A DNA stretch of 64,000 bases from Rikenellaceae bacterium (GTDB lineage Bacteria > Bacteroidota > Bacteroidia > Bacteroidales > Rikenellaceae), in NCBI GenBank assembly GCA_020860245.1, contig JAJBUQ010000006.1:1-64000 (forward strand), written 5' to 3'. Below, in pieces: positions 1-64,000 of this stretch (positions within the stretch are counted from its first letter, which is position 1; each line of letters starts with the position of its first letter). The position numbers and the translations under genes are program-made. The notes beneath the pieces were generated by a model, which made no database searches, was not told the origin of the DNA, and was given only the letters and a program-made list of their open reading frames with translations.

Positions 1-294
1 AATTTTAATTGGTATGATTTTACTGTAAAATTCTTAACATACCAATAATCATGTCATTGTACCAATATTTATTATGATTTTTGGATTGGACATCTTAACT
101 TATGATAGATAATAAATAATAAATCCAATATTCAGGCCGTACTCATATATATTATTAAAATAAAAATTATATATTCAGAAATTTACAATGAAAATTTTAT
201 ATATTTGTAAAATAATATCCACCTCTTTGTAAGAGGGAGAAATTTTAAAAGCTCATATTTATTTGTTTGCCAAATCTTTAACCTTAAGTCGCAT
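1..294. other. Intergenic region with inverted repeats
   Basis: This AT-rich stretch lies beyond the 3' end of the recombinase gene and contains no gene that I can support. It holds a 9-bp inverted repeat, ATTGGTATG at 8-16 and CATACCAAT at 38-46, with a 21-nt spacer that itself contains ATTTTAC/TAAAAT. A further ACCAAT is at 61-66. Such repeats next to a tyrosine recombinase could be its target, but the sequence to the left is not in the window. Confidence 0.4.
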
Positions 295-1488
295 TCAAAA
301 TAAAGATAGCAATTTTTTATTTGCATGATCGATCACCGACTGGTCCAGCGCAGCCAGATATATACGCGTTGTATTTTCATTATCATGCCCCATCCCTTCA
401 CTAATAATATTAATAGGAACCCCGTTACGCTTCGCGAGGGAAGCCCACGTATGTCGGGCCACATAAGAACTTAACGATTCCTCTAATCCAAGAATATCGG
501 AAATTTTTTTCAACCTCAAATTATGTAATCTCAATGCACTGGAATATACGAGAGTATCTGAGACAATGGGAAGTAGCCTTTCCTGCCCTATGGTTTTGGA
601 AGAATAACGTTCAATTATATCTGTCATACAATTTTCCAATTTTATAGACAGACGCTGTCCGGTTTTTCTTCTGTAATAAATAAGATATTCCCCTTTGACA
701 TTCTCTTTTTTCAGGCCAGCCATATCCACATATGACATACCACGCGTATACAGGCTAAACAGGAACATGTCCCTTCCAAAAGACAAACCCTCGCAACTAC
801 CAAAATCCAATTTTTTCAGACGACTTATAATGTCGTGTCCGACAGCTCTTTTTACTGTTTTATCGATTCCCGTATATACATTCTTGAATGGCATATTCTG
901 GGGTGTGAGACCCAGATTCACGGCACGGTTGTATACAGCCCTCAACACACGCATATAGAAAGAAATCGAATTCATCGACACTTTTCTTTTTTTAAGCCAG
1001 GACTCATACTGTTTCATTAAATGTCCGTTAAATGTGGTAAAAGAGATATCATCTCCGTCGAGGAAGCGACTAAGACTTCTAAGGGTAGTCCTGTAAGATG
1101 ATGCAGTCTTGATTTTTCCGGAATTTTCAAGTTCTTCAATACATTGTCGAATAAAAGGGAAAACTGTCCGTGAACACGAATTTGTTTTATAATGACCGAA
1201 TATTTCTTCAAGATTGAAATTATCTTTATTTCTGAATAATTTCAAAATATTCCGTAGAGAATCGCGGTCGCTCTCGATTTCATGTTTAATAAAATACAGA
1301 TATTCCCGTCTTGCATCCGAGGCGGAATGAGTAATTATACTTTCATTCGGAGCATCCCATTCATAAGGATAGATTCTGAAACGGGAAGTTATGGTTTTTA
1401 CTCTACGATCTGATATTATTTGATATAGTATGACGCCTTCCTTATCAGGCAACGAAGAAGGACGGAATTTTATTTTTACCGATGGCAT
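295..1488 (-). CDS. Tyrosine-type site-specific recombinase
   Basis: This is a phage-integrase-family tyrosine recombinase of the Bacteroides type, which cuts and rejoins DNA at short paired sites. The start was set at 1488, where the protein begins MPSVKIKFRPSS; the longer reading frame upstream has an unlikely, tyrosine/phenylalanine-rich N-terminus. From that start it is 397 residues. The N-terminal part is an arm-binding/SAM-like domain. The catalytic domain shows the first arginine in YTRGMSY (about residue 246), the second arginine in VARHTW (about 343), GH in EGMGHDN and the tyrosine nucleophile in TTRIYLA (about 375). It lies alone on the minus strand, separated by about 245 bp from the baeRF-type gene upstream. 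It could be an integrase of an element now gone or an invertase of a phase-variable locus left of the window; inverted repeats beyond its 3' end favour the second. Confidence 0.9.
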   Translation of the reverse strand: MPSVKIKFRPSSLPDKEGVILYQIISDRRVKTITSRFRIYPYEWDAPNESIITHSASDARREYLYFIKHEIESDRDSLRNILKLFRNKDNFNLEEIFGHYKTNSCSRTVFPFIRQCIEELENSGKIKTASSYRTTLRSLSRFLDGDDISFTTFNGHLMKQYESWLKKRKVSMNSISFYMRVLRAVYNRAVNLGLTPQNMPFKNVYTGIDKTVKRAVGHDIISRLKKLDFGSCEGLSFGRDMFLFSLYTRGMSYVDMAGLKKENVKGEYLIYYRRKTGQRLSIKLENCMTDIIERYSSKTIGQERLLPIVSDTLVYSSALRLHNLRLKKISDILGLEESLSSYVARHTWASLAKRNGVPINIISEGMGHDNENTTRIYLAALDQSVIDHANKKLLSLF

Positions 1489-1679
1489 AAAGATTAAATA
1501 TTTAAAAATTAAACAATGAAAGTAAAAATATCTTTTTACTTTATGTCGTCTATAAATACACTGAATTATATTATAAAACAACACAAAAGAAATCCATTTA
1601 ATATATAAACACAACTGTAAGCCAATAATAATTTTTCTAAATTACAATAGACTTATATTGATGCGCAAATCCATAAAAA

Positions 1680-1704
1680 AAGGCAGATGCCTACGCACTG
1701 CCTT
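1680..1704 (-). terminator. Rho-independent terminator of the baeRF-type gene
   Basis: On the minus strand AAGGCAG and CTGCCTT form a 7-bp stem followed by a run of seven T. It lies about 30 nt after the stop of the gene at 1734-2807. Confidence 0.8.
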
Positions 1705-1733
1705 ATTAAATATCAGAATTATCGATTAATACC

Positions 1734-2807
1734 TCAGTATCTTGTCTGTAAAACGATCTCTCCGAGATCCTTTATTTCATCCCAACAGGTAAAGAACGCA
1801 TTACCGCCTTTGCTTATAACCTCCCACGCGATTATACTGGTAATATCATTTTCGGTGCTTTCATCTTTTTTATCAACGAGTTCCAATTTACCTTCATTGA
1901 TCCTGACAGGCTGTTCGTAATCTTCGTAAACGATAAGAGTGTCGCCGTTGCCATCCTTAGCTGCACTATAAATTTCATTAAGGTTAGTAAGTATTTTTTT
2001 TAATCCCACAGCCTCCTTAGCTTCGAGAATAGCAGCAAGCCTGCGGATACTCTGTAGATTTTCGACTATTGGCCATACCTGCTTAACTATCTCGTGTTCT
2101 TTTACATGATTATAGTCGATGGGCGCCTGTCCGATATACATTTGGGGTACATCTACGATATCTATAAAACGGCTGAAATTATCCTCGGTAGCGATAGTCA
2201 CACAATTTAGTCCGGTCTCACGATAGATCTTAACCATAGCTTTGTCTACTACGTTAAAGTATTCTTTTACAAGATCGTCGAGAAGTTTGGAATCACTTCT
2301 CTGTACATTGTTCGTCGTATAATAAGGCGTGGGGCCGAACGGGAAATCTTTATTTTGAACTTCGGTTAATATGGCATCGTTAAGTGCTTTATAGAGATGC
2401 ACTCCACCCTGCGACAATACCAGTATATAATATTCTTCCGTGCGGTTATATGCTTTAAGAAGGGTCCTGATGTCGAATCTGTCGCCTATCGTTATCTTGT
2501 CCGCATGTGTGGGCCAAGGCAAGCGTATAATCTCGTCCGTATCCGAAGACAAAAAAATATGAAGACTGTCGAGACTATAGCTGTAATCGTAACTATCCGG
2601 AATATCCTTTAATTTCTTAAGGATATCCGCGCCTCCGCGTTTGCCGTATTTTTCGATAATTTCCTTCTCTGCCTGCACTATAAGATTTTTCAGATTGATT
2701 TTATCTTTGTCGGTATCCGGAAATATTCTGTGGGTATTCAATGAAATCGTCACGCAGGGATCACCGCTCTTACTACCGAGCTCAACCAATTTATCTCTTA
2801 AATACAT
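1734..2807 (-). CDS. Bacterial archaeo-eukaryotic release factor (baeRF) family protein
   Basis: The 357-residue protein resembles the bacterial family of proteins related to archaeal/eukaryotic release factor 1 (baeRF, probably family 3). It has no signal peptide or membrane segment and is expected to be cytoplasmic. An alternating pattern of helix- and strand-like segments (for example the EYYILVLSQGGVHLYKA strand-loop near residue 130, then NCVTIATEDN and SRFIDIVDV) fits the RNase-H-like middle domain of that family. These proteins have been proposed to act on stalled ribosomes or in translation-linked conflict responses, but no role is settled. It is a single-gene unit with its own terminator, divergent from the DUF2867 gene. 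The family assignment is from recall of the fold pattern and is fairly firm; the function is not. Confidence 0.7.
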   Translation of the reverse strand: MYLRDKLVELGSKSGDPCVTISLNTHRIFPDTDKDKINLKNLIVQAEKEIIEKYGKRGGADILKKLKDIPDSYDYSYSLDSLHIFLSSDTDEIIRLPWPTHADKITIGDRFDIRTLLKAYNRTEEYYILVLSQGGVHLYKALNDAILTEVQNKDFPFGPTPYYTTNNVQRSDSKLLDDLVKEYFNVVDKAMVKIYRETGLNCVTIATEDNFSRFIDIVDVPQMYIGQAPIDYNHVKEHEIVKQVWPIVENLQSIRRLAAILEAKEAVGLKKILTNLNEIYSAAKDGNGDTLIVYEDYEQPVRINEGKLELVDKKDESTENDITSIIAWEVISKGGNAFFTCWDEIKDLGEIVLQTRY

Positions 2808-2873
2808 ATTTTTAGATTTAATATTTCTTATTCAGGTTTCAACTATTATACCGTTTTACCCTTCAATAATTTA

Positions 2874-2881
2874 TATCTTTG
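2874..2881 (+). promoter_or_regulatory. Bacteroidetes -7 promoter element
   Basis: TATCTTTG matches the TAnnTTTG consensus, 19 nt before the ATG of the DUF2867 gene. Confidence 0.6.
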
Positions 2882-2900
2882 ACGGATAAAACAGATAATT

Positions 2901-3371
2901 ATGAAGGCTGTTAAAAGTAAAATTCCCGATATCTCCGGCGTCGGAATCCTACTACCGGCAGATTACATCGACAATTTCAAATACCAGCTGGATCACCGGA
3001 CCGTAATTGCTGCCAGAGATATCATGGAGAGGTTCTGGACAGATCATCCTTCATGGATCCGCGCCATGTTCAGTCTCCGGGACATAATGGTTAAGCCGTT
3101 CGGACTGAAGAGTGATAAAAGTAAGGACGGGAAGTTTAAGGAGATCATAAATGAACAGAGCGAATATATTGTCTGTCTCAACGATAAGCATCTCGACGCT
3201 TATTTATCCGTGTTAATTGAGCGTAATGATTGTCAGGACGATATACACGTGATAACCGTTGTCAAATTTCACAATACATTGGGTAGATTATATTTTACCG
3301 CCATTAAACCGTTCCACGGAATAATCGTCAGAAGAATGATCGAACGGATATGTAAAAATTTAGATCGATAA
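2901..3371 (+). CDS. DUF2867 domain-containing protein
   Basis: A 156-residue soluble protein of the DUF2867 type. The pattern DHRTVIAARDIMERF, the central WIRAMFSLRDIMVKPFGLK and the C-terminal KPFHGIIVRRMIERI helix are typical. DUF2867 belongs to a fold group with hydrophobic-ligand-binding (START-like) relatives, but the reaction or ligand is unknown. The start at 2901 is preceded by a good -7 element and has no competing ATG. It is convergent with the AsmA-like gene, whose stop is 36 bp away, and divergent from the baeRF-type gene. Confidence 0.75.
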   Translation: MKAVKSKIPDISGVGILLPADYIDNFKYQLDHRTVIAARDIMERFWTDHPSWIRAMFSLRDIMVKPFGLKSDKSKDGKFKEIINEQSEYIVCLNDKHLDAYLSVLIERNDCQDDIHVITVVKFHNTLGRLYFTAIKPFHGIIVRRMIERICKNLDR

Positions 3372-3407
3372 TCACCGCATCCCATATGGATCGCAATCAG
3401 ATACAGG

Positions 3408-6400
3408 TTAATCTCCTATATTATCCGATTCATCTTCGAGATAAGACTCATCTTCCTCGTCCGGATCTGTTACGACAGGTTCCGCCCTGCGAGAACGTAT
3501 GCGTTCATTAGTGTAGGAAGACGCGAATTCCGGGGCATTCTCAGTCAGTTGCTTCCGTATAGATTCACGTATGGCTGAGCGGAGATTTAATCTGGCAGCC
3601 TCCAATTCCTGTTCACGTGCCGGGGTAAAAATATTTTTATATTTACATTTAACGATCTTAAACCTAAAATTATCCAAATCTCCTTTGATATCCACCCCTA
3701 ATTTGAACGGAACCGGAGACTTGATTACCGATACATGGTAGTCGAAACTCATATCCAGATTATGGGTTCCGCCTACGGCGAGCTTATACCTGTCCAGCTC
3801 CACCATAAAAGGGAATATCTCTATCTTATTATCTTCAATCGACAGGTCAACAGATATATAGTCGATAAGATTACGCTCTTTATTCTTGAACATTAGTTTT
3901 TTAGAGATTTCTGCGAATGTCTCGCCGTCCATAAGAACCATGTTTTCTCCGCTGATATAACACGCGGAATGGAGTGTAGGGAAGACCACATTCATTGCGG
4001 AATCGAGTTCGCAGGTTGCGCTGATCTGGCAGTCCACGACACCCTCGAACGACCGGAGCATCGGAAGAAGGTCTTCGATGGAAGGGAACATGTCTATAAG
4101 TTTTTCGACAATTATATCTTCCATTTCGAGCTCGAATCCCGTACTTGCCTTATACGGATTCTTAGCTGAGTAAACCATGGTAACTTTGCCAGATCCAATA
4201 TTTGAATCCATTTTGAGTCCATGCAGGTTTACATTCTGATTGCGAATAATTATAACGCCTTCGATATTTTCGAGTTTAACCTCCTTGAAATCCACCTTAT
4301 CGGCTGAGGTAGTAAGGATCAAATCAATATTGCCGGGAACGACGAATACCCCCAGGCTATCGGATAATTCCACTTCGGTAATTTCAGTGTCGTTATACCA
4401 ACTCTCTATGAATTCCTCTTCCGGAGTATCCGAAGTTTCAGACAACAGTACGATCTGGTTCAAAGCCCTCATAAGCTGGTTGCAGTCTATATATTTACTC
4501 GATAATGAGAGTTTAGCTTGCAAAACTCCGTTACGGTACATCGCCCGACGCATGTTATTAATCTCTCCACTCAGAGTGAAGTCGCTTCTACCTGCACGCA
4601 TCCGTGCGTTGGTAAGGGTAATTTTATCTGTATCGAATCTTAATGTCGTATTATCTATCGACATGGGGAGTGGGAAGAACGCGGTAAATAAATTCATCGT
4701 GTTGAATTTAACGCTTCCACGCACCTCCCAGTTACGCAGCAGTCCCGCAGATTGTCGTTCCGTATTGCTGACTTCCCCTGAGTTTTGCAACTGCATTTCA
4801 CCGCCCGTGGAATCCTGAACAGGCACCGCCCTACTCCTCACCCGGTCTGCCGAGGCAGCAGCACGGTTTCCGGAATTACGAGCGGATAATGCTGCTCCGT
4901 TAGTAGAAGTTATAGCTATCCGCTGCCTCATAGCATCGCGCAGGGGCATTATCTGTACACTGAACGAAGGTTGTTCCATAATAATTCTTGTTCGCGAAGG
5001 AACATCGAAGTACCGCAAAGTATCCACTGATATGGTCCCTGCAAAGACCCCTTTTTTATTGTCGCTGTCCGAGGCCTTCAAACCCCCTGCGACAAAAATA
5101 TTATTGCCTGCAACCCACACGGAATCCGGAAGACGCGCTCTGAGATTGTCAATTTTAATATTTGTAGTTACAGGAATAACAGTCGTGGTATCAATTGTAC
5201 GCGAAGTTTTAACCTGTACGTCTAATTTATGAATTTGGGTATTTATCTCATTTTGGTAGCGCAAATTCAGCGTATCGATTTGCAAGACCGCACTTATAAG
5301 GTCTTCATTCGATAAATAGCGGCTATTCTGCCTGGTAGTATCTGCGGAGAACTGGGCCCCTTTTACGAACAAATTGGTTCCGGATATTTTATCGACAATC
5401 ATTATTCGGTCGATGTCAAATTTACCTGCAGCTTTTAAATGGGAAAAATCACCGTCGAGAAGCTCCCTAACCTTGAAGGCAGCCTCTATATCCGCATCCA
5501 TAATTCCACGCACGATCATGGAATCCGGATTTATGATATCCTGCATCAGACCTGCAAAATCGACACTTCCTTTTATCCGAACATCCACATAAGGATCGGT
5601 AAGCATTTTATCCACATATCCGGACGCCGAGAATGAAGTGTTCGTCGCTTTAACATCGAGTTTACGGAACGCAATGAACGACGAGTCCGGATGACGGCCA
5701 TTCAGATACAGGTTCATGTCTGCATTCAGGCGTTCAATTCCATAATCCGAACCTTTAACTATCAAAGCACCGTTATCTATCACACAGCCAAGTCTTATGT
5801 CCGGCTGTATGCTGTCTCCAATCATACCATTTATCCGTCCCTGCAACGCGAAAACGCCTTTAGCAGTGATTTTTCTGCGGTCCTGAAAATATTCGTCGGG
5901 GGCGAACGCAAGAATGTCGGCAAGATTATCCGCACCCATATCGAACGTGATATCTACATGAAAGTTATCATTTAATTTTTCAAGTCGTCCATCGGCATGG
6001 AAGGGGATATCGTTGATAGTCATTTTGGCATCTTCAAATTCTATTTTTCCGTGCGATAGATCTATAATGCTTTCGAACTGCATTGAGAGTTCCTGGTCAA
6101 GAGTATACGCAGGACTATCGTAAACCAGCGTCTCGAATCCGGTTTTTATTTCGGTGTTAAGATTCCCCCTTGTGAGTTTATTTCTCATAAGAAGATGGAA
6201 TCCGGAAGTCTCCGCATATAAATTTGATGCACGGTCTTCATAAATAAAATGCCCGTTCTTTATTCTTATCCGCTGCAGGTCTACCACCGGAACAGACACC
6301 TCCGAAGATTCGGTAAGATTATTTTCGTGTTCCTCTCCCGGCAGCAGTTCCCAGTTGGAATTTCCATTTTCGTCTGTAAATCCGTAAAAATAAGGGTTGT

Positions 6401-6794
6401 CAATAAATAAACGTTCGACGGTTATCCTGTCTTTATCGAAGTAATCCATTATATTTACCGTGACGACAATCCTGGAAAAGCTCAGAAGTGTATCGGATAA
6501 ATAAAAATTTCCACTCTGGATATCGAGAGTGTCTTTTAATGCGTATGAAATAATCTCACCTTCGGTAAGCTTCAGCCCTACGCGCGGGAATGTCTCCCAG
6601 AATGTAAGCTCTATACTTTCGCAGTCGACCTTGCCATCTATAAGCGGATTAATTATATTTAGTACGATCGGCGTAAGTTTATGCGGAGGAAGTATGCCCC
6701 ATTTGATGATTGCGACAGCGGCACATGGAAGCACTATTATAATAGCAAACAATAGGGAGAATATCGTAATGAATATTTTTTTCCTTAATTTCAT
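3408..6794 (-). CDS. AsmA-like envelope protein
   Basis: A 1128-residue protein with one N-terminal membrane anchor (residues about 7-31, KIFITIFSLLFAIIIVLP), followed by a very long beta-rich region. The opening segment, in which an integral membrane helix leads into LTPIVLNIINPLIDGKVDCESIELTFWETFPRVGLKL, and the C-terminal repetitive beta strands are typical of AsmA/TamB-type proteins, which bridge inner and outer membranes and are thought to move phospholipids. A polar, low-complexity insert lies near residues 638-678, and the C-terminus is acidic. In Bacteroidetes such AsmA proteins are commonly near 800-1100 residues, so the length is ordinary. It is monocistronic, with a 304-bp gap upstream. 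Family assignment is firm; the lipid-transfer role is known from relatives only. Confidence 0.85.
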   Translation of the reverse strand: MKLRKKIFITIFSLLFAIIIVLPCAAVAIIKWGILPPHKLTPIVLNIINPLIDGKVDCESIELTFWETFPRVGLKLTEGEIISYALKDTLDIQSGNFYLSDTLLSFSRIVVTVNIMDYFDKDRITVERLFIDNPYFYGFTDENGNSNWELLPGEEHENNLTESSEVSVPVVDLQRIRIKNGHFIYEDRASNLYAETSGFHLLMRNKLTRGNLNTEIKTGFETLVYDSPAYTLDQELSMQFESIIDLSHGKIEFEDAKMTINDIPFHADGRLEKLNDNFHVDITFDMGADNLADILAFAPDEYFQDRRKITAKGVFALQGRINGMIGDSIQPDIRLGCVIDNGALIVKGSDYGIERLNADMNLYLNGRHPDSSFIAFRKLDVKATNTSFSASGYVDKMLTDPYVDVRIKGSVDFAGLMQDIINPDSMIVRGIMDADIEAAFKVRELLDGDFSHLKAAGKFDIDRIMIVDKISGTNLFVKGAQFSADTTRQNSRYLSNEDLISAVLQIDTLNLRYQNEINTQIHKLDVQVKTSRTIDTTTVIPVTTNIKIDNLRARLPDSVWVAGNNIFVAGGLKASDSDNKKGVFAGTISVDTLRYFDVPSRTRIIMEQPSFSVQIMPLRDAMRQRIAITSTNGAALSARNSGNRAAASADRVRSRAVPVQDSTGGEMQLQNSGEVSNTERQSAGLLRNWEVRGSVKFNTMNLFTAFFPLPMSIDNTTLRFDTDKITLTNARMRAGRSDFTLSGEINNMRRAMYRNGVLQAKLSLSSKYIDCNQLMRALNQIVLLSETSDTPEEEFIESWYNDTEITEVELSDSLGVFVVPGNIDLILTTSADKVDFKEVKLENIEGVIIIRNQNVNLHGLKMDSNIGSGKVTMVYSAKNPYKASTGFELEMEDIIVEKLIDMFPSIEDLLPMLRSFEGVVDCQISATCELDSAMNVVFPTLHSACYISGENMVLMDGETFAEISKKLMFKNKERNLIDYISVDLSIEDNKIEIFPFMVELDRYKLAVGGTHNLDMSFDYHVSVIKSPVPFKLGVDIKGDLDNFRFKIVKCKYKNIFTPAREQELEAARLNLRSAIRESIRKQLTENAPEFASSYTNERIRSRRAEPVVTDPDEEDESYLEDESDNIGD

Positions 6795-7098
6795 TATATT
6801 TTACAACGTCTTCGAATTAAACTCCGGATAAATAAAACAATACTACAAAATTAAAAAATTATATTCAGAAAAGACAATCAAGGCAATTCTCCGGTTACGC
6901 ATTTGTATGCTGCGGTGGACAAGAATTAATTGAGTTATTAATTTTCTAAGGAAATCTCTAACGAGATATACAAAGGAGTTTTTAATACTATTTATATTTT
7001 CCACCATTTAAATTAAAATATAAACTTATTTTCCAAACAAAGTTAAAATATTAAACTTTTTACTCCGTTTAACTTATATATTCTTTATCTTCGCACAC
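6795..7098. other. Divergent intergenic region, no gene seen
   Basis: This 304-bp AT-rich spacer separates the divergently transcribed AsmA-like and DUF763 genes. Apart from the -7 element for the DUF763 gene I see no feature in it. Confidence 0.6.
7086..7093 (+). promoter_or_regulatory. -7 promoter element very close to the DUF763 start
   Basis: TATCTTCG ends only 5 nt before the ATG at 7099. If it is used, transcription would start at or next to the A of the ATG, giving a leaderless message. Confidence 0.45.
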
Positions 7099-8304
7099 AT
7101 GAAAAGAGGACATGCGGATCTTCCGCTCCACTACGGAACCGTACCGCCATGGCTTGCGGAGAGAATGAGCCTTCTCGGCGGTGCGATAGTCGAAGCTATT
7201 GTTGCCGAATACGGCACTACAGCCTTCTTACAACGCATAAGCGATCCATTTTGGTTCCAATCGTTAGGGTGTGTTCTCGGCATGGACTGGCATTCTTCAG
7301 GTATAACCACGTCTGTAATGAACGCCCTAAAAAAATCAATAAACCGCCGTGCGACAGACCTTGGACTTTATATCTGCGGAGGTCGCGGCAAATCATCCCG
7401 CCAGACACCTCAAGAACTTATGGAGGTAGCATTCCGCACCGGGCTCGACGGAGATAAACTGGTTCGTACGAGCAGACTATCTGCCAAGGTCGATAATAAT
7501 GCCGTGCAGGACGGATTTCAACTGTATCTGCATTCATTCGTACTTTCACGGGACGGAGAGTGGGCAGTCATTCAACAGGGAATGAATACCGGAGGACGCA
7601 TGGCCAGAAGATATCACTGGCTATCTTCTCATCTACGATCCTTTACCGAAGAACCCCATACGTCAGTTTGCGGCAAAAATATAGGGCAAATATTAAATCT
7701 TACCGACAGGAACGCGCTGCCTGCAAAGGAGGCCATACTGTCTCTTACCAACGACGATCCGGGCAAGGTATTAAAAGAGGTGAATCTTATCATGCCTACA
7801 AGACACGAGGTCAAAGCGTCGGACGTCAATATGAAACGTCTCGGAGCGGCACTTATTCTTGCTCATGAAACTGAAGTCAGAAATATCGAATCGCTCCTGC
7901 TTCTCGAAGGCGTCGGTCCGCGAACCATACAGTCTCTCGCTCTGGTCAGCGAAGTAATTCACGGCACACCGTCTCGGTTCTCCGATCCTGCACGATTTTC
8001 TTTCGCACACGGTGGTAAGGACGGACATCCGTTCCCCGTACCCACGAAAGTTTACGATGAGATGATAAATATTTTTGACAAAGCGATTCACAGTTCTAAA
8101 TTAGGATATAAGGAGAGATCGGAAGCTTTGAAGAACCTCTCCAAAGTCTCCACTGCAATGGAGAAGAATTACGCTCCCCGCGACTATTTTGATGATCTCG
8201 TAAAGAAAGAAAACAGGGATTCCTATAAATATGGGGGTAAAACAGTAATGGGAGACGCGAAAAAACCGGAGGAAGGCAGGCAGCTTACGATCTGGGATCA
8301 GTAG
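7099..8304 (+). CDS. DUF763 domain-containing protein
   Basis: A 401-residue cytoplasmic protein that fits DUF763: the opening KRGHADLPLHYGTVPPWLAERM, then FWFQSLGCVLGMDWHSSGITTSV and LGLYICGGRGKSSRQTPQEL are family hallmarks. A helix-hairpin-helix-like stretch (LLLLEGVGPRTIQSLALVSEV, about residues 263-283) suggests nucleic-acid contact, and the HGTPSRFSDPARFSFAHGGKDG block after it is conserved. Many DUF763 proteins come from archaea and thermophiles; the function is unknown, though nucleic-acid processing is often supposed. The gene is followed 45 nt later by the SDR gene on the same strand. The -7 element next to its start suggests a leaderless transcript. Confidence 0.85.
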   Translation: MKRGHADLPLHYGTVPPWLAERMSLLGGAIVEAIVAEYGTTAFLQRISDPFWFQSLGCVLGMDWHSSGITTSVMNALKKSINRRATDLGLYICGGRGKSSRQTPQELMEVAFRTGLDGDKLVRTSRLSAKVDNNAVQDGFQLYLHSFVLSRDGEWAVIQQGMNTGGRMARRYHWLSSHLRSFTEEPHTSVCGKNIGQILNLTDRNALPAKEAILSLTNDDPGKVLKEVNLIMPTRHEVKASDVNMKRLGAALILAHETEVRNIESLLLLEGVGPRTIQSLALVSEVIHGTPSRFSDPARFSFAHGGKDGHPFPVPTKVYDEMINIFDKAIHSSKLGYKERSEALKNLSKVSTAMEKNYAPRDYFDDLVKKENRDSYKYGGKTVMGDAKKPEEGRQLTIWDQ

Positions 8305-8349
8305 TTTTTGTACGGTTTTTGGTATCTTTATTACCTAAAACCAATCGCA

Positions 8350-9165
8350 ATGAATAAAGTCATACTTATCACAGGGATATCTTCCGGAATCGGAATGGAG
8401 ACGGCTAAAACTCTCGTCCGAGCAGGACATACGGTTTACGGGGGAGCGAGAAGACAGGACAGGATGCTCGGACTGGAGAATCTCGGAGTACGATGTATGT
8501 ACCTGGATGTCACGGACGAAGGCTCCATGACGGCGGCTGTAAACTATGTATTGGAGAACGAAGGAAGGATCGATGTGCTAATCAATAATGCCGGATTCGG
8601 AATTTACGGAACCGTAGAGGATGTTCCCTTGTCGGAAGCCCGGAGGCAATTGGACGTCAATCTATTCGGTCCGGCACGTTTGATACAATTAGTTTTACCG
8701 CACATGAGACGCGAATACAGCGGCACGATAATAAACATCGCATCAATCGCAGGACGCATGAGCATTCCGCTCGGAACATGGTATCACGCAAGCAAACACG
8801 CGCTGGAAGCTCTCAGTGACAGCCTCAGAATGGAAGTCGAGCAGTTCGGGATTAAAGTGGTTATAATCGAACCGGGAATAATCGACACCGCATGGTGGGA
8901 CATTGCAGAAAAAAATCTGGAAAATGTTTCTCACGGAACAGCCTACAAACAGCTTGTCAGAAGAGGCATAGGTTATCTTTCGAATCCCGGCAGAGCAAGC
9001 AAACCGGAAGTTATTGCCAAAACGATTTTAAAGGTAGTCGGCTTGGATAACCCCAAACCGCGATACACTGAAGGGAGTGGAGCCAAACTCATCGTCGGAC
9101 TCAAAGAGACTTTGTCCGACCGCGTGTTCGATAAACTCATAAAAAAGAAGATGGGAATGGACTAA
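8350..9165 (+). CDS. Short-chain dehydrogenase/reductase (SDR) family oxidoreductase
   Basis: A 271-residue classical SDR. It shows the Rossmann motif TGISSGIG (residues about 8-15), the NNAG motif, the catalytic serine in IASIAG, and YHASK with the catalytic tyrosine and lysine. It uses NAD(P)H to reduce, or NAD(P)+ to oxidise, an unidentified carbonyl/alcohol substrate in the cytoplasm. The start was placed at 8350 (MNKVILITG) rather than 42 nt upstream, because the SDR fold begins there. A TATCTTTA -7-like element at about 8322 suggests its own promoter as well as read-through from the DUF763 gene. Confidence 0.88.
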   Translation: MNKVILITGISSGIGMETAKTLVRAGHTVYGGARRQDRMLGLENLGVRCMYLDVTDEGSMTAAVNYVLENEGRIDVLINNAGFGIYGTVEDVPLSEARRQLDVNLFGPARLIQLVLPHMRREYSGTIINIASIAGRMSIPLGTWYHASKHALEALSDSLRMEVEQFGIKVVIIEPGIIDTAWWDIAEKNLENVSHGTAYKQLVRRGIGYLSNPGRASKPEVIAKTILKVVGLDNPKPRYTEGSGAKLIVGLKETLSDRVFDKLIKKKMGMD

Positions 9166-9381
9166 GGGGGGAAGAACGGACGGATTGACTCCGAACAGAT
9201 ATTATCGAAAACCATTAATTTTATGGAATCAACTGTGTCCCACAGAGAATGTTATCGGAAATAAAATTAATATTAGAATTGTAAGAATTACAACACAGGA
9301 TGATTGGCTTTCACTACCGATGCCTGATTATTTATTCGATTGGTAACGATTAATGTTGTTCTCGAATTTTTGAGTGATTAT

Positions 9382-9939
9382 TTAATTAATAATATCTATC
9401 TCTCTAAGCCAGTTTTCGACATCCGATTTGGAAGTTTTTACACGATTGCCAGAGACCACGAATCCTCGGAGGAATTTTGCTTGCGGAACTGCTTTTTCCA
9501 TATCACTAAAGCAGCGCGCTTCACGTCCTCCACCATGGGTTACAAACGGCGCTATCGTTTTTCCGGATAGATCATGGTCCGTAAGAAACGTCATAACAGG
9601 CGGCGCCATAGTACTCCACCAGTTCGGAGTTCCTACAATAATAATGTCATAAGAATCGATGTTGTCCACGCTTCCTTTAATCGGCCTCTTACTTCCGGCA
9701 TTTATCTCTGTTCTCGCCTCCTCGACGCATTCGTTATAATTCGTCGAATAAGCTTCGACAGGTTCTATGATAAAAATGTCAGCTCCGGTTATCTCTTGAA
9801 TATATTTACCTACCGTTTCAGTATTACCGCCCCATGAATACCATGCGAGGAGTATTTTTTTACCGTTATCTTGTGCGTTCGATGTATTTAAGTTCAATGT
9901 CATGACGGACACAGCTATTAAAATTATTAATTTTTTCAT
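9382..9939 (-). CDS. Exported flavodoxin-family protein
   Basis: A 185-residue flavodoxin of the Flavodoxin_4 type. Residues 1-22 form a Sec signal peptide (KKLIILIAVSVMTLNLNTSNAQ), so the mature protein should be periplasmic, which is unusual for an FMN protein. The FMN phosphate loop is YSWGGNTETVGKYI, with the aromatic-rich GTPNWWSTMAPPV and THGGGREA loops also characteristic. A consensus -7 promoter element (TACCTTTG) lies 50 nt upstream of the start. It is convergent with the SDR gene and not in an operon with the radical SAM gene, which is 332 bp upstream. It probably carries electrons for an envelope redox enzyme, but the partner is not identifiable. Confidence 0.85.
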   Translation of the reverse strand: MKKLIILIAVSVMTLNLNTSNAQDNGKKILLAWYSWGGNTETVGKYIQEITGADIFIIEPVEAYSTNYNECVEEARTEINAGSKRPIKGSVDNIDSYDIIIVGTPNWWSTMAPPVMTFLTDHDLSGKTIAPFVTHGGGREARCFSDMEKAVPQAKFLRGFVVSGNRVKTSKSDVENWLREIDIIN

Positions 9940-10271
9940 TATTATTGATTTTAACTTTTACAATTATTTAGTCTACCATTTTCAACTGCAAAGGTAGTGC
10001 GATACATAATTCTCTATTTTGTTTTAAAGCTCAAATATTTTTGTTCCCAAGCCCACTTTACTATTTACCGGTAATTGGCTTCCTTTCGAACTCATCGATA
10101 ATCACTTTAATGCGGTTCAATATACTTAAATATTTATCGTAATTATATCTAATATAGAAAAAATCTTAAATTCGAAATCGCAGTGCTAAAGACGGGAATT
10201 CCGGTTTAAAACAAATTATTGGCCGACACTTTAAATTCTTATAAGGATTCCATTCACGGATTTCTATCTCA
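9940..10271. other. Intergenic region with flavodoxin promoter
   Basis: A 332-bp AT-rich spacer between the flavodoxin start and the stop of the radical SAM gene. Besides the -7 element at 9989-9996 I see no feature in it and no clear terminator. Confidence 0.5.
9989..9996 (-). promoter_or_regulatory. -7 promoter element of the flavodoxin gene
   Basis: On the minus strand TACCTTTG matches TAnnTTTG, 50 nt before the ATG at 9939. Confidence 0.6.
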
Positions 10272-11294
10272 TCATAATGACTTCCAGCACTGCGGATCGG
10301 AGGCATAAAAGTCATTCGTATATCCGTAGCTTACCGCAGGACAGCCTCTGCAAAATCGTTTAAGCTCGCATCCGGAACATTTTTCGAATTTATCGTAATT
10401 ACGGTAAAAATCCATTTTGTCCCCGGTAAATATATCGTACAGTTTTTCGGTAAATATGTTGCCCACATTGCTGTCCATACGGCGGCAGGCATAAATATCT
10501 CCGTTTGGGAGAATCGTGATGTGGCTGTTTGCGCAGTGACAGCCGTCGTATATTATATCTTCTTCCAGCCCTTCCGGTATTTTAAACAATCCTTTTTCAT
10601 ATAAAAACAATATCCAGAGATGATCCTTCAAATTAAAGCTCGTTCCGCTCTCTTTATGCTGTTCGAATTTAGTCCAACAAACTTCGAGCAGATTCCGGTA
10701 TTGCTGCGGTGTGATGTGGGTGCTTTTTTCGGGGCTGGTAGGACAGTATCTGCTGAACGCAAAAATATCCGCTTTATATTCTACTACCGTATCGATGATG
10801 TCCGGGATCTCGTCAATGTTCAATCCAGATACTGTACTCATAACGGTGCACTTCATACCTGCACTTTTTATACATTTTATTTTTTGGAGAGTATTATAGA
10901 ATGAACCGGATCTACGTATTGCATCGTGGGTATTACGCGTTCCATCTATGGATAACTGGTATCTCTCGCATCCGCATTCTTTCAGTCTCCGGCAGGTATC
11001 GTCGTTCAGATGAAACGGATTACCAAGAATACTGAATGGAAGCCCGTGCGATCTGAACAATCCGAGTAAATCCCAGAATCGGCTATGCAGAAGGGGGTCA
11101 CCGTCTGTAAGATAAAAGTAGGGAATACGGTTTGTCTGTTCACAAAAATCGAGACATTCGGCAAAGACCGATTCGATCTGCGTCCATGACATCTCTTTAA
11201 GCTGTATAAAATTATTTTCAGAAAAAATATAGCAATGCTGGCATCGTTGGTCGCAACTGTCGGTTATATGCCATTGAAATGCAAAGTATTCCAT
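10272..11294 (-). CDS. Radical SAM/SPASM peptide-modifying enzyme
   Basis: A 340-residue radical S-adenosylmethionine enzyme. The SAM-cluster motif C14-x3-C18-x2-C21 sits in TDSCDQRCQHCYIF, the GGE-like motif is DGDP (residues about 66-69), and the C-terminal third carries a SPASM domain with many cysteines (CHCANSH, YACRRM, CSGC, FCRGCP, PQC) for auxiliary [4Fe-4S] clusters. SPASM enzymes typically modify ribosomally made peptides, for example by forming thioether or carbon-carbon crosslinks. Immediately upstream on the same strand, 63 nt away, is a small gene encoding a peptide with four SSGCGV repeats, which is the obvious substrate. The pairing resembles the ACGX-repeat peptide/radical SAM systems known from family descriptions, though the repeat differs. 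No exporter, protease or second modifying enzyme is adjacent. Enzyme class is firm; the product is unknown. Confidence 0.88.
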   Translation of the reverse strand: MEYFAFQWHITDSCDQRCQHCYIFSENNFIQLKEMSWTQIESVFAECLDFCEQTNRIPYFYLTDGDPLLHSRFWDLLGLFRSHGLPFSILGNPFHLNDDTCRRLKECGCERYQLSIDGTRNTHDAIRRSGSFYNTLQKIKCIKSAGMKCTVMSTVSGLNIDEIPDIIDTVVEYKADIFAFSRYCPTSPEKSTHITPQQYRNLLEVCWTKFEQHKESGTSFNLKDHLWILFLYEKGLFKIPEGLEEDIIYDGCHCANSHITILPNGDIYACRRMDSNVGNIFTEKLYDIFTGDKMDFYRNYDKFEKCSGCELKRFCRGCPAVSYGYTNDFYASDPQCWKSL

Positions 11295-11321
11295 ATCGGT
11301 TTATATTCGAAGGTAAACAGT

Positions 11322-11348
11322 ACCGGTCCTCCTCTGCGGAGAACCGGT
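11322..11348 (-). promoter_or_regulatory. Intercistronic stem-loop between precursor and radical SAM gene
   Basis: ACCGGTTCTCC and GGAGGACCGGT (minus strand) form an 11-bp stem with one G-U pair and a 5-nt loop. There is no long T run after it, so it is more likely a partial terminator or RNA-processing/stability element than a full stop. It would allow much more precursor than enzyme to be made from one promoter. Confidence 0.65.
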
Positions 11349-11357
11349 ATTATTCTG

Positions 11358-11594
11358 TTATTGACCGACACCGCACCCTGAAGACATCTTAGAATCTTCT
11401 GTAACTCCGCAGCCGGATGACGGTTTTTTATCGTCCGTTACACCGCAGCCGGATGATTGCGGTCTGAAATTACCGACTCCGCATCCCGAAGAAGGGGACG
11501 CCGTCCGATCTACACCCATAAAACTCCGGGCGCTTCTGTGGGCATAATAATTGGTTACTCCTGCCCATCCATTCAATGATTGTAATTTGCTCAT
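11358..11594 (-). CDS. Putative RiPP precursor with four SSGCGV repeats
   Basis: A 78-residue peptide. The first 34 residues look like a leader (MSKLQSLNGWAGVTNYYAHR, then SARSFMGVDRTASP). The rest is four copies of SSGCGV at exact 12-residue spacing, with cysteines at 38, 50, 62 and 74, separated by variable hydrophilic six-residue linkers (GNFRPQ, TDDKKP, TEDSKM). These are its only cysteines. The gene lies directly upstream of a radical SAM/SPASM enzyme and shares its strand, so it is inferred to be that enzyme's substrate. It has its own -7 promoter element. There is no Gly-Gly cleavage site that I would trust. The regular, one-cysteine repeats and constant flanking glycines look like a multi-core peptide in which each SSGCGV is modified. 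It was kept despite its size because the repeats and neighbour cannot be chance. Confidence 0.85.
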   Translation of the reverse strand: MSKLQSLNGWAGVTNYYAHRSARSFMGVDRTASPSSGCGVGNFRPQSSGCGVTDDKKPSSGCGVTEDSKMSSGCGVGQ

Positions 11595-11847
11595 ACCGTA
11601 AAAGTTTTAATGTTTTATACATTGAGCAAATATATGGCCAAGAAAGAATCCATTATAGTGTAAAAATTCAGCGTCATACCGTTTAATACATTAATAATAA
11701 GCTAATTACATTTAATTATCCCAAGAGAGTATTTCTTCGAAAACCGACAAAAACTTCGGTATATTTACATCTGCATCACTGCAAGCGTGTAATAATTGAA
11801 GCGCGGAGATAATTGAACTTACAGCGGTTAAAATAATATTCGTAACA
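11595..11847. other. Intergenic region upstream of the peptide locus
   Basis: This 253-bp spacer holds the peptide gene's promoter. I see no gene in it and no clear terminator for the DHFR-like gene that ends at 11848... on the minus strand. Confidence 0.5.
11627..11634 (-). promoter_or_regulatory. -7 promoter element of the peptide gene
   Basis: TATATTTG on the minus strand, a perfect TAnnTTTG, 33 nt before the ATG at 11594. Confidence 0.65.
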
Positions 11848-12366
11848 TTAAATATTATTTATTTTTCTGAAATGGAGTTGTATAATATTTTCCGTAAGTA
11901 ACTTCTGTCCTGCAAATTTGAAATTGATAACCGTATCTCCATCTGTCCCTAATATTCCTCCATTACCGATTACCACAGGAATAACGCTCAGGAACATATC
12001 GGTAACCATATCTTTTTGGAGAAAAGAATTATATGTATGTAATCCTCCCGCAATCACAACGCTTTCATATCCTTTGTTTTCAAGGTAATCAATCGCTTGT
12101 TCCGGAGAGGCAACCACCTTAGAATTCGGATTGTGTTCATGATTTTCAGATAACATAACAACTTCAATTCCGGTATAGGCCTCTTTCATTCCGGGAACCG
12201 ACATTATCATATCGTAGGTCGAACGACCCATTATCATACATTTCGACTCCTTGGCTTTTTCCACAAAGACCCCCAACGCTTCTGCCGGAGCGGTTATCTT
12301 AGCCATATTTTCAGTCAGCAGTATCTGTCCGTTAGCTGTTACGGTCGCTACTAAAATTGTTCTCAT
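11848..12366 (-). CDS. Dihydrofolate-reductase-like (RibD C-terminal type) protein
   Basis: A 172-residue protein with a DHFR/RibD-C-type fold. MRTILVATVTANGQILL is the first strand, CMIMGRSTYDMIM the NADPH-binding segment with the usual GR-T-Y, and SVVIAGGLHTYNSFLQ the GG cofactor loop. It probably reduces a pteridine- or pyrimidine-like substrate with NADPH, but the exact substrate cannot be read. The start is only 18 nt after the stop of the ABC permease gene, so it is the last gene of the efflux operon. That placement suggests a link to whatever the pump exports or to resistance against it; this is inference. Confidence 0.75.
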   Translation of the reverse strand: MRTILVATVTANGQILLTENMAKITAPAEALGVFVEKAKESKCMIMGRSTYDMIMSVPGMKEAYTGIEVVMLSENHEHNPNSKVVASPEQAIDYLENKGYESVVIAGGLHTYNSFLQKDMVTDMFLSVIPVVIGNGGILGTDGDTVINFKFAGQKLLTENIIQLHFRKINNI

Positions 12367-12384
12367 ATTATTACTATTTAAAAT

Positions 12385-13497
12385 TTAGCCGCTTTTTCTA
12401 TAACTCAATACCGCCCATCCGTTAAATACTACTGCAAACGTACTTAACGCCAACAGCTGCGGAAGAAGCTCCGATATACCGCTCCCTTTTAGGTAAATGG
12501 AACGCATTACCTGTATGAAATAGCTCAACGGATTTATTTTGGATATGAACTGCGCCCATTCCGGCATACTGCTTACCGGTGTAAACAAACCGCTCAACAA
12601 TATGAGAATCAACATGAAGAAGAACATAACGAACATAGCCTGCTGCATCGTGTCGGAATAATTCGAGATAACCAGCCCCAAACCGGAAACGACCAAAATA
12701 TATACGCTGGCATAGAAATATATTGTCAATATGCTGCCAACAGGATAAATTCCATAGATTAACGCTGCAAGGATAAAACAGATGCTAAGCACCACGAATC
12801 CTATTATCCAGTAAGGGATAAGTTTCCCCAGGATGAAAATTATTCTTTTCACCGGAGTGACATTCATCTGTTCGATTGTTCCAGTTTCTTTCTCGCCAAC
12901 GATATTGAGCGCAGGGAGGAATCCTGCTATCATAGTCAGAAGCATTACCACCAGTGCAGGTACCATAAATACCTTATAATCGAGATATAGGTTGTACATA
13001 TTGTGAGGGACTATGTTTATGGACGCATTGTTTAATTTATCTACGTTCCGTCCCCATTCCGTATTTATATCGTCCGCAAAATCTGCCATAATAGCGGCAA
13101 GATAAGCGGAACCCAATCCTCCTTTGGTCCCATTTACCGCATTTGCAGAGATCATTACCTCCGCGATTCCTGTTTTCACGAGATTGTTTTCAAATTCGGG
13201 TTCAATTTCGAGAATTATATCCGCCTTACCGGACTCGATGCTCTTCAAGGCCTCGCTGTTTGAAGACGATACATCTTCCAGCGTAAAATATCCTGATGCT
13301 ATGGTTTTGTTTATCAGCCGCTCGGAATATGTACTGTGATCGTTATCAATTACCGACAGCTTAATATTTTTTATCTCCTGATTTGCTGCCCATGGCATTA
13401 TCAGCAGCATCATAACAGGCATGAAGAGGATCAGTTTAGGGATAAACGGATTCCGGAAGATTTGTTTAAACTCTTTTTCTAACAGGAATTTTAACAT
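12385..13497 (-). CDS. ABC-2 type efflux permease, second subunit
   Basis: A 370-residue inner-membrane permease of the YbhR/YhiHJ kind. TM1 lies near residues 20-36 (PKLILFMPVMMLLIMPW), followed by a soluble periplasmic segment of about 130 residues and five more membrane spans (from about residue 175 on). The NVTPVKRIIFILGKLIPYW loop after TM2 is the coupling segment typical of ABC2_membrane_3 proteins. It pairs with the preceding permease (11 nt away) to make the heterodimeric channel driven by the two ATPases upstream. Together with the HlyD and TolC genes it forms a drug- or lipid-type exporter across both membranes. The substrate is unknown. Confidence 0.88.
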   Translation of the reverse strand: MLKFLLEKEFKQIFRNPFIPKLILFMPVMMLLIMPWAANQEIKNIKLSVIDNDHSTYSERLINKTIASGYFTLEDVSSSNSEALKSIESGKADIILEIEPEFENNLVKTGIAEVMISANAVNGTKGGLGSAYLAAIMADFADDINTEWGRNVDKLNNASINIVPHNMYNLYLDYKVFMVPALVVMLLTMIAGFLPALNIVGEKETGTIEQMNVTPVKRIIFILGKLIPYWIIGFVVLSICFILAALIYGIYPVGSILTIYFYASVYILVVSGLGLVISNYSDTMQQAMFVMFFFMLILILLSGLFTPVSSMPEWAQFISKINPLSYFIQVMRSIYLKGSGISELLPQLLALSTFAVVFNGWAVLSYRKSG

Positions 13498-13508
13498 ACG
13501 ATTTGGTT

Positions 13509-14615
13509 TTATTCGAGCCGGTTTTTAAATGTTTTCAGACATACTCCCAGTAATACTAATATCATAGCCGTAAGTATGGCGAACTCCTTCATAACGTATA
13601 TTCCGTCCACGCCCTGAATCATCAGTTTCCGGATCATCTCGATATACCATCTGGCAGGCATAATGCTGGATATCCACTGCAATACCGCAGGCATACTCTC
13701 GATCGGGAACATCATTCCGGATAACAACATGGTAGGCATCATAAGAGCCATACCGGATATAAGCATGGCTGCCACCTGAGTCTGCACGAGATTCGAGATC
13801 AAGAGCCCCAGCAGCAGTGCGACCAAAATGAACAGGAACGATTCGGAGAAAATCAAAATCAGACTTCCGGCTATCGGAACTTTCAGAACAAAGTAAGACA
13901 ATAAGAGGATCGTTATAAGGTTCACGACAGATAAAATAAAATAAGGCACCGCCTTGGCGATAATTATGAATAGAGGGCGGACCGGGGATGCAAGGAGCAC
14001 CTCCATGCTTCCACGCTCCTTCTCCCTTACGATAGCGATCGAAGTCATCATGGCGCAGATAAGCATCAGTATCAACCCCATTACCCCAGGTACAAAGTTA
14101 TACGCCCCCTCCATCTGCGGATTATACAGCATTCGTGTCTGCGGGTTTATCAGGAACCGGGTGTTGGTTAACGCGGCTGTTTCCTGACCATACTCGGTTA
14201 TAATACTCGTAGCATAATTGGTCATGGTCGTCGCCTGATTGGGATCGGTGGCATCAACTATCAACTGGACCGAAGCTTCTCCGATATGAAGCAGATCAGC
14301 TTCAAAATCTGCATCGAAAATTACAACCATGCTGACTTTGCCAGCTTTCATCAGTTCTTCTATCCGGTCAGGACTGTTTATATCCTCCACTAAAGTGAAA
14401 TAGTTATTCGACTGGAGTTTCTGGATGATTTGCTGAGTTACTGCATCTTTGGACAGATCGTAAACGGCAAATCTACTGTCTTTTACTTCGGTCGTTATGG
14501 CGAATCCGAATAAAATAATCTGCACGATGGGCATACCCAGCAGTATCAGCATAGTCCGGGTATCCCTGAAAATGTGATAGAATTCTTTTTTTACGAATGC
14601 TAAGAACTGTTTCAT
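13509..14615 (-). CDS. ABC-2 type efflux permease, first subunit
   Basis: A 368-residue inner-membrane permease of the YbhS kind, similar in plan to its neighbour: TM1 near residues 22-40, a periplasmic domain, then five spans from about residue 170, with the conserved EKERGSMEVLLASPVRPL coupling loop. It starts 1 nt after the TGA of the ATPase gene, so the two are translationally coupled. The two permeases are diverged paralogues, most alike in the spans near the C-terminus. Confidence 0.9.
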   Translation of the reverse strand: MKQFLAFVKKEFYHIFRDTRTMLILLGMPIVQIILFGFAITTEVKDSRFAVYDLSKDAVTQQIIQKLQSNNYFTLVEDINSPDRIEELMKAGKVSMVVIFDADFEADLLHIGEASVQLIVDATDPNQATTMTNYATSIITEYGQETAALTNTRFLINPQTRMLYNPQMEGAYNFVPGVMGLILMLICAMMTSIAIVREKERGSMEVLLASPVRPLFIIIAKAVPYFILSVVNLITILLLSYFVLKVPIAGSLILIFSESFLFILVALLLGLLISNLVQTQVAAMLISGMALMMPTMLLSGMMFPIESMPAVLQWISSIMPARWYIEMIRKLMIQGVDGIYVMKEFAILTAMILVLLGVCLKTFKNRLE

Positions 14616-14616
14616 A

Positions 14617-15360
14617 TCAGTCTGCGCTACGGGTTGCTGTTCTCGCGAATTTCTGGAATACTTCGTCCATATTTTGCGAATTTGTTTGTCGCTTAAGTTC
14701 TTTAGGGGTATCCAGGGCTTCTATCCTTCCGTCCACCATAATCGATACGCGATCGCAATATTCGGCTTCGTCCATATAGTGAGTCGTTACGAATACGGTT
14801 ATATCATCGTTTACCGCCTCGTATATCATTTCCCAGAACTGGCGGCGGGTGATTGGGTCCACACCCCCTGTGGGCTCGTCGAGGAATACTATCTTGGGAG
14901 AATGAAAGATAGAGACCGAGAAGGCGAGCTTCTGCTTCCATCCCAAAGGAAGTTCCCTAACCAATGTATTTTTTTCAGCGCTGAATCCCAACTCATTGAG
15001 GATACGGTCGGTTTTTGTTTTGATATCCGATTTCTTCATCCCGTATATTCCTCCGAATAACCGCATATTCTCTCCAACTGTCAAATCGTCGTACAGTGAA
15101 AATTTCTGGCTCATATAACCGATATTCGCTTTTATTTTTTCCTGATCCTTAGATATATCGAATCCGGCGACCTCTCCGCTTCCGGAGGTAGGGTGGCTTA
15201 ATCCACACAGCATTCTCATCGCAGTCGTCTTACCTGCACCGTTGGCTCCCAAGAATCCGAATATTTCCCCTTTATCCACTTCGAACGTAATATTATCCAC
15301 AGCGGTGAAATTTCCGAACTTTTTCGTCAGATTATTTGTTTTAATTACTATTTCGTTCAT
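14617..15360 (-). CDS. ABC transporter ATP-binding protein (second ATPase)
   Basis: A 247-residue cytoplasmic ATPase. Walker A is GANGAGKTT (about residues 39-47), Walker B IVFLDEPTGGVDP, H-loop VTTHYMDEAEYCDRV. The signature motif is the unusual LPLGWKQKLA in place of LSGGQ, the form known from the C-terminal half of YbhF-type proteins. Here the two halves of YbhF are separate genes that overlap by 20 nt. It ends in TGA directly before the permease ATG. Confidence 0.9.
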   Translation of the reverse strand: MNEIVIKTNNLTKKFGNFTAVDNITFEVDKGEIFGFLGANGAGKTTAMRMLCGLSHPTSGSGEVAGFDISKDQEKIKANIGYMSQKFSLYDDLTVGENMRLFGGIYGMKKSDIKTKTDRILNELGFSAEKNTLVRELPLGWKQKLAFSVSIFHSPKIVFLDEPTGGVDPITRRQFWEMIYEAVNDDITVFVTTHYMDEAEYCDRVSIMVDGRIEALDTPKELKRQTNSQNMDEVFQKFARTATRSAD

Positions 15361-16270
15361 TTTCTTTGTTTTCGGTTATCTGCATAAAACAATCCTCTAT
15401 GGTTGGTACGATCGGATGTACTTCTATATTAGTATGTCCTGTATCCGTCAAATATTTTTTCAATTCTTCAATGGTCAGCGAGTCATCTACCGTAATATGA
15501 ATATTATCTCCAAACGTAAAACTGCTTTTAACGTGTCCGTTATTCCGTAGATCGAGCAGCAGTTTATACATATCATTCCCCTCAACGGCCCACAGTTTTT
15601 CACCGAACTGGGATATTATACCGGACGGGGTATCGATCTTCAGGAATCGTCCATTCTGTATAAATGCTATACGGTCGCAGAGCGAGGCCTCATCCATGTA
15701 AGGGGTAGAAACAAGTATCGATATGTTTTGTTCTTTCAATTTTTTTAGCATATCCCAAAATTCCTTACGCGATACGGGATCGACGCCTGTGGTCGGTTCG
15801 TCGAGGAACAGCACTGTCGGTTTATGGATCAAGGCACAGCACAATGCAAGTTTTTGCTTCATGCCTCCGGACAATTTGCCTGCCCTCCGTTTTTTGAAGG
15901 GCTCGATCTGTTTATAAATGTCTTCGATCAGATGATAATTCTCCTCTATGGTCGTATTGAAAATAGTTGCAAAAAATTCCAGATTCTCCTCGACGGTGAG
16001 GTCCTGATAGAGAGAAAATCTTCCTGGCATATAGCCTATCTCCCGCCGTATTTCCTTATAATCTTTAACGACATCTTTGCCGTCCACGCTCGCGCTGCCT
16101 TCATCTGCCAACAGAAGCGTAGTAAGTATGCGGAACAATGTGGTTTTTCCGGCACCGTCAGGTCCGATTATTCCGAAGATTTCACCTGCATCCGCTTCGA
16201 AACTGATCTTCTGCAAGGCTGTGACCTTGTCGTATTTTTTGCTTATATTTTCTACTGAAACGGCGCTCAT
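15341..16270 (-). CDS. ABC transporter ATP-binding protein (first ATPase)
   Basis: A 309-residue cytoplasmic ATPase with Walker A GPDGAGKTT (about residues 36-44), signature LSGGMKQKLALCC, Walker B TVLFLDEPTTGVDP and H-loop replaced by VSTPYMDEASLCDR (proline in place of the usual histidine). It corresponds to the N-terminal half of YbhF. A C-terminal extension of about 80 residues follows the ATPase core. The normal signature here and degenerate one in its partner suggest one productive and one impaired ATP site. It lies 28 nt after the HlyD gene. Confidence 0.9.
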   Translation of the reverse strand: MSAVSVENISKKYDKVTALQKISFEADAGEIFGIIGPDGAGKTTLFRILTTLLLADEGSASVDGKDVVKDYKEIRREIGYMPGRFSLYQDLTVEENLEFFATIFNTTIEENYHLIEDIYKQIEPFKKRRAGKLSGGMKQKLALCCALIHKPTVLFLDEPTTGVDPVSRKEFWDMLKKLKEQNISILVSTPYMDEASLCDRIAFIQNGRFLKIDTPSGIISQFGEKLWAVEGNDMYKLLLDLRNNGHVKSSFTFGDNIHITVDDSLTIEELKKYLTDTGHTNIEVHPIVPTIEDCFMQITENKENERNSN

Positions 16271-16298
16271 GTCCGAAGATTTTAATTCATGAATGGTA

Positions 16299-17207
16299 TT
16301 AAAATTTGACTTCCCCGTACATCCCTTTTTTGATGTATCCGTCGTTGCGAACTTCGATCTTTACCGCATATACCAGATTTGCCCTCTCGTCGCGCGTCTG
16401 AATAGTTTTAGGAGTGAATTCTGCCTTATCCGAGATCCACGTTATCCTGCCCGGGTACTCTCTCATACCGGATTCGCCCATATCCGAATATACCTGTACG
16501 TTTTGTCCGATTTTTATCATAGTAAGCTGGCTCGCCGTAATATAAGCCCTGAGGTACATTATCTCTAAGTCGGCTATTTTAAAGAGCGCTTTACCCTGAG
16601 TCGCGAGTTCTCCCCGTTCGGCGTATTTCGCCAGTACCGTTCCTCTTACCGGGCTGTAAATCATCGATTTCTCAATCTGGTCATCGAGCTGGTCGATCTG
16701 CGCCTCGAGCGACAAACCTTCGTCGTTAAGGCTGTTGTTGGAATTGTTCACCGTCTCGATCTGCGCTGCGAGCTGTTTCTCTAATAATTCGATCTGTGCA
16801 TTTATATCGTCGAGCTGCTTTTGATTTCCAGCGTTTAAAGCTATCAGATTTTCATAGCGTTTACGTTCGGTTTGTTGAGTCTGAATCTGCTGACGGATGG
16901 CGGCAATCTGAGTGGATGGCGTGGTTTTTTTATTCCGTACGCTCTCTATATTGGACTGAAGCTGTACTTTTCTCAGATAAAGTTGAGTCGTGTCGATTAA
17001 TCCGACATGCTGGCCGGCATTTAAAATATCCCCTTCCAGAATATCGAATTCGAGAATCTCTCCGCTTCCCTGCGAAGAAACAATAATTTCCGTGACCTCG
17101 AAGACTCCTGAGGCATCGTATTCCATCCCTTTTTTATGGCAGGCACTGAGACCTAAAATAATAACTGCCGTAAACAGATATTTAAACATTTTCATAGCAT
17201 TATCCAT
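16299..17207 (-). CDS. HlyD-family periplasmic adaptor lipoprotein
   Basis: A 302-residue membrane-fusion protein that links the ABC permeases to the TolC channel. The leader ends in LSAC, a lipobox, so it should be a lipoprotein on the inner membrane. The two lipoyl half-motifs flank a long coiled-coil (about residues 80-185: repeated Q, E and L, as in AIRQQIQTQQTERKRYENL) and are followed by the beta-barrel domain (GKALFKIADLEIMYLRAYI). The ATG overlaps the TAA of the tolC-like gene by one base (TAATG), a sign of coupled translation. Confidence 0.9.
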   Translation of the reverse strand: MDNAMKMFKYLFTAVIILGLSACHKKGMEYDASGVFEVTEIIVSSQGSGEILEFDILEGDILNAGQHVGLIDTTQLYLRKVQLQSNIESVRNKKTTPSTQIAAIRQQIQTQQTERKRYENLIALNAGNQKQLDDINAQIELLEKQLAAQIETVNNSNNSLNDEGLSLEAQIDQLDDQIEKSMIYSPVRGTVLAKYAERGELATQGKALFKIADLEIMYLRAYITASQLTMIKIGQNVQVYSDMGESGMREYPGRITWISDKAEFTPKTIQTRDERANLVYAVKIEVRNDGYIKKGMYGEVKF

Positions 17208-18457
17208 TAATTGTTCGTAATATATTTCAGATTATAAATGGCTTGCAGTAGTTGGATCTCGTGAAGTATCCTGTCCTGAATGGCCGATTGTTCGGCATTG
17301 ACCTCTTTCATCAGGTCGAGGACAGATAGTGTTCCGTTTGCGGCCTTCGCCTCAGCCGAGCGTCTTACGGATCCCCGCAAACGAATTATATCTCTGTCCG
17401 AGTCCAGCAATTGCCGGATCTTCTCAATTTCGTTTACATTCTGAGTCATATCCAGTCCGGTATTGAAGAGGAAGGTCTCACGCTGGGACGCTATCATACT
17501 CTTATTAACCTCGATGCTGCCAAGGCTGTTTTTCCGTGTATAAAAATTTCCGAAATTCCAACTCAGCGACACCCCTGCAATATAATAAGGAGTAAATTTA
17601 TCTTTAAGGATATTCAATCCCGGCTTACCGTATCCTCCTGTCACGAAGGCGTTGAATTTAGGCCTTAGTCCGGCAGAAATTTCCGTTTTCTGTGCATCCA
17701 GATTCCGGAACTGAGCATCGTATAAATCGAGTTCCGGTCTGTTGTTGGTTAATGTATAGAATCGGTTAGTATCCGGTTTTACCAGTTCCGTGCTATGATC
17801 AATCGGTTCACCGATCATAGCGGAGAGCATTTCTAAATAAGCATTTCTGCTATATATCAATTCAGTACGGTTCTGCACGGCCTTGACGCGCTCTACTTCT
17901 ACGGCATCCAGATCTGCCTGATTCGCAAGTCCGGTCTGAACGTATGCGGATACTTCATTATAGTTCCGTTCCAAATCTTCCTGATAGATAGTGTTCTGCG
18001 TCAGCATTTCGTCGTTCAGAAGTACACCGAAGAATAATTGGTTCACTCTGTCTCTTATCGAATACATGGTCACATCGAGATTTTTCTTTTCCACCTCCGC
18101 CTGCGTACCGATATTCTCTTTTTGGGCTTTAATGGCACCGCCGTCCCAGATACTCTGGTTAATATCGACCGTCGCATCATATTGATCTTTACTCAATCCT
18201 TTTAAGCCATCTACTGCTATGGGTATCTGCGTTACATCCGACTGGTAAGTTGCCTTTGCGGAGAGTTGTATCTGAGGCAGATATCCTTTAGAGGCATTTG
18301 ACAAATTATAATCCTTCGATTTTTCAATCAGGTCGTATTGTACTATAAGAGGATAATTCGCTTCTGCTTTTTCATAACACTGCTCGATCGTCAATTGTCC
18401 GTAAGATGATTGGATAATTAAAACAGCCAGACTTAGAATAATTGAATATTTTTTCAT
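17207..18457 (-). CDS. TolC-family outer-membrane efflux protein
   Basis: A 416-residue outer-membrane factor. A signal peptide (residues 1-20, ending SSYG) precedes two repeats of the outer-membrane efflux domain with long amphipathic helices, typical of TolC. The opening LTIEQCYEKAEANYPLI is the usual motif of the family. It is the first gene of the seven-gene operon tolC-hlyD-ATPase-ATPase-permease-permease-dhfr. A TetR-type operator palindrome lies 43-56 nt upstream of its start, shared in sequence with one upstream of the TetR gene. Confidence 0.9.
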   Translation of the reverse strand: MKKYSIILSLAVLIIQSSYGQLTIEQCYEKAEANYPLIVQYDLIEKSKDYNLSNASKGYLPQIQLSAKATYQSDVTQIPIAVDGLKGLSKDQYDATVDINQSIWDGGAIKAQKENIGTQAEVEKKNLDVTMYSIRDRVNQLFFGVLLNDEMLTQNTIYQEDLERNYNEVSAYVQTGLANQADLDAVEVERVKAVQNRTELIYSRNAYLEMLSAMIGEPIDHSTELVKPDTNRFYTLTNNRPELDLYDAQFRNLDAQKTEISAGLRPKFNAFVTGGYGKPGLNILKDKFTPYYIAGVSLSWNFGNFYTRKNSLGSIEVNKSMIASQRETFLFNTGLDMTQNVNEIEKIRQLLDSDRDIIRLRGSVRRSAEAKAANGTLSVLDLMKEVNAEQSAIQDRILHEIQLLQAIYNLKYITNN

Positions 18458-18529
18458 ACTTTATGTATTATTTCTTTTGCTTTTTTAAACTATTTTGATT
18501 AACAAAATTGTTGGTATTGGTTAAAAAAA
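18458..18529. promoter_or_regulatory. Promoter region of the efflux operon
   Basis: The 72-bp gap between the TetR stop and tolC start contains the operator at 18500-18513 and a TAGTTTAA element (minus strand) just downstream of it that could be a weak -7 box. Transcription from here would be shut off by TetR bound to the operator. Confidence 0.4.
18500..18513. promoter_or_regulatory. TetR operator upstream of the efflux operon
   Basis: TAACAAAATTGTTG is a near-perfect palindrome (TAACAA/TTGTTG) between the TetR stop and the tolC start. It matches the site at 19183-19196 in 13 of 14 positions. Confidence 0.65.
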
Positions 18530-19138
18530 TTAGACCCGTAATTGATTTAAAATTATTTCGACATTAATTTGTTTACGGTGGTCCAAAAAAATTTGTTTAT
18601 CAAAATTCATAATTTCCGACAAAGCAGGCGCGCTGATAACGGCAAAGCAATTCAACGAAATTATGCTTATAATAAGATCCAATGGATTTATATACCGAAT
18701 TTTTCCTTTTTTAATTTCAGCGTCAATCTCCTCCCTTAAACTTCCGAGAACTTTACCAGCTTTTTCTTTAATATTATTAGCCAGTACAGATCTAAGATTT
18801 TCATTTGAAAAAATTTCACTGAAAATGAAATTCGGAAGTTTTTCATTAGACGCGATGAAATCGAAGTGATCTTCGATCCCGTTTTTTATTTTTTCCAGGA
18901 ACGGAAGATCCTGATTGAAAGTAAAGAGAAATATCTCTGACATCGACGTAACCTTATTATTAAAAACCGTGTCGAATAAGTTCTCTTTCGTGCGGAAATA
19001 GTAGTGAAGCATGGCATGGTTTACTCCAGCTCTTTTCGCAATTTCGGTAGTACGTGCTTTACCATAACCCTTTTCAAGAAATACAGCTTCGGCAGCCTCC
19101 AGTATAAGTTTCTCGCTATTTGTCTCTTTTGCACACAT
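18530..19138 (-). CDS. TetR/AcrR-family repressor of the efflux operon
   Basis: A 202-residue regulator. The N-terminal helix-turn-helix is TTEIAKRAGVNHAMLHYYF (about residues 27-45) after the opening KLILEAAEAVFLEKGYGKAR. The C-terminal ligand domain is helical and resembles the CecR/YbiH group, members of which control YbhGFSR-type pumps. The gene is immediately upstream of the efflux operon, same strand. Palindromes of the same sequence lie 46-59 nt upstream of its own start and 43-56 nt upstream of tolC, so it is inferred to repress both. The start at 19138 leads directly into the HTH region. Confidence 0.88.
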   Translation of the reverse strand: MCAKETNSEKLILEAAEAVFLEKGYGKARTTEIAKRAGVNHAMLHYYFRTKENLFDTVFNNKVTSMSEIFLFTFNQDLPFLEKIKNGIEDHFDFIASNEKLPNFIFSEIFSNENLRSVLANNIKEKAGKVLGSLREEIDAEIKKGKIRYINPLDLIISIISLNCFAVISAPALSEIMNFDKQIFLDHRKQINVEIILNQLRV

Positions 19139-19163
19139 GAATAATTAATTGCAATTCCGGCAC

Positions 19164-19171
19164 CAAAGATA
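19164..19171 (-). promoter_or_regulatory. -7 promoter element of the TetR gene
   Basis: TATCTTTG on the minus strand, 25 nt before the TetR ATG; the palindrome at 19183-19196 lies just upstream, in the spacer/-33 region where a repressor would block. Confidence 0.65.
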
Positions 19172-19182
19172 TAAAATTTACT

Positions 19183-19196
19183 TAACAAAATTGTTA
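19183..19196. promoter_or_regulatory. TetR operator upstream of the TetR gene
   Basis: TAACAAAATTGTTA is palindromic (TAACAA/TTGTTA with an AA centre). The same sequence, with one difference, precedes the tolC gene, implying autoregulation plus control of the operon. Confidence 0.7.
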
Positions 19197-19828
19197 GCAG
19201 TATTAATTTTATAATAAAAATTTCTGTATATGAAAGGTAAAAATATAAATTCCAATAATTTAACTTCGTAGTATGAACGATAAATCCCATGTAAAAGTTC
19301 AAAAATTATCTTTTAATGGATTTAATTCCTTATCTCCGTGACGGTGACGCATAATATCACCATTGATAAGGAAGTTCAACGTGATCGAAAATTTATTATG
19401 TATGTCAGTACCGCAATGCCGGATCCGCAGTCCAATAGATAACTCTATAATTACAGGTATTTTTATAACATCAATACCATTCATCTATATATTACCAATA
19501 TCCTGCACAACCTATCGCACCTATTTCTCAAGGTATGAACCTGCGGTGTGAACGTAAAAAGAAACGGTTAGGTTAAAACATTGGAGATAAGCATTTTGCA
19601 TTTTTAAATTCCCGGAATAGCAACAAATACACCTGTAAGACTTGTATATAATTATAAATACAGGAACCGGTATTATTCTCTTTCACCGTTTAGTTTGGAA
19701 AAAATCTGATATAACTTATATGTATGTATTGTTTAACATATAAGAAATTTTCGGAATCTTCGAGAAAGAATAAGTCAAATTATTTTATGAAATTGCCTTT
19801 ATAAATTGAGGTAAATATCTCTGGTATT

Positions 19829-20332
19829 TCATAGCCCCGTCCGGGCTTCGAGTTCGTCCGGGTAACGGTTGCCGGTAAGATCGATGCTGCCGGCCGCGGC
19901 TGTAAGGGAGGCAACCTCGTCCGGGGAGAGTTCTACGTTTACTGATCCGATATTCTCTGTAAGCCTTTCGGGTTTGGTTGTGCCGGGTATCGGTACAATA
20001 AATGGCTTTTGTTCCCTGAGCCATGCGAGGGCTATCTGAGCGGGCGTCGCATCTTTCTTTTCGGCGTATCTGCGTATCAGATCAAGCATCGACTGGTTGG
20101 CTTCGAGAACTTTAGGGGTAAACCGGGGTAATTTACTGCGGAAGTCGGCACTGTCGAACGTAGTCGAAGCGTCGAATTTCCCAGCAAGGAAACCTTTACC
20201 TAAAGAGCTGTATGGAACAAGTCCTATTCCCAGTTCTTCGAGCAGCGGAATCAGTTCTTTTTCCGGGCGTCGGAACCATAGCGAATATTCGTTTTGGACT
20301 GCACTTAACGGAAGTACCGCATATGTGTCATT
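19829..20332 (-). pseudogene. Truncated aldo/keto reductase, C-terminal part only
   Basis: Reading the minus strand from just inside the stop codon of the next aldo/keto reductase gives YAVLPLSAVQNEYSLWFRRP, then a typical aldo/keto reductase C-terminal half: EELGIGLVPYSSLGKGFLAG, ATPAQIALAWLREQKPFIVP and IPGTTKPERLTENIGS with the NADPH-phosphate-binding residues. It ends at 19829. The N-terminal half, with the catalytic Asp, Tyr, Lys and His, is missing, and an in-frame stop precedes the fragment. It is of a different subgroup (YajO/AKR11-like) from the intact neighbour. It is most simply a deletion remnant. A shorter ORF starting at the ATG at 20089 exists but would not encode an active enzyme. 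Confidence 0.8.
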
Positions 20333-21170
20333 TCATATTTCCCAGCCATTTTACCATTTCAGGGTCACGATGGTCGAAGAATGCACTCTCTCCACTGTCG
20401 AGCGTTCTTATCGACTCCATATCCTGCGCAGTTAGCTCAAAGTCGAATATATCGAAATTTTCCCGTATGCGGGATTCCGTGACCGATTTCGGGATCGCGA
20501 CCACATCCCGCTGCACAAGCCAGCGCAATACCACCTGGGCAATAGTTTTGCCGTACTTGTCACCTATCGATTGCAACAGTTCGTTTTTAAACAGGTTGTT
20601 GCGCCCTTCGGCAAACGGGCCCCACGATTCGATCTGAATGCCGTTATCTTTGAGGAATTTCTGGGCATCCACCTGCTGATGGAACGGATGTGTTTCGATC
20701 TGATTTACGGCAGGGGCTATCTCGTTATGGATTATAAGATCCATAATCCGGTCTGGATAGAAATTCGATACACCGATGGCGCGGATCCGCCCCTCTTTAT
20801 ATAGCTTCTCCATAGCCCGCCAAGAGCCGTAAACATCACCGAAAGGTTGATGTATCAGATAAAGATCTATATAATCGAGTCCAAGTTTTCCGAGTGACGC
20901 CTCGAAGGCCTTAAGCGCCCTGTCTTCACCTGCATCGCTGATCCATAGTTTTGTCGTGATAAACAACTCTCCGCGCGGTATACCGCTTTTTGCAATGGCG
21001 GCCCCTACCGCCTGTTCGTTATGATAAGCCGCCGCAGTATCTATAGAGCGGTATCCGGTTTCGAGTGCCCATAGAACGCTTTGTTCACACTTTTTCAGAT
21101 CGTCGATCTGATAAACTCCAAAACCGAGAATCGGCATTTCCACACCGTTGTTTAATTTAACTGTTTTCAT
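20328..21170 (-). CDS. Aldo/keto reductase
   Basis: A 280-residue (beta/alpha)8 NADPH-dependent reductase of the AKR5-like, 2,5-diketo-gluconate-reductase type. It opens with [16 protein letters not shown]; the catalytic Asp and Tyr are in [14 protein letters not shown], the Lys in TTKLWI, the His in LIHQPFGD. The C-terminal [19 protein letters not shown] binds NADPH. It likely reduces aldehydes or ketones in the cytoplasm. It lies downstream of the AraC regulator on the same strand (99-bp gap) and is probably controlled by it. Its TGA stop abuts the truncated second reductase. Confidence 0.9.
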
Positions 21171-21269
21171 TTTCTTTGGATTTATTGCTTTAATTACAAA
21201 GCAAAATTAATGCAAAGGGCGCGGAACTGAGTTGTTCTGCTGTCCATATTAGTTCGCTGGACAGTCCGA

Positions 21270-22091
21270 TTACTTCCCAGGAGAGAATCCGTACTGCTTT
21301 TTAAAAGCGACGGAAAAATGGGAAAGGTTTTTAAAGCCAACTTCCGTGTAAACATCCGAGACACGTTTACCCTCTCCTTTTATCATATCGTAAGCGGCTT
21401 TTAAACGACGGTGTATGATCCATTTCTGTGGAGACAGGTCGCTAACCTGCTTGAAGTCCCGCTTGAACGACGACAGGCTTCGACCGGTGAAGGCTGCTAT
21501 TTCTTCTACCGACAATTCATACATATAATTCTGTTCGAGAAATTCCAGTATATCTATTTTCCACGGTTGGGTAAAATCGAAAAGCGTGGGATAGAATCGT
21601 TTATCGTCCCTAAGCAGCAAATATACCCCTTCAACCTGTTTAAGGTACATCAGCTCGTCGGAAGGTTGTACGGCCTGGTCGAAGAACGGAGTAAGCGATA
21701 AGAACAGGCTGGTAATCTCCGGTCTCTCATTTATCTTCACGGCACTCTGTTTAAATTTCACCGCATCGACCGGCAGCGTGTTTTTATCCGTCTTCTGATA
21801 GAGTTCCCTTAAGAACGGGCGTTTGAGCATCATAAATATTCCCCGGAAGGGCTCGTCGCCGACCGAGTATTTCTCCATATTGACCCGATTGTCACGGCGG
21901 ACAAAAACGCATTCGCCTGGTTTGATAACCGTCCGTTTTTTCCCTTCGATGATACGGTATTCGCCAGAATAAACATAAACGAGGTAATGATCACGGGCCA
22001 TGCTTGCACACCGTCTATTATCACTAAAGTGATAGCTAAAGAATATGTCGCGGTAATTGAACACCGTATGTTCGTTCTTTTTGAATTGCAT
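21270..22091 (-). CDS. AraC-family transcriptional regulator
   Basis: A 273-residue regulator. The N-terminal cupin-like part (residues about 10-120, with KKRTVIKPGECVFVRRDNRV) would bind an effector. The C-terminal 90 residues form the double helix-turn-helix: LSVEEIAAFTGRSLSSFKRD and RVSDVYTEVGFKNLSHFSVAFK followed by the typical YGFSPGK end. It lies between the DUF362 gene (22 nt upstream) and the aldo/keto reductase gene. It probably activates the reductase in response to a carbonyl or oxidative signal, by analogy with common AraC-reductase pairs. Confidence 0.9.
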   Translation of the reverse strand: MQFKKNEHTVFNYRDIFFSYHFSDNRRCASMARDHYLVYVYSGEYRIIEGKKRTVIKPGECVFVRRDNRVNMEKYSVGDEPFRGIFMMLKRPFLRELYQKTDKNTLPVDAVKFKQSAVKINERPEITSLFLSLTPFFDQAVQPSDELMYLKQVEGVYLLLRDDKRFYPTLFDFTQPWKIDILEFLEQNYMYELSVEEIAAFTGRSLSSFKRDFKQVSDLSPQKWIIHRRLKAAYDMIKGEGKRVSDVYTEVGFKNLSHFSVAFKKQYGFSPGK

Positions 22092-22113
22092 AGTGCTCTT
22101 TTAAAGGTAAATT

Positions 22114-23076
22114 TTAGTCAACTATCACCAACTCGTATTGCTGTGTCCCAATCCCTATTTTCTCGGCATGGACGAGTGTATGGATACCGTTACGCGATTC
22201 CATTCTCTCGATGAGATGTACTTTGCCGTGATCTTCGGAGGCATAGACAAGGTCGACGCACGCTTTGTCCAACGCTACAGGGTCGAGCGAAGCGAGAATT
22301 CCTATATCGCCCATTTGAGGGTCGGCCGGATTCGAGTCGCAGTCGCAGTCCACAGAGAGGTTATTCATCACACTAATATAAATTATATTGTCACCGCAAT
22401 GATCGGCAATGGCTTTGGCAACTTCCGCCATAGTTTCGAGGAACTGTTCTTGTGAGGGATTACCCCAGTTCTCCGTACTTGTTCCTCCGGAATGTATCAG
22501 GCGTTTCCCATTTGCAGAAGCGATTCCGATAGACATATTCTTTATGGCTCCGCCAAAACCTCCCATAGCATGCCCTTTAAAATGAGACAGAATAACGGTG
22601 AAATCATAATAAAGATAATTTTTGCCGACTATATCGCGCGATATATGTTTGCCGCCTGTCACCGGCAGATCCACCTCGCCTTCGGCATCGAGTATATCGA
22701 CCGGAGCGATATCGAGGAATCCGTGATCGCGGGCGGTCTGCAAATGGGCCTCAGTACCTGCGCGACGACCGCCATAGGCGGTATTGGCGTCGATAAACGT
22801 ACCGTCCACGAGACGGACGAAGTCGCCGATAAGATCCGGTTTCAGGTAATTGTCGCCGCCCGGTTCCCCCATGCTCAGTTTTATAGCCACATTACCTTGT
22901 GCTTCCCGGCCAAGAAGTTCATACATTTTAATTATCGCCGCCGGTGTTATTTCCCGGGTCATATAAACTACCGGCACCGGCTGCTGTTCGTTACTGCTTG
23001 TTTTGTTGGATGCCTTACATCCTATACCACCTGCCATAATAGTAAAAATTGTTGCGGTTATAAGTATCTTTTTCAT
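22114..23076 (-). CDS. DUF362 domain-containing exported protein
   Basis: A 320-residue protein with a hydrophobic leader ending GGIGC at residue 20, so possibly a lipoprotein, though the lipobox is weak. The rest is a DUF362 domain: VAIKLSMGEPGGDNYLKPDLIGDFV, then DFTVILSHFKGHAMGGFGGAIKNMSIGIAS and LDPVALDKACVDLVY are its usual landmarks. DUF362 proteins are often fused to ferredoxin domains; here no ferredoxin motif is present, only a CDCD pair of cysteines. Function is unknown. The gene is first in a run with the AraC and aldo/keto reductase genes. Confidence 0.85.
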   Translation of the reverse strand: MKKILITATIFTIMAGGIGCKASNKTSSNEQQPVPVVYMTREITPAAIIKMYELLGREAQGNVAIKLSMGEPGGDNYLKPDLIGDFVRLVDGTFIDANTAYGGRRAGTEAHLQTARDHGFLDIAPVDILDAEGEVDLPVTGGKHISRDIVGKNYLYYDFTVILSHFKGHAMGGFGGAIKNMSIGIASANGKRLIHSGGTSTENWGNPSQEQFLETMAEVAKAIADHCGDNIIYISVMNNLSVDCDCDSNPADPQMGDIGILASLDPVALDKACVDLVYASEDHGKVHLIERMESRNGIHTLVHAEKIGIGTQQYELVIVD

Positions 23077-23458
23077 TGTGTATTATATTTTATTCCTATA
23101 AAAATTCTATATCGGTCAAGCAATAGTGCGCGGGATTTTATCCATAACGGCCAGTCCGTCGGACCGGGTAATCCTGCAAATTAAACGCGTCGGTGTGGTC
23201 TGTTTTTCAGAAAAAGAACATATCTGTAACGCGGGTTTAAGTATCGAAATCGCCGTATTGCAAAAATTTATCGAACGCAATGTTGCCGGATTTTTCTGTC
23301 TCCTTAGGATCAGTTATTTTAATTTTAATCACAACCGAATAATAACTCTCAGTAGTTGCATTGCGAATTATCCGTTTATTTAGTTTCCATATTCCCGGAT
23401 TACTGTGAACATGTTTAGCTAAGAGCTGCAACTACCACACCTGTAATAATTATATACC
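23077..23458. other. Intergenic region, no gene seen
   Basis: 382 bp between the DUF362 start and the glutathione-peroxidase stop. One minus-strand frame (about 23237-23431) reads VVIKIKITDPKETEKSGN before its stop and has coding-like composition, but I recognise nothing in it and it may be the decayed tail of a lost gene. Confidence 0.4.
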
Positions 23459-24007
23459 CTACCTTCCTGATTCGATCCAAATAATAATTTCTTCCGCATT
23501 GGGTAGGATCTTCGGAGAAACGGACATAATCCAGTTTCCGTTCTCGTCGATAAGAAATTTTTGAAAATTCCATGTAACCTCCACATCCTCTACTCCGTTA
23601 AGCGATTCGGATGTGAGCCACCTGTATAGCGGTTCCATATCATCTCCTTTTACGGAAATTTTTGACATTATCGGGAAAGTGACTCCGTAATTCTTTTCGC
23701 AGAAAGCTGCTATCTCCTCGTCCGTTCCAGGTTCTTGCCCAAGAAAATTATTGGCCGGGAAGCCTATAATAACGAACTTATCCGGTCCGTACTTTTTATA
23801 CAGCTCCTGGAGCTGGCTATACTGTGGCGTAAGGCCGCATTCCGAAGCGACGTTTACCACCATTACTTTCTTCCCTTTTAATTGGGAAAAATGGAAATTT
23901 TCACCGTTTATATCTTTTACTATAAAATCGTAAAATGATGACTGTTGTGCTAAAACGGCTGTAAAAAGACCGACAGATAGAAGCAGTGTAAAAATAATTT
24001 TTTTCAT
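23459..24007 (-). CDS. Exported glutathione peroxidase-family thiol peroxidase
   Basis: A 182-residue peroxidase that reduces peroxides using thiols. Residues 1-19 form a signal peptide (ending AVLAQ), so it acts in the periplasm. The peroxidatic residue is Cys in NVASECGLTPQY (cysteine, not selenocysteine), the Gln/Trp/Asn of the catalytic group are in LKGKKVMVVN, GFPANNFLGQEPGTDEEI and VTWNFQKFLID. Start was placed at 24007 (MKKIIFTLLLS) because the longer frame has no signal-like start. It is a single gene; it fits an envelope defence against peroxide and lies among other exported redox enzymes. Confidence 0.9.
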   Translation of the reverse strand: MKKIIFTLLLSVGLFTAVLAQQSSFYDFIVKDINGENFHFSQLKGKKVMVVNVASECGLTPQYSQLQELYKKYGPDKFVIIGFPANNFLGQEPGTDEEIAAFCEKNYGVTFPIMSKISVKGDDMEPLYRWLTSESLNGVEDVEVTWNFQKFLIDENGNWIMSVSPKILPNAEEIIIWIESGR

Positions 24008-24411
24008 ATTATCGTTATTTATTGTTTTATTCCCGGAAACGGTTCGCAGGCTTTTGACAATTCCTCCTCTACGTCCAATCTGGTCGGTTATCAATATCCG
24101 CTGCAGGCTTTTGCATTGCAAATACTGCAGCGGGACAAGGGCTGCATGGCGGAATTTGGGATTTCACGATCCATGCCAACAAGAAGTCCCTGCAGTTCCT
24201 ACTATATTGCAAATCGCCCCTGTCTGGCAGGCACGCCTTATTTTCCTTCACTATTTTATTACATAGTGGGATAATTCCGGAAGTATGTCGGTATAATTAA
24301 TTTTGCCAGCTATCCGTTCCCCGTGAATAAGCACGTAAGTGGAGAAACTGAAACTCTCGGCGATTGTGATGTCATATCAAACATAATTTATCGAATCCCT
24401 GTTTATAGATC
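24008..24411. other. Gene-free region with nested inverted repeats
   Basis: About 400 bp without a convincing gene. At 24098-24133 CCGCTGCAG and CTGCAGCGG form a 9-bp inverted repeat around an inner TTGCA/TGCAA pair. GCATGG/CCATGC (about 24144-24176) is a second small hairpin. Composition here is richer in G+C than other spacers. It may be a repeat element or a structured RNA; see findings. Confidence 0.4.
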
Positions 24412-24879
24412 TCAAACATTATGTTCGCCTGTATCCCCGGCACCGATGTCGCTTCCACGTTTCTTCTTGTTAATAAAATTGGTTATAGCCATTATTCCTT
24501 CATGTGGGGTATCGATATTCCTACATAGGTTCTCCATTGGACAAAGATCGCTACCGTCGCGGTTCATGATTTCGGATACCAATCTGCCGTAACCGTATTT
24601 TATCCCTGCCTGGGACAAAACCTGAACTGCGGATTCACTCATTACTTCAGCATAAACTTCCTTCAATTTCGTTTTGCAAATGATAAAAGCTGCTGCTTTG
24701 CCTATAACTTTATCCGCCAATACTGCGCCCTCCAGTATATCCTGGTTCTTCTCGCAGATCTTCAACAATGGCATTATTCCTCTCTCTTTCGATACCAATT
24801 CCACGCCATCCTTAACTACAACCAAAGAATATCCGTAATTCTTCAGGTGGTTTTTAGCCAATTCAATCTCGGTTTTCAT
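24412..24879 (-). CDS. DUF1893 domain-containing protein
   Basis: A 155-residue soluble protein. The pattern SLVVVKDGVELVSKERGIMPLL, GAVLADKVIGKAAAFIICKTKLKEVYAEVMSESA and a cysteine/proline end (SDLCPMENLCRN) are those of DUF1893, a family in the cytidine-deaminase-like fold group, though without a full catalytic zinc motif that I can see. It lies 65 nt after the broken TonB receptor gene, on the same strand. Function unknown. Confidence 0.8.
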   Translation of the reverse strand: MKTEIELAKNHLKNYGYSLVVVKDGVELVSKERGIMPLLKICEKNQDILEGAVLADKVIGKAAAFIICKTKLKEVYAEVMSESAVQVLSQAGIKYGYGRLVSEIMNRDGSDLCPMENLCRNIDTPHEGIMAITNFINKKKRGSDIGAGDTGEHNV

Positions 24880-24944
24880 TTTATTTTCGATGAATGTTAT
24901 CGATAACTTTGTATTTTCTCTGCCTTTCTGCGCATATTATCGCT

Positions 24945-26834
24945 TTAAAACCTAAACGACACTCCTCCGAACACAGTTGCCCTCGGCATCGGGAAGCCGT
25001 AGTTTATTTCATACTTCTGAGCCAGAAGATTCTCTCCTCTGGCAAAAATATTCAGCCAGTCGGCAGCCCGGTATGATACCCTTAAGTTCCATAATACGTA
25101 TGATTCACGCAGTACGTTTTCATCGTCGTCCAGTTTAACGAGACCTTTTATATACTGCAGACCTGTCGAAAACATCCACCTCTCCAGATTGTAGTCAAGG
25201 CCCGCATAAAATTTATGGTGAGGGGTTCCCTCGATATCGTGTTTCATATGGATATAGCTGTAATTACCATTTACCAAAAGGTTCGACAATATGTTATACC
25301 TTCCTTCGAGTTCAATGCCGTAGTTTTCGATCTCACCGGTGTTCGTCCACATCCAGCGGTCGCCTACCGGAGCGGTAATAATACTGTTTTTGCCCTTAAT
25401 ATAGTAAAGGTTAATTCCGAAATTTAATTTACGGTCGAGAAAATTTTGTTTAAGCGACACTTCATAGTTCCAGACGCTTTCAGGTTTGAGTTCATCATTT
25501 GCTATACCAAACATGTAGAGTTCTCGAATAGTCGGATTGCGGAATCCTTTGCTAACGATCCCATTCACCGTTGTATTCCTACCCGCGAACCAGATTATAC
25601 CAAACTGAGGTATCCATTCGGCACCCGTTATCGCATGATGGTCAAGCCGTACACCTGCGTTCAGACTGAGTTTATTAAGGATCGACTGCTGGAAATTTAC
25701 GTAAGCGGCAACTTCGTTTAATGATTTTCTTGCAAGATCGACATCGTCCAGCCCGCTGCGGTAAATATTTCACGCCCGGCCTCCGAAGTGGGTAAAATCT
25801 AATCCGATCGTCGTCTGATTGCCTCTGAAAAATGAATAATTCTGATAGGCAGTCACACCCAACATTTTATCACGTGAACGATAAAGCGCATCGCGCGGAA
25901 CGCCACCTGGCGAATACCCGTCATCGATTTTATGATAGCCGAAATTGTAGTAGAATTTAAACGCTCCGGATGTCTTGTCATAATCATTCTGCAGAGAGAA
26001 CGAAGTTACGCCACGGGTAACATTCATGTCGTAATCCAACCGTGGAGAGTAAATGGAGTAAGGATTAGAAGCGTCGTAATTAGTTATATCTATGTCGGCA
26101 AAGACCTTCCAACTACGGGTAAAATCATAACCGAGTTTAGCATAGCCGCTATATTGTTCGAACTCCATATTCTCACGATGCCCGTCGCTGCGATTATATC
26201 CCAACGCGACATAGCTACTGAATTTTCCCGACCGGACTGCATTCGACACCTCAGTGGATAGTGTGTTATATGACCCGTACATGGCACGGAAATGAGTCCT
26301 TATACCATCTTCTTTCTCCTGCTTGGTCAGAATATTTACAACGCCACCCATAGCGTTTGAACCATATAGCACCGATGCGGGTCCGCGCACGACCTCAATA
26401 CGCTCTGCCATAAGCGTCTGGTATGAATCTGCCAATCCGTGCCCCATTAATCCCATATACTGCGGATGGCCGTCGATAAGCATTAGCATCTGCGCTCCGC
26501 TTCCGATACCGCGAATAGATATGCTACCGGCAGAACCGTTTGAAACCATATATCCCATTGGTCCAATCGATGTCACAAACAAACTTGGCACCTGCTCCGT
26601 GAGTATCGGCAACACAGATTGATCCATTCTTCTGTCGAGTTGTTTCTCCGATATTACACTCACGCTCATAGGCAGATTCCTTGTCGTAGTTGCAGCGCGG
26701 CTGCCTGTAACTACTATCTCTTCCATCCATAAAGAATCGATAGCAATTTCTCCCCCATCGGATCCTATGACTTTTAAATTACCGGCAAAACAAAATGCTA
26801 TCACCGACACTAAAACCGTTATTTTTTTCTTCAT
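24945..26834 (-). pseudogene. TonB-dependent receptor interrupted by one in-frame TGA
   Basis: The reading frame for a 629-codon TonB-dependent outer-membrane receptor is interrupted once, at 25770-25772 (TGA on the minus strand). Upstream is a signal peptide, then the plug domain (EIVVTGSRAATTTRNLPMSV, the GSAGSISIRGIGSGAQMLML block, MAERIEVVRGPASVLYGSNA, MGGVVNIL), then beta-barrel repeats. After the TGA the same frame continues into normal barrel strands and ends in VFGGVSFRF, with a terminal Phe. The sequence around the stop reads HFGGRA-stop-NIYRSG, where tryptophan would fit, so a TGG-to-TGA change is the simplest cause. The receptor probably took up a siderophore, cobalamin or other metal complex. 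Loss, sequencing error or read-through remain open. Confidence 0.85.
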
Positions 26835-27140
26835 TCAATTAATAAGTTTGTTCCGACATTTGTACATACAGCGTCGAACCCGTTTATCAAACTATTTAAC
26901 AATCACTGTTTTCTTTACCAATCTCCACCTCGGCCCTTGAACTGCCGGCACGGCTCTATTATATGTTTCGAGAATTATAATGTCATATTCATTTTATAGT
27001 TGTCCCATTGCCTCTAATCACCTGTATGTAAACCGCGTTGATCTCGACTGCCAATACTATTGCCTACCAACGAAGTCGTCGAACTATTTGCTGTCACGAA
27101 TATTGTAAATACCATAATTAATAATCCAACCATTTGCCGG
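26835..27140. other. Intergenic region, no gene seen
   Basis: 306 bp between the TonB receptor start and the cupin stop. I find no promoter match, terminator or riboswitch that I would defend. Confidence 0.4.
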
Positions 27141-27635
27141 TTATTTATCCAGGTTGAAATATACATCGTCCGATACCGGTTCCATCCACTCGGTCGGGGC
27201 TGCTTCAGGATTTGTTCCCAGTGCCATATGTGCGAACCAACTATCTGGTGTCGCACCGTGCCAATGTTCTACTCCTGGATATATTGCCACCACATCTCCC
27301 TTATGAAGGACCTGTACGGGTTTACCGCGCTCCTGATAGTAGCCCATGCCATCCGTCACGATGAGCAGCTGTCCACCGGGATGCTTATGCCAGTGGTTCC
27401 GGCATCCCGGTTTGAAAATCACATTCCCTACCGACACTCCGAACGTATCGGTATCCGTCACAAGCATTTCGAGCCAACCCGTTCCTGTAAACCAATCGGG
27501 ATTTACAGGCTGCATATCCTCGGTCACTTCTATTTTATCCAACTTCCCATTACTCATATCCTGTGCATTAAGACTGTTTATCGCCAGCGCTGTCACCACA
27601 GCAAACGTTATCGTTATAATTTCTTTTTTCATCAC
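27141..27635 (-). CDS. Exported cupin-domain protein
   Basis: A 164-residue protein with a signal peptide (residues 1-24, ending SLNAQ) and one cupin domain. The metal-binding motif is HWHKHPGGQLLIV with the later His in EHWHGAT. Similar cupins in this phylum are annotated as carboxymuconolactone-decarboxylase-associated cupins. The periplasmic location is unusual. It starts 7 nt after the alcohol dehydrogenase gene and is probably co-transcribed with it; a joint role in aldehyde or quinone handling is possible. Confidence 0.85.
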   Translation of the reverse strand: MMKKEIITITFAVVTALAINSLNAQDMSNGKLDKIEVTEDMQPVNPDWFTGTGWLEMLVTDTDTFGVSVGNVIFKPGCRNHWHKHPGGQLLIVTDGMGYYQERGKPVQVLHKGDVVAIYPGVEHWHGATPDSWFAHMALGTNPEAAPTEWMEPVSDDVYFNLDK

Positions 27636-27642
27636 TTATTCC

Positions 27643-28806
27643 TTAATTTAGATTAGACATATCTATAACATATCGGAAATGAACCTTGCCGTCAATAACG
27701 TCCTTATAAGCCTGCTCAATACGGGACGGTTCGATAATCTCAACCATGGGATAGATACCGTTGGCAACGGAGTAATCCAACATTTCCTGGGTCTCTTTTA
27801 TACCGCCAATCTGCGAACAGAACAAGTTGCGGCGGCCTTGGAATATCAGGGTGGCGATATCGATTGAAGGAACATCTTTGTTGGCAGAAAGCCCCACAAA
27901 TGCAAGGCTGCCATCGATAGCAAGCATATCCACATACATTTTCACATCATAGCTGGCCGGGATGGTACTTATAATGGTATTGAAATAGTTCTTCATCCCT
28001 TCCATCTGCTGCGGGTCGTTCACGTTGGCATACTTCGAGGCTCCCATATCGAGGGCAAGCTGCCTTTTTTCCTCGGTAATATCAAATACGGTAACCTGTG
28101 CACCGAGCGCAACGGCATACTGGACGGCCATGTGACCGAGTCCGCCGAATCCGGCAATAGCCACTTTATCTCCTGCATTAACACCAATTTGCATAAGCGG
28201 CGAGTAGGTAGTAATTCCCGCACATAAGAGAGGTGCGACCTTTGTCAGATCGGCTCCTTCGGGAATCGAGATAGCGAAATCTTCCGACACGACAATGTTA
28301 TTCGAATAACCTCCCTGTGTCATCTCTCCGCCGTGGAACACATCGGGAGAGCCGTAAGTAAGAACACGGGCTGTCTCGCAGTATTGCTCTTGATCGGCTA
28401 AACAATACTCGCAAGATCCGCATGAATTTACCAGACATCCTACCCCGGCATAATCGCCGACCTTAAATTTGGCGACGTCCTTTCCAATCCGGACAATCCA
28501 GCCTGCTATCTCATGGCCCGGAACCAACGGATAGGACTCGGTCTTCCAATCCTCATGAACGTGGTGGATATCGCTGTGGCATATACCCGAATACATTATC
28601 TCGATAAGGATATTGTTATCTCCAACCGCATGCCGGGTAAACTCATAAGGAACGAATATTCCGCTGTTATCCATAGCCACCATTCCTTTGCTCAGTACAC
28701 GTTCGCCGTGCGGGTTAATTTGATGGTCGTCGGAATAGTTTTGCTGCGCTGAAGATACGGCGGCAGTCGTAAGTAAAAAAGCCATACTGCAAAGAATCTT
28801 TTTCAT
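27643..28806 (-). CDS. Exported zinc-dependent alcohol dehydrogenase
   Basis: A 387-residue medium-chain dehydrogenase of the YahK/cinnamyl-alcohol type. Catalytic-zinc ligands are Cys in GICHSDIHH, His-Glu in VPGHEIAGW and the later Cys in APLLCAGITTY; structural zinc is bound by the four Cys of CGSCEYC and QYC. The NAD(P) site is AGFGGLGHMAVQYA. Unusually, the protein starts with a signal peptide (residues 1-20, ending AVSSAQ), so it is predicted to be periplasmic, where NAD(P)H is not normally found. It precedes the cupin gene by 7 nt in one operon. Enzyme class is firm; location rests on the leader. Confidence 0.88.
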   Translation of the reverse strand: MKKILCSMAFLLTTAAVSSAQQNYSDDHQINPHGERVLSKGMVAMDNSGIFVPYEFTRHAVGDNNILIEIMYSGICHSDIHHVHEDWKTESYPLVPGHEIAGWIVRIGKDVAKFKVGDYAGVGCLVNSCGSCEYCLADQEQYCETARVLTYGSPDVFHGGEMTQGGYSNNIVVSEDFAISIPEGADLTKVAPLLCAGITTYSPLMQIGVNAGDKVAIAGFGGLGHMAVQYAVALGAQVTVFDITEEKRQLALDMGASKYANVNDPQQMEGMKNYFNTIISTIPASYDVKMYVDMLAIDGSLAFVGLSANKDVPSIDIATLIFQGRRNLFCSQIGGIKETQEMLDYSVANGIYPMVEIIEPSRIEQAYKDVIDGKVHFRYVIDMSNLN

Positions 28807-28926
28807 AAGGTATCGTTATTTTTTAAATCTGCTGTAATTCAGTGCAAATTTAAAGCTCGATATTTTATAAAAGTTTGTTAGTAGGCTCAAAAATGTTTAC
28901 TTAAAAGTCCAATAATGATCCTACTT

Positions 28927-29442
28927 TCAGATACCGTACCTGGCGGCAGTTTTAAGAATTGCATAAACTCCGAATACTTGCAGGAGCATTCCAGGGACGG
29001 CCATGCGAAAATCCTGAAGAGCCATATAAATACTACCCGTATATACCCATTCGAATGCAGTTCCCATCAGCTGGTAACCCGCCACAACACTAAGAAGAAT
29101 AAGTATCGAGAATTTGCCGAATCGTTTTGCCGCGTAGGAAGCAATTACAGCCAATAAGACAGATTTTACCATTATGGGAGCGAGCATGGATACCGGAGGC
29201 ATTCCGGTCAAGAGGTAATTCATTACCGGTGACAGTAATCCGATGAGCAATCCTACCTTAATACCATATTTATAAGCGCCCAGCAGGGTAAAGAAATAAA
29301 TCGGTAAAAAAATCAATCCTCCCTGCGGGATTAAATGGCATACGGCCGGAAGTATAACATTGCCTGCTATCATTCCCCCTGCAATAAAAAAAGTTTTGGA
29401 CTGTTTAAGGGAAAGCGAATAAAGTTTAACAGATTGTTCCAT
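28927..29442 (-). CDS. ECF transporter S component-like membrane protein
   Basis: A 171-residue protein with about five to six membrane spans, resembling substrate-binding S components of energy-coupling-factor vitamin transporters: AGGMIAGNVILPAVCHLIP, YFFTLLGAYKYGIKVGLLIGLLSPVMNYLLTG and the MLAPIMVKSV motif. The ATPases and the T component are not nearby, so it would use a shared module elsewhere. The ligand (possibly a vitamin or metal) cannot be told. I saw no riboswitch in the 445 bp upstream. Family call is moderate. Confidence 0.65.
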   Translation of the reverse strand: MEQSVKLYSLSLKQSKTFFIAGGMIAGNVILPAVCHLIPQGGLIFLPIYFFTLLGAYKYGIKVGLLIGLLSPVMNYLLTGMPPVSMLAPIMVKSVLLAVIASYAAKRFGKFSILILLSVVAGYQLMGTAFEWVYTGSIYMALQDFRMAVPGMLLQVFGVYAILKTAARYGI

Positions 29443-29887
29443 TGTTTTTGTTTTTAATATCTACAATTTTAATTCTAATTCTCCATAATTCAAAATTAAA
29501 ATAAAATCTATACAACCAATTGGCCCTCCGGATAAAAAAGTTTGTTCGAGTATTCACTGGTAAAACAATTCACTATAATCTTATAAAAATAAATCCGCAA
29601 ATGATAAAAGAAAAACCATATATCTTACAAAAAAACATAAATACAAATCCTATCCGTTCTTGCTTCGCAAGGAGGTTTGTTTAAGGCAGTTTAAATATTT
29701 TCCAAGATAGGTTAGTCCATAACGATGGGAAGAGATTAGTACGGAAATTTTACTTTACCTACCTTTTTAATGTTGGCGGGTTATATTTCCCTTTATCTTT
29801 ACCAAAAGTCCTATGAAGAAATGAAACGATCGTAATGTTACTAAGTCCTTCCCTATAAAGTATGAAATCCCGTACAATCTTTTTAAT
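29443..29887. other. Intergenic region, no gene seen
   Basis: 445 bp upstream of the ECF S component gene. A small hairpin CTTGC/GCAAG (about 29660-29672) is the only structure I noticed. I see no riboswitch aptamer. Confidence 0.4.
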
Positions 29888-29908
29888 TCACTGACAGACA
29901 AAAGAAAA

Positions 29909-29930
29909 GAGGCCTGATTTCTCAGACCTC
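29909..29930 (-). terminator. Terminator of tRNA-Gly copy 1
   Basis: GAGGTCTGA-GAAA-TCAGGCCTC stem-loop (one G-U pair, GAAA loop) followed by TTTTCTTTT on the minus strand. Confidence 0.8.
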
Positions 29931-29939
29931 CCGTTTAAG

Positions 29940-30012
29940 AGCGGAAAACGAGACTCGAACTCGCGACCCCAACCTTGGCAAGGTTGTGCTCTACCAACTG
30001 AGCTATTTCCGC
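29940..30012 (-). tRNA. tRNA-Gly (GCC)
   Basis: A 73-nt cloverleaf: acceptor GCGGAAA/TTTCCGC, D-arm AGCTCAGTTGGTAGAGC, anticodon arm CAACC-TTGCCAA-GGTTG with anticodon GCC, T-arm GCGAG-TTCGAGT-CTCGT. The CCA end is not encoded. All anticodon-stem pairs are Watson-Crick, unlike copy 2. Confidence 0.95.
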
Positions 30013-30124
30013 AATTTAGTATGGTTCGTTCTTGGGTTGATTAATTTTTTTCACTAATCCCTTTAAATTAGCACCCGTTAGTCTCTATTTCAAAGGCGGA
30101 AACTACTTAAATATTAAAAACTTG

Positions 30125-30207
30125 TGGGAGAAGATGGATTCGAACCACCGAAGACATACGTCAGCAGATTTACAGTCTGCCCCATTTGGCCACTCTGGTA
30201 TTCTCCC
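30125..30207 (-). tRNA. tRNA-Tyr (GTA)
   Basis: An 83-nt class II tRNA with long variable arm. Acceptor GGGAGAA/TTCTCCC, anticodon loop CTGTAAA with anticodon GTA, T-loop TTCGAAT. It lies between tRNA-Thr and tRNA-Gly on the same strand. Confidence 0.95.
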
Positions 30208-30413
30208 TGGTGTTAAAGAACGTTTTGCCATCTTTCATTGATTATCTCGCTGTGCTTGATTTCTCATTGGAGGATGACTTCTATATGGAGTCACAAAAAA
30301 ATGAAATTATCCAGTAATAATGTATTTTTAAATCCGGTAATTCAAACTCACGCCGTACGAAATCATTACAACAAAACAAAATGTCCGGATAAATTCGATT
30401 TGTACTCCTTTAG

Positions 30414-30487
30414 AGCCGATGGAGGGATTCGAACCCCCGGCCAGCTGATTACAAATCAGCTGCTCTGGCCAACTGAGCTACATCGGC
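30414..30487 (-). tRNA. tRNA-Thr (TGT)
   Basis: A 74-nt cloverleaf: acceptor GCCGATG/CATCGGC, anticodon arm GCTGATTTGTAATCAGC with anticodon TGT, T-arm with TTCGAAT. It is first of three tRNA genes transcribed leftward. Confidence 0.95.
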
Positions 30488-30585
30488 ATTACTATTTTTC
30501 AGTAATGCAAAAGTAATACGTTTTTTTTATTATCAAAAAAAAAGTGCGTTTTTTTCACTATTTTTACCGTATAAATATTGAAAAA

Positions 30586-30795
30586 ATGGATGAGATTAAA
30601 GATAAATTACCGACTATCAGAAACATTGTTTACATACTGTCAGCAATTGTCGTCGTCGAAATTTTACTTTTAACCATTATTATACCTGATAAAAATATGT
30701 TTCATTGGATAACTCTGACCGTTGTCTTAATATCGCTTCTTTATCTTGCGAGTATATGTATTCGACTGATAAAGATAATTAAGGACAGCAATTAG
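30586..30795 (+). CDS. Small two-span membrane protein, unknown
   Basis: A 69-residue protein from the ATG at 30586 (MDEIKDKLPTIRN) with two hydrophobic spans: NIVYILSAIVVVEILLLTII and WITLTVVLISLLYLASICI. I do not recognise it. The ATG has an A-rich upstream stretch. Its 3' end overlaps, on the other strand, the end of the FeoB-associated gene by 17 bp, which is unusual but tolerated between convergent genes. It is kept with moderate confidence because of the two clear spans flanked by charged residues. Confidence 0.5.
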   Translation: MDEIKDKLPTIRNIVYILSAIVVVEILLLTIIIPDKNMFHWITLTVVLISLLYLASICIRLIKIIKDSN

Positions 30796-30961
30796 ATTGG
30801 TTATCTTTATCCTTACAGTAATCTTTGAGCGTACATCCTCCGCAATCCGATGATCTGTCGCAATCATCGACTCGACGGGACTTTTTGGCCCGTTTAACCC
30901 ATAAAATTATTATAATAGCGACAGTCGCTCCTAAAACGACATAAGTCAGAATATCCTGCAT
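30779..30961 (-). CDS. FeoB-associated Cys-rich membrane protein
   Basis: A 60-residue protein: an N-terminal membrane span (ILTYVVLGATVAIIIILWV) then a lysine/arginine-rich stretch and a cysteine-rich tail with CDRSSDCGGCTLKDYC and a final CC. It directly follows feoAB and matches the small Cys-rich partner often found with FeoB in this phylum. It probably helps in ferrous-iron import or iron handling at the inner face of the membrane. Confidence 0.88.
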   Translation of the reverse strand: MQDILTYVVLGATVAIIIILWVKRAKKSRRVDDCDRSSDCGGCTLKDYCKDKDNQSNCCP

Positions 30962-33436
30962 TTAAAATAAACTTCCTATCTGATATACGGCAAATGACAA
31001 CAACCAGGCCAGGCCGGTAGTATAAAAAACAGTAAACCATGCCCATTTCCGTCCCGCCTCCCTGCGTATTGCAGCGATGACAGCGATACACGGGAAATAC
31101 AACAGTATAAATACCATCATAGTGTAGGCAACCAGCGGATTAAAAACTTTTTCTCCCGTTTTGGGACCGGAAGTATAGGTCTGATTCTGCAAATTACTTA
31201 TAAATCCGGATTCGTCTTCTTCGTCTGAATTTGTCAATACCGCCATTGTACTCACTACAACCTCTTTTCCCGCAAAGCCTGTCACGAGGCTTACCCCGAT
31301 CTTCCAATCGAACCCCAGCGGACGGATAACCGGTTCGATAAAATGTCCGATTCTTCCGATATATGAATTAGCCTGCCCGTCTGTGGCTTCGGCTATATCG
31401 ATATCCCGGAGCTCTTCCTTTTTTTCTTCCGGGGATATATTAGAAGCCATTATCTCCGTACGCTGCTGATCGTAATCAATATCGATTTTTTTATCGCGAG
31501 GGAAGTATCCGAGCGCCCAGATAATTATCGATGCGGCAAGAATAACGGTACCCATTTTTTTAAGATACTGCACACCTTTGCCCCACATGTGGCGTAGAAC
31601 GTTGCGAGTAGTGGGAATACGGTAAGGGGGAAGTTCCATAACAAATGGTGCTTCTTCCTTCGGAAAAAATATTCTTTTAATAACGATAGATGAAATAATC
31701 GCTACTAAAATTCCGAATAGATATATCGAGAACATTATCAAACCCTGATTTTTCGAAAAGAATGCAGAAATTAACAGGACATACACCGGTAATCTCGCGC
31801 TGCAAGATATGAATGGCATTATCAACATTGTGAGGACTCTATCTTTACGGCTCTCGAGTGTATGGGTAGCCATAATAGCGGGTACGTTGCATCCGAATCC
31901 CATCAGAAGCGGAATAAACGACTTGCCGTGAAGCCCTATACGGTGCATAAGTTTATCCATAATAAATGCTGCCCGTGCCATATAGCCCGTATCTTCCATT
32001 ATCGAAATAAAAAGGAACAATATAAGTATGTTCGGCAGGAAGACTATAACACCTCCTACTCCGCTAATAATTCCATTAACAAGAAGATCGCGGAACGATC
32101 CGTCAGGCATGGCATCCCTGACAAATTCACCCAACCATTCCACTCCGTTCTCTATCCATTCCATAGGATACTCTCCGAGCGTGAAAGTAGCCTGGAACAT
32201 CACCCACATCATAAAAAGAAATATAGGGATACCCAAATATTTATGGGTGAGGTATTTATCAATTTTAGAAGTGCGAAAATTTTTATCTTTGGTCTCCGGT
32301 TTATATGTCTCTTCCAGGGCACCCGATATAAATCCGTACTTCTCGTCCGCAATGATAGTTTCAGGTCTTTCGCTATAATTTTTTTCGAGTTTATTTATTT
32401 CTTTATTTACGACAGATTTTATATCTTTTATATTTGCTGCATCGGCAATAAGTTTCAAGGTCTCTGTATCGCCTTCAAGAAGTTTTATAGCAAGATAGCG
32501 AGTTGAATATCTTGCCACAATTCCCGGATTCTCCCAGATTTTCGATTGGATGGCATTAATGCTGTTTTCGAGATCTGTCCCGTAATTAATGTGAATATGC
32601 CTTACTATCGGTTCGTTATCTTCGTAGACATCGACAACGGTATCGAACAGCTTCTCCATCCCTTCGTTCTTGGATGCGATGGTAGGGATAATGGGAATAC
32701 CTATCATGCGTCCGAGCGAGTCGTAGTCGAGCTCCGCACCGGTGCTCTTCAACTGATCGTACAGGTTGAGCGCAATGACGACCTTAAGATTCATATCGAT
32801 AAGCTGTGTAGTCAGATACAAATTCCTTTCGATATTCGAGGCATCCACAACGTTTATCACTACGTCCGGCATTTCGGTAATTATGTGATTTCTCACAAAG
32901 AGTTCCTCCGGGGTATATTCTGTAATAGAATAAGTTCCCGGCAGATCGACGATATTTATTCTGTATCCGTTATGCGTAAATTTTGCCGCCTTGGCATCTA
33001 CAGTAACCCCTCCGTAGTTTCCCACTCTCTCGTTTGACCCTGATACTACGTTAAATAACGAAGTCTTACCGCTGTTGGGATTACCGACAAGAGCGACATT
33101 TATGGTTTTACCCTCTTCATGAAGATACCGATTTACCGATTCACGTTCGAACGTAACCTCAGCAATGCTGTTCTTGGATCGCTTCACAATATCCGCGGAG
33201 GTCGACACTTCGATAAGTTCGGCTTCGCTTCGACGAAGGGCGATCCTGTATCCTAATATCTTATATTCGACGGGATCCATCAACGGAGCGTTCTTTATCA
33301 CTTTGACGGCCTTCCCGCGCACGAATCCCATCTCCGTAATACGTTTGCGGAAGGCGCCTCGACCGTTCACCCTCAAAATTACGGCTTCTTCATTATTTTT
33401 AAGTTCAGACAGTCTTCTGCTGTGTAGTCCTTCCAT
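30962..33436 (-). CDS. feoAB: Ferrous iron transport protein, FeoA-FeoB fusion
   Basis: An 824-residue Fe(II) importer of the inner membrane. Residues 1-75 are a FeoA (SH3-like) domain (RLSELKNNEEAVILRV and the ITEMGFVRGKAVKVI segment). Next comes the FeoB G domain with G1 GNPNSGKTS (about 116), G3 DLPGTYS (about 164) and G4 NLYD (about 220). From about residue 400 on there is the membrane part with two Gate motifs (for example GFGCNVPAIMATHTLESRKDR and the later TGFAGKEVVVSTM). In many bacteria feoA is a separate gene; fusion is common in Bacteroidetes. The next gene encodes its small Cys-rich partner. A consensus -7 element lies 20 nt before the start, and a strong terminator separates it from nifJ. 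Confidence 0.95.
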   Translation of the reverse strand: MEGLHSRRLSELKNNEEAVILRVNGRGAFRKRITEMGFVRGKAVKVIKNAPLMDPVEYKILGYRIALRRSEAELIEVSTSADIVKRSKNSIAEVTFERESVNRYLHEEGKTINVALVGNPNSGKTSLFNVVSGSNERVGNYGGVTVDAKAAKFTHNGYRINIVDLPGTYSITEYTPEELFVRNHIITEMPDVVINVVDASNIERNLYLTTQLIDMNLKVVIALNLYDQLKSTGAELDYDSLGRMIGIPIIPTIASKNEGMEKLFDTVVDVYEDNEPIVRHIHINYGTDLENSINAIQSKIWENPGIVARYSTRYLAIKLLEGDTETLKLIADAANIKDIKSVVNKEINKLEKNYSERPETIIADEKYGFISGALEETYKPETKDKNFRTSKIDKYLTHKYLGIPIFLFMMWVMFQATFTLGEYPMEWIENGVEWLGEFVRDAMPDGSFRDLLVNGIISGVGGVIVFLPNILILFLFISIMEDTGYMARAAFIMDKLMHRIGLHGKSFIPLLMGFGCNVPAIMATHTLESRKDRVLTMLIMPFISCSARLPVYVLLISAFFSKNQGLIMFSIYLFGILVAIISSIVIKRIFFPKEEAPFVMELPPYRIPTTRNVLRHMWGKGVQYLKKMGTVILAASIIIWALGYFPRDKKIDIDYDQQRTEIMASNISPEEKKEELRDIDIAEATDGQANSYIGRIGHFIEPVIRPLGFDWKIGVSLVTGFAGKEVVVSTMAVLTNSDEEDESGFISNLQNQTYTSGPKTGEKVFNPLVAYTMMVFILLYFPCIAVIAAIRREAGRKWAWFTVFYTTGLAWLLSFAVYQIGSLF

Positions 33437-33455
33437 ATATGATTTTTAGCTGGTC

Positions 33456-33463
33456 CAAATATA
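33456..33463 (-). promoter_or_regulatory. -7 promoter element of feoAB
   Basis: TATATTTG on the minus strand, 19 nt before the ATG at 33436. Confidence 0.6.
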
Positions 33464-33517
33464 ATAATGACTCAAAGGTACTGAATATTGTCCTTTTTGA
33501 CTATTCCTTCAAAATAT

Positions 33518-33555
33518 AAAAATAGGGATTTTCGGCATCGAAAATCCCTATTTTT
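33518..33555 (-). terminator. Strong terminator after nifJ
   Basis: A perfect 17-bp stem (AAAAATAGGGATTTTCG at 33518-33534 and its complement at 33539-33555) with a 4-nt loop. The stem is bounded by A/T runs on both sides and may work in both directions. Confidence 0.85.
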
Positions 33556-33573
33556 AGGTATTAGTATTTGGAA

Positions 33574-36500
33574 TTATTCCTCTTTTTTAGTGTAATCCAA
33601 TGAAGCAAGACGTTTGTAAGTGTTATATCTCCACTTAGCGTTCTCTTCGGAAGCTGCGAATAGTTCTTTAGCTTCCTCCGGGAATGATTTGAGAAGTGAG
33701 GTATAACGCACCTCTCTGTTGATAAATTCCTGGAATTTGCTCCAATCCGGCTCTTTAGAATCGAGCGTGAACGGATTTTTACCCTGTTCCTCTAACTGAG
33801 GGTTATACCTCCACAGGTGCCAGTATCCGCTTGCCACAGCATCCTTACCGACGGTCTGGGTTCTTGTCATACCGCCTTTGATACCGTGATTGATACACGG
33901 AGCGTAAGCGATAATCAAAGATGGTCCCGGATAAGCCTCCGCCTCCTTGATAGCTTGGAAGTACTGATTCTGGTTAGCACCTATCGCTACCTGAGCTACG
34001 TAAACATATCCGTAAGTCATAGCCATCGCACCGAGGTCTTTTTTACGGATCCTCTTACCAGATGAAGCGAATTTAGCAACCGCGCCTACCGGAGTAGATT
34101 TAGAAGATTGTCCGCCCGTGTTGGAGTAAACTTCCGTGTCTACCACGAGAATGTTTACATCGTCGCCTGAAGCGAGTACGTGGTCAAGACCGCCGTATCC
34201 TATATCGTATGCCCAACCGTCTCCTCCGATTATCCACTGAGATTTCTTAACAAAATATTGTTTAAGCGACAGAAGTTCCTTGCATGTATCGCAATCGCAC
34301 GCCTCCATCATCGGAATGATTTTTTCTGAAGCTGCTGCGCTCAATGCACTGCTGTTTCTACCGTCGATCCATTCCTGCATTCCTGCCTTAAGTTCGGCAG
34401 AACAGCATCCGCAGTTCTCGATAGCGTATCTCATTTTGTCTTCGACACGGTCGCGGAGTTTTTCAACACCTACGTGCATACCCAGTCCGAACTCAGCATT
34501 ATCTTCGAACAGAGAGTTGCCCCATGCAGGTCCATGCCCTTTAGGATTAGTCGTATAAGGGGTAGAAGGTGCTGAACCGCTGTATATCGAAGTACATCCG
34601 GTAGCATTCGCAACCATCATCCTGTCGCCGAATAACTGCGTAATCGTTTTGATATAAGGTGTTTCACCACAACCTGCGCAAGCTCCGGAGAACTCGAACA
34701 ACGGTTGCGCGAACTGGCTGTTCTTAACGGTTTTGGTTTTATCGACGACAGTGTCTTTATATCCGACTTTGCTGTGTAGGTAATCATAACGTTCCTGCTC
34801 GCAAAACTGAGTCTCGAGCGGCTGCATAGCAAGTGCTTTCTTAGGCGCAGGACAAACATCCACACAGTTATTACACCCCGTGCAGTCGAGCGGACTCACC
34901 TGAATGCGGAATTTATACTCTTTGGTCGGTCCGATTCCTTGTTTAGTAACGATTCCGTTAGGAACACCGGCAGCCTCTTCATCCGTAAGAAGGAACGGAC
35001 GAATCACCGCATGAGGACAAACATACGCACACTGGTTACACTGTATACAATTTTCAGATATCCATTCCGGTACATTTACCGCGATACCGCATTTTTCGTA
35101 TTGCGAAGTACCGTTATCCCATGTACCGTCTTCCCTTCCAAGGAATACGCTGACCGGAAGATCGTCTCCCTTAAGGGCATTGACCGGTTCAACGACTTTA
35201 GCCACAAATTCCGGCACATTCGAAACGACAGCTTCCTGAACCTTAACTTCTATTGAAGCCCATTCCGCAGGAACTTCTACTTTTGAAACTTCCTGTCCGC
35301 CTTTATCGACAGCTGCATAGTTCATATTAACGATATCTTCGCCTTTTTTACCGTAAGACTTGTATATCGCTTTTTTCATCTGCTCGACAGCTACGTCGTA
35401 AGGTATAACGTTAGCTATTTTAAAGAACGCAGCCTGCATGATAGTATTGGTTCTGTTTCCCAGTCCGATCTCGGCAGCGATCTTGGTTGCATTGATTATG
35501 TAGAAATTGATCTTTTTTTCCGCAAGATATTTTTTCATGTGGTCCGGCAAACCCGCTTTAGTCGCCTCAGCATCATGGACGCTGTTTAAAAGGAACGAAC
35601 CACCCTCTTTGAGCCCTTTTAGAACATCGTATTTATCGACGTAAGAAGGAACATGGCATGCTACAAAGTCCGGTGTCGTTACAAGGTATGGAGATGTAAT
35701 AGGCGTATCTCCGAAGCGAAGATGCGACGATGTGTAACCGCCTGACTTTTTAGAGTCATAAGAGAAGTATGCCTGGCAATATTTGTCGGTTACATCCCCT
35801 ATAATCTTGATAGAGTTTTTATTCGCTCCTACAGTACCGTCCGCTCCGAGTCCGAAGAAGAGTCCTTCGAATGTACCCGGTTTATCCAGTTTCAAAGGAT
35901 CGCCTACCGGAAGGGATTTGAAGGTAACGTCATCCACTATACCTACCGTGAAGTCATTCTTCGGTTCGTTAGCCTTAAGATTATCGAATACCGCAAGCAT
36001 CTGTGCTGGAGTAGTATCTTTAGAAGAGAGTCCGTATATACCGCCTACGATAAGAGGAGCGTTCTCCTTCCCGTAGAATACCGATTTAACGTCAAGGTAC
36101 AATGGCTCGCCAATACATCCCGGTTCTTTGGTTCTGTCGAGAACACAAACACACTTAACCGATTCCGGCATCGCCTGCATGAAGTGTTTAGCAGAGAACG
36201 GACGATAAAGATGAACGGAGATCAGACCCACTTTTTCACCTTTGGCATTGAGATAATCGACAACTTCTTTAATAGTATCGGTTACGGAACCCATTGCTAT
36301 CAGAACTCTTTCAGCATCTGCCGCCCCGTAATAGTCGAACGGTTTGTAGGATCGTCCGGTAATAGCTGCGATTTGACCCATAGCCTCTTCCACAAGATCA
36401 GGAACTGCATCGTAGAATTTATTCGATGCCTCTCTTGACTGGAAGTAGATATCGGAATTTTGGGCAGTACCTCTGGTAACGGGATGTTCAGGGTTTAGAG

Positions 36501-37125
36501 CTCTCTCTCTGAATTCGGCGAGGGCTTTTTGGTCTATAAGACCCTTTAAGTCTTCCTGGTCGATCGCTTCGATTTTTTGTATTTCGTGTGAAGTACGGAA
36601 TCCGTCGAAGAAGTTAAGGAACGGAACCCTCGATTTTATAGCGACAAGATGAGCTACGGCTGAAATATCCATTACCTCCTGTACACTACCGCCTGCAAGC
36701 ATCGCAAATCCGGTTTGACGTGTAGCCATTACGTCTTGGTGGTCTCCGAATATCGACAGCGCGGATGCCGCTAACGCCCTCGCAGATACATGGAATACTC
36801 CCGGAAGAAGTTCTCCGGCAATCTTATACATGTTTGGGATCATAAGAAGCAATCCCTGTGAAGCGGTAAAAGTCGTCGTCAATGCTCCGGCCTGCAATGA
36901 ACCGTGTACGGCGCCTGCGGCTCCTGCCTCAGACTGCATCTCTACGACTTTAACTGTCTCCCCGAAGATATTCTTACGTCCGCCGGCAGCCCACTCGTCC
37001 ACATATTCTGCCATTGTAGACGACGGAGTAATAGGATAGATGGCAGCAACCTCACTGAACATATACGCGATATGAGCAGCAGCATAGTTACCGTCACAGG
37101 TAAGGAATTTTTTTTGCTTTGTCAT
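33574..37125 (-). CDS. nifJ: Pyruvate:ferredoxin (flavodoxin) oxidoreductase
   Basis: A 1183-residue single-chain enzyme that splits pyruvate with CoA into acetyl-CoA and CO2 and passes electrons to ferredoxin or flavodoxin, central to anaerobic metabolism. Order of domains: N-terminal pyrimidine-binding domain (PITPSSTMAEYVDEWAA), CoA-binding middle parts, two ferredoxin motifs (CIQCNQCAYVCP near residue 692, CTGCNNCVDVCP near 745), CAGCGETPY near 812 that binds the third cluster, and the thiamine-diphosphate domain (GDGWAYDIGYGG near 965, then VYSNTGGQ). Length is as expected. It is monocistronic, with a -7 element about 36 nt upstream and a strong terminator behind. Confidence 0.97.
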   Translation of the reverse strand: MTKQKKFLTCDGNYAAAHIAYMFSEVAAIYPITPSSTMAEYVDEWAAGGRKNIFGETVKVVEMQSEAGAAGAVHGSLQAGALTTTFTASQGLLLMIPNMYKIAGELLPGVFHVSARALAASALSIFGDHQDVMATRQTGFAMLAGGSVQEVMDISAVAHLVAIKSRVPFLNFFDGFRTSHEIQKIEAIDQEDLKGLIDQKALAEFRERALNPEHPVTRGTAQNSDIYFQSREASNKFYDAVPDLVEEAMGQIAAITGRSYKPFDYYGAADAERVLIAMGSVTDTIKEVVDYLNAKGEKVGLISVHLYRPFSAKHFMQAMPESVKCVCVLDRTKEPGCIGEPLYLDVKSVFYGKENAPLIVGGIYGLSSKDTTPAQMLAVFDNLKANEPKNDFTVGIVDDVTFKSLPVGDPLKLDKPGTFEGLFFGLGADGTVGANKNSIKIIGDVTDKYCQAYFSYDSKKSGGYTSSHLRFGDTPITSPYLVTTPDFVACHVPSYVDKYDVLKGLKEGGSFLLNSVHDAEATKAGLPDHMKKYLAEKKINFYIINATKIAAEIGLGNRTNTIMQAAFFKIANVIPYDVAVEQMKKAIYKSYGKKGEDIVNMNYAAVDKGGQEVSKVEVPAEWASIEVKVQEAVVSNVPEFVAKVVEPVNALKGDDLPVSVFLGREDGTWDNGTSQYEKCGIAVNVPEWISENCIQCNQCAYVCPHAVIRPFLLTDEEAAGVPNGIVTKQGIGPTKEYKFRIQVSPLDCTGCNNCVDVCPAPKKALAMQPLETQFCEQERYDYLHSKVGYKDTVVDKTKTVKNSQFAQPLFEFSGACAGCGETPYIKTITQLFGDRMMVANATGCTSIYSGSAPSTPYTTNPKGHGPAWGNSLFEDNAEFGLGMHVGVEKLRDRVEDKMRYAIENCGCCSAELKAGMQEWIDGRNSSALSAAASEKIIPMMEACDCDTCKELLSLKQYFVKKSQWIIGGDGWAYDIGYGGLDHVLASGDDVNILVVDTEVYSNTGGQSSKSTPVGAVAKFASSGKRIRKKDLGAMAMTYGYVYVAQVAIGANQNQYFQAIKEAEAYPGPSLIIAYAPCINHGIKGGMTRTQTVGKDAVASGYWHLWRYNPQLEEQGKNPFTLDSKEPDWSKFQEFINREVRYTSLLKSFPEEAKELFAASEENAKWRYNTYKRLASLDYTKKEE

Positions 37126-37431
37126 CTTTAGATGTATTAATTGTTTTTTGTGTTAATTTTCAAATATACCGACGTTTATCATTAAGATCTCTGAAAATCC
37201 ATTATTTTTCAGAATGCCCCCCTGAAAAAAGGAATGTTTTAGTTGAAATTCGCCGTTTCGCCCACAAATATACACGTTTTATTTAAAATTTCCTTGCTGT
37301 TATTTTAATTTTTAGATTAAAAACAGTATTATTATCCGAACAATAAAATTATATTTTTTATCGGAAAAATCCATAATTCCATGGTGTAATAATTGCAGTG
37401 ATTCGGAATTAATATAAACATTTTAAAAACT
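37126..37431. other. Divergent intergenic region between nifJ and amylase
   Basis: 306 bp of AT-rich sequence with the nifJ -7 element. I did not find a convincing promoter for the amylase gene and see no other feature. Confidence 0.5.
37161..37168 (-). promoter_or_regulatory. -7 promoter element of nifJ
   Basis: TATATTTG on the minus strand, 35 nt before the ATG at 37125. Confidence 0.6.
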
Positions 37432-38874
37432 ATGAAAAATGGTGTAATGATGCAGTTTTTCGAATGGAAACTGCCAAATGACGGAAAATTCTGGGTCAAA
37501 CTCAAAGAAGAGGCTCAACATCTGCATGATATCGGCGTAACTTCCATATGGATTCCGCCTGCATATAAGGCAGACGAACAGCAGGACGAGGGTTATGCCA
37601 CATACGATCTTTTCGATCTAGGGGAATTTAACCAGAAGAATACGGTCCGCACTAAATACGGTACTAAACAGGAACTTATCGACGCGATAACCGAATTATA
37701 TAAATACCAGATCTCCGTATATCTGGATGCCGTGATGAACCATAAAGCAGGCGGAGAATATACGGAAAAATTTATGGCTAAGGAGGTAGACCCCAATGAC
37801 AGGCTAAAAGATGTATCGGATGCTTATCAAATAGAGGCATGGACCGGTTATAATTTTCCCGGACGCAACAATCAATACTCGGACTTCAAATGGCACTGGT
37901 ATCATTTTTCAGGAACAGACTGGAACGAAGCTAATAAGAAGAAGGCCGTATACCGCATTCTAGGCGACGGTAAATACTGGAGCAAGGGGGTGGACGGTGA
38001 GAATGGCAATTACGATTATCTGATGTGCAACGACATCGACCACGATCATCCGGAAGTTATCAAGGAGCTCAACCGTTGGGGACGATGGGTATCTAACGAA
38101 TTAAATCTCGACGGATTCCGCCTGGATGCCATCAAGCACATCGAGGAACAATTCATCGCGAACTTCCTTAAAGACGTTCGTTCGGACCGCGGAGATAATT
38201 TTTATGCTGTCGGTGAGTACTGGAAGGGGGACTTCGACACACTTGAGAAGTATATAAAACTTACCGAAGGCAAATTGGATCTTTTCGACGTACCTTTGCA
38301 TTACAAAATGTATACGGCCTCCCACAAGGGGAGGCATTTCGACCTTACATCATTCCCGGAGGAGACGCTTGTTACTAAATTTCCGGTTAATGCCGTGACT
38401 TTTGTAGACAATCACGACTCGCAGAGGGGAAGTTCTCTTGAATCGCAGGTAGATTCATGGTTCAAGCCTCTTGCATACGGATTAATTCTTCTTATGGAGA
38501 AGGGTTATCCATGCGTATTCTATGGAGATTATTACGGAATTGCCGGACAACAATCCCCACATCGTATAATATTGGATATATTACTGGATGCGAGGCAGAA
38601 GTATGCGTTCGGCAAACAGAATCTGTATTTCGACCATCCGAACACAGTAGGATTTACCCGCGAGGGGGACGATATCAGAGAGAATTCAGGGGTCGCAGTT
38701 CTGTTGTCCAACGGCGACGACGGAGATAAAGAGATGTATGTGGGGGATCATCATAAAGGGGAAGTATGGCATGAAATTACAGGAAGTATTACAGACGAAA
38801 TAACTATCGGGGACGACGGCAAGGCGCTGTTCAAAATTCACGGAGGCAAACTTGCCGTATGGGTTAAAAAATAA
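37432..38874 (+). CDS. Cytoplasmic alpha-amylase, GH13 family
   Basis: A 480-residue alpha-1,4-glucan hydrolase of the GH13_5 (AmyS-like) type. It has no signal peptide and would act on internal glycogen or maltodextrin. Conserved regions: DAVMNHKAG (about 99-107), GFRLDAIKHI with the nucleophile Asp (about 232), the acid/base Glu in AVGEYW (about 260), and FVDNHDSQ with the transition-state Asp (about 327). A C-terminal beta domain ends in GGKLAVWVKK. It is divergent from nifJ, followed by a long terminator hairpin. Confidence 0.95.
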   Translation: MKNGVMMQFFEWKLPNDGKFWVKLKEEAQHLHDIGVTSIWIPPAYKADEQQDEGYATYDLFDLGEFNQKNTVRTKYGTKQELIDAITELYKYQISVYLDAVMNHKAGGEYTEKFMAKEVDPNDRLKDVSDAYQIEAWTGYNFPGRNNQYSDFKWHWYHFSGTDWNEANKKKAVYRILGDGKYWSKGVDGENGNYDYLMCNDIDHDHPEVIKELNRWGRWVSNELNLDGFRLDAIKHIEEQFIANFLKDVRSDRGDNFYAVGEYWKGDFDTLEKYIKLTEGKLDLFDVPLHYKMYTASHKGRHFDLTSFPEETLVTKFPVNAVTFVDNHDSQRGSSLESQVDSWFKPLAYGLILLMEKGYPCVFYGDYYGIAGQQSPHRIILDILLDARQKYAFGKQNLYFDHPNTVGFTREGDDIRENSGVAVLLSNGDDGDKEMYVGDHHKGEVWHEITGSITDEITIGDDGKALFKIHGGKLAVWVKK

Positions 38875-38884
38875 AGTGTAAATA

Positions 38885-38933
38885 AATAATAAATAAGTTG
38901 CTGCTCTGTATGAGCATCAACTTATTTATTATT
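38885..38933 (+). terminator. Terminator hairpin after the amylase gene
   Basis: A 16-bp perfect stem (AATAATAAATAAGTTG at 38885-38900, complement at 38918-38933) extended by an inner TGCTC/GAGCA pair. Confidence 0.7.
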
Positions 38934-39021
38934 TCATTCCAAGAGGTAAAAATTATTATCTGGGGGTCTCAATAGAATATCATAGTGATATTACAAATCG
39001 AATCTCACGCTCCATATAAAC

Positions 39022-39054
39022 AAAAAGAACGGTGCCATTGGCACCGTTCTTTTT
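39022..39054 (-). terminator. Terminator of the small Ser-rich protein gene (bidirectional)
   Basis: AAAAAGAACGGTGCC and GGCACCGTTCTTTTT form a 15-bp stem with a 3-nt loop and A/T runs at both ends. Confidence 0.8.
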
Positions 39055-39093
39055 GAAGCAGACAATATCAGTCGGCTTCATTAACATCCAAAA

Positions 39094-39321
39094 TTATTTT
39101 TTAGATGTGAAACGTCCCTGTGAATCACGTGGCTGGTTTTCAGCATTGCTTCCTCTTCCGTCAGATTTATCTGATGAAGAACGAGACGATGATGAAGATG
39201 ATTGTGAACCTCTTTTGCTGTGGCTGTTTGATTCAGAAGTAAAACGTCCTTGTGAATCTCTTGGTTCTTGTTCTGCGCGTTCGCTTCTTGCTTCCGAAGA
39301 ATTACCATTTTTTGTTTTCAT
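39094..39321 (-). CDS. Small Ser/Arg-rich protein with duplicated RDSQGRFTS motif
   Basis: A 75-residue, hydrophilic, low-complexity protein. The motif PRDSQGRFTS occurs twice (about residues 20-29 and 64-73), each preceded by Glu-Gln or Asn-Gln, and flanks a serine run (SSSSSSRSSSDKSDGRGS). There is no signal peptide, membrane span or cysteine. I do not recognise a family; RDxxGRF-type motifs with basic Ser-rich linkers suggest nucleic-acid or protein contact or a stress protein, but this is a guess. It has an A-rich upstream leader and its own strong terminator, which argue for a real gene. Confidence 0.6.
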   Translation of the reverse strand: MKTKNGNSSEARSERAEQEPRDSQGRFTSESNSHSKRGSQSSSSSSRSSSDKSDGRGSNAENQPRDSQGRFTSKK

Positions 39322-39521
39322 AATACAATAAATTAAATAAATAATAAAAAAAGTTACTTTTTAATTTTTAAATACTTAGGCGCCATTCGGACGGTAGGGC
39401 TAACACCTTTTTACATCCGTTAAATATTTAACCTGTATTATGCAAGAATAAGACCATTCTATGACTTGTAAAGTTGCTTTAGAGCCTTATTCCGTTGAAA
39501 AAACATTTGGGACGGAAAAAA

Positions 39522-39550
39522 ATAAGAGTCGAACCTTGTCCGACCCTTAT
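39522..39550 (-). terminator. Terminator of the cys/pst operon
   Basis: ATAAGGGTCG and CGACTCTTAT (minus strand; one mismatch) form a stem followed by a T run, 23 nt after the cysH stop. Confidence 0.75.
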
Positions 39551-39572
39551 CCAATTAAGCGATTACTACGAA

Positions 39573-40274
39573 TTATCTGCGGTGTAGCCCGCATTCCTTA
39601 TGTTCGGGAGATTCCCACCACCATCTTCCTGAGCGGATGTCCTCTCCTTCCTGAACCTGTCTCGTACATGGTTGGCAGCCTATACTGGGGTAATTATTTT
39701 CATGAAGCTTATTATAAGGTACGCTGTTATTTTTGATATAATCCCAGACCTCCTGTTCGCTCCAATCGATAAGCGGATTCAATTTTAACAGTCCATTGCC
39801 TTCATCCCATTCAACCACCTGCATATCCTGTCGCGTCACCGATTGTTCCCTGCGGAGTCCGCAGATCCACACTTTCAATCCTCGGAATGCTCTCTTGAGA
39901 GGTTCTATCTTTCTGATGTAACAGCATTGTTTCCTTTTTTCCATACTTTCGTAAAAAAGATTAATACCGTTCTCATTTACCATTTTTTGAATACTATTAC
40001 AATCGGGAAAGAACACCTCTATTTTTATCCCGTACCTCATATTGGTTTTGTCAATCAGACTATACGTCTCAGGAAACAACCTTCCTGTGTCGAGGGTAAA
40101 AATTCTGGATCCCGGTTTAATCCGGCATATCATATCGGTAAGAACCTGATCCTCGATGCTTAAGCTGGAAGATAATGCAATCCGGCCCTCGTACTCGTTA
40201 AGGAAGTACTCCAGCACTTCTTCGGCATTTTTACCTAAGAATTTTTTATTAAGTTCTTCTGCAATCTCTTTCAT
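39573..40274 (-). CDS. cysH: Assimilatory adenylyl-sulfate (APS) reductase
   Basis: A 233-residue reductase that converts activated sulfate to sulfite. The nucleotide-binding region includes SSSLSIEDQVLTD and FTLDTGRLFPETY. Cluster ligands are present: CC near residue 115 (RKQCCYIRK) and CQPC near 198, and the redox Cys is in the C-terminal ECGLHRR. A [4Fe-4S]-ligating CC...CxxC set marks the APS reductase form that skips APS kinase, and no cysC is seen here. The gene is last in the operon pstS-pstC-pstA-pstB-cysD-cysN-cysH, and starts 5 nt after cysN. Confidence 0.93.
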   Translation of the reverse strand: MKEIAEELNKKFLGKNAEEVLEYFLNEYEGRIALSSSLSIEDQVLTDMICRIKPGSRIFTLDTGRLFPETYSLIDKTNMRYGIKIEVFFPDCNSIQKMVNENGINLFYESMEKRKQCCYIRKIEPLKRAFRGLKVWICGLRREQSVTRQDMQVVEWDEGNGLLKLNPLIDWSEQEVWDYIKNNSVPYNKLHENNYPSIGCQPCTRQVQEGEDIRSGRWWWESPEHKECGLHRR

Positions 40275-40279
40275 AACGG

Positions 40280-41563
40280 TTATTCGGTTATCATTCCTGC
40301 TCCTACGGTCTCAAAGGTTCCCTGATCGATAAATATCAGGCTTCCTGTGACTTTGTTATTCTTGTAAGCATCGAATACCAGTGGATTTGCTGTTTTAATA
40401 GTCACGGACGCTATATCGTTCATGACCAAAGAATCCATTCCGGTCTCCTGTTCGAGAGTATCGATATTGACTTTATAATTTATCTTCTTTACTATACCCA
40501 GAGTTTCACTTGTCATGTGTTTTATCAGGTATCTTCCGTTCACAGATAACGGCACCTCGTTGAACCAGCATACCATCATAGTTATATCCTGCGATACCTG
40601 AGGTTGTATACCCTCCGTTCCGACTATTATATCGCCCCTGCTGATATCGATGTCGTCTTGAAGCTGTATGGTTACCGAATCGGGCGTTACCGCTTCCTCT
40701 ATGATTTTATCGCATTGCGATATTTCAGATACCACCGACTGCTGTCCTGAGGGAAGCACTGTCACTGGAGTTCCGGTCCTGAGTACACCGCCTGACATAC
40801 GTCCGGAATATCCCCTGAAATCGTGGTATTTATCCGATATGGGACGTATAACGTACTGAACCGGGAACCGTATCTCCGCAGAAGCGTTGATCTTATGGTC
40901 GATCGGGGTCGATTCGAGAATCTCCATAAGAGTCTTCCCCTCATACCACGGCATATTCTCCGAACGGTTCACGACATTGTCGCCGTTCTTAGCGGATATG
41001 GGAATAAACCTTACTTCCGGAATATCCAGTTTTGCCGCCATCTCCCTGTATTTTACGATTATACCGTCGAATACTTCCTCGGAATAATCGACAAGGTCCA
41101 TTTTATTTATACATACGGCAACATGAGGTATTTCGAGCAAAGATGCTATATATGAGTGTCTTATGGTTTGTTCGAGAACTCCGTGCCTCGCATCTATAAG
41201 TATTATGGCGAGATCCGCTGTAGATGCACCGGTAACCATATTACGGGTATATTGTATATGCCCCGGAGTATCCGCAATTATAAACTTACGTTTAGGCGTA
41301 GCAAAATATCTGTAAGCCACGTCGATAGTTATTCCCTGCTCCCTCTCGGCACGCAGTCCGTCGGTTAGCAGGGCAAGATTCACTTCTTCATTCCCGCTTC
41401 TTCTCGAAGCGGTCTCGACAGCTTCCAATTGGTCTTCGAAGATCGATTTGCTGTCATATAATAAACGCCCTATAAGCGTACTTTTTCCGTCGTCCACACT
41501 TCCCGCGGTAGTGAAGCGGAGAAGCTCCATATCGAGATATCCCGATGTTTTTATCTTTGTCAT
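40280..41563 (-). CDS. cysN: Sulfate adenylyltransferase subunit 1 (GTPase)
   Basis: A 427-residue EF-Tu-like GTPase that drives APS formation together with CysD. G1 GSVDDGKST (about residues 16-24), G3 DTPGH (about 97), G4 NKMD (about 151), then two beta-barrel domains (from about 235). There is no C-terminal APS-kinase domain, which agrees with the APS-type reductase next to it. It lies 18 nt after cysD. Confidence 0.95.
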   Translation of the reverse strand: MTKIKTSGYLDMELLRFTTAGSVDDGKSTLIGRLLYDSKSIFEDQLEAVETASRRSGNEEVNLALLTDGLRAEREQGITIDVAYRYFATPKRKFIIADTPGHIQYTRNMVTGASTADLAIILIDARHGVLEQTIRHSYIASLLEIPHVAVCINKMDLVDYSEEVFDGIIVKYREMAAKLDIPEVRFIPISAKNGDNVVNRSENMPWYEGKTLMEILESTPIDHKINASAEIRFPVQYVIRPISDKYHDFRGYSGRMSGGVLRTGTPVTVLPSGQQSVVSEISQCDKIIEEAVTPDSVTIQLQDDIDISRGDIIVGTEGIQPQVSQDITMMVCWFNEVPLSVNGRYLIKHMTSETLGIVKKINYKVNIDTLEQETGMDSLVMNDIASVTIKTANPLVFDAYKNNKVTGSLIFIDQGTFETVGAGMITE

Positions 41564-41581
41564 AATTCGTAGTATACCCTT

Positions 41582-42487
41582 TTAAAAATAACCTGCTTTT
41601 TTTCTGTCCTCCATTGCTGTCTCCGAACGTTTATCGTCCGCACGTCCTCCTCTCTCGGTAACACGCGTGGCAGCGATCTCGTTGATAATGTCTTCCAATG
41701 AATTCGCTTCGGACAACGTTACTCCGGTACAGGTAATGTCTCCGATCGTACGGCATCTTACCATTCTTCTCTCAACCTTTTCTTCGGGTTTGAGTTTCAT
41801 GCACGGTTCTGCTGCAAGCCATTGTCCGTCACGGAAGAATACATCGCGTTCGTGTGTAAAATAAATGCTCGGCATATCTATCTGTTCCTGATAAATATAC
41901 TGCCATACATCCATTTCGGTCCAGTTGCTGATAGGGAATACGCGGAAGTGTTCGCCTATATTTTTATTGCCGTTGAATATATTCCACAACTCAGGTCTCT
42001 GGTTCTTGGGATTCCATTGTCCGAACTCGTCTCTATGGGAGAAGAATCTCTCTTTGGCTCTTGCCTTCTCTTCGTCTCTTCGCGCACCTCCGATCGCAGC
42101 ATCGAATTTATATTGTTCGATAGTATCTAAAAGAGTAGTGGTCTGAAGTTTATTACGGCTGGCATTATATCCTGTCTCTTCCTTCACACGCCCTTTGTCG
42201 ATGGACTCCTGGACGGAACCTACGATAAGCTGCGCCCCTAATTTTTTAACGAGATCATCGCGGTATTGGATTGTCTCCTCGAAATTATGCCCTGTATCGA
42301 TATGAAGCAGCGGGAACGGGATCCTCGCAGGATAGAACGCTTTATAGGCAAGATGTGTTATAACAATAGAATCTTTACCGCCAGAGAACAATATAACGGG
42401 GTTCTCGAACTGTACGGCAACTTCACGCAGAACGTATATCGATTCTGCTTCAAGTTCTTTCAAGTGGGTCAGTTTGTAATCGCTCAT
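41582..42487 (-). CDS. cysD: Sulfate adenylyltransferase subunit 2
   Basis: A 301-residue N-type ATP pyrophosphatase. The PP-motif SGGKDSIVITHLA (about residues 36-48), PLLHIDTGHNFEE, and the C-terminal RCRTIGDITCTG and RVTERGGRADDKRSE regions are standard for CysD. It makes APS from sulfate and ATP with CysN. The gene lies 22 nt after pstB. Confidence 0.96.
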   Translation of the reverse strand: MSDYKLTHLKELEAESIYVLREVAVQFENPVILFSGGKDSIVITHLAYKAFYPARIPFPLLHIDTGHNFEETIQYRDDLVKKLGAQLIVGSVQESIDKGRVKEETGYNASRNKLQTTTLLDTIEQYKFDAAIGGARRDEEKARAKERFFSHRDEFGQWNPKNQRPELWNIFNGNKNIGEHFRVFPISNWTEMDVWQYIYQEQIDMPSIYFTHERDVFFRDGQWLAAEPCMKLKPEEKVERRMVRCRTIGDITCTGVTLSEANSLEDIINEIAATRVTERGGRADDKRSETAMEDRKKAGYF

Positions 42488-42509
42488 TTTTATTTCGTAG
42501 TGTCTTTTT

Positions 42510-43391
42510 TTAACTGAATGCCCCGGACAGATACTCGCGGGTCAAGTCATGTTTCGGATTTTTAAATACTTCGTCGGCCGCTCCGGCTTCAATTATTTCG
42601 CCCATGTACATGAAAACTACATAATCCGCAATACGGAGTGCCTGCCTTAAGGTATGGGTTACCATTATGATCGAATAATCTTTTTTTAATTTTACGAAGA
42701 GCTCTTCTATTGTCTTGCTCGATATAGGGTCCAGCGCACTCGTCGCTTCGTCCGCGAGAATGAACTGCGGTTCGACCGCAAGGCTTCTCGCCAGACAGAG
42801 CCTCTGCTGTTGTCCGATCGATAGCCTGATCGCAGGGGTATGAAGTCTGTCCTTTACCTCTTCCCACAAACCTGCGGCCTGCAGATAGTGTTTGACAATC
42901 ATGTTCAGCTTCCGCTTATTCCTGATTCCGTGAATCCGGCAGCCATAGGCAATATTGTCGTAGATGGACATAGGAAGCGGAGTAGGTTTCTGGGATATAA
43001 GGCCCATCTTTCTTCTAAGGCTTGTGATTTCACCCGCACTGCTGATAATATCGTCTCCGTTTATCAGAACCTTACCTTCGAGTTTAACTCCGTCTATGGA
43101 ATCTATAAGACGGTTAAAGGTTTTGAAAAGCGTGGATTTACCGCAGCCGGACGGGCCGATTATACAGGTGATCTTTTTATCCGGTATACTGACATTAATA
43201 TCTTTAAGAATATGGTTGTCTTTAATGTATACGTTAAGATTCTGAACGTCGAGTTCCGATTCCGCGTTGTTTCTGACGAATTTGTAATCCGGTCTGAAAA
43301 GTTTGACTTTTCTGCCGAAAAGATTTTCTTCATACTGCCCTGTGCGCAATTCTGAAGAGAGGGTTATTGATGAGAAAAAATTCTTTACCAT
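42510..43391 (-). CDS. pstB: Pst-type ABC transporter ATP-binding protein
   Basis: A 293-residue ATPase. Walker A GPSGCGKSTL (about residues 82-91), signature LSIGQQQRLCLARSLAVEP, Walker B FILADEATSALDP, H-loop VTHTLRQA. It has about 45 extra N-terminal residues (MVKNFFSSITLSSELRT...) compared with usual PstB proteins of 250-260 residues; an internal start in that stretch cannot be excluded. The sequence is of the PstB subfamily, normally for phosphate. Its place directly before cysDNH suggests that sulfate might be the real cargo. It overlaps the pstA stop by 1 nt. Confidence 0.9.
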   Translation of the reverse strand: MVKNFFSSITLSSELRTGQYEENLFGRKVKLFRPDYKFVRNNAESELDVQNLNVYIKDNHILKDINVSIPDKKITCIIGPSGCGKSTLFKTFNRLIDSIDGVKLEGKVLINGDDIISSAGEITSLRRKMGLISQKPTPLPMSIYDNIAYGCRIHGIRNKRKLNMIVKHYLQAAGLWEEVKDRLHTPAIRLSIGQQQRLCLARSLAVEPQFILADEATSALDPISSKTIEELFVKLKKDYSIIMVTHTLRQALRIADYVVFMYMGEIIEAGAADEVFKNPKHDLTREYLSGAFS

Positions 43392-44236
43392 CAGACTTTG
43401 TTTTTTGAGAATTTATTAGTTAAAAACCTTCCGATAATACTGAGCACAAGTACAATAATGGTAAGTACGAGAGCTGCGGCATAAGCCCTGTCCTGCACCT
43501 CCTTTATGGGACTGCTCATTTGGAAGAATACGGCCAGCGGCAGCGTGGCGGCCGGCTGAGAGAGAGAGGTCGGTATACTGTCCGTATAGCCTGCCGTAAA
43601 CATCACGCCTGCCGCATCTCCTATTGCCCTTCCAATCGAAAGAAGCGTTGCGGTGGCTATCCCCGGAGCGATCTGACGTACGACAACTTTTATAGTCTCG
43701 AACCGCGTCGCGCCAAGAGAGTAGGCAGAATCGAGTATATCGCGCGGGAACTGGCGTGCCACTTCGTCCATAGATCTGATAAAGATCGGAATAATAAGAA
43801 GCGTTACAACTATAATTCCGCCTAATAAAGACGTTCTCAATCCGAAATATATCATTATAGTGAATACGAACGCACCGTAAACTATCGAAGGAATACCAAA
43901 AAGAACGTCGTAAGCGAGCCTTGCTACATAGGCTATTTTCGATCCCTTCGTCAGATAAACGTTAAGATAGAATACTACCGGAATACTTATCATAAGACCC
44001 AGAATAGTGGAAGCCCCTACGATATACAACGACCCTACGATGGCGTTCAAAAATCCTCCTTCTTTACCGATATAGAATCCGCCTCCGGGAAGTTTGGTGA
44101 TCATATCCCAGCTCATTGCGCCCCATCCCTTATCCACGATCACCCATATGATACTGATAACGAATGCGAATACGATCAGCGTCGCAGCCCACATCATTAC
44201 CTTGAAAAAACCTTCTTCTATATTCTTTATTCTCAT
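43391..44236 (-). CDS. pstA: Pst-type ABC transporter permease A
   Basis: A 281-residue inner-membrane permease with six spans and the EAA-type loop ILDSAYSLGATRFETIKVVVRQIAPG that docks to PstB. It is of the PstA family. It overlaps the adjoining genes by a single base on both sides, so the three transporter genes are translationally coupled. Confidence 0.93.
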   Translation of the reverse strand: MRIKNIEEGFFKVMMWAATLIVFAFVISIIWVIVDKGWGAMSWDMITKLPGGGFYIGKEGGFLNAIVGSLYIVGASTILGLMISIPVVFYLNVYLTKGSKIAYVARLAYDVLFGIPSIVYGAFVFTIMIYFGLRTSLLGGIIVVTLLIIPIFIRSMDEVARQFPRDILDSAYSLGATRFETIKVVVRQIAPGIATATLLSIGRAIGDAAGVMFTAGYTDSIPTSLSQPAATLPLAVFFQMSSPIKEVQDRAYAAALVLTIIVLVLSIIGRFLTNKFSKNKV

Positions 44237-45129
44237 TACATAAACGTTTTTTCGATCCTATAAAGCACTATCCTCGATATTAGAATGAATAAAAATACGA
44301 CGACAAATAACAACAACGCAGCGAACATCAGTGCAGCTTCGAAGAGAGGAAACGAGAGCATCTCGCCATAGTTATTGGCAATCAGCGCAGGAATAGGGTA
44401 ACAAGCATCCAATAGAGATCCCGGCACCTGCGGAAGATTTCCACAAACCATAAGCACCGCGATGGTTTCGCCCAGCGCCCTCGATACAGCGAGTACTACC
44501 GCTGCGATTATTCCCGGAATCGTTCTCCGAATCACCACGAATTTAGATGCCTGCCATTTAGTCGATCCGAGCGCCATCGAGGCGTCCCTGAGATCCTGCG
44601 GTACGGATGTAAAGATTTCAACGAACAGACTTACCAGCAAAGGAAGAATCATAACTCCCAACACGATTCCTCCGGCAAGAACAGTATATCCGGTTGAAAA
44701 ATCGACGAATTTAGGGGCCAGATAATCCGATATCCACGGAACTATCAGTAATGTACCCCATACACCGTAAATAACTGCGGGAAGAGCTGCAAGGATATCC
44801 AGTGCAGGGAATACATATTTTCTCACAACCGGCTTCGCATATTCGGTAAGATAAATCGCTGTAAGCAGCGCTATGGGCAGTGCTAATATTACCGCAAACC
44901 CAGTCACCCATACCGTCCCCATTATAAAAGGGAAAAATCCGACTTCTCCTTTCAACGGCTTCCAACTACTCGAAAATAGCAGGTCTTTTAAAGGATAATC
45001 TGCCAGTATAGGCGTGGATTTCATATAAAGACCGATCCCCATCGCGATCACCAGAAGCAGAGACGTGAGTGTAAGAAACAACATCACGCCACCTGCGAAC
45101 TTATCTTTTAGAATCCTGTAACTCTGCAT
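44236..45129 (-). CDS. pstC: Pst-type ABC transporter permease C
   Basis: A 297-residue inner-membrane permease with six spans, EAA-type loop LRDASMALGSTKWQASKFVVIRRTIPG, and the PALDILAALPAVIYGVWG segment typical of PstC. It forms the channel with PstA. It starts 5 nt after the binding-protein gene. Confidence 0.93.
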   Translation of the reverse strand: MQSYRILKDKFAGGVMLFLTLTSLLLVIAMGIGLYMKSTPILADYPLKDLLFSSSWKPLKGEVGFFPFIMGTVWVTGFAVILALPIALLTAIYLTEYAKPVVRKYVFPALDILAALPAVIYGVWGTLLIVPWISDYLAPKFVDFSTGYTVLAGGIVLGVMILPLLVSLFVEIFTSVPQDLRDASMALGSTKWQASKFVVIRRTIPGIIAAVVLAVSRALGETIAVLMVCGNLPQVPGSLLDACYPIPALIANNYGEMLSFPLFEAALMFAALLLFVVVFLFILISRIVLYRIEKTFM

Positions 45130-45134
45130 AAGAA

Positions 45135-46103
45135 TTATTCAGCTGATTTAAGAATATCGAGTCCTCTTTGAAGTTTTTCATCCGACAAACCTATATATCC
45201 TATCGGTACGTTCCATTGCTGGCCCTCCGTAAGGATAAATTCCAGGAATGCCCTAACTTCTTCTTTTTCAGGGACTCCGTTGGATACAAGAAATAAATCT
45301 CTTGCCGGAGGGGAAGGATATTTATCGTCTGTGATAGCCTGAATAATCTCGTCTTTTGTATTATAGAATGCCTCGTCGGGGTCGATCTGCCCGTTATTAT
45401 TAACATCTATGGGAAGAACCAATATACCGGCGTTGGGAAGACGGGTTCCTTCGTCGTAAGCGTAAGACAAATTATTCAGACCGATAGCGTAAATATCCTT
45501 TTGAACCGCACTTGCAACTCCGGGATCGCCGAATACGGCCGTTCCACCGAGATCTTCCTGTTTACTGTCCAGCCAAAGTGCCCATGTCTCCGCCGCCCCG
45601 CAGGCATCCGAACGGGTGAAGGCATGTATCGGAGTCTGATCGTCGTTCCCAAGTACCTGTCCCCATGTAGTATATTCTTCGGTTATCCATATTTTGGTCG
45701 CCGCTTCCTGGGTAAGTCCGACTTTAAGCAGTTCAGCCAACACAGGGTTATTTGCGTTTATGGTTGGAACGACTGCGTCTTTGGTAACAGCGAAATCAAC
45801 GGCGCCCTTTTCTATTTCAGGCGGATAAACATCACGTGATACCATTCCGAGATCGACCACCTTCGCTAATGCGTCCGTCATGCCCTTGCCGGCTCCGCCG
45901 GCAGATATGTCGATTCTGACGTTAGGATGTATCTTCTGGAATTCTTCCGCCCATTTAACTGCAAGCGGATACAGTGCGAACGCGCCTGATAAACTTATTT
46001 CTCCATGCAATCCTTCTTGGTTTTTGGTATTACCTCCTCCACAGGAAACAACTCCTGCAGCTACAACTGCAATGATTAAAAATGGTATTAGTATTTTTTT
46101 CAT
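45135..46103 (-). CDS. pstS: Pst-type substrate-binding lipoprotein with an EF-hand loop
   Basis: A 322-residue periplasmic binding protein. The leader ends VVSC, a lipobox, so it is a lipoprotein. Ligand-site regions of PstS-like proteins are seen as LSGAFALYPLAVKWAEEF (about 39-56), SAGGAGKGM, GMVSRDVYPPE and FTRSDACGAAETWALWL. The first loop (SGAFALYP) and the RSDACGAAE loop, where PstS usually has S-G-T/S, differ from standard phosphate binders, so another oxyanion is possible. Near residues 231-242 lies DVNNNGQIDPDE, a canonical calcium-binding EF-hand/dockerin-like loop (D-x-N-x-N-G-x-I-x-x-x-E), unusual for the family. It is the first gene of the operon. Confidence 0.9.
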   Translation of the reverse strand: MKKILIPFLIIAVVAAGVVSCGGGNTKNQEGLHGEISLSGAFALYPLAVKWAEEFQKIHPNVRIDISAGGAGKGMTDALAKVVDLGMVSRDVYPPEIEKGAVDFAVTKDAVVPTINANNPVLAELLKVGLTQEAATKIWITEEYTTWGQVLGNDDQTPIHAFTRSDACGAAETWALWLDSKQEDLGGTAVFGDPGVASAVQKDIYAIGLNNLSYAYDEGTRLPNAGILVLPIDVNNNGQIDPDEAFYNTKDEIIQAITDDKYPSPPARDLFLVSNGVPEKEEVRAFLEFILTEGQQWNVPIGYIGLSDEKLQRGLDILKSAE

Positions 46104-46364
46104 CTTAAAAAATTTTATCTATCGTTTTCCGGAAAAACGGGATGGATTACAAATGTTTGTTTTTTTACCAATGCAAAGATGAAGCATAAGGTATTCAAAA
46201 GCAATACGTTTTTATACTTAAAAATCAGGAATAGGTAGTTTTGCCTAACCATATATTGGTACTCTTATCGGATTATACAATAAATGGCAGTAAGCGAAGT
46301 GTCGGAAAAATTTGCAGAAAAAATTTTATTTTAAAGAAATTTTATATATTTGCATCGTCTTAAT

Positions 46365-46437
46365 GCGGAAATAGCTCAGTTGGTAGAGCACAACCTTGCC
46401 AAGATTGGGGTCGCGAGTTCGAGTCTCGTTTTCCGCT
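46365..46437 (+). tRNA. tRNA-Gly (GCC), copy 2 with anticodon-stem mismatch
   Basis: Identical to the copy at 29940-30012 except for A in place of G at 46404. That puts A opposite C in the anticodon stem (CAACC against GATTG), where copy 1 has a G-C pair. Anticodon GCC and all other arms are intact. It may be a weaker tRNA or one on the way to decay. Confidence 0.88.
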
Positions 46438-46446
46438 CTTAAACGG

Positions 46447-46468
46447 GAGGTCTGAGAAATCAGGCCTC
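46447..46468 (+). terminator. Terminator of tRNA-Gly copy 2
   Basis: GAGGTCTGA-GAAA-TCAGGCCTC stem-loop followed by TTTTCTTTT, the same as in copy 1. Confidence 0.8.
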
Positions 46469-46489
46469 TTTTCTTTTGTCTGTCAGTGA

Positions 46490-46802
46490 TTTAAGGAGGT
46501 CTTTTCAGAATTCTAAAACTTGCAGGTAACGATTTGGGAACAGTGTATTTGTTCTCTTCTGTTTTGTATCTCTATGGGCTTCGGGGAGCAATTCACTCCA
46601 AAATCGGAAACATGGAAAAATAAGTAAAACGGTTATAAAGTTAACATGGCTTCTAACGATTTGTCCGGTTTAGGCTGATGATGTCCAAAGCGAAATTAAT
46701 CTAATAGTAGTATGCAATTAAAAGTTGTGTAATTCTTTTAATTACCTTATTTTAGTCTCATATTTTTTCATGGAGTGATAAAACTTAACATACATATAAT
46801 CA
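46490..46802. other. Intergenic region, no gene seen
   Basis: 313 bp between the tRNA-Gly repeat and the CydD-like gene. It should contain the promoter of the exporter genes, but I found no clear consensus element. Confidence 0.45.
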
Positions 46803-48443
46803 ATGATTTCGAATCAGGAAAGTCCTTCTAAATGGTTGAATAAACATATACCTGAAGTCAAGAATATGTATATATCAGCTTTGGTACTTACTGTTTTAAG
46901 CGCAGGATGCTTTGTCGTTTTCTGCTGGTATTTGTCAGAGTTCGCGGCTTCCTGGCTCGATAACGGGCATAGATTATCAGATACTGTGCTGTATGCTTCG
47001 GCATTTCTCACAGGCAGATATATTTCAGCCTATTTTGCGTCGCAACTCAACTACAAGGCAGGAAATCTTATAATCTCCCGGGTTAAGAGAAAACTTTATC
47101 CTAAGTTGCTAAATAATAATAAAATAGACTCCGTATCGGGGACTTTGTTGGTTACACAAATAAACGATGATCTAAAACCTTATTTTGCTTTTTTCATACC
47201 ATACGCGATAGCATCGGTTATGGTAAGCGTCGTATTATTATCGGTTTGTTTTTGGGTGGAAAAATGGGTAGGAATCATACTTTTAGTTTCTTTTATGGTT
47301 ATTCCTTTTATCATGAGCATTATAGGAATAGGTGCCGAAGGAATTCACAAAAGGCACATCGATCTCTTCATGAAATATTCGGCGGTTTTTTACAACCGTC
47401 TCAATGCCATCGCCGAAATAGTCAATTTAGATAATTTTAAACCGCAGTATCGGTTTTTGTCGGAAAAAAGCAAAACGTTAAACAAGGCGACTATCAACGT
47501 GATGCGGGTTGCCATTTTGTCCTCGGCATCGTTGGAGCTTTTCGTAACGCTTAGCATTGCCATGATCGCTATTTATTTAGGGTTGAGTCTTCTTGGGATT
47601 ATGGTGGGTTCCAACTACGGTAAAAGTTATGATTTTCAAACAGCTTTGTTCCTCCTTACGCTTGCCCCTTATTTTTTCTTCTACTTGCGGAAGTTCGTAA
47701 GCTCGTACCACGACCGTAACAGGGCTTTGGCATCAGCCAAATTATTGATACCTTTACTGACTGAAGAGACAGGTGCGCCTTCGACCGATACGAACAAAGC
47801 GCTCGAATCCTTCGAGATTAAAAATTTGTCTTTTGCATATCCCGATTCCCCGGTTAAAGTCCTGAACGATATAAGTCTGAAACTGCCGGTTAAAGGTTTA
47901 GTGCTCGTAAAAGGTATTTCGGGTTCGGGTAAATCCACCCTGTTGAAAATTTGCGCAGGGAGTCTCTCCGCACCAAACGGTATTTTAACGGTAAACGGGG
48001 AAGACAGTGGCTGTTCCCGACAGTGGTTGAACGTCAATTCTTCCTATATGAACCAATTCCCCTTTATATTCGACGGAACACTTCGATATAACGTTTTTCT
48101 CGATAATGAGGGTGAATGTAATACCTGTTATCCTGAATTTATGGATAAAATTCTTAATAAAAAGGAGAATGGCTGGCAGACGGAATTAAGCCATAACGGC
48201 AAACAGCTATCGGGCGGGGAAAAACAGCTCGTCACCCTTGCAAGGATGCTCCTACATCCGAGGCCGATTGCGATTCTGGATGAGCCTACGGCAAATCTGG
48301 ACGCGGACACCGTCGATATTATTCTCTCGCAAATTATAAAATTGGCTAAAGAACGGTTGGTCATTGTTGCCTCTCACGAGGAAGCTTTCGAGTCTGTCGC
48401 CGATACGGTTGTGAATTTAAATTGGGGAGAACAAGAGAAATAA
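46803..48443 (+). CDS. CydD-like ABC exporter half-transporter
   Basis: A 546-residue fused permease-ATPase. Six membrane spans in the first 300 residues are followed by an ATPase with Walker A GISGSGKSTL (about 376), signature LSGGEKQ (about 469) and Walker B IAILDEPTANLD (about 490). It pairs with the next gene, whose start lies 22 nt inside its end. In gene order and sequence the pair resembles CydDC, which exports cysteine and glutathione to the periplasm and supports cytochrome bd assembly. No cydAB is in the window, so the role is inferred. Confidence 0.8.
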   Translation: MISNQESPSKWLNKHIPEVKNMYISALVLTVLSAGCFVVFCWYLSEFAASWLDNGHRLSDTVLYASAFLTGRYISAYFASQLNYKAGNLIISRVKRKLYPKLLNNNKIDSVSGTLLVTQINDDLKPYFAFFIPYAIASVMVSVVLLSVCFWVEKWVGIILLVSFMVIPFIMSIIGIGAEGIHKRHIDLFMKYSAVFYNRLNAIAEIVNLDNFKPQYRFLSEKSKTLNKATINVMRVAILSSASLELFVTLSIAMIAIYLGLSLLGIMVGSNYGKSYDFQTALFLLTLAPYFFFYLRKFVSSYHDRNRALASAKLLIPLLTEETGAPSTDTNKALESFEIKNLSFAYPDSPVKVLNDISLKLPVKGLVLVKGISGSGKSTLLKICAGSLSAPNGILTVNGEDSGCSRQWLNVNSSYMNQFPFIFDGTLRYNVFLDNEGECNTCYPEFMDKILNKKENGWQTELSHNGKQLSGGEKQLVTLARMLLHPRPIAILDEPTANLDADTVDIILSQIIKLAKERLVIVASHEEAFESVADTVVNLNWGEQEK

Positions 48444-50041
48444 TGGATAAATTCATCGTAACGTATATTTTAAAACCCTTTGCGGGCAGATGGTCGAAGG
48501 GTTTATTTTTATTGCTGCTGTGGACGACAGCCTTTATAGCACTTCCCGCTCTCTCAGGATGGTTCCTGGCAATGTGCAGTGTGGCATTCGCTACTTCAAA
48601 TCTCCTATTCGCTTATATAATACCGGCTACACTAATCCGGCTGCTGGCACTGGTGCGGACGGGGACCAGATATTTCGAACGGGTGGAAAATCACATAACT
48701 ACACTGGAGGCCCAAAGAAGCCTCCAGTTGAAGATATTTCAATCGGTAGCCGGATTTCCATATTATAAAAAACAGTCAAACAGTAACTCAGGTCTCTTGG
48801 AAAACAGTACGCAGGGAATCGACCGGATCTTAAACCATATACTACTATGGATTCTACCGTTCACCGCACTGATAATTGCGCTTGGAATCTGTTTTTTCTT
48901 TTTGCACGTATTTTCACAGGTCATAGCTTTAGAGTTTCTGATTTCATCCGCACTCCTTCTGTTTGTTATTCCCCAATTTTTTTACCGGAAAAATAAAAAA
49001 CTTTATGAAAAACTGAGTGCGTGGCGCAAAGAGAACAATCAGGAATTGATCCAAAGCTTTAGAGGCCGTATTGAAATTTCAAAATACGATTTGGAGGAGA
49101 AAGTCATCAAGCAATACGAGCAAAGGTTGTCGCAGATCGAAAGAGTAGAAAATAAACTGCAAAACAATTCTTTCACCCTGCAACTGATTATCGGACTTGG
49201 GTTCAGCTATGTTGCCGCATTTATCTTTTGGAGCTCAGGCGATAATGCGATAGACGCGCCAACGGCGATCGGTATTTTTTTCGGTATTATGGCTCAGGCG
49301 GAATTGTCGGAAATGCTCTTCTCAGGAAAATCGGAAAAAAGTGCGGTGGCACATCAAATTAAAGAGATCGACGGAATTATCCGGCAAGGTAAAAATCCTA
49401 TCGGAACAGTGCGTGTCGATTCACGGCTGGATGTATTGAATATAAAAAAATTGAGTGTGAAAATCCCTGAGAGTTCCGTATGCACCTCGGAAATTTCGTT
49501 AGAAATAGAAAAAGGGGAATGGATTGCGCTCTTCGGAGAAACGGGGAAAGGAAAAACCACCCTGCTGAACAGTTTGTTTTATCCTGAATACCGCAACGGT
49601 GGTTCGATAACATGGAATAATTATTCGGAATTGCCGCATCTACCGGTTCCCGAATGTGTTTATGTGACCCAAAGAGCCTATCTTTTAACCGGGACTCTCC
49701 GTGAGAACTTCGAAGGTTATTGTGATGAAGCGATCGTGCAGGTGTTGGAAACAGTCGATCTGGGAGACTGGTACTCCTCGCTACCCTACGGTCTTGCAAG
49801 CTGGTTAGGTGAAAACGGAGAAACATTAAGCGGAGGCCAGCGAAAAAAACTGCTGCTTGCACAAGCATTGCTCAAACAGCCGCAGTTATTGGTTGTAGAT
49901 GAACCGACAGCGGGAATAAGTTCCGAAAATGCCATTGCTATTTTCCAGAATATCAAAAAACACTATCCCGATATCACAATTCTGATGGCTACCCACCTGA
50001 AAGACTTCGAATACGTGGCTGATAAAATTGTAAAGATTTAG
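48422..50041 (+). CDS. CydC-like ABC exporter half-transporter
   Basis: A 539-residue fused permease-ATPase. The LIRLLALVRTGTRYFERVENHITTLEAQR stretch is the conserved CydC segment between spans. Walker A is GETGKGKTTL (about 371), signature LSGGQRKKLLLAQALL (about 467), Walker B LLVVDEPTAG (about 488). The overlap of 22 nt with the CydD-like gene indicates coupled translation of a heterodimer. Start at 48422 chosen for that overlap; a later ATG at 48443 would also fit. Confidence 0.8.
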   Translation: MGRTREIMDKFIVTYILKPFAGRWSKGLFLLLLWTTAFIALPALSGWFLAMCSVAFATSNLLFAYIIPATLIRLLALVRTGTRYFERVENHITTLEAQRSLQLKIFQSVAGFPYYKKQSNSNSGLLENSTQGIDRILNHILLWILPFTALIIALGICFFFLHVFSQVIALEFLISSALLLFVIPQFFYRKNKKLYEKLSAWRKENNQELIQSFRGRIEISKYDLEEKVIKQYEQRLSQIERVENKLQNNSFTLQLIIGLGFSYVAAFIFWSSGDNAIDAPTAIGIFFGIMAQAELSEMLFSGKSEKSAVAHQIKEIDGIIRQGKNPIGTVRVDSRLDVLNIKKLSVKIPESSVCTSEISLEIEKGEWIALFGETGKGKTTLLNSLFYPEYRNGGSITWNNYSELPHLPVPECVYVTQRAYLLTGTLRENFEGYCDEAIVQVLETVDLGDWYSSLPYGLASWLGENGETLSGGQRKKLLLAQALLKQPQLLVVDEPTAGISSENAIAIFQNIKKHYPDITILMATHLKDFEYVADKIVKI

Positions 50042-50152
50042 AGTCTCCGCATTTACTTTGACCGCTTTGAACCAATCTTAAGTTTATTATGCGCTGTCAT
50101 GTTACTCAAGAGTGAATGGGAAACAATGGAATTATATGTTACCGTTTAATTA

Positions 50153-50887
50153 TTACATCCTAAATGTAGCCCCTACGGATAAATATATATTGCGCATTGT
50201 AAAATGGATCGGAACGCTTCGGAAAAAATAAGGTGTAAGGCCCCATGTAAAATCGGTAAAAAATCCGAAATGAGGGTTTACTCTGAATTCTCCCCCTGCA
50301 AGGAGCCCCATATCGAACTTACGGGTATCTTTACTGTAATCCAAAGTCGCGTATGATAACTCCCTATCCTGCACTACCGGATTTTCTATCGATATTTTCA
50401 CATCCGTAACATCTCCTTTAAATCTGCGATACACTGTTTCAGCCATATAAATTCCCGCCTTAATCCTCCATTTATTATTGAATCTGTAAGTTCCGTAAAC
50501 GGGCTGCGTCAAATAGATAGTGTTTACTTTGGTGGTATTCTTCCCTGTTACATATCCGGTCAGCGGTCCTACATTAGGGACATTAATACCCAAATGAACG
50601 TCCGTAACTTTTGTATGGACTTTCATTCCTTTCCAATCTATTGTTAGTCCACTTCCTACCCCCCAGTGATCGTTAAAATAATATGATACTTCCGCTCCGA
50701 GTTTTGGATTCAAACGCGGGTGATAACCTGTAATTTTTAAATCACCGGGTATAGGAACAGGTGTAGTCGCACCAATATTAACCCCAACCAAAAAGAGAAG
50801 ATCAAATCCTTTTCCAATCTGCCCATAAGAATTAATACCAAAGATATTAATCGCAGCTATAAATGCCATTGCCAGAACCTTACGCAT
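50153..50887 (-). CDS. Outer-membrane beta-barrel protein, porin family
   Basis: About 244 residues from the preferred start at 50887 (MRKVLAMAFIAAINIFG), with a second ATG 15 nt upstream. A signal peptide ending NSYGQ precedes a small eight- to twelve-stranded barrel rich in alternating residues: FNDHWGVGSGLTIDW, YRFNNKWRIKAGIYMAE, GGEFRVNPHFGFFTDFTWG. The last strand is IYLSVGATFRM. It looks like the OMP_b-brl_2 group common in Bacteroidetes. Ligand or role unknown. It is convergent with the CydC-like gene and separated from the upstream operon by a terminator. Confidence 0.8.
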   Translation of the reverse strand: MRKVLAMAFIAAINIFGINSYGQIGKGFDLLFLVGVNIGATTPVPIPGDLKITGYHPRLNPKLGAEVSYYFNDHWGVGSGLTIDWKGMKVHTKVTDVHLGINVPNVGPLTGYVTGKNTTKVNTIYLTQPVYGTYRFNNKWRIKAGIYMAETVYRRFKGDVTDVKISIENPVVQDRELSYATLDYSKDTRKFDMGLLAGGEFRVNPHFGFFTDFTWGLTPYFFRSVPIHFTMRNIYLSVGATFRM

Positions 50888-51011
50888 AATTTTAAAATCC
50901 ATTGATTTTATTCACCATCAAAAACTATACTAAATAAATGGCACATACTTTTTATGGCTGCCTCTTACGGGAATTAAAATAATACGAGCATAGTAATCTC
51001 CGATAAAACAA

Positions 51012-51039
51012 ACAGCTGTGGCTCTAAATTCACAGCTGT
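51012..51039 (-). terminator. Terminator of the TonB/DUF4625 operon
   Basis: ACAGCTGTG and CACAGCTGT form a 9-bp stem with a 10-nt loop, followed by TTTGTTTT on the minus strand. Confidence 0.75.
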
Positions 51040-51069
51040 CTTTTTGTTAAAATGCAAATGTCAGAAGAA

Positions 51070-51534
51070 CTAATGAATATGTTCCTCATCCTCATTTTGA
51101 CTTAGAATAATATTTCTCGCTACGTAGGACTCATTACCTGCCGCATCCGTGCAATAGAGCAGAAGATGGTAATTCCCCGGTGTGGCATTTTCCGGAATAA
51201 TAATTTCACGGTGATGAATTGTCGTATTCCTACTGCCTGATATATCCCAGCTATTCTGATAGAAGAATGGTGTGGTAGATTCCTCCGCCTTGGAATGTTC
51301 GTGACCATGATCGTTGAAATTATTGTGTATCTCGATTTTATATGAAGCGAGCATCTCGTCGTCCGAGAATTCCGCTTCAAAGTGTATCCCGTCTTCATTT
51401 CCAATTTCAAGAAATTCACCCTCGGCAGGTGAAATCAAGTTAATATTCGGAGGAGTAGTGTCTCCGTCTTTATCGCAAGAGATAATAAAAAACGGAAATA
51501 AAAATGCTGTGATTAAAATTATTCTTGTTTTCAT
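51070..51534 (-). CDS. DUF4625 lipoprotein, histidine-rich
   Basis: A 154-residue lipoprotein (leader ending FFIISC). A single immunoglobulin-like DUF4625 domain follows: TTPPNINLISPAEGEF, IHFEAEFSDDEMLASYKIEIHNNF, then a His-rich stretch NDHGHEHSKAEE and C-terminal EDEEHIH. The histidine clusters suggest metal binding. It starts 1 nt after the TonB receptor gene and is in the same operon, so it may pass a metal ion to or from that receptor. Confidence 0.85.
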   Translation of the reverse strand: MKTRIILITAFLFPFFIISCDKDGDTTPPNINLISPAEGEFLEIGNEDGIHFEAEFSDDEMLASYKIEIHNNFNDHGHEHSKAEESTTPFFYQNSWDISGSRNTTIHHREIIIPENATPGNYHLLLYCTDAAGNESYVARNIILSQNEDEEHIH

Positions 51535-51535
51535 T

Positions 51536-53695
51536 TTATTTTGTTTTAAACGGTACTTTGATTAATAATTGAAAGTTTCGTCCCGGTTCCGGGATCTCGA
51601 CGTGTCGGTAAAAGCTCAAGTGATTGTAATATTTTTTATCGAGTAAATTCCTGCACAGAAATGTCAATTCCACCTGATTCTGTTTTACAGGAATATTTAA
51701 CGACGCCCCTGCATGGACTAAATTTGCACCCGCGGTAGGAGATTCGTTCCTTGCCACCCTCGTCTGCCTGGCAATGCTTTCGAGCTCCAGATGAACTTTG
51801 ATATCTTTTGCACTCCATGACAATGTATTGCGCATTAAAGCGGGAGAAGAGAACGCCAACGGAATTTTTTCATCCAAATTTCGATTGTAAATATATTCTC
51901 CGGAGAATGAATAACTAAATCCGTACGGCAATTCGACTCCTAAGACAAACTCCGCTCCTGCAAATATGGCCTCTGCTCCGGTATAGCGGTATATCTGTCC
52001 TGCGTGAGGCAGCACAGACCACTCTCCGGTAGGTTTCAGATATATGTAATTGTTGTATCGGCTGACGAATGGAGACAGGCTGGCAGATAACCATTCCCGC
52101 TCATAAGAATACCCGACGTCCAACTGCCATCCGCGTTCGGATTTAAGAGACGGATCTCCCTGTTCATGGCGGAATGTTCCGTGATGAACACCGTTGGCTG
52201 CCAGCTCATTAGCTCCGGGAAGCCGGAAACTGCGTCCGATATTTATCTTCAGTAAATGCCCTCTTTCTATGTTCCAAACGAAGCCCAACGCTCCGGAGAT
52301 ATCCCCGAAGTTCCTCCGAACCTCGTAGCTGCGCCATTCGTAAGCGGATATGGCCTCTTCGCCGTAGCCATTCTGCTTAAGGTAATCCACAAGGTAAGCA
52401 TCCCTGAACGGAGATATCTCCTGTCTACCGTGATCGTATCTGATACCTCCTGTTGCGGTAAATCTGTCTGTAACTCGCCAGGTAGTAATCCAAAATACAC
52501 CTGCCGTGGTTCTCTCGAATTCAGGAAGCAGGAACGAATATCCGCCTATATCGTTATGCTGATATTGAAAATCCGACCCTGCCGTATATTCCAATGTTTC
52601 GGAACCGAAGTATCGTACTTTTGCAGATGCACTGAACGTGTTAAGAGAAAAAAATAATTCCTTATCAGGATCTTTTTCCGGACGCGTCTGCTTCCCGTAA
52701 TGAGTATGGAATTCGCTCATTTCATTCCGCCTGTTATTTTGAAATCCAAGATCGAGAGACGCCGTGATCGTTTCCCATGAATATTGTTGGCGGGTCGTGG
52801 CTTTAAAATGATTTACCGTGCTGTAAGGCAGCTCGATATTTCTGCTGCTGCCATCAGGTTCCAGACGAGAGGCATCGGGAATTCCGTGGGCGCCTGGGAA
52901 GAACCCCGTCTTCTGATAGGCATTGCTCACAAAATAACTCATATAATACCCGTTATTACGGTACTCGGCATACAGGGACGCGTCTCTCTCGAATCCTGCG
53001 GTATTTTTAAGTTTTTTATTATGAATCGGTAATTTTTGGGTAAGATATACAACGGTGTCTGTGGGTATACGGTAATCTCCAAACCGTTGTTCCGAATATC
53101 TTACTTTAGTATACCACTGTTTTTTTTTCAAACCCAGCATCAGCGACCCTGCTACTGTACCATTTACAGACTTCCCGAACAAAACCACTTCCCCAAAGAA
53201 GCCATCATCGACAGGCGCGGGAAGCTGCATAATCTCTATTGTACCGCCCATGGCATCGCTGCCATACATGAGCGACGATGGGCCTTTGCGGATCACCACC
53301 CGTTCTGCATTGAATGCGTCTATTTCGAGACCGTGGTCCGCACCCCACTGCTGCCCCTCCTGTTTGATGCCGTTCTCCAGCACTGCTATGCGGTTAAACC
53401 CCATACCGCGTATTACCGGTTTCGAGAAACCGGAACCGATGTCCATGGAACGTAATCCGGGTATATGTTCGAGTGTTTGTACGAGATTGCCAGTGAAGTA
53501 CTCGCGTATGAATGCTTTATCCGCAACATCTACGACCAACGGTGAAGATAATATCTCCTTATGGGTAAAAGAGGCAGTGACTGCTATCGCATCCAGTTCC
53601 TCGAGTTTTATACTGTCCGGTTCCTGCGCATAAAGGCCAGAGCCGGAACATAGCACAAACATTACGACCATGCCCGGAATTATCCGGATCTGCAT
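51536..53695 (-). CDS. TonB-dependent receptor, probable metal uptake
   Basis: A 719-residue outer-membrane receptor with signal peptide (ending GLYAQ), plug (ELDAIAVTASFTHKEILSSP, then VQTLEHIPGLRSMDIGSGFSKPVIRGMGFNRIAVLENG) and a 22-strand barrel that ends with a Phe-rich strand near FQLLIKVPF. The QWGADHGLEIDAFNAERVVIRKGPSSLMYGSDAMGG block is typical of receptors for metal or siderophore ligands. It lies between the CPLC protein gene and DUF4625. No carbohydrate genes (SusD) accompany it. A transition metal such as zinc or copper is a reasonable guess from the His/Cys-rich neighbours. Confidence 0.92.
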   Translation of the reverse strand: MQIRIIPGMVVMFVLCSGSGLYAQEPDSIKLEELDAIAVTASFTHKEILSSPLVVDVADKAFIREYFTGNLVQTLEHIPGLRSMDIGSGFSKPVIRGMGFNRIAVLENGIKQEGQQWGADHGLEIDAFNAERVVIRKGPSSLMYGSDAMGGTIEIMQLPAPVDDGFFGEVVLFGKSVNGTVAGSLMLGLKKKQWYTKVRYSEQRFGDYRIPTDTVVYLTQKLPIHNKKLKNTAGFERDASLYAEYRNNGYYMSYFVSNAYQKTGFFPGAHGIPDASRLEPDGSSRNIELPYSTVNHFKATTRQQYSWETITASLDLGFQNNRRNEMSEFHTHYGKQTRPEKDPDKELFFSLNTFSASAKVRYFGSETLEYTAGSDFQYQHNDIGGYSFLLPEFERTTAGVFWITTWRVTDRFTATGGIRYDHGRQEISPFRDAYLVDYLKQNGYGEEAISAYEWRSYEVRRNFGDISGALGFVWNIERGHLLKINIGRSFRLPGANELAANGVHHGTFRHEQGDPSLKSERGWQLDVGYSYEREWLSASLSPFVSRYNNYIYLKPTGEWSVLPHAGQIYRYTGAEAIFAGAEFVLGVELPYGFSYSFSGEYIYNRNLDEKIPLAFSSPALMRNTLSWSAKDIKVHLELESIARQTRVARNESPTAGANLVHAGASLNIPVKQNQVELTFLCRNLLDKKYYNHLSFYRHVEIPEPGRNFQLLIKVPFKTK

Positions 53696-53747
53696 GATTT
53701 ATTCTTAATTAAGTAACTTATGAATTTGATTAATCCCCTGAAATGCT

Positions 53748-54080
53748 TTATAAGGAAGGAGGGCCGCGCGATAGAATGCTCAGTGGCGAACTGTGGTAAT
53801 CAGAATGAATGTGTGTATCCGGATATAAATCCGTTAATTGCGGAATGTAAGAGAATTTTATCGTTACCGGATCGATAAATGCCGCAAGATGGAATTGGCA
53901 CAGTGGACAGTTGTCGTAATCATGTCCGTCTTCCGCATCGTTCGAAGCATCGGAATGGTAAAAATAACATAGATCCGAGTGAATCTCAATATGTATAGTT
54001 CTGACCATTAATGGCGTAAGAAGCAGCCCCATTAAAAGCCATCCTAAAATATATTTATCGATTCGCCAAGATCCGAACAT
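53748..54080 (-). CDS. Small membrane protein with His/Cys-rich segment
   Basis: A 110-residue protein with an N-terminal membrane span (YILGWLLMGLLLTPLMVRTI) followed by a periplasmic part rich in His, Asp and Cys: HIEIHSDLCYFYHSDASND, HDYDNCPLCQF and DTHIHSDYHSS. I do not recognise a named family; the CPLC motif and histidines look like a metal-binding site. It is first in the operon, 52 nt before the TonB receptor, and supports a metal-uptake role for the group. Confidence 0.7.
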   Translation of the reverse strand: MFGSWRIDKYILGWLLMGLLLTPLMVRTIHIEIHSDLCYFYHSDASNDAEDGHDYDNCPLCQFHLAAFIDPVTIKFSYIPQLTDLYPDTHIHSDYHSSPLSILSRGPPSL

Positions 54081-54171
54081 AATTAATTCAAGTGTTGCAG
54101 ACTAAAATTTCCAAGTAAAAAACATTAAAAGTAATTTAATATATTACCTATAATAATAAACGTCATTTGTT

Positions 54172-55230
54172 TTAATCGAGAACAATTTCCGTTCCCCAGT
54201 AACTGCATAATTTTTCCGCCTCCTCCTTAGTAATATGGATAACGGACCCGTGTTTAGGAATAGAGAAATTTGTCGTCTTCATTACCCCTTCATTGAATCT
54301 ACCTATATCCGTAAAATTAACAAAATCGGAAGTTTCGCTAAATCCGAAATTGTGCGGCTTTATTCCGTAAATATCGTACATCAGCACCCATTTATCCTCT
54401 CCTATGCGCTTCCATACATTCGGAGCCTCACATGCATGTGATTCCGGATCGTACCACTCAGGGTCGTAAATATATCCCGTATTGATGGAATCCGATACTG
54501 CCTGTTTGATTCCCACACCATTGTCATGCGGAGTATAAAACATGTGATACTTATCTCCGACCATTGTTATATCGGCATCTATATAGGACACATCCTTAGG
54601 ATATCGGAACAATAATTCCGGAGGGGTCGCAAGTTGCGTAAAATCTTTATCTGTATAAGCATAATACAATCTATTGTGTCCATTACCATACCGCATTGTA
54701 AAATACAGCATCATACGGTCTCGGGACTTATCGTAAATAGTTTGAGGAGCCCATGCACAACCAATATTTTCCAATCCTGGAAACGACTGATCCACTCTCA
54801 AAATAGAGTGGCTCCAATTAATTAAATCGGAAGATTTCATTAAAACCAACGCCTTATTATTACCCCAACCATATTGTTCTCCGTCGCGCTCCCATTCTGT
54901 CTCGCGATAACCGGCCTGCTGCGCGTATATATGCAGATCTGTCAGCGCCATATAAAAATTATTGTCCGGTCCGCGCATTATGTGCGGATCTCGGATTCCT
55001 CTCTGCGAAGCGATCGTATCGCCGGCAATTATAGGTTTCCCATTATTTATATCGGTAAATGAATACCCGTCGGAACTCAACGCCATGTAAAGACTATGGG
55101 TGTCATCTTTAAAATATACCATAAGATATCCGTACATATCCTCTTCTGCCGGAATTTTTGCAGAAGCAGAATATCCCGCCGCAGCAAACGCATAAAACGA
55201 AAATAGAAGGATCTTCGTCAGTTTGTTCAT
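54172..55230 (-). CDS. Glycoside hydrolase family 43-like protein
   Basis: A 352-residue secreted protein (signal peptide ending SASAKIP). The five-bladed propeller motifs of GH43/GH32-type enzymes can be seen: GYLMVYFKDDTHSLYMALSSDG, RGIRDPHIMRGPDNNFYMALTD with the likely catalytic Asp in RDPHI, GCAWAPQTIYD, YIDADITMVGDKYHMFY, and SHACEAPNVWKRIGEDKWVLMYD with the likely acid Glu. Probably acts on arabinose- or xylose-containing glycans in the periplasm, but no SusCD pair is adjacent. A -7 element (TAAATTTG) lies 22 nt upstream. Confidence 0.82.
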   Translation of the reverse strand: MNKLTKILLFSFYAFAAAGYSASAKIPAEEDMYGYLMVYFKDDTHSLYMALSSDGYSFTDINNGKPIIAGDTIASQRGIRDPHIMRGPDNNFYMALTDLHIYAQQAGYRETEWERDGEQYGWGNNKALVLMKSSDLINWSHSILRVDQSFPGLENIGCAWAPQTIYDKSRDRMMLYFTMRYGNGHNRLYYAYTDKDFTQLATPPELLFRYPKDVSYIDADITMVGDKYHMFYTPHDNGVGIKQAVSDSINTGYIYDPEWYDPESHACEAPNVWKRIGEDKWVLMYDIYGIKPHNFGFSETSDFVNFTDIGRFNEGVMKTTNFSIPKHGSVIHITKEEAEKLCSYWGTEIVLD

Positions 55231-55252
55231 AATTAAGCCTAATCCGTTTTTA

Positions 55253-55260
55253 CAAATTTA
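55253..55260 (-). promoter_or_regulatory. -7 promoter element of the GH43-like gene
   Basis: TAAATTTG on the minus strand, a TAnnTTTG match 22 nt before the ATG at 55230. Confidence 0.55.
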
Positions 55261-55342
55261 ATTAAATTAATTTAATAATATTTTTAATTTCGGATAAATA
55301 AAGAAAATCAGAACTTATCGGAATATGATATAACGAAAATAA

Positions 55343-55371
55343 AATATCCGGAGCTCATCGCTCCGGATATT
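55343..55371 (-). terminator. Terminator after the tandem lipoprotein genes
   Basis: AATATCCGGAGC and its complement form a perfect 12-bp stem with a 5-nt loop, followed on the minus strand by a T-rich stretch. Confidence 0.8.
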
Positions 55372-55399
55372 AGTTGTCTGCAGGTTTTTTTTAAACAGA

Positions 55400-55978
55400 T
55401 TATTTGTATGCCTCGACAATCAGCTCTATATTCATAGTACCTGCGCGTGTAGCCGGTGCGCTGAAATAAGCATCGATATTGGTATCATGGAGGACAGTAT
55501 CGTTTACAATATACTCGGTGTGTCCGTTTATATACGCTGGTTCTCCATTTACAAGAACTTTGATTATATAGTAAGAGGCAAGAGCATCCACTTCCCATAC
55601 GGAACTGATCGGAAAACGAACAAAAGTCACCGTACTGCCTCTGAACGCGTAACCTGCATTATTGTAAATCACAAACGTCTCGCTTGCATAATCATAGCTC
55701 AATAGAGCTCCACTAAGATTCTGCGGAGGGTTTGCCAGGGTTTCAGGCTCCATAATCATAACTCCCGGACCTCCGAACCGTACAGGAGCCTGATCCAATG
55801 AACATGCGATCCATAAATATTCCCCGGAACAATTCTTTAAGGTCAATGAGGCATTTACCCGTGTATCTACATCCGCTTTGGTTTCATTATCCACAACGGT
55901 ATCGTCAATCGAGTCGATGTCTTTCGAACATGAGGCTATCAAAGCCACTGCACAGAAGAATAATAGAATTTTCTTCAT
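55400..55978 (-). CDS. Lipoprotein of a tandem paralogue pair (second gene)
   Basis: A 192-residue predicted lipoprotein (leader ending ALIASC). It is clearly related to the upstream gene: both have a V-N-A-L-N/T start of the mature part, then PETLAN/MWPPNL, a YNN-GY/FFGG stretch and a similar beta-rich end. I recognise no domain. Its position downstream of the fimbrial genes suggests an accessory pilus protein or an unrelated surface lipoprotein. It lies 11 nt after its paralogue. Confidence 0.75.
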   Translation of the reverse strand: MKKILLFFCAVALIASCSKDIDSIDDTVVDNETKADVDTRVNASLTLKNCSGEYLWIACSLDQAPVRFGGPGVMIMEPETLANPPQNLSGALLSYDYASETFVIYNNAGYAFRGSTVTFVRFPISSVWEVDALASYYIIKVLVNGEPAYINGHTEYIVNDTVLHDTNIDAYFSAPATRAGTMNIELIVEAYK

Positions 55979-55989
55979 AGGTCAATAAT

Positions 55990-56559
55990 TTAGAAAATTA
56001 AAATATCAATTGTAATATTTAATCTGTTAGAACCTCCTGTAAGATACACTATCAACGTCTGATTATACATAGCCCCAATCGAATAACGCGACTCCTCCCC
56101 TAATATATTCCCTGTATTACCGTCTGTAACTGTTGCAGTTACAGCTGTTCGATGATTTTGAGGTCCTTCGAAATCAACAATATCAATTATAGGAATCTTT
56201 ATATAGCTCACGGAAATTCCTCCAAAGAAATAACCGAAATTATTGTACATTACATAACTTTGTCTTTCGTCTGCTTCTAAACGTTGATAAAATTCGAGAT
56301 TCGGAGGCCACATAGCAAGTGTTTCAGGCTCCGTCACCCCTCCGCCATTTGGAAAAATAAACCAAAACGGATCAAAATTAGCAACAAAATTAACGGAACG
56401 TCCAGTGTCATTTGCAACATTTAAAACTGCATTCACACGTACATTTACGTCATTTCTCGCTTCGGTTTCCTGAACCACAGCATCGTCTGTCAACTCTTTT
56501 TCACTGCTGCATGCTGTTACAACAGCCATTGCGCACAACAATAGTAGTACTTTTTTCAT
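55990..56559 (-). CDS. Lipoprotein of a tandem paralogue pair (first gene)
   Basis: A 189-residue predicted lipoprotein (leader ending AVVTAC). It shares with its neighbour the pattern VRVNAVLNV, then TEPETLAMWPPNLEF, YVMYNNFGYFFGG and a run of beta strands. No known domain is seen. A decayed third leader lies upstream at 56590-56679, so the family seems to have expanded here. All are on the same strand as the fimbrial genes. Confidence 0.75.
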   Translation of the reverse strand: MKKVLLLLCAMAVVTACSSEKELTDDAVVQETEARNDVNVRVNAVLNVANDTGRSVNFVANFDPFWFIFPNGGGVTEPETLAMWPPNLEFYQRLEADERQSYVMYNNFGYFFGGISVSYIKIPIIDIVDFEGPQNHRTAVTATVTDGNTGNILGEESRYSIGAMYNQTLIVYLTGGSNRLNITIDILIF

Positions 56560-56589
56560 AGTAAATATTTTTTAATTAATAAATAGGTT

Positions 56590-56679
56590 GCCGAACAAGC
56601 CGTGTCGATATTCTCGACCGCATCCTTTTTCAAGACGCCATAACAGCTAATGCAATAATAAGAGTAAAATTTTATTCAT
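56590..56679 (-). pseudogene. Remnant of a third lipoprotein leader
   Basis: The minus strand begins ATGAATAAAATTTTACTC (MNKILL), then in a second frame gives LIIALAVMAS followed by TGA, and in a third frame KKDAVENIDTACSAT. Put together, with two small indels, this reads as a lipoprotein signal (MNKILL...LIIALAVMASC-KKDAVENID) like those of the two genes downstream. No coding sequence follows. It is therefore a decayed gene start. Confidence 0.45.
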
Positions 56680-56807
56680 GATATAGTTTTTTAGGGATTA
56701 ATATATTGTAAATATAATACAATTATTAATATATACCAACAAAAATTGATCGAATCGACAAAAAATTGTCAATCGATCAATTACAGTACAATATAAACTA
56801 TATCGGT

Positions 56808-57716
56808 TTAAAGCTCGGTATTATTATCTATATCTTCCCATGCTTCGACGATTGCAGACCCGTCATCTGAGAAGTTTACAGGAATCTGATATTCTCCAGT
56901 TCGGTCCAGATAGTTCTGTGCATTACCTGTGGATATGCCTCGAAGAAGAATAGGAATCAACGGTTCTTCGAAAAAATATACCATTCCGTTTTCATCTTCC
57001 GCCTGAATTCTAAGGGCAATATCTCCATCCCCGGCAAAGAGTCTGTAAACCTGGAAACGGTCGATAATATAATTTGTTTCCTGCCTTCTCCCGGCAATAT
57101 AAGTTATAAGGGCGGTTTCCGTATGCGCACTGTTATCGTAAGAATAATGGCCGTTATATCCGTATATAGATGTGTTTATTTCAGCCGTGGATATATTCTC
57201 TATACCCCTTACACGCACATTGATATAATTTGAATTTTTTGTCAGAGATACGACGCCTTCGTAATCCGTGCCTGCTTTAACCGTGAAATTCAGGATTCCG
57301 TGAAATAGAGAACCGGGCTCGGCAGTATTGAGTACGCCGTCATTGTCAATGCAGGTAACTCCCAATTTCATCCGTTCCATTTCGTATTTGTTATCGCAAT
57401 CGAAATTTCCGGTATGTATGTTACATCATGTAACAAGGGTGTATTCTCCGTACGGAAGAATAAAACTGACTTTATTTCCATCGGTCATATCGGAAGCGGA
57501 TACATTCTGTTCCATTACGAGCGTGCCTGCTATATCGTAAATATACTGATGCAAATGCACTACCTCATCTGCAAATAGATCACCTTGTTCATAGTGCATT
57601 TCAAATACATAAGTCAATGTAACCTTGTTTTCGCAATGGTCCGTTTTATCGCGTATACAACCTGCAAGAACGCAAACGGATAAAAGAAGCCAAAGTTTGA
57701 CATATTTACGATTCAT
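56808..57716 (-). pseudogene. FimB/Mfa2-family fimbrial anchor gene with in-frame TGA
   Basis: The frame encodes about 301 residues of a fimbrillin-associated anchor (Mfa2/FimB family): lipoprotein leader MNRKYVKLWLLLSVCVLAGC, then VTLTYVFEMHYEQGD, VVHLHQYIYDIAGTLV, and a C-terminal half with RVRGIENISTAEINTSIYGYNG and VEAWEDIDNNTEL. A TGA at 57426-57428 interrupts it after GEYTLVT; the same frame continues CNIHTGNFDCDNKYEMERM. In this family a Trp commonly follows the (Y/T)xxV(A/T) strand, so TGG-to-TGA is the likely lesion. If not corrected, the strain makes only the first 96 residues. It is separated from the main fimbrial gene by a terminator hairpin. The start at 57716 follows from the leader. 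Confidence 0.82.
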
Positions 57717-57750
57717 AGAGATTCGGTCTGTAAAATTAAAAAATAAAAAT

Positions 57751-57776
57751 AGCCGGGAGACAGGAATCCCCCGGCT
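57751..57776 (-). terminator. Terminator between fimA-like and fimB-like genes
   Basis: AGCCGGG and CCCGGCT form a 7-bp GC-rich stem with a T-rich tail (minus strand). In an operon it would reduce read-through to the anchor gene so that major subunits are in excess. Confidence 0.75.
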
Positions 57777-57783
57777 GTATAAT

Positions 57784-59103
57784 TTAAAGTATAACTTTCT
57801 GCTCTTCGCCTTCCCATTCTGCGACAGAAACAGAGATCGTCGCGTCGGTAGTTTCTTCGATAGGATCGGTAGGATCCACTCCCTCTTCTTCACCCGGTTC
57901 TCCTGCACTGAATACCGCAGTAATGGAGACTTTTACGTAAGTGTTACGTTTAACCATATATTGGTTGTAAGTGTTATTGTACAGCCAAGTGTTATAATAG
58001 CAGACACCGTCGGTGTATTCGACAGCTTCATAACCTGCCGGAATGCTTGCAGGAACTTCTCCATAATAATCGGATTCCCACATTCCTGTAGACACTTCGC
58101 GTATTCTCCAGAATGTACCTCCGGTACCGGCTCCCATATCATCTTCGTTCTCGTCCTTAAGCTGGGCAGGAACAAACACGGCTTTAATTCTTACTCGTGT
58201 GGAATTTCCTTTAAGAGCTTTGAGATTACTGTTCTCTACGCAGTAAGTATAAAGTTCGTCCTCCGCAACGCCTGTCTGGCCTGCAACGATAGCAGGTCTG
58301 TAATCATGCAGTCCCCCTACATAATGACTGGCATTGTAATTCTCATTGAAATAAGGAGTATACACCTGATTATCGGTAATGTTAGAGAATACATACATAC
58401 GCGTAGGGTTGTTAAGAATCTCATAGTAGATATCTTCGAGATGTCCGTACATTTCTCCGTTTGAATCCGGGTCGTAACCTACGGATACCTTAGCGGCAAC
58501 CCTGTACAGTTCAATCGTAAGAGCATTGTTTCCTTCGGTGGCAAGAGTGATCTTATTTACATCCGGAAGACTGGTCATAAAGAATCCGCGTGATTCGCCG
58601 CTCTCGTCTCCCTGTTCATAACCGGTTTTTTCACGGACAATACCGGCAACACCTACCGATGTAAGATCATGATATTCCTTCTTGAAATCGGACAAAGTCA
58701 TACCCATAGGGAACAAATCGCCTTGACGCTGGAGAAGCGATCTCGGTGCATTGGCAATGACATAGAATTCATGAACTCCAGTGGTTATTTCTTCAAAATC
58801 CAGAGTGATATCGGAAGCTTCATCTCCTCCGTTTGTAAATTCATCGTAATCTGCCACAGCTTCAAGCAATCCGCGATGATCGAATACTACCGCCACTGCA
58901 TTGTAAATCCGTTTTTCTGCGCTAGTCGAAGCGTTATCAGGGAACGTAATTGCTTTGACATTGTTGTCATCCACACTCAGAGTGATAACCAACGACGTTT
59001 TTTCTCCTTCGAACTCAATATCGGTCACCTCTCCGGCTTCCTTACTGCATGAAAGAAGTACTGATACTGCCAATAAGGCAAAAAATAGTTTTCTTAGTTT
59101 CAT
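57784..59103 (-). CDS. Mfa1/FimA-family major fimbrial subunit
   Basis: A 439-residue fimbrillin from the preferred start at 59103 (MKLRKLFFALL; another ATG is 6 nt upstream). It has a lipoprotein leader ending VLLSC and two transthyretin-like domains. Features known for the family: TSLVITLSVDD and RIYNAVAVVFDHRGLLEAV in the first domain, GVHEFYVIANAP, then in the second YPYF-like NSNLKALKGNSTRVRIKAVF and the end NTYVKVSITAVF with an acidic linker (EPGEEEGVDPTDPIEET) and a last strand, DATISVSVAEWEGEEQKVIL, that would act as donor strand for the next subunit. It builds a surface pilus for adhesion. A second recombinase and candidate recombination sites lie upstream, suggesting phase variation. 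Confidence 0.9.
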   Translation of the reverse strand: MKLRKLFFALLAVSVLLSCSKEAGEVTDIEFEGEKTSLVITLSVDDNNVKAITFPDNASTSAEKRIYNAVAVVFDHRGLLEAVADYDEFTNGGDEASDITLDFEEITTGVHEFYVIANAPRSLLQRQGDLFPMGMTLSDFKKEYHDLTSVGVAGIVREKTGYEQGDESGESRGFFMTSLPDVNKITLATEGNNALTIELYRVAAKVSVGYDPDSNGEMYGHLEDIYYEILNNPTRMYVFSNITDNQVYTPYFNENYNASHYVGGLHDYRPAIVAGQTGVAEDELYTYCVENSNLKALKGNSTRVRIKAVFVPAQLKDENEDDMGAGTGGTFWRIREVSTGMWESDYYGEVPASIPAGYEAVEYTDGVCYYNTWLYNNTYNQYMVKRNTYVKVSITAVFSAGEPGEEEGVDPTDPIEETTDATISVSVAEWEGEEQKVIL

Positions 59104-59126
59104 AGACATAAATTTTTGTTAATTAA

Positions 59127-59357
59127 TTAATAATATTCTGCATTGTAATTTTCGGATACTCCTGTTTCTTTCCGCTCCACAAGAACGGATTTACAGTACC
59201 GTAATCCATTCTCTAAAGTATATTTATCTATCCAAGCCTTTAGGATTCTATCTTTCAGACCGATACCCGCAGTCCAAAAATTATTCTGCGGATATAGTCC
59301 GCCTAAAATAAGATAAGATAATCGGACCGACGGGATTGCAGCCCTTGTCGGCAGAGG
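59127..59357 (-). pseudogene. C-terminal ORF remnant directly upstream of fimA
   Basis: The minus strand is open for 76 codons between a TGA at 59358-59360 and a TAA at 59127-59129, but contains no ATG, GTG or TTG start in frame. It reads SVRLSYLILGGLYPQNNFWT, then AGIGLKDRILKAWIDKY, LENGLRYCKSVLVERK and ends GVSENYNAEYY. Its stop is 17 nt upstream of the fimA ATG, spacing typical of an operon. The composition is coding-like. I recognise no family. It is probably the tail of a fimbrial-operon gene whose front has been lost. Confidence 0.45.
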
Positions 59358-59502
59358 TCACAGACAAACCGCAGACCACTGACCGCCGCTATTTCTTCTC
59401 TGGACCAGTAAATAATTAATGAGGAGCCTACCTTTTATTTTACTGCATATACATGCCATGAAAATAGGTTAATTTTATCGATATCGATACCGATATATGG
59501 AA

Positions 59503-59510
59503 CAAAAATA
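59503..59510 (-). promoter_or_regulatory. Candidate -7 promoter element of the fimbrial operon
   Basis: TATTTTTG on the minus strand, the only TAnnTTTG match seen between the recombinase and fimA. It would give a long leader and is uncertain. Confidence 0.3.
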
Positions 59511-59571
59511 TTAAATAAATTCAAAAAATGACACAACATCCAGATAATTCACAAATAATTAATCCTTATTC

Positions 59572-59603
59572 GTAATTTTTATGAACAGAAACATAAAAAT
59601 TAC
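59572..59603. repeat. 12-8-12 inverted repeat, candidate recombinase site
   Basis: GTAATTTTTATG (59572-59583) and CATAAAAATTAC (59592-59603) are perfect inverted arms around an 8-bp spacer, AACAGAAA. Arm and spacer lengths match the general plan of tyrosine-recombinase core sites such as loxP and FRT (13-8-13). It lies 141 bp beyond the 3' end of the recombinase gene. Confidence 0.55.
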
Positions 59604-59647
59604 ATAAATTATATTTTCCTTAGATTTTTACAAGTCCGGAATACGGG

Positions 59648-59694
59648 TTCTATTTTTTCATGAAGCACACATGGAATTAACCGAAAAAATAGAA
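59648..59694. repeat. 12-23-12 inverted repeat
   Basis: TTCTATTTTTTC (59648-59659) and GAAAAAATAGAA (59683-59694) are perfect inverted arms with a 23-nt spacer, between the recombinase terminator and the 12-8-12 repeat. Confidence 0.5.
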
Positions 59695-59701
59695 ACAAAA
59701 A

Positions 59702-59719
59702 AAGCGGTATTAACCGCTT
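59702..59719 (-). terminator. Terminator of the second recombinase gene
   Basis: AAGCGGT and ACCGCTT form a 7-bp stem with a 4-nt loop followed by a run of seven T on the minus strand. Confidence 0.8.
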
Positions 59720-59744
59720 CATATCGAGATTAAATTGAGTTCAT

Positions 59745-61019
59745 CTATTTTCCCCTGTGTATCACACTGCAAATTCTTTCGTTCGCTTTATCCAATACAG
59801 ACCTCTCGAACGATTTCAGATATATATACGTAGTTTTTTCATTTGCGTGCCCAAGTCCTTCGCTGATTATCCATAGGGGCAGATTCTCTTGTTTAGCTAT
59901 GGTCGCCCATGAGTGGCGCGCCACATGGGTAGTGACTACCCGGTTAATACCGGCAAGTTTAGAGAGAGTTTTGAGCCTTATGTTCTGAAGTCTTAATCCA
60001 CTCTCATACTGAATCCTCTCGTTACCCCTACCGGGTTTAATTATAGGGAAGATGTAGGGCGACCCTTCCGTTTCCCGTTTAAAATATTCAATAAGATTTT
60101 TCATATACGAATTTAGTTTCATTTCGATCATCTGACCGGTTTTTTTACGGTAATATGTCAATATTCCGTTCCGGATATTATCCTTCCGGAGATAGGCCAT
60201 ATCCACAAAGGACATTCCTCTTGTATGAAAACTAAATAGAAATAGCGCCAAAGCATCCTTAAGTCCTTTAGAGGACAGACCGCACTTCAATTCACCTGAT
60301 TTATTTCCGAGACCTAAAAGATTTTCATCCAGTTCGTTAAGTTTAACAATCTCCTGTTTGGTAAGCGCTCTTTTTTTTGTAACCTGAACTCCGGTGTAGA
60401 CATATAAAAACGGATTTTCTGCTGGTGAATCGATGAGTTGTTCCTTTACAGCCCTATTATATATGGATCGGAGGTTGCGCATATAAAACGATATGGTATT
60501 TAAACTTTTACCCTTGAGTTTCATGTCCTCTTCAAATTTTCCGATAAGAACTGAATTTATATGATCTAATTTTATATTGTGTCCATTATTGAATCTAATC
60601 AAGGCATCCGCAGCTGTACGGTATGCCCGCGAAGTCCGGTATCGTCCGAGAGCTTCGATATTCCTACGCACTCTATCTGTATATTCAGACAACATTTTAT
60701 CGGAGTTCTTTCGTTTATAGCAGTTGACAATATCCTCTACGGAGAACGGCCCTTGCTTTTCCATTTTTTTAAGACATTCCGTGAGATATAATTTATCACT
60801 ATTCAACGCTCTCTTTATTTCAAGAAGTTCCGCTTCGCGCGCAGTATCGTCGGATACGATACGGATTTGTTCTCGGTTTGCATCCCACTCTCTACTAAAC
60901 AGGCGGTATGGTGTAGTAACAACTCCAGATTTTCGTCGGTGTATGAATCTTATAAAAATACTTCCCGGCTTCTCTTCGTTTCGGACAGAGATTCTTAAAT
61001 GAAATTTAAATGTTGCCAT
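59745..61019 (-). CDS. Tyrosine-type site-specific recombinase next to fimbrial genes
   Basis: A 424-residue tyrosine recombinase. The N-terminal arm-binding domain (FKFHLRISVRNEEKPGSIFI and VTTPYRLFSREWDANREQI) and SAM-like core-binding domain precede the catalytic part: first Arg in HTRGMSFVDM (about 267), second Arg in VARHSWATIA (about 365), GH in EGLGHANE and nucleophile Tyr in TTYIYLKSF (about 397). It is related to the recombinase at the left end of the window but clearly diverged. It lies upstream of, and on the same strand as, the fimbrial operon, with its own terminator. In Bacteroides such enzymes control invertible promoters of surface genes, so a role in fimbrial phase variation is likely but not shown. 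Confidence 0.92.
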   Translation of the reverse strand: MATFKFHLRISVRNEEKPGSIFIRFIHRRKSGVVTTPYRLFSREWDANREQIRIVSDDTAREAELLEIKRALNSDKLYLTECLKKMEKQGPFSVEDIVNCYKRKNSDKMLSEYTDRVRRNIEALGRYRTSRAYRTAADALIRFNNGHNIKLDHINSVLIGKFEEDMKLKGKSLNTISFYMRNLRSIYNRAVKEQLIDSPAENPFLYVYTGVQVTKKRALTKQEIVKLNELDENLLGLGNKSGELKCGLSSKGLKDALALFLFSFHTRGMSFVDMAYLRKDNIRNGILTYYRKKTGQMIEMKLNSYMKNLIEYFKRETEGSPYIFPIIKPGRGNERIQYESGLRLQNIRLKTLSKLAGINRVVTTHVARHSWATIAKQENLPLWIISEGLGHANEKTTYIYLKSFERSVLDKANERICSVIHRGK

Positions 61020-61098
61020 ATATCTGAATTATAATTTAAGTGAATTTCTTCTCCGCATATTCCTTTTAATATCCATATACCGACGAATTAATATAAAA

Positions 61099-61122
61099 AT
61101 CCCCGAACGTTCATCCGGGGAT
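61099..61122 (-). terminator. Terminator of the DUF937 gene
   Basis: ATCCCCG and CGGGGAT form a 7-bp stem with a 10-nt loop, followed by TTTTAT on the minus strand. Confidence 0.75.
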
Positions 61123-61142
61123 CGACCATACTCAAAATAAAT

Positions 61143-61613
61143 CTATTTGCCAAAGAGGTTTCCTACCATATCCATAACATTATTTTTTTCTTTACTGTTA
61201 TCGTCTCCTGTCAGGCCGCTTAACAACGATCCAATATTGAAATCACCGTCGTTATTATCTTTTATCTTTTTAGAGAACAGCGACATGACCGCAGGAATAA
61301 TCCCTGAAGCGAGACTGGAAGCCGTTCCCTGGCTCAATCCGACTTTGGACATGAGATTGGATATCATATCCGACTGAATTCCGTTTTTAACGCTGTCAGC
61401 CTTTTGCCGCGAAGAGTCGGTACTCGAACCGCCACCGAACATGGAACTCAGTGAAGATAAATTTTCAGAAGTAGCATATTTCTTAAGACTGTCCATCAGC
61501 GAAGAGGTTGCCGTATTTACAGTCTGCTCCTTCTTTTCTTCCGGGATATCATTGTTACCCGAGACTTTATCCATAACCTGATTTTTAACCAAATCCATTA
61601 TTTTTTCAAACAT
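61143..61613 (-). CDS. DUF937-like protein
   Basis: A 156-residue protein from the ATG at 61613 (MFEKIMDLVKNQVMDKV); the longer frame has 14 unlikely residues in front. It is glycine- and serine-rich with the pattern SSLSSMFGGG, VGLSQGTASSLASGIIPAVMSLFSKK and IGSLLSGLTGDD, as in DUF937 (YidB-like) proteins of unknown role. No signal peptide or membrane span is clear. It lies 91 bp beyond the PepSY gene, separated by a terminator. Confidence 0.75.
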   Translation of the reverse strand: MFEKIMDLVKNQVMDKVSGNNDIPEEKKEQTVNTATSSLMDSLKKYATSENLSSLSSMFGGGSSTDSSRQKADSVKNGIQSDMISNLMSKVGLSQGTASSLASGIIPAVMSLFSKKIKDNNDGDFNIGSLLSGLTGDDNSKEKNNVMDMVGNLFGK

Positions 61614-61673
61614 AGTTATTTTATTTAATAATTTAACCTTATAAAAATAAAGCAAACATTAAGCCACGGCAAA

Positions 61674-61709
61674 AATAATAAAGGGCAGCTTAAGCTGCCC
61701 TTTATTATT
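61674..61709 (-). terminator. Terminator overlapping the PepSY gene stop codon
   Basis: A perfect 36-bp palindrome (two 17-bp arms and a TA centre) with TTTATTATT at its end. The TAA stop of the PepSY gene lies within its first arm. Confidence 0.8.
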
Positions 61710-62997
61710 CTCTCTGTAATTTCTTTTTACGTCTTACTCGCCATTTTTTCAGATAAATGTAATAACCGGTTAGGGGTAACGACGCTCCGACCACGCACGC
61801 TATAAAATAGAGTATGCGCGTGGTGATACCTCCCCAAGTTCCTACATGGACAGCATAAATCCATCCTCTGATCTTTGCCGATTTATCCTGATCCTTATAT
61901 AAACGGGAATCTGTTATCTCTCCTGTCCGTGTATCGAAAGTATAACTGTCGGAAGCTCTGGTATTACCACTCCTGTTATTCGATACCGATGCTGATCCGC
62001 TCTGGACGGTTATGGTTTTAAAACGCGGATTGGATTGGGATAACGATGCAAACACAGCATCCCAGGCAGAATAATCGGTATATCCCGCCCCTCTTCTTTC
62101 CGAGCCGCCCCGACCACTTCTTCCCTCAGAATCTCCGGCTCCGGATACACGGCTTGCGCCTGTTCTTTCCGGATTATTTCCACGGTCTCCTCCGCCGCGT
62201 TCTTCAAAGTTCCCTTCAGGACGGCCACCGCCGGATCTTTCTCCGGACGGACTATCTCCCTGTCCGCCGGTCTGCAGAGCCTGTTGAACCGTCTGCGCAG
62301 GTCTGGATGTATCAACACCGAATACCTTATAAAATCCGTCTCGATACCAATTGAAGGACCATGTAAGCCCCGTAAGACACATAGCCAGCAACAGCAACGC
62401 AACCCATATACCTCCGGCAAGATGAGTGTCGTACCAGAATCTGAATCTGCTTGCATTTGTCTTAATTGACAGACGTGTTTTAAGGAGTTTGATTGTCTTC
62501 GGAACCCATATAATGATTCCCGTTATCATTATTACCACAAAAACGAGGGTCGATACGCCCGTTATAAGTTTGCCCCACGAAAATTCTCCTCTGCTGTACT
62601 GGAACATGAACCAACGATGACAACGTCTCACGAACGAGAAGAAAGTTCCTCTCGCGTAAGGATTAACCTCTCCTTTAACTTCTGCGGTATACGGATCGAC
62701 AAGGAGCGATGTCCGTCCCTGACCGAACCCCATGCGGTAATTTTTTTTAAGGTTCGATGGTATCTGAACACTGGATATAAGGACCGAGTCCGGCAGCTGC
62801 TCTTTTACTTTAGGCATCAATTCGCTTATCGGCATTCTGCCATTCTCCGTGATATTCGCCCTGTATAATGACGGATGAGAAAATTCGAGTATCTCACTTT
62901 CAAAAACAAGAAGTGCCCCGGTAAGGCAGAGAATCATAATCACCAATCCGAACGGAATCGACAACCACAGGTGTATTTTTGAAATAAATTTCTTCAT
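61705..62997 (-). CDS. PepSY-associated membrane protein (iron-uptake type)
   Basis: A 430-residue inner-membrane protein from the preferred ATG at 62997 (MKKFISKIHLWLSIPFG). It has four membrane spans (about residues 10-32, 130-155, 185-210 and 390-410) and a large periplasmic domain, as in the PepSY_TM family often found with siderophore receptors and linked to iron-reduction at the inner membrane. An unusual low-complexity insert of about 65 residues (about 240-305), rich in Gly, Arg and Glu (for example SGERSGGGRPEG and GDRGNNPERTGA), interrupts the periplasmic domain. The next gene upstream on this strand is the DUF4374 gene, 68 nt away. Confidence 0.85.
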   Translation of the reverse strand: MKKFISKIHLWLSIPFGLVIMILCLTGALLVFESEILEFSHPSLYRANITENGRMPISELMPKVKEQLPDSVLISSVQIPSNLKKNYRMGFGQGRTSLLVDPYTAEVKGEVNPYARGTFFSFVRRCHRWFMFQYSRGEFSWGKLITGVSTLVFVVIMITGIIIWVPKTIKLLKTRLSIKTNASRFRFWYDTHLAGGIWVALLLLAMCLTGLTWSFNWYRDGFYKVFGVDTSRPAQTVQQALQTGGQGDSPSGERSGGGRPEGNFEERGGGDRGNNPERTGASRVSGAGDSEGRSGRGGSERRGAGYTDYSAWDAVFASLSQSNPRFKTITVQSGSASVSNNRSGNTRASDSYTFDTRTGEITDSRLYKDQDKSAKIRGWIYAVHVGTWGGITTRILYFIACVVGASLPLTGYYIYLKKWRVRRKKKLQRE

Positions 62998-63064
62998 AAT
63001 TATCTTATTGAAAGGATACCCGCTTCTCCATAGAAGGGGTATCCTCAATCGGTAAAATTTCAGA

Positions 63065-64000
63065 TTAATTAACGATCATTCTTCCGACAGCTCTGATGCT
63101 CGACGGACCGCGAACGGTAAGACCTTTTTTAGTCGCTGAGGGATCAGTCGGATCGATTATATATATAGCAGGATTCTCGGCTGGAGTGGTCGTAACGTTT
63201 CCGTCTTCATCCGTAGTTTCAATACCGCCTACAGCTATCGGGAAATATATTTTTCCATCATAAGCATAAGGCTGCCCGGTAGCCGATATTTCATCGTATG
63301 AAGGCATCTCTCCTCCGCGAACCCACTCGAACGATTTAGAACTCATGTTTACCACCGCATACTGTGTCGCAGGATCATCTATATCTGTCAGTCTTCCGAC
63401 ATGGTTATAAACTTCGAGAAGGAAGTAATCCCCTGTGATATGCCATACTTTTCTGAAACGGTATCCGCCTGTGAGACTCTCGATATCGAAGTGATAGGAA
63501 GGATCGAAGACGTCGGATCCCGGAGCTATCCTCAGCGCGCCTGCGTTGTTGCTTGTCGCATTGGCATTATAATCATAGGAACCGGAGAACACATATATGT
63601 AACCGTTATCCGCTTTGCCTATCTGGGAATAATATTGTGAACGGTAACGTCCTGCCGAGTAACTGATTCTGTCGTCCCTGTAAATATTGAGGAGATTGAG
63701 ATCCGTATCGAATCTTGCTACCCAAACGCTGTCCGGATAATTTACCGTTCCTGTACTGGCTCCCCCTGTGGAAGTATTAGGATCTTTTGGTTGCGAGAGC
63801 ACCATACCGGTTAAGAAGGTTCCGTCACCCATGTTCACAATGCCAGAGAATGTCGCTTGTTCGCCATTGCCTGCGATATTTGAGGTAAGAATAGTTTTTT
63901 CTATGCGGGATAGATTGTTTTTCATGTTGAAGAAGTTGAAGGTAGCTCCGTCCGCCCTCTCCGTTTCCCCGTCTTCCAGAAGCAGCGGATTACCGTTTTC
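63065..64000 (-). CDS. DUF4374 domain-containing protein, partial (5' end outside window)
   Basis: The open frame runs to the right edge, so the protein lacks its N-terminus; 311 residues are visible. The pattern of repeated beta strands (YPDSVWVARFDTDLNLLNIY, YYSQIGKADNGYIYVFSGSYDYN, GGYRFRKVWHITGDYFLLEVYN) and the end KKGLTVRGPSSIRAVGRMIVN are those of DUF4374, a propeller-like lipoprotein family seen with TonB receptors and PepSY proteins in iron- or siderophore-uptake loci. An apparent ATG at 63925 is internal. Together with the PepSY gene it points to an iron-uptake operon continuing to the right. Confidence 0.85.
   Translation of the reverse strand, partial: ENGNPLLLEDGETERADGATFNFFNMKNNLSRIEKTILTSNIAGNGEQATFSGIVNMGDGTFLTGMVLSQPKDPNTSTGGASTGTVNYPDSVWVARFDTDLNLLNIYRDDRISYSAGRYRSQYYSQIGKADNGYIYVFSGSYDYNANATSNNAGALRIAPGSDVFDPSYHFDIESLTGGYRFRKVWHITGDYFLLEVYNHVGRLTDIDDPATQYAVVNMSSKSFEWVRGGEMPSYDEISATGQPYAYDGKIYFPIAVGGIETTDEDGNVTTTPAENPAIYIIDPTDPSATKKGLTVRGPSSIRAVGRMIVN

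Follow-up and report, generated by a model that had tools for sequence, protein, structure and literature searches.

The enzyme SbtM was shown to turn cysteine or selenocysteine into a thio(seleno)oxazole, a conversion in which four hydrogens are lost (review, PMC11002830). For peptides with EGKCG repeats it was shown that MNIO enzymes make 5-thiooxazoles at Cys-Gly dyads with a mass change of -4 Da each, and that the thiooxazole peptides show an absorbance near 302–305 nm and bind copper (PMC12668002; PMC12538549). As to the ACGX system, which is represented by the enzyme family TIGR04340 (rSAM_ACGX; acgM in RefSeq) and the precursor acgA, no study or experiment on the system, TIGR04340, acgM or acgA was found in the literature searched.

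Here, a gene pair from a Rikenellaceae bacterium is compared with these systems. It lies in a stretch of 64,000 nucleotides (assembly GCA_020860245.1, contig JAJBUQ010000006.1, positions 1 to 64,000), referred to as the window, and encodes a repeat-bearing peptide and a radical SAM/SPASM enzyme (Table 1). The pair is not a new system but belongs, as a divergent member, to one that is already named and uncharacterised. For the explanation as a whole, i.e., a divergent acgA-acgM RiPP pair that would make thiooxazoles and give a redox-stress product, we see an even chance.

Table 1. Coordinates of the gene pair, its elements and the neighbouring operon in the window.
Feature	Position	Strand	Basis
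Radical SAM/SPASM enzyme, acgM-like (TIGR04340), 340 aa	10272..11294	-	555 bits
Asp64 codon (DGDP instead of GGDP)	11103..11105	-	unique among 86 family members
Precursor peptide gene, acgA-like, 78 aa, ATG start	11358..11594	-	ORF; leader homology
Repeat 4, SSGCGV (Cys74)	11367..11384	-	
Repeat 3, SSGCGV (Cys62)	11403..11420	-	
Repeat 2, SSGCGV (Cys50)	11439..11456	-	
Repeat 1, SSGCGV (Cys38)	11475..11492	-	
Leader, residues 1–34 (MSKLQSLNGWAGVTNYYAHRSARSFMGVDRTASP)	11493..11594	-	profile of relatives' leaders and alignment
TATATTTG, possible -7 promoter box	11627..11634	-	TAnnTTTG pattern
TetR-TolC-HlyD-ABC-ABC-permease-permease operon, drug-exporter type	12385..19138	- (same strand as the pair)	

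The acgA-acgM-like gene pair

The enzyme scores 555.2 bits against NCBIfam TIGR04340 (cut-off 400) over positions 1–340 of the 341 of the model, with a Cx3Cx2C motif at C14/C18/C21 and Pfam matches to Radical_SAM (74.6 bits) and SPASM (37.6 bits). The ORF and these scores bear out the first-pass annotation, a model's reading of the DNA, in which a radical SAM enzyme with C14-x3-C18-x2-C21 and a SPASM domain was placed directly behind the peptide gene; the peptide gene lies upstream, with a gap of 63 bp between the two. For comparison, 85 loci with related enzymes were available, 80 from a scan of genome contigs and five from genome searches. The 80 loci belong mostly to Bacteroidota, with Bacillota, an elusimicrobium and a Methanobrevibacter in addition, and their enzymes are 55–74% identical to the window enzyme. 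A precursor with Cys-Gly repeats lies directly upstream of the enzyme in 82 of the 85 loci, and for one of the remaining three only 47 bp of upstream sequence are present. In the tree, the window enzyme groups within 18 Bacteroidales enzymes (support 98/94) and not beside the Alistipes enzyme. A weak match to viperin by PADLOC (54 bits, superfamily-level) was rejected, the enzyme being SPASM-type and accompanied by a precursor.

The ORF likewise confirms the 78-residue peptide with four SSGCGV units that had been noticed before: cysteines are present at positions 38, 50, 62 and 74 only, each inside such a unit and with a fixed spacing of 12/12/12 residues. The four copies vary at 5 of 18 nucleotide positions (3, 6, 9, 15 and 18), all of them synonymous third positions, which shows that the amino-acid motif is under purifying selection and that the repeats did not arise by chance. 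Given the different codons in the four copies, the ORF is very probably translated and the SSGCGV motif selected. The leader in front of the repeats scores 44 bits (E 6.3e-12) against a profile of 16 relatives' leaders, taken from the nearest Bacteroidales precursors, compared to 8.9 bits (E 0.59) for the best of 10,000 shuffles. TIGR04341, the model of the acgA precursor (cut-off 28 bits), gave no match to the window peptide at E<=10; since genuine ACGX-repeat precursors of some relatives fail to reach the cut-off as well (19.7 and 13.3 bits), the model is narrow. Membership in TIGR04340 together with the homologous leader identifies the window pair as an acgA-acgM pair by descent, and judged from sequence we regard its place in the ACGX system as almost certain. 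The likeness to ACGX systems had thus been put too cautiously at first, since the enzyme is a full member of TIGR04340 and the leader is homologous. A TAnnTTTG box had also been reported in front of the peptide gene; the box is present, but the pattern is barely above chance in the window (67 occurrences vs. 53 +/- 7 expected) and therefore makes weak promoter evidence.

The core of the window peptide departs from that of its relatives. Across about 423 CG sites in 80 distinct precursors of the relatives, the residue at -1 is Ala in 357, Ser in 47 and Gly in 9 cases, and the residue at +2 is Ala, Ser or Thr in 405 and Val in 3. Gly at -1 and Val at +2 together (GCGV) are present at all four window sites and in none of the 80 precursors. 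Moreover, a CG-xx-CG or CG-CG doublet occurs in 78 of 82 relatives, and the window peptide has none. A repeat spacing of 12–14 residues is common among the relatives, so that the fixed 12-residue spacing is not distinctive. Of the undescribed subtype suggested earlier, the SSGCGV variant core therefore stands and the spacing does not. Similarly, the comparison with homologues proposed alongside it gave a divided answer, SSGCGV being absent from the homologues and Cys-Gly repeats beside such enzymes being abundant. The Cys-Gly dyad is constant in the family, in line with the idea that each CG-containing unit is the likely modified core of a RiPP-type precursor/SPASM pair.

Counting the window's own genome each time, the enzyme was found in 2 of 268 genomes of the family, 5 of 393 of the order and 1 of 395 of the class, and no precursor from these searches carries SSGCGV. 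In 395 Bacteroidota genomes, a degenerate GCGV-repeat pattern matched the window peptide itself and, apart from it, a single place without repeats. Viral contigs contained no match to the enzyme and phage records none to the peptide, while PHROGs returned a generic radical SAM family only and Rfam nothing around the locus. Among the related loci, the precursor upstream of position 6001 in the Oscillibacter valericigenes locus (L079) appears frameshifted after the first repeat pair. The acgM gene of a Methanosphaera plasmid (L123, 3995–5019) has a helix-turn-helix regulator on one side and a zinc-binding dehydrogenase on the other; its annotation as two CDS means that it is probably broken or frameshifted.

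Operon context in the relatives and divergence of the window copy

In 45 of 82 relatives, a divergent HxlR-type regulator lies within 1.5 kb upstream, corresponding to 45 such genes in 118 kb compared to 9 in 638 kb elsewhere. Directly downstream, 67 of 82 relatives encode a quinone-reductase-like zinc-type dehydrogenase (33), a nitroreductase (25) or a PNPOx-ferredoxin protein (9), and Sir2 and macro-domain genes are found nearby in about 20. As an example, the order on a Roseburia plasmid (RefSeq annotation) is helix-turn-helix regulator, acgA, acgM, nitroreductase, 4Fe-4S, protein-ADP-ribose hydrolase, Sir2 and DUF1848. For the HxlR/DUF24 regulators YodB, CatR and HypR it was shown that an N-terminal cysteine senses quinones, diamide and HOCl, and that genes for nitroreductases and azoreductases are under the control of such regulators (PMC6943732). 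Most HxlR regulators of the relatives visibly have a CPxR or CPV motif at the N-terminus. The divergent HxlR gene and the downstream redox gene in the relatives suggest that the ACGX family plays a role in redox or thiol stress.

Beside the window pair there is neither an HxlR gene nor one of these oxidoreductase partners; the two HxlR genes of the genome are on other contigs. As judged by Pfam, the pair is preceded by a DHFR/RibD-like gene upstream, and downstream follows a flavodoxin-like gene with what appears to be a signal peptide. The same-genus genome G001 is without the enzyme and has other genes at this place, beside a conserved SDR gene, which means either a lineage-specific arrival of the window pair or a loss. 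Identical copies occur in G168, a genome of the same family, and in an Alistipes MAG, which makes Rikenellaceae the probable family of the window's genome. It had been stated that no exporter is nearby, which is incorrect as to the drug-type exporter operon on the same strand and correct in that such an operon does not recur beside the ACGX relatives; the adjacent ABC exporter was therefore rejected as a part of the system. Further along, the window holds a redox-gene cluster (20328–28806) whose members, read from sequence, include aldo/keto reductase, glutathione-peroxidase-like and cupin genes as well as a zinc alcohol dehydrogenase that appears to have a signal peptide.

The window enzyme itself has one conspicuous substitution. 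Where the SAM-binding GGDP motif has its first Gly (position 64), Gly is present in 85 of 85 relatives and Asp in the window enzyme, and the aligned residue is Gly in SkfB, SuiB, CteB and BlsE as well (printed PDB alignments). Asp64 may be due to a single-base change or a sequencing error. The uniqueness of Asp64, an end branch of 0.36 vs. a median of 0.071, the missing redox partners and the different genes in G001 might indicate that Asp64 disables SAM binding, that the activity is lost or changed and that the locus is a stranded remnant. We consider this very unlikely, since both reading frames are intact, the four repeats differ synonymously only and the family-invariant cysteines are all kept (14, 18, 21, 101, 109, 252, 254, 270, 306, 309, 315, 318 and 336). 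Furthermore, the enzyme shows 5 departures at 138 conserved columns, which is not above other divergent members and leaves general decay, as well as relaxed selection on the enzyme, unsupported. Besides the cluster ligands, the radical SAM domain holds two further cysteines, Cys101 and Cys109, that are present in 86 of 86 enzymes. SSGCGV, doublet loss, Asp64 and partner loss taken together could also mark a neofunctionalised ACGX subtype with a different product or role, which seems unlikely to us.

Chemistry at the Cys-Gly dyads

After TIGR04340, the best-scoring family for the window enzyme is SbtM (TIGR04082) with 170.9 bits, below its cut-off of 350, and in all 54 enzymes scanned SbtM has the best E-value after TIGR04340, better than the heme, sacti- and ranthipeptide maturases. 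Around the predicted modified position, only Cys and the +1 Gly are constant family-wide and -1 and +2 vary, so that no cross-link acceptor is evident. The unrelated MNIO enzymes act on the same dyad when they form 5-thiooxazoles in EGKCG repeats. A one-residue heterocycle requires no conserved partner, unlike a thioether, which favours a thiooxazole. A peptide with up to four 5-thiooxazoles is accordingly the predicted product, and we put this chemistry at close to, if not quite, an even chance. The SbtM similarity is far below the SbtM cut-off (171 vs. 350 bits), which could mean a different chemistry.

A thioether, as in sacti- and ranthipeptides, had been proposed at first, in which each Cys sulfur would be linked to a nearby residue with a loss of 2 Da per repeat. 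Such links are made by many SPASM enzymes in peptides with Cys repeats, and the structural or sequence relatives of the window enzyme include SuiB, SkfB and CteB. However, the sacti-/ranthipeptide families reach only 54–58 bits (StsB 58 of the 625 needed, SkfB 55 of 300, PapB 54 of 340) against 171 bits for SbtM, and the family shows no conserved acceptor residue. The greater nearness to SbtM and the Cys-Gly dyad thus favour -4 Da per repeat over -2 Da, which makes the thioether the less supported proposal and, in our view, an unlikely one.

The AlphaFold2 model of the enzyme (pLDDT 90) has anSMEcpe and SuiB as its closest solved folds. The sulfatase maturase anSMEcpe likewise attacks the C-beta of cysteine, and the nearness of the modelled fold to both enzymes fits a Cys C-beta chemistry but is not decisive. 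With anSMEcpe as the best fold match, the two extra invariant cysteines (101 and 109) and no activity reported for the family in the literature searched, cysteine might also be oxidised at a single site in another way, e.g., to an aldehyde or by dehydrogenation, or undergo a chemistry without precedent. This appears rather improbable, as the family sits by sequence beside SbtM and not beside the sulfatase maturases.

Following the thiooxazole reading, the 34-residue leader would recruit the AcgM enzyme, whose SAM-bound 4Fe-4S cluster would generate a 5'-deoxyadenosyl radical that takes a hydrogen from the Cys beta-carbon in each Cys-Gly dyad. With the SPASM clusters as putative electron acceptors, each Cys would be oxidised by four electrons and the preceding carbonyl oxygen would close onto C-beta, forming up to four 5-thiooxazoles with a mass change of -4 Da each and -16 Da in all. 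The product would be an intracellular peptide that is rich in thiols, reactive towards metals or electrophiles and linked to redox stress.

Comparison with known systems

ACGX peptides occur in gut and environmental Bacteroidota, Bacillota, an elusimicrobium and methanogens. For these peptides, the analysis predicts a product with -4 Da per Cys-Gly and a setting in redox-stress operons with HxlR, a quinone-reductase-type gene or nitroreductase and sometimes Sir2/macro ADP-ribosylation genes, both of which can be tested. New in the window pair itself is the GCGV core with Asp64. The pair is a natural variant with which to probe the residues that the enzyme accepts at -1 and +2 of the modified Cys; for the family as a whole, the redox-operon context is of wider interest.

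With the ACGX system, the window pair shares an enzyme above the family cut-off, the gene order, a homologous leader and the location of all cysteines in Cys-Gly units. It differs in having a GCGV core instead of ACGX, with no ACG and the Cys-Gly dyad kept, in carrying Asp64 and in being without a CG-xx-CG doublet, a TIGR04341 match and an HxlR or oxidoreductase partner. SbtM/SbtA thio(seleno)oxazole RiPPs (TIGR04082) are the best other family over the radical SAM-SPASM region and have Cys as the target, whereas the match starts at model position 198, leaving an N-terminal part of ~197 positions without counterpart in the window enzyme, the score is far below the SbtM cut-off and the window peptide is without selenocysteine. 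The EGKCG captophorins/bufferins have in common with the window pair a repeated Cys-Gly dyad, a disordered peptide and no protease or exporter; however, their enzyme is unrelated (MNIO and a partner protein) and the window peptide is not evidently secreted. Finally, the sacti-/ranthipeptide maturases (SkfB, SuiB relatives, PapB, CteB) share the radical SAM/SPASM fold and a Cys-containing precursor, but the window enzyme scores low against them and its family has no conserved acceptor residue.
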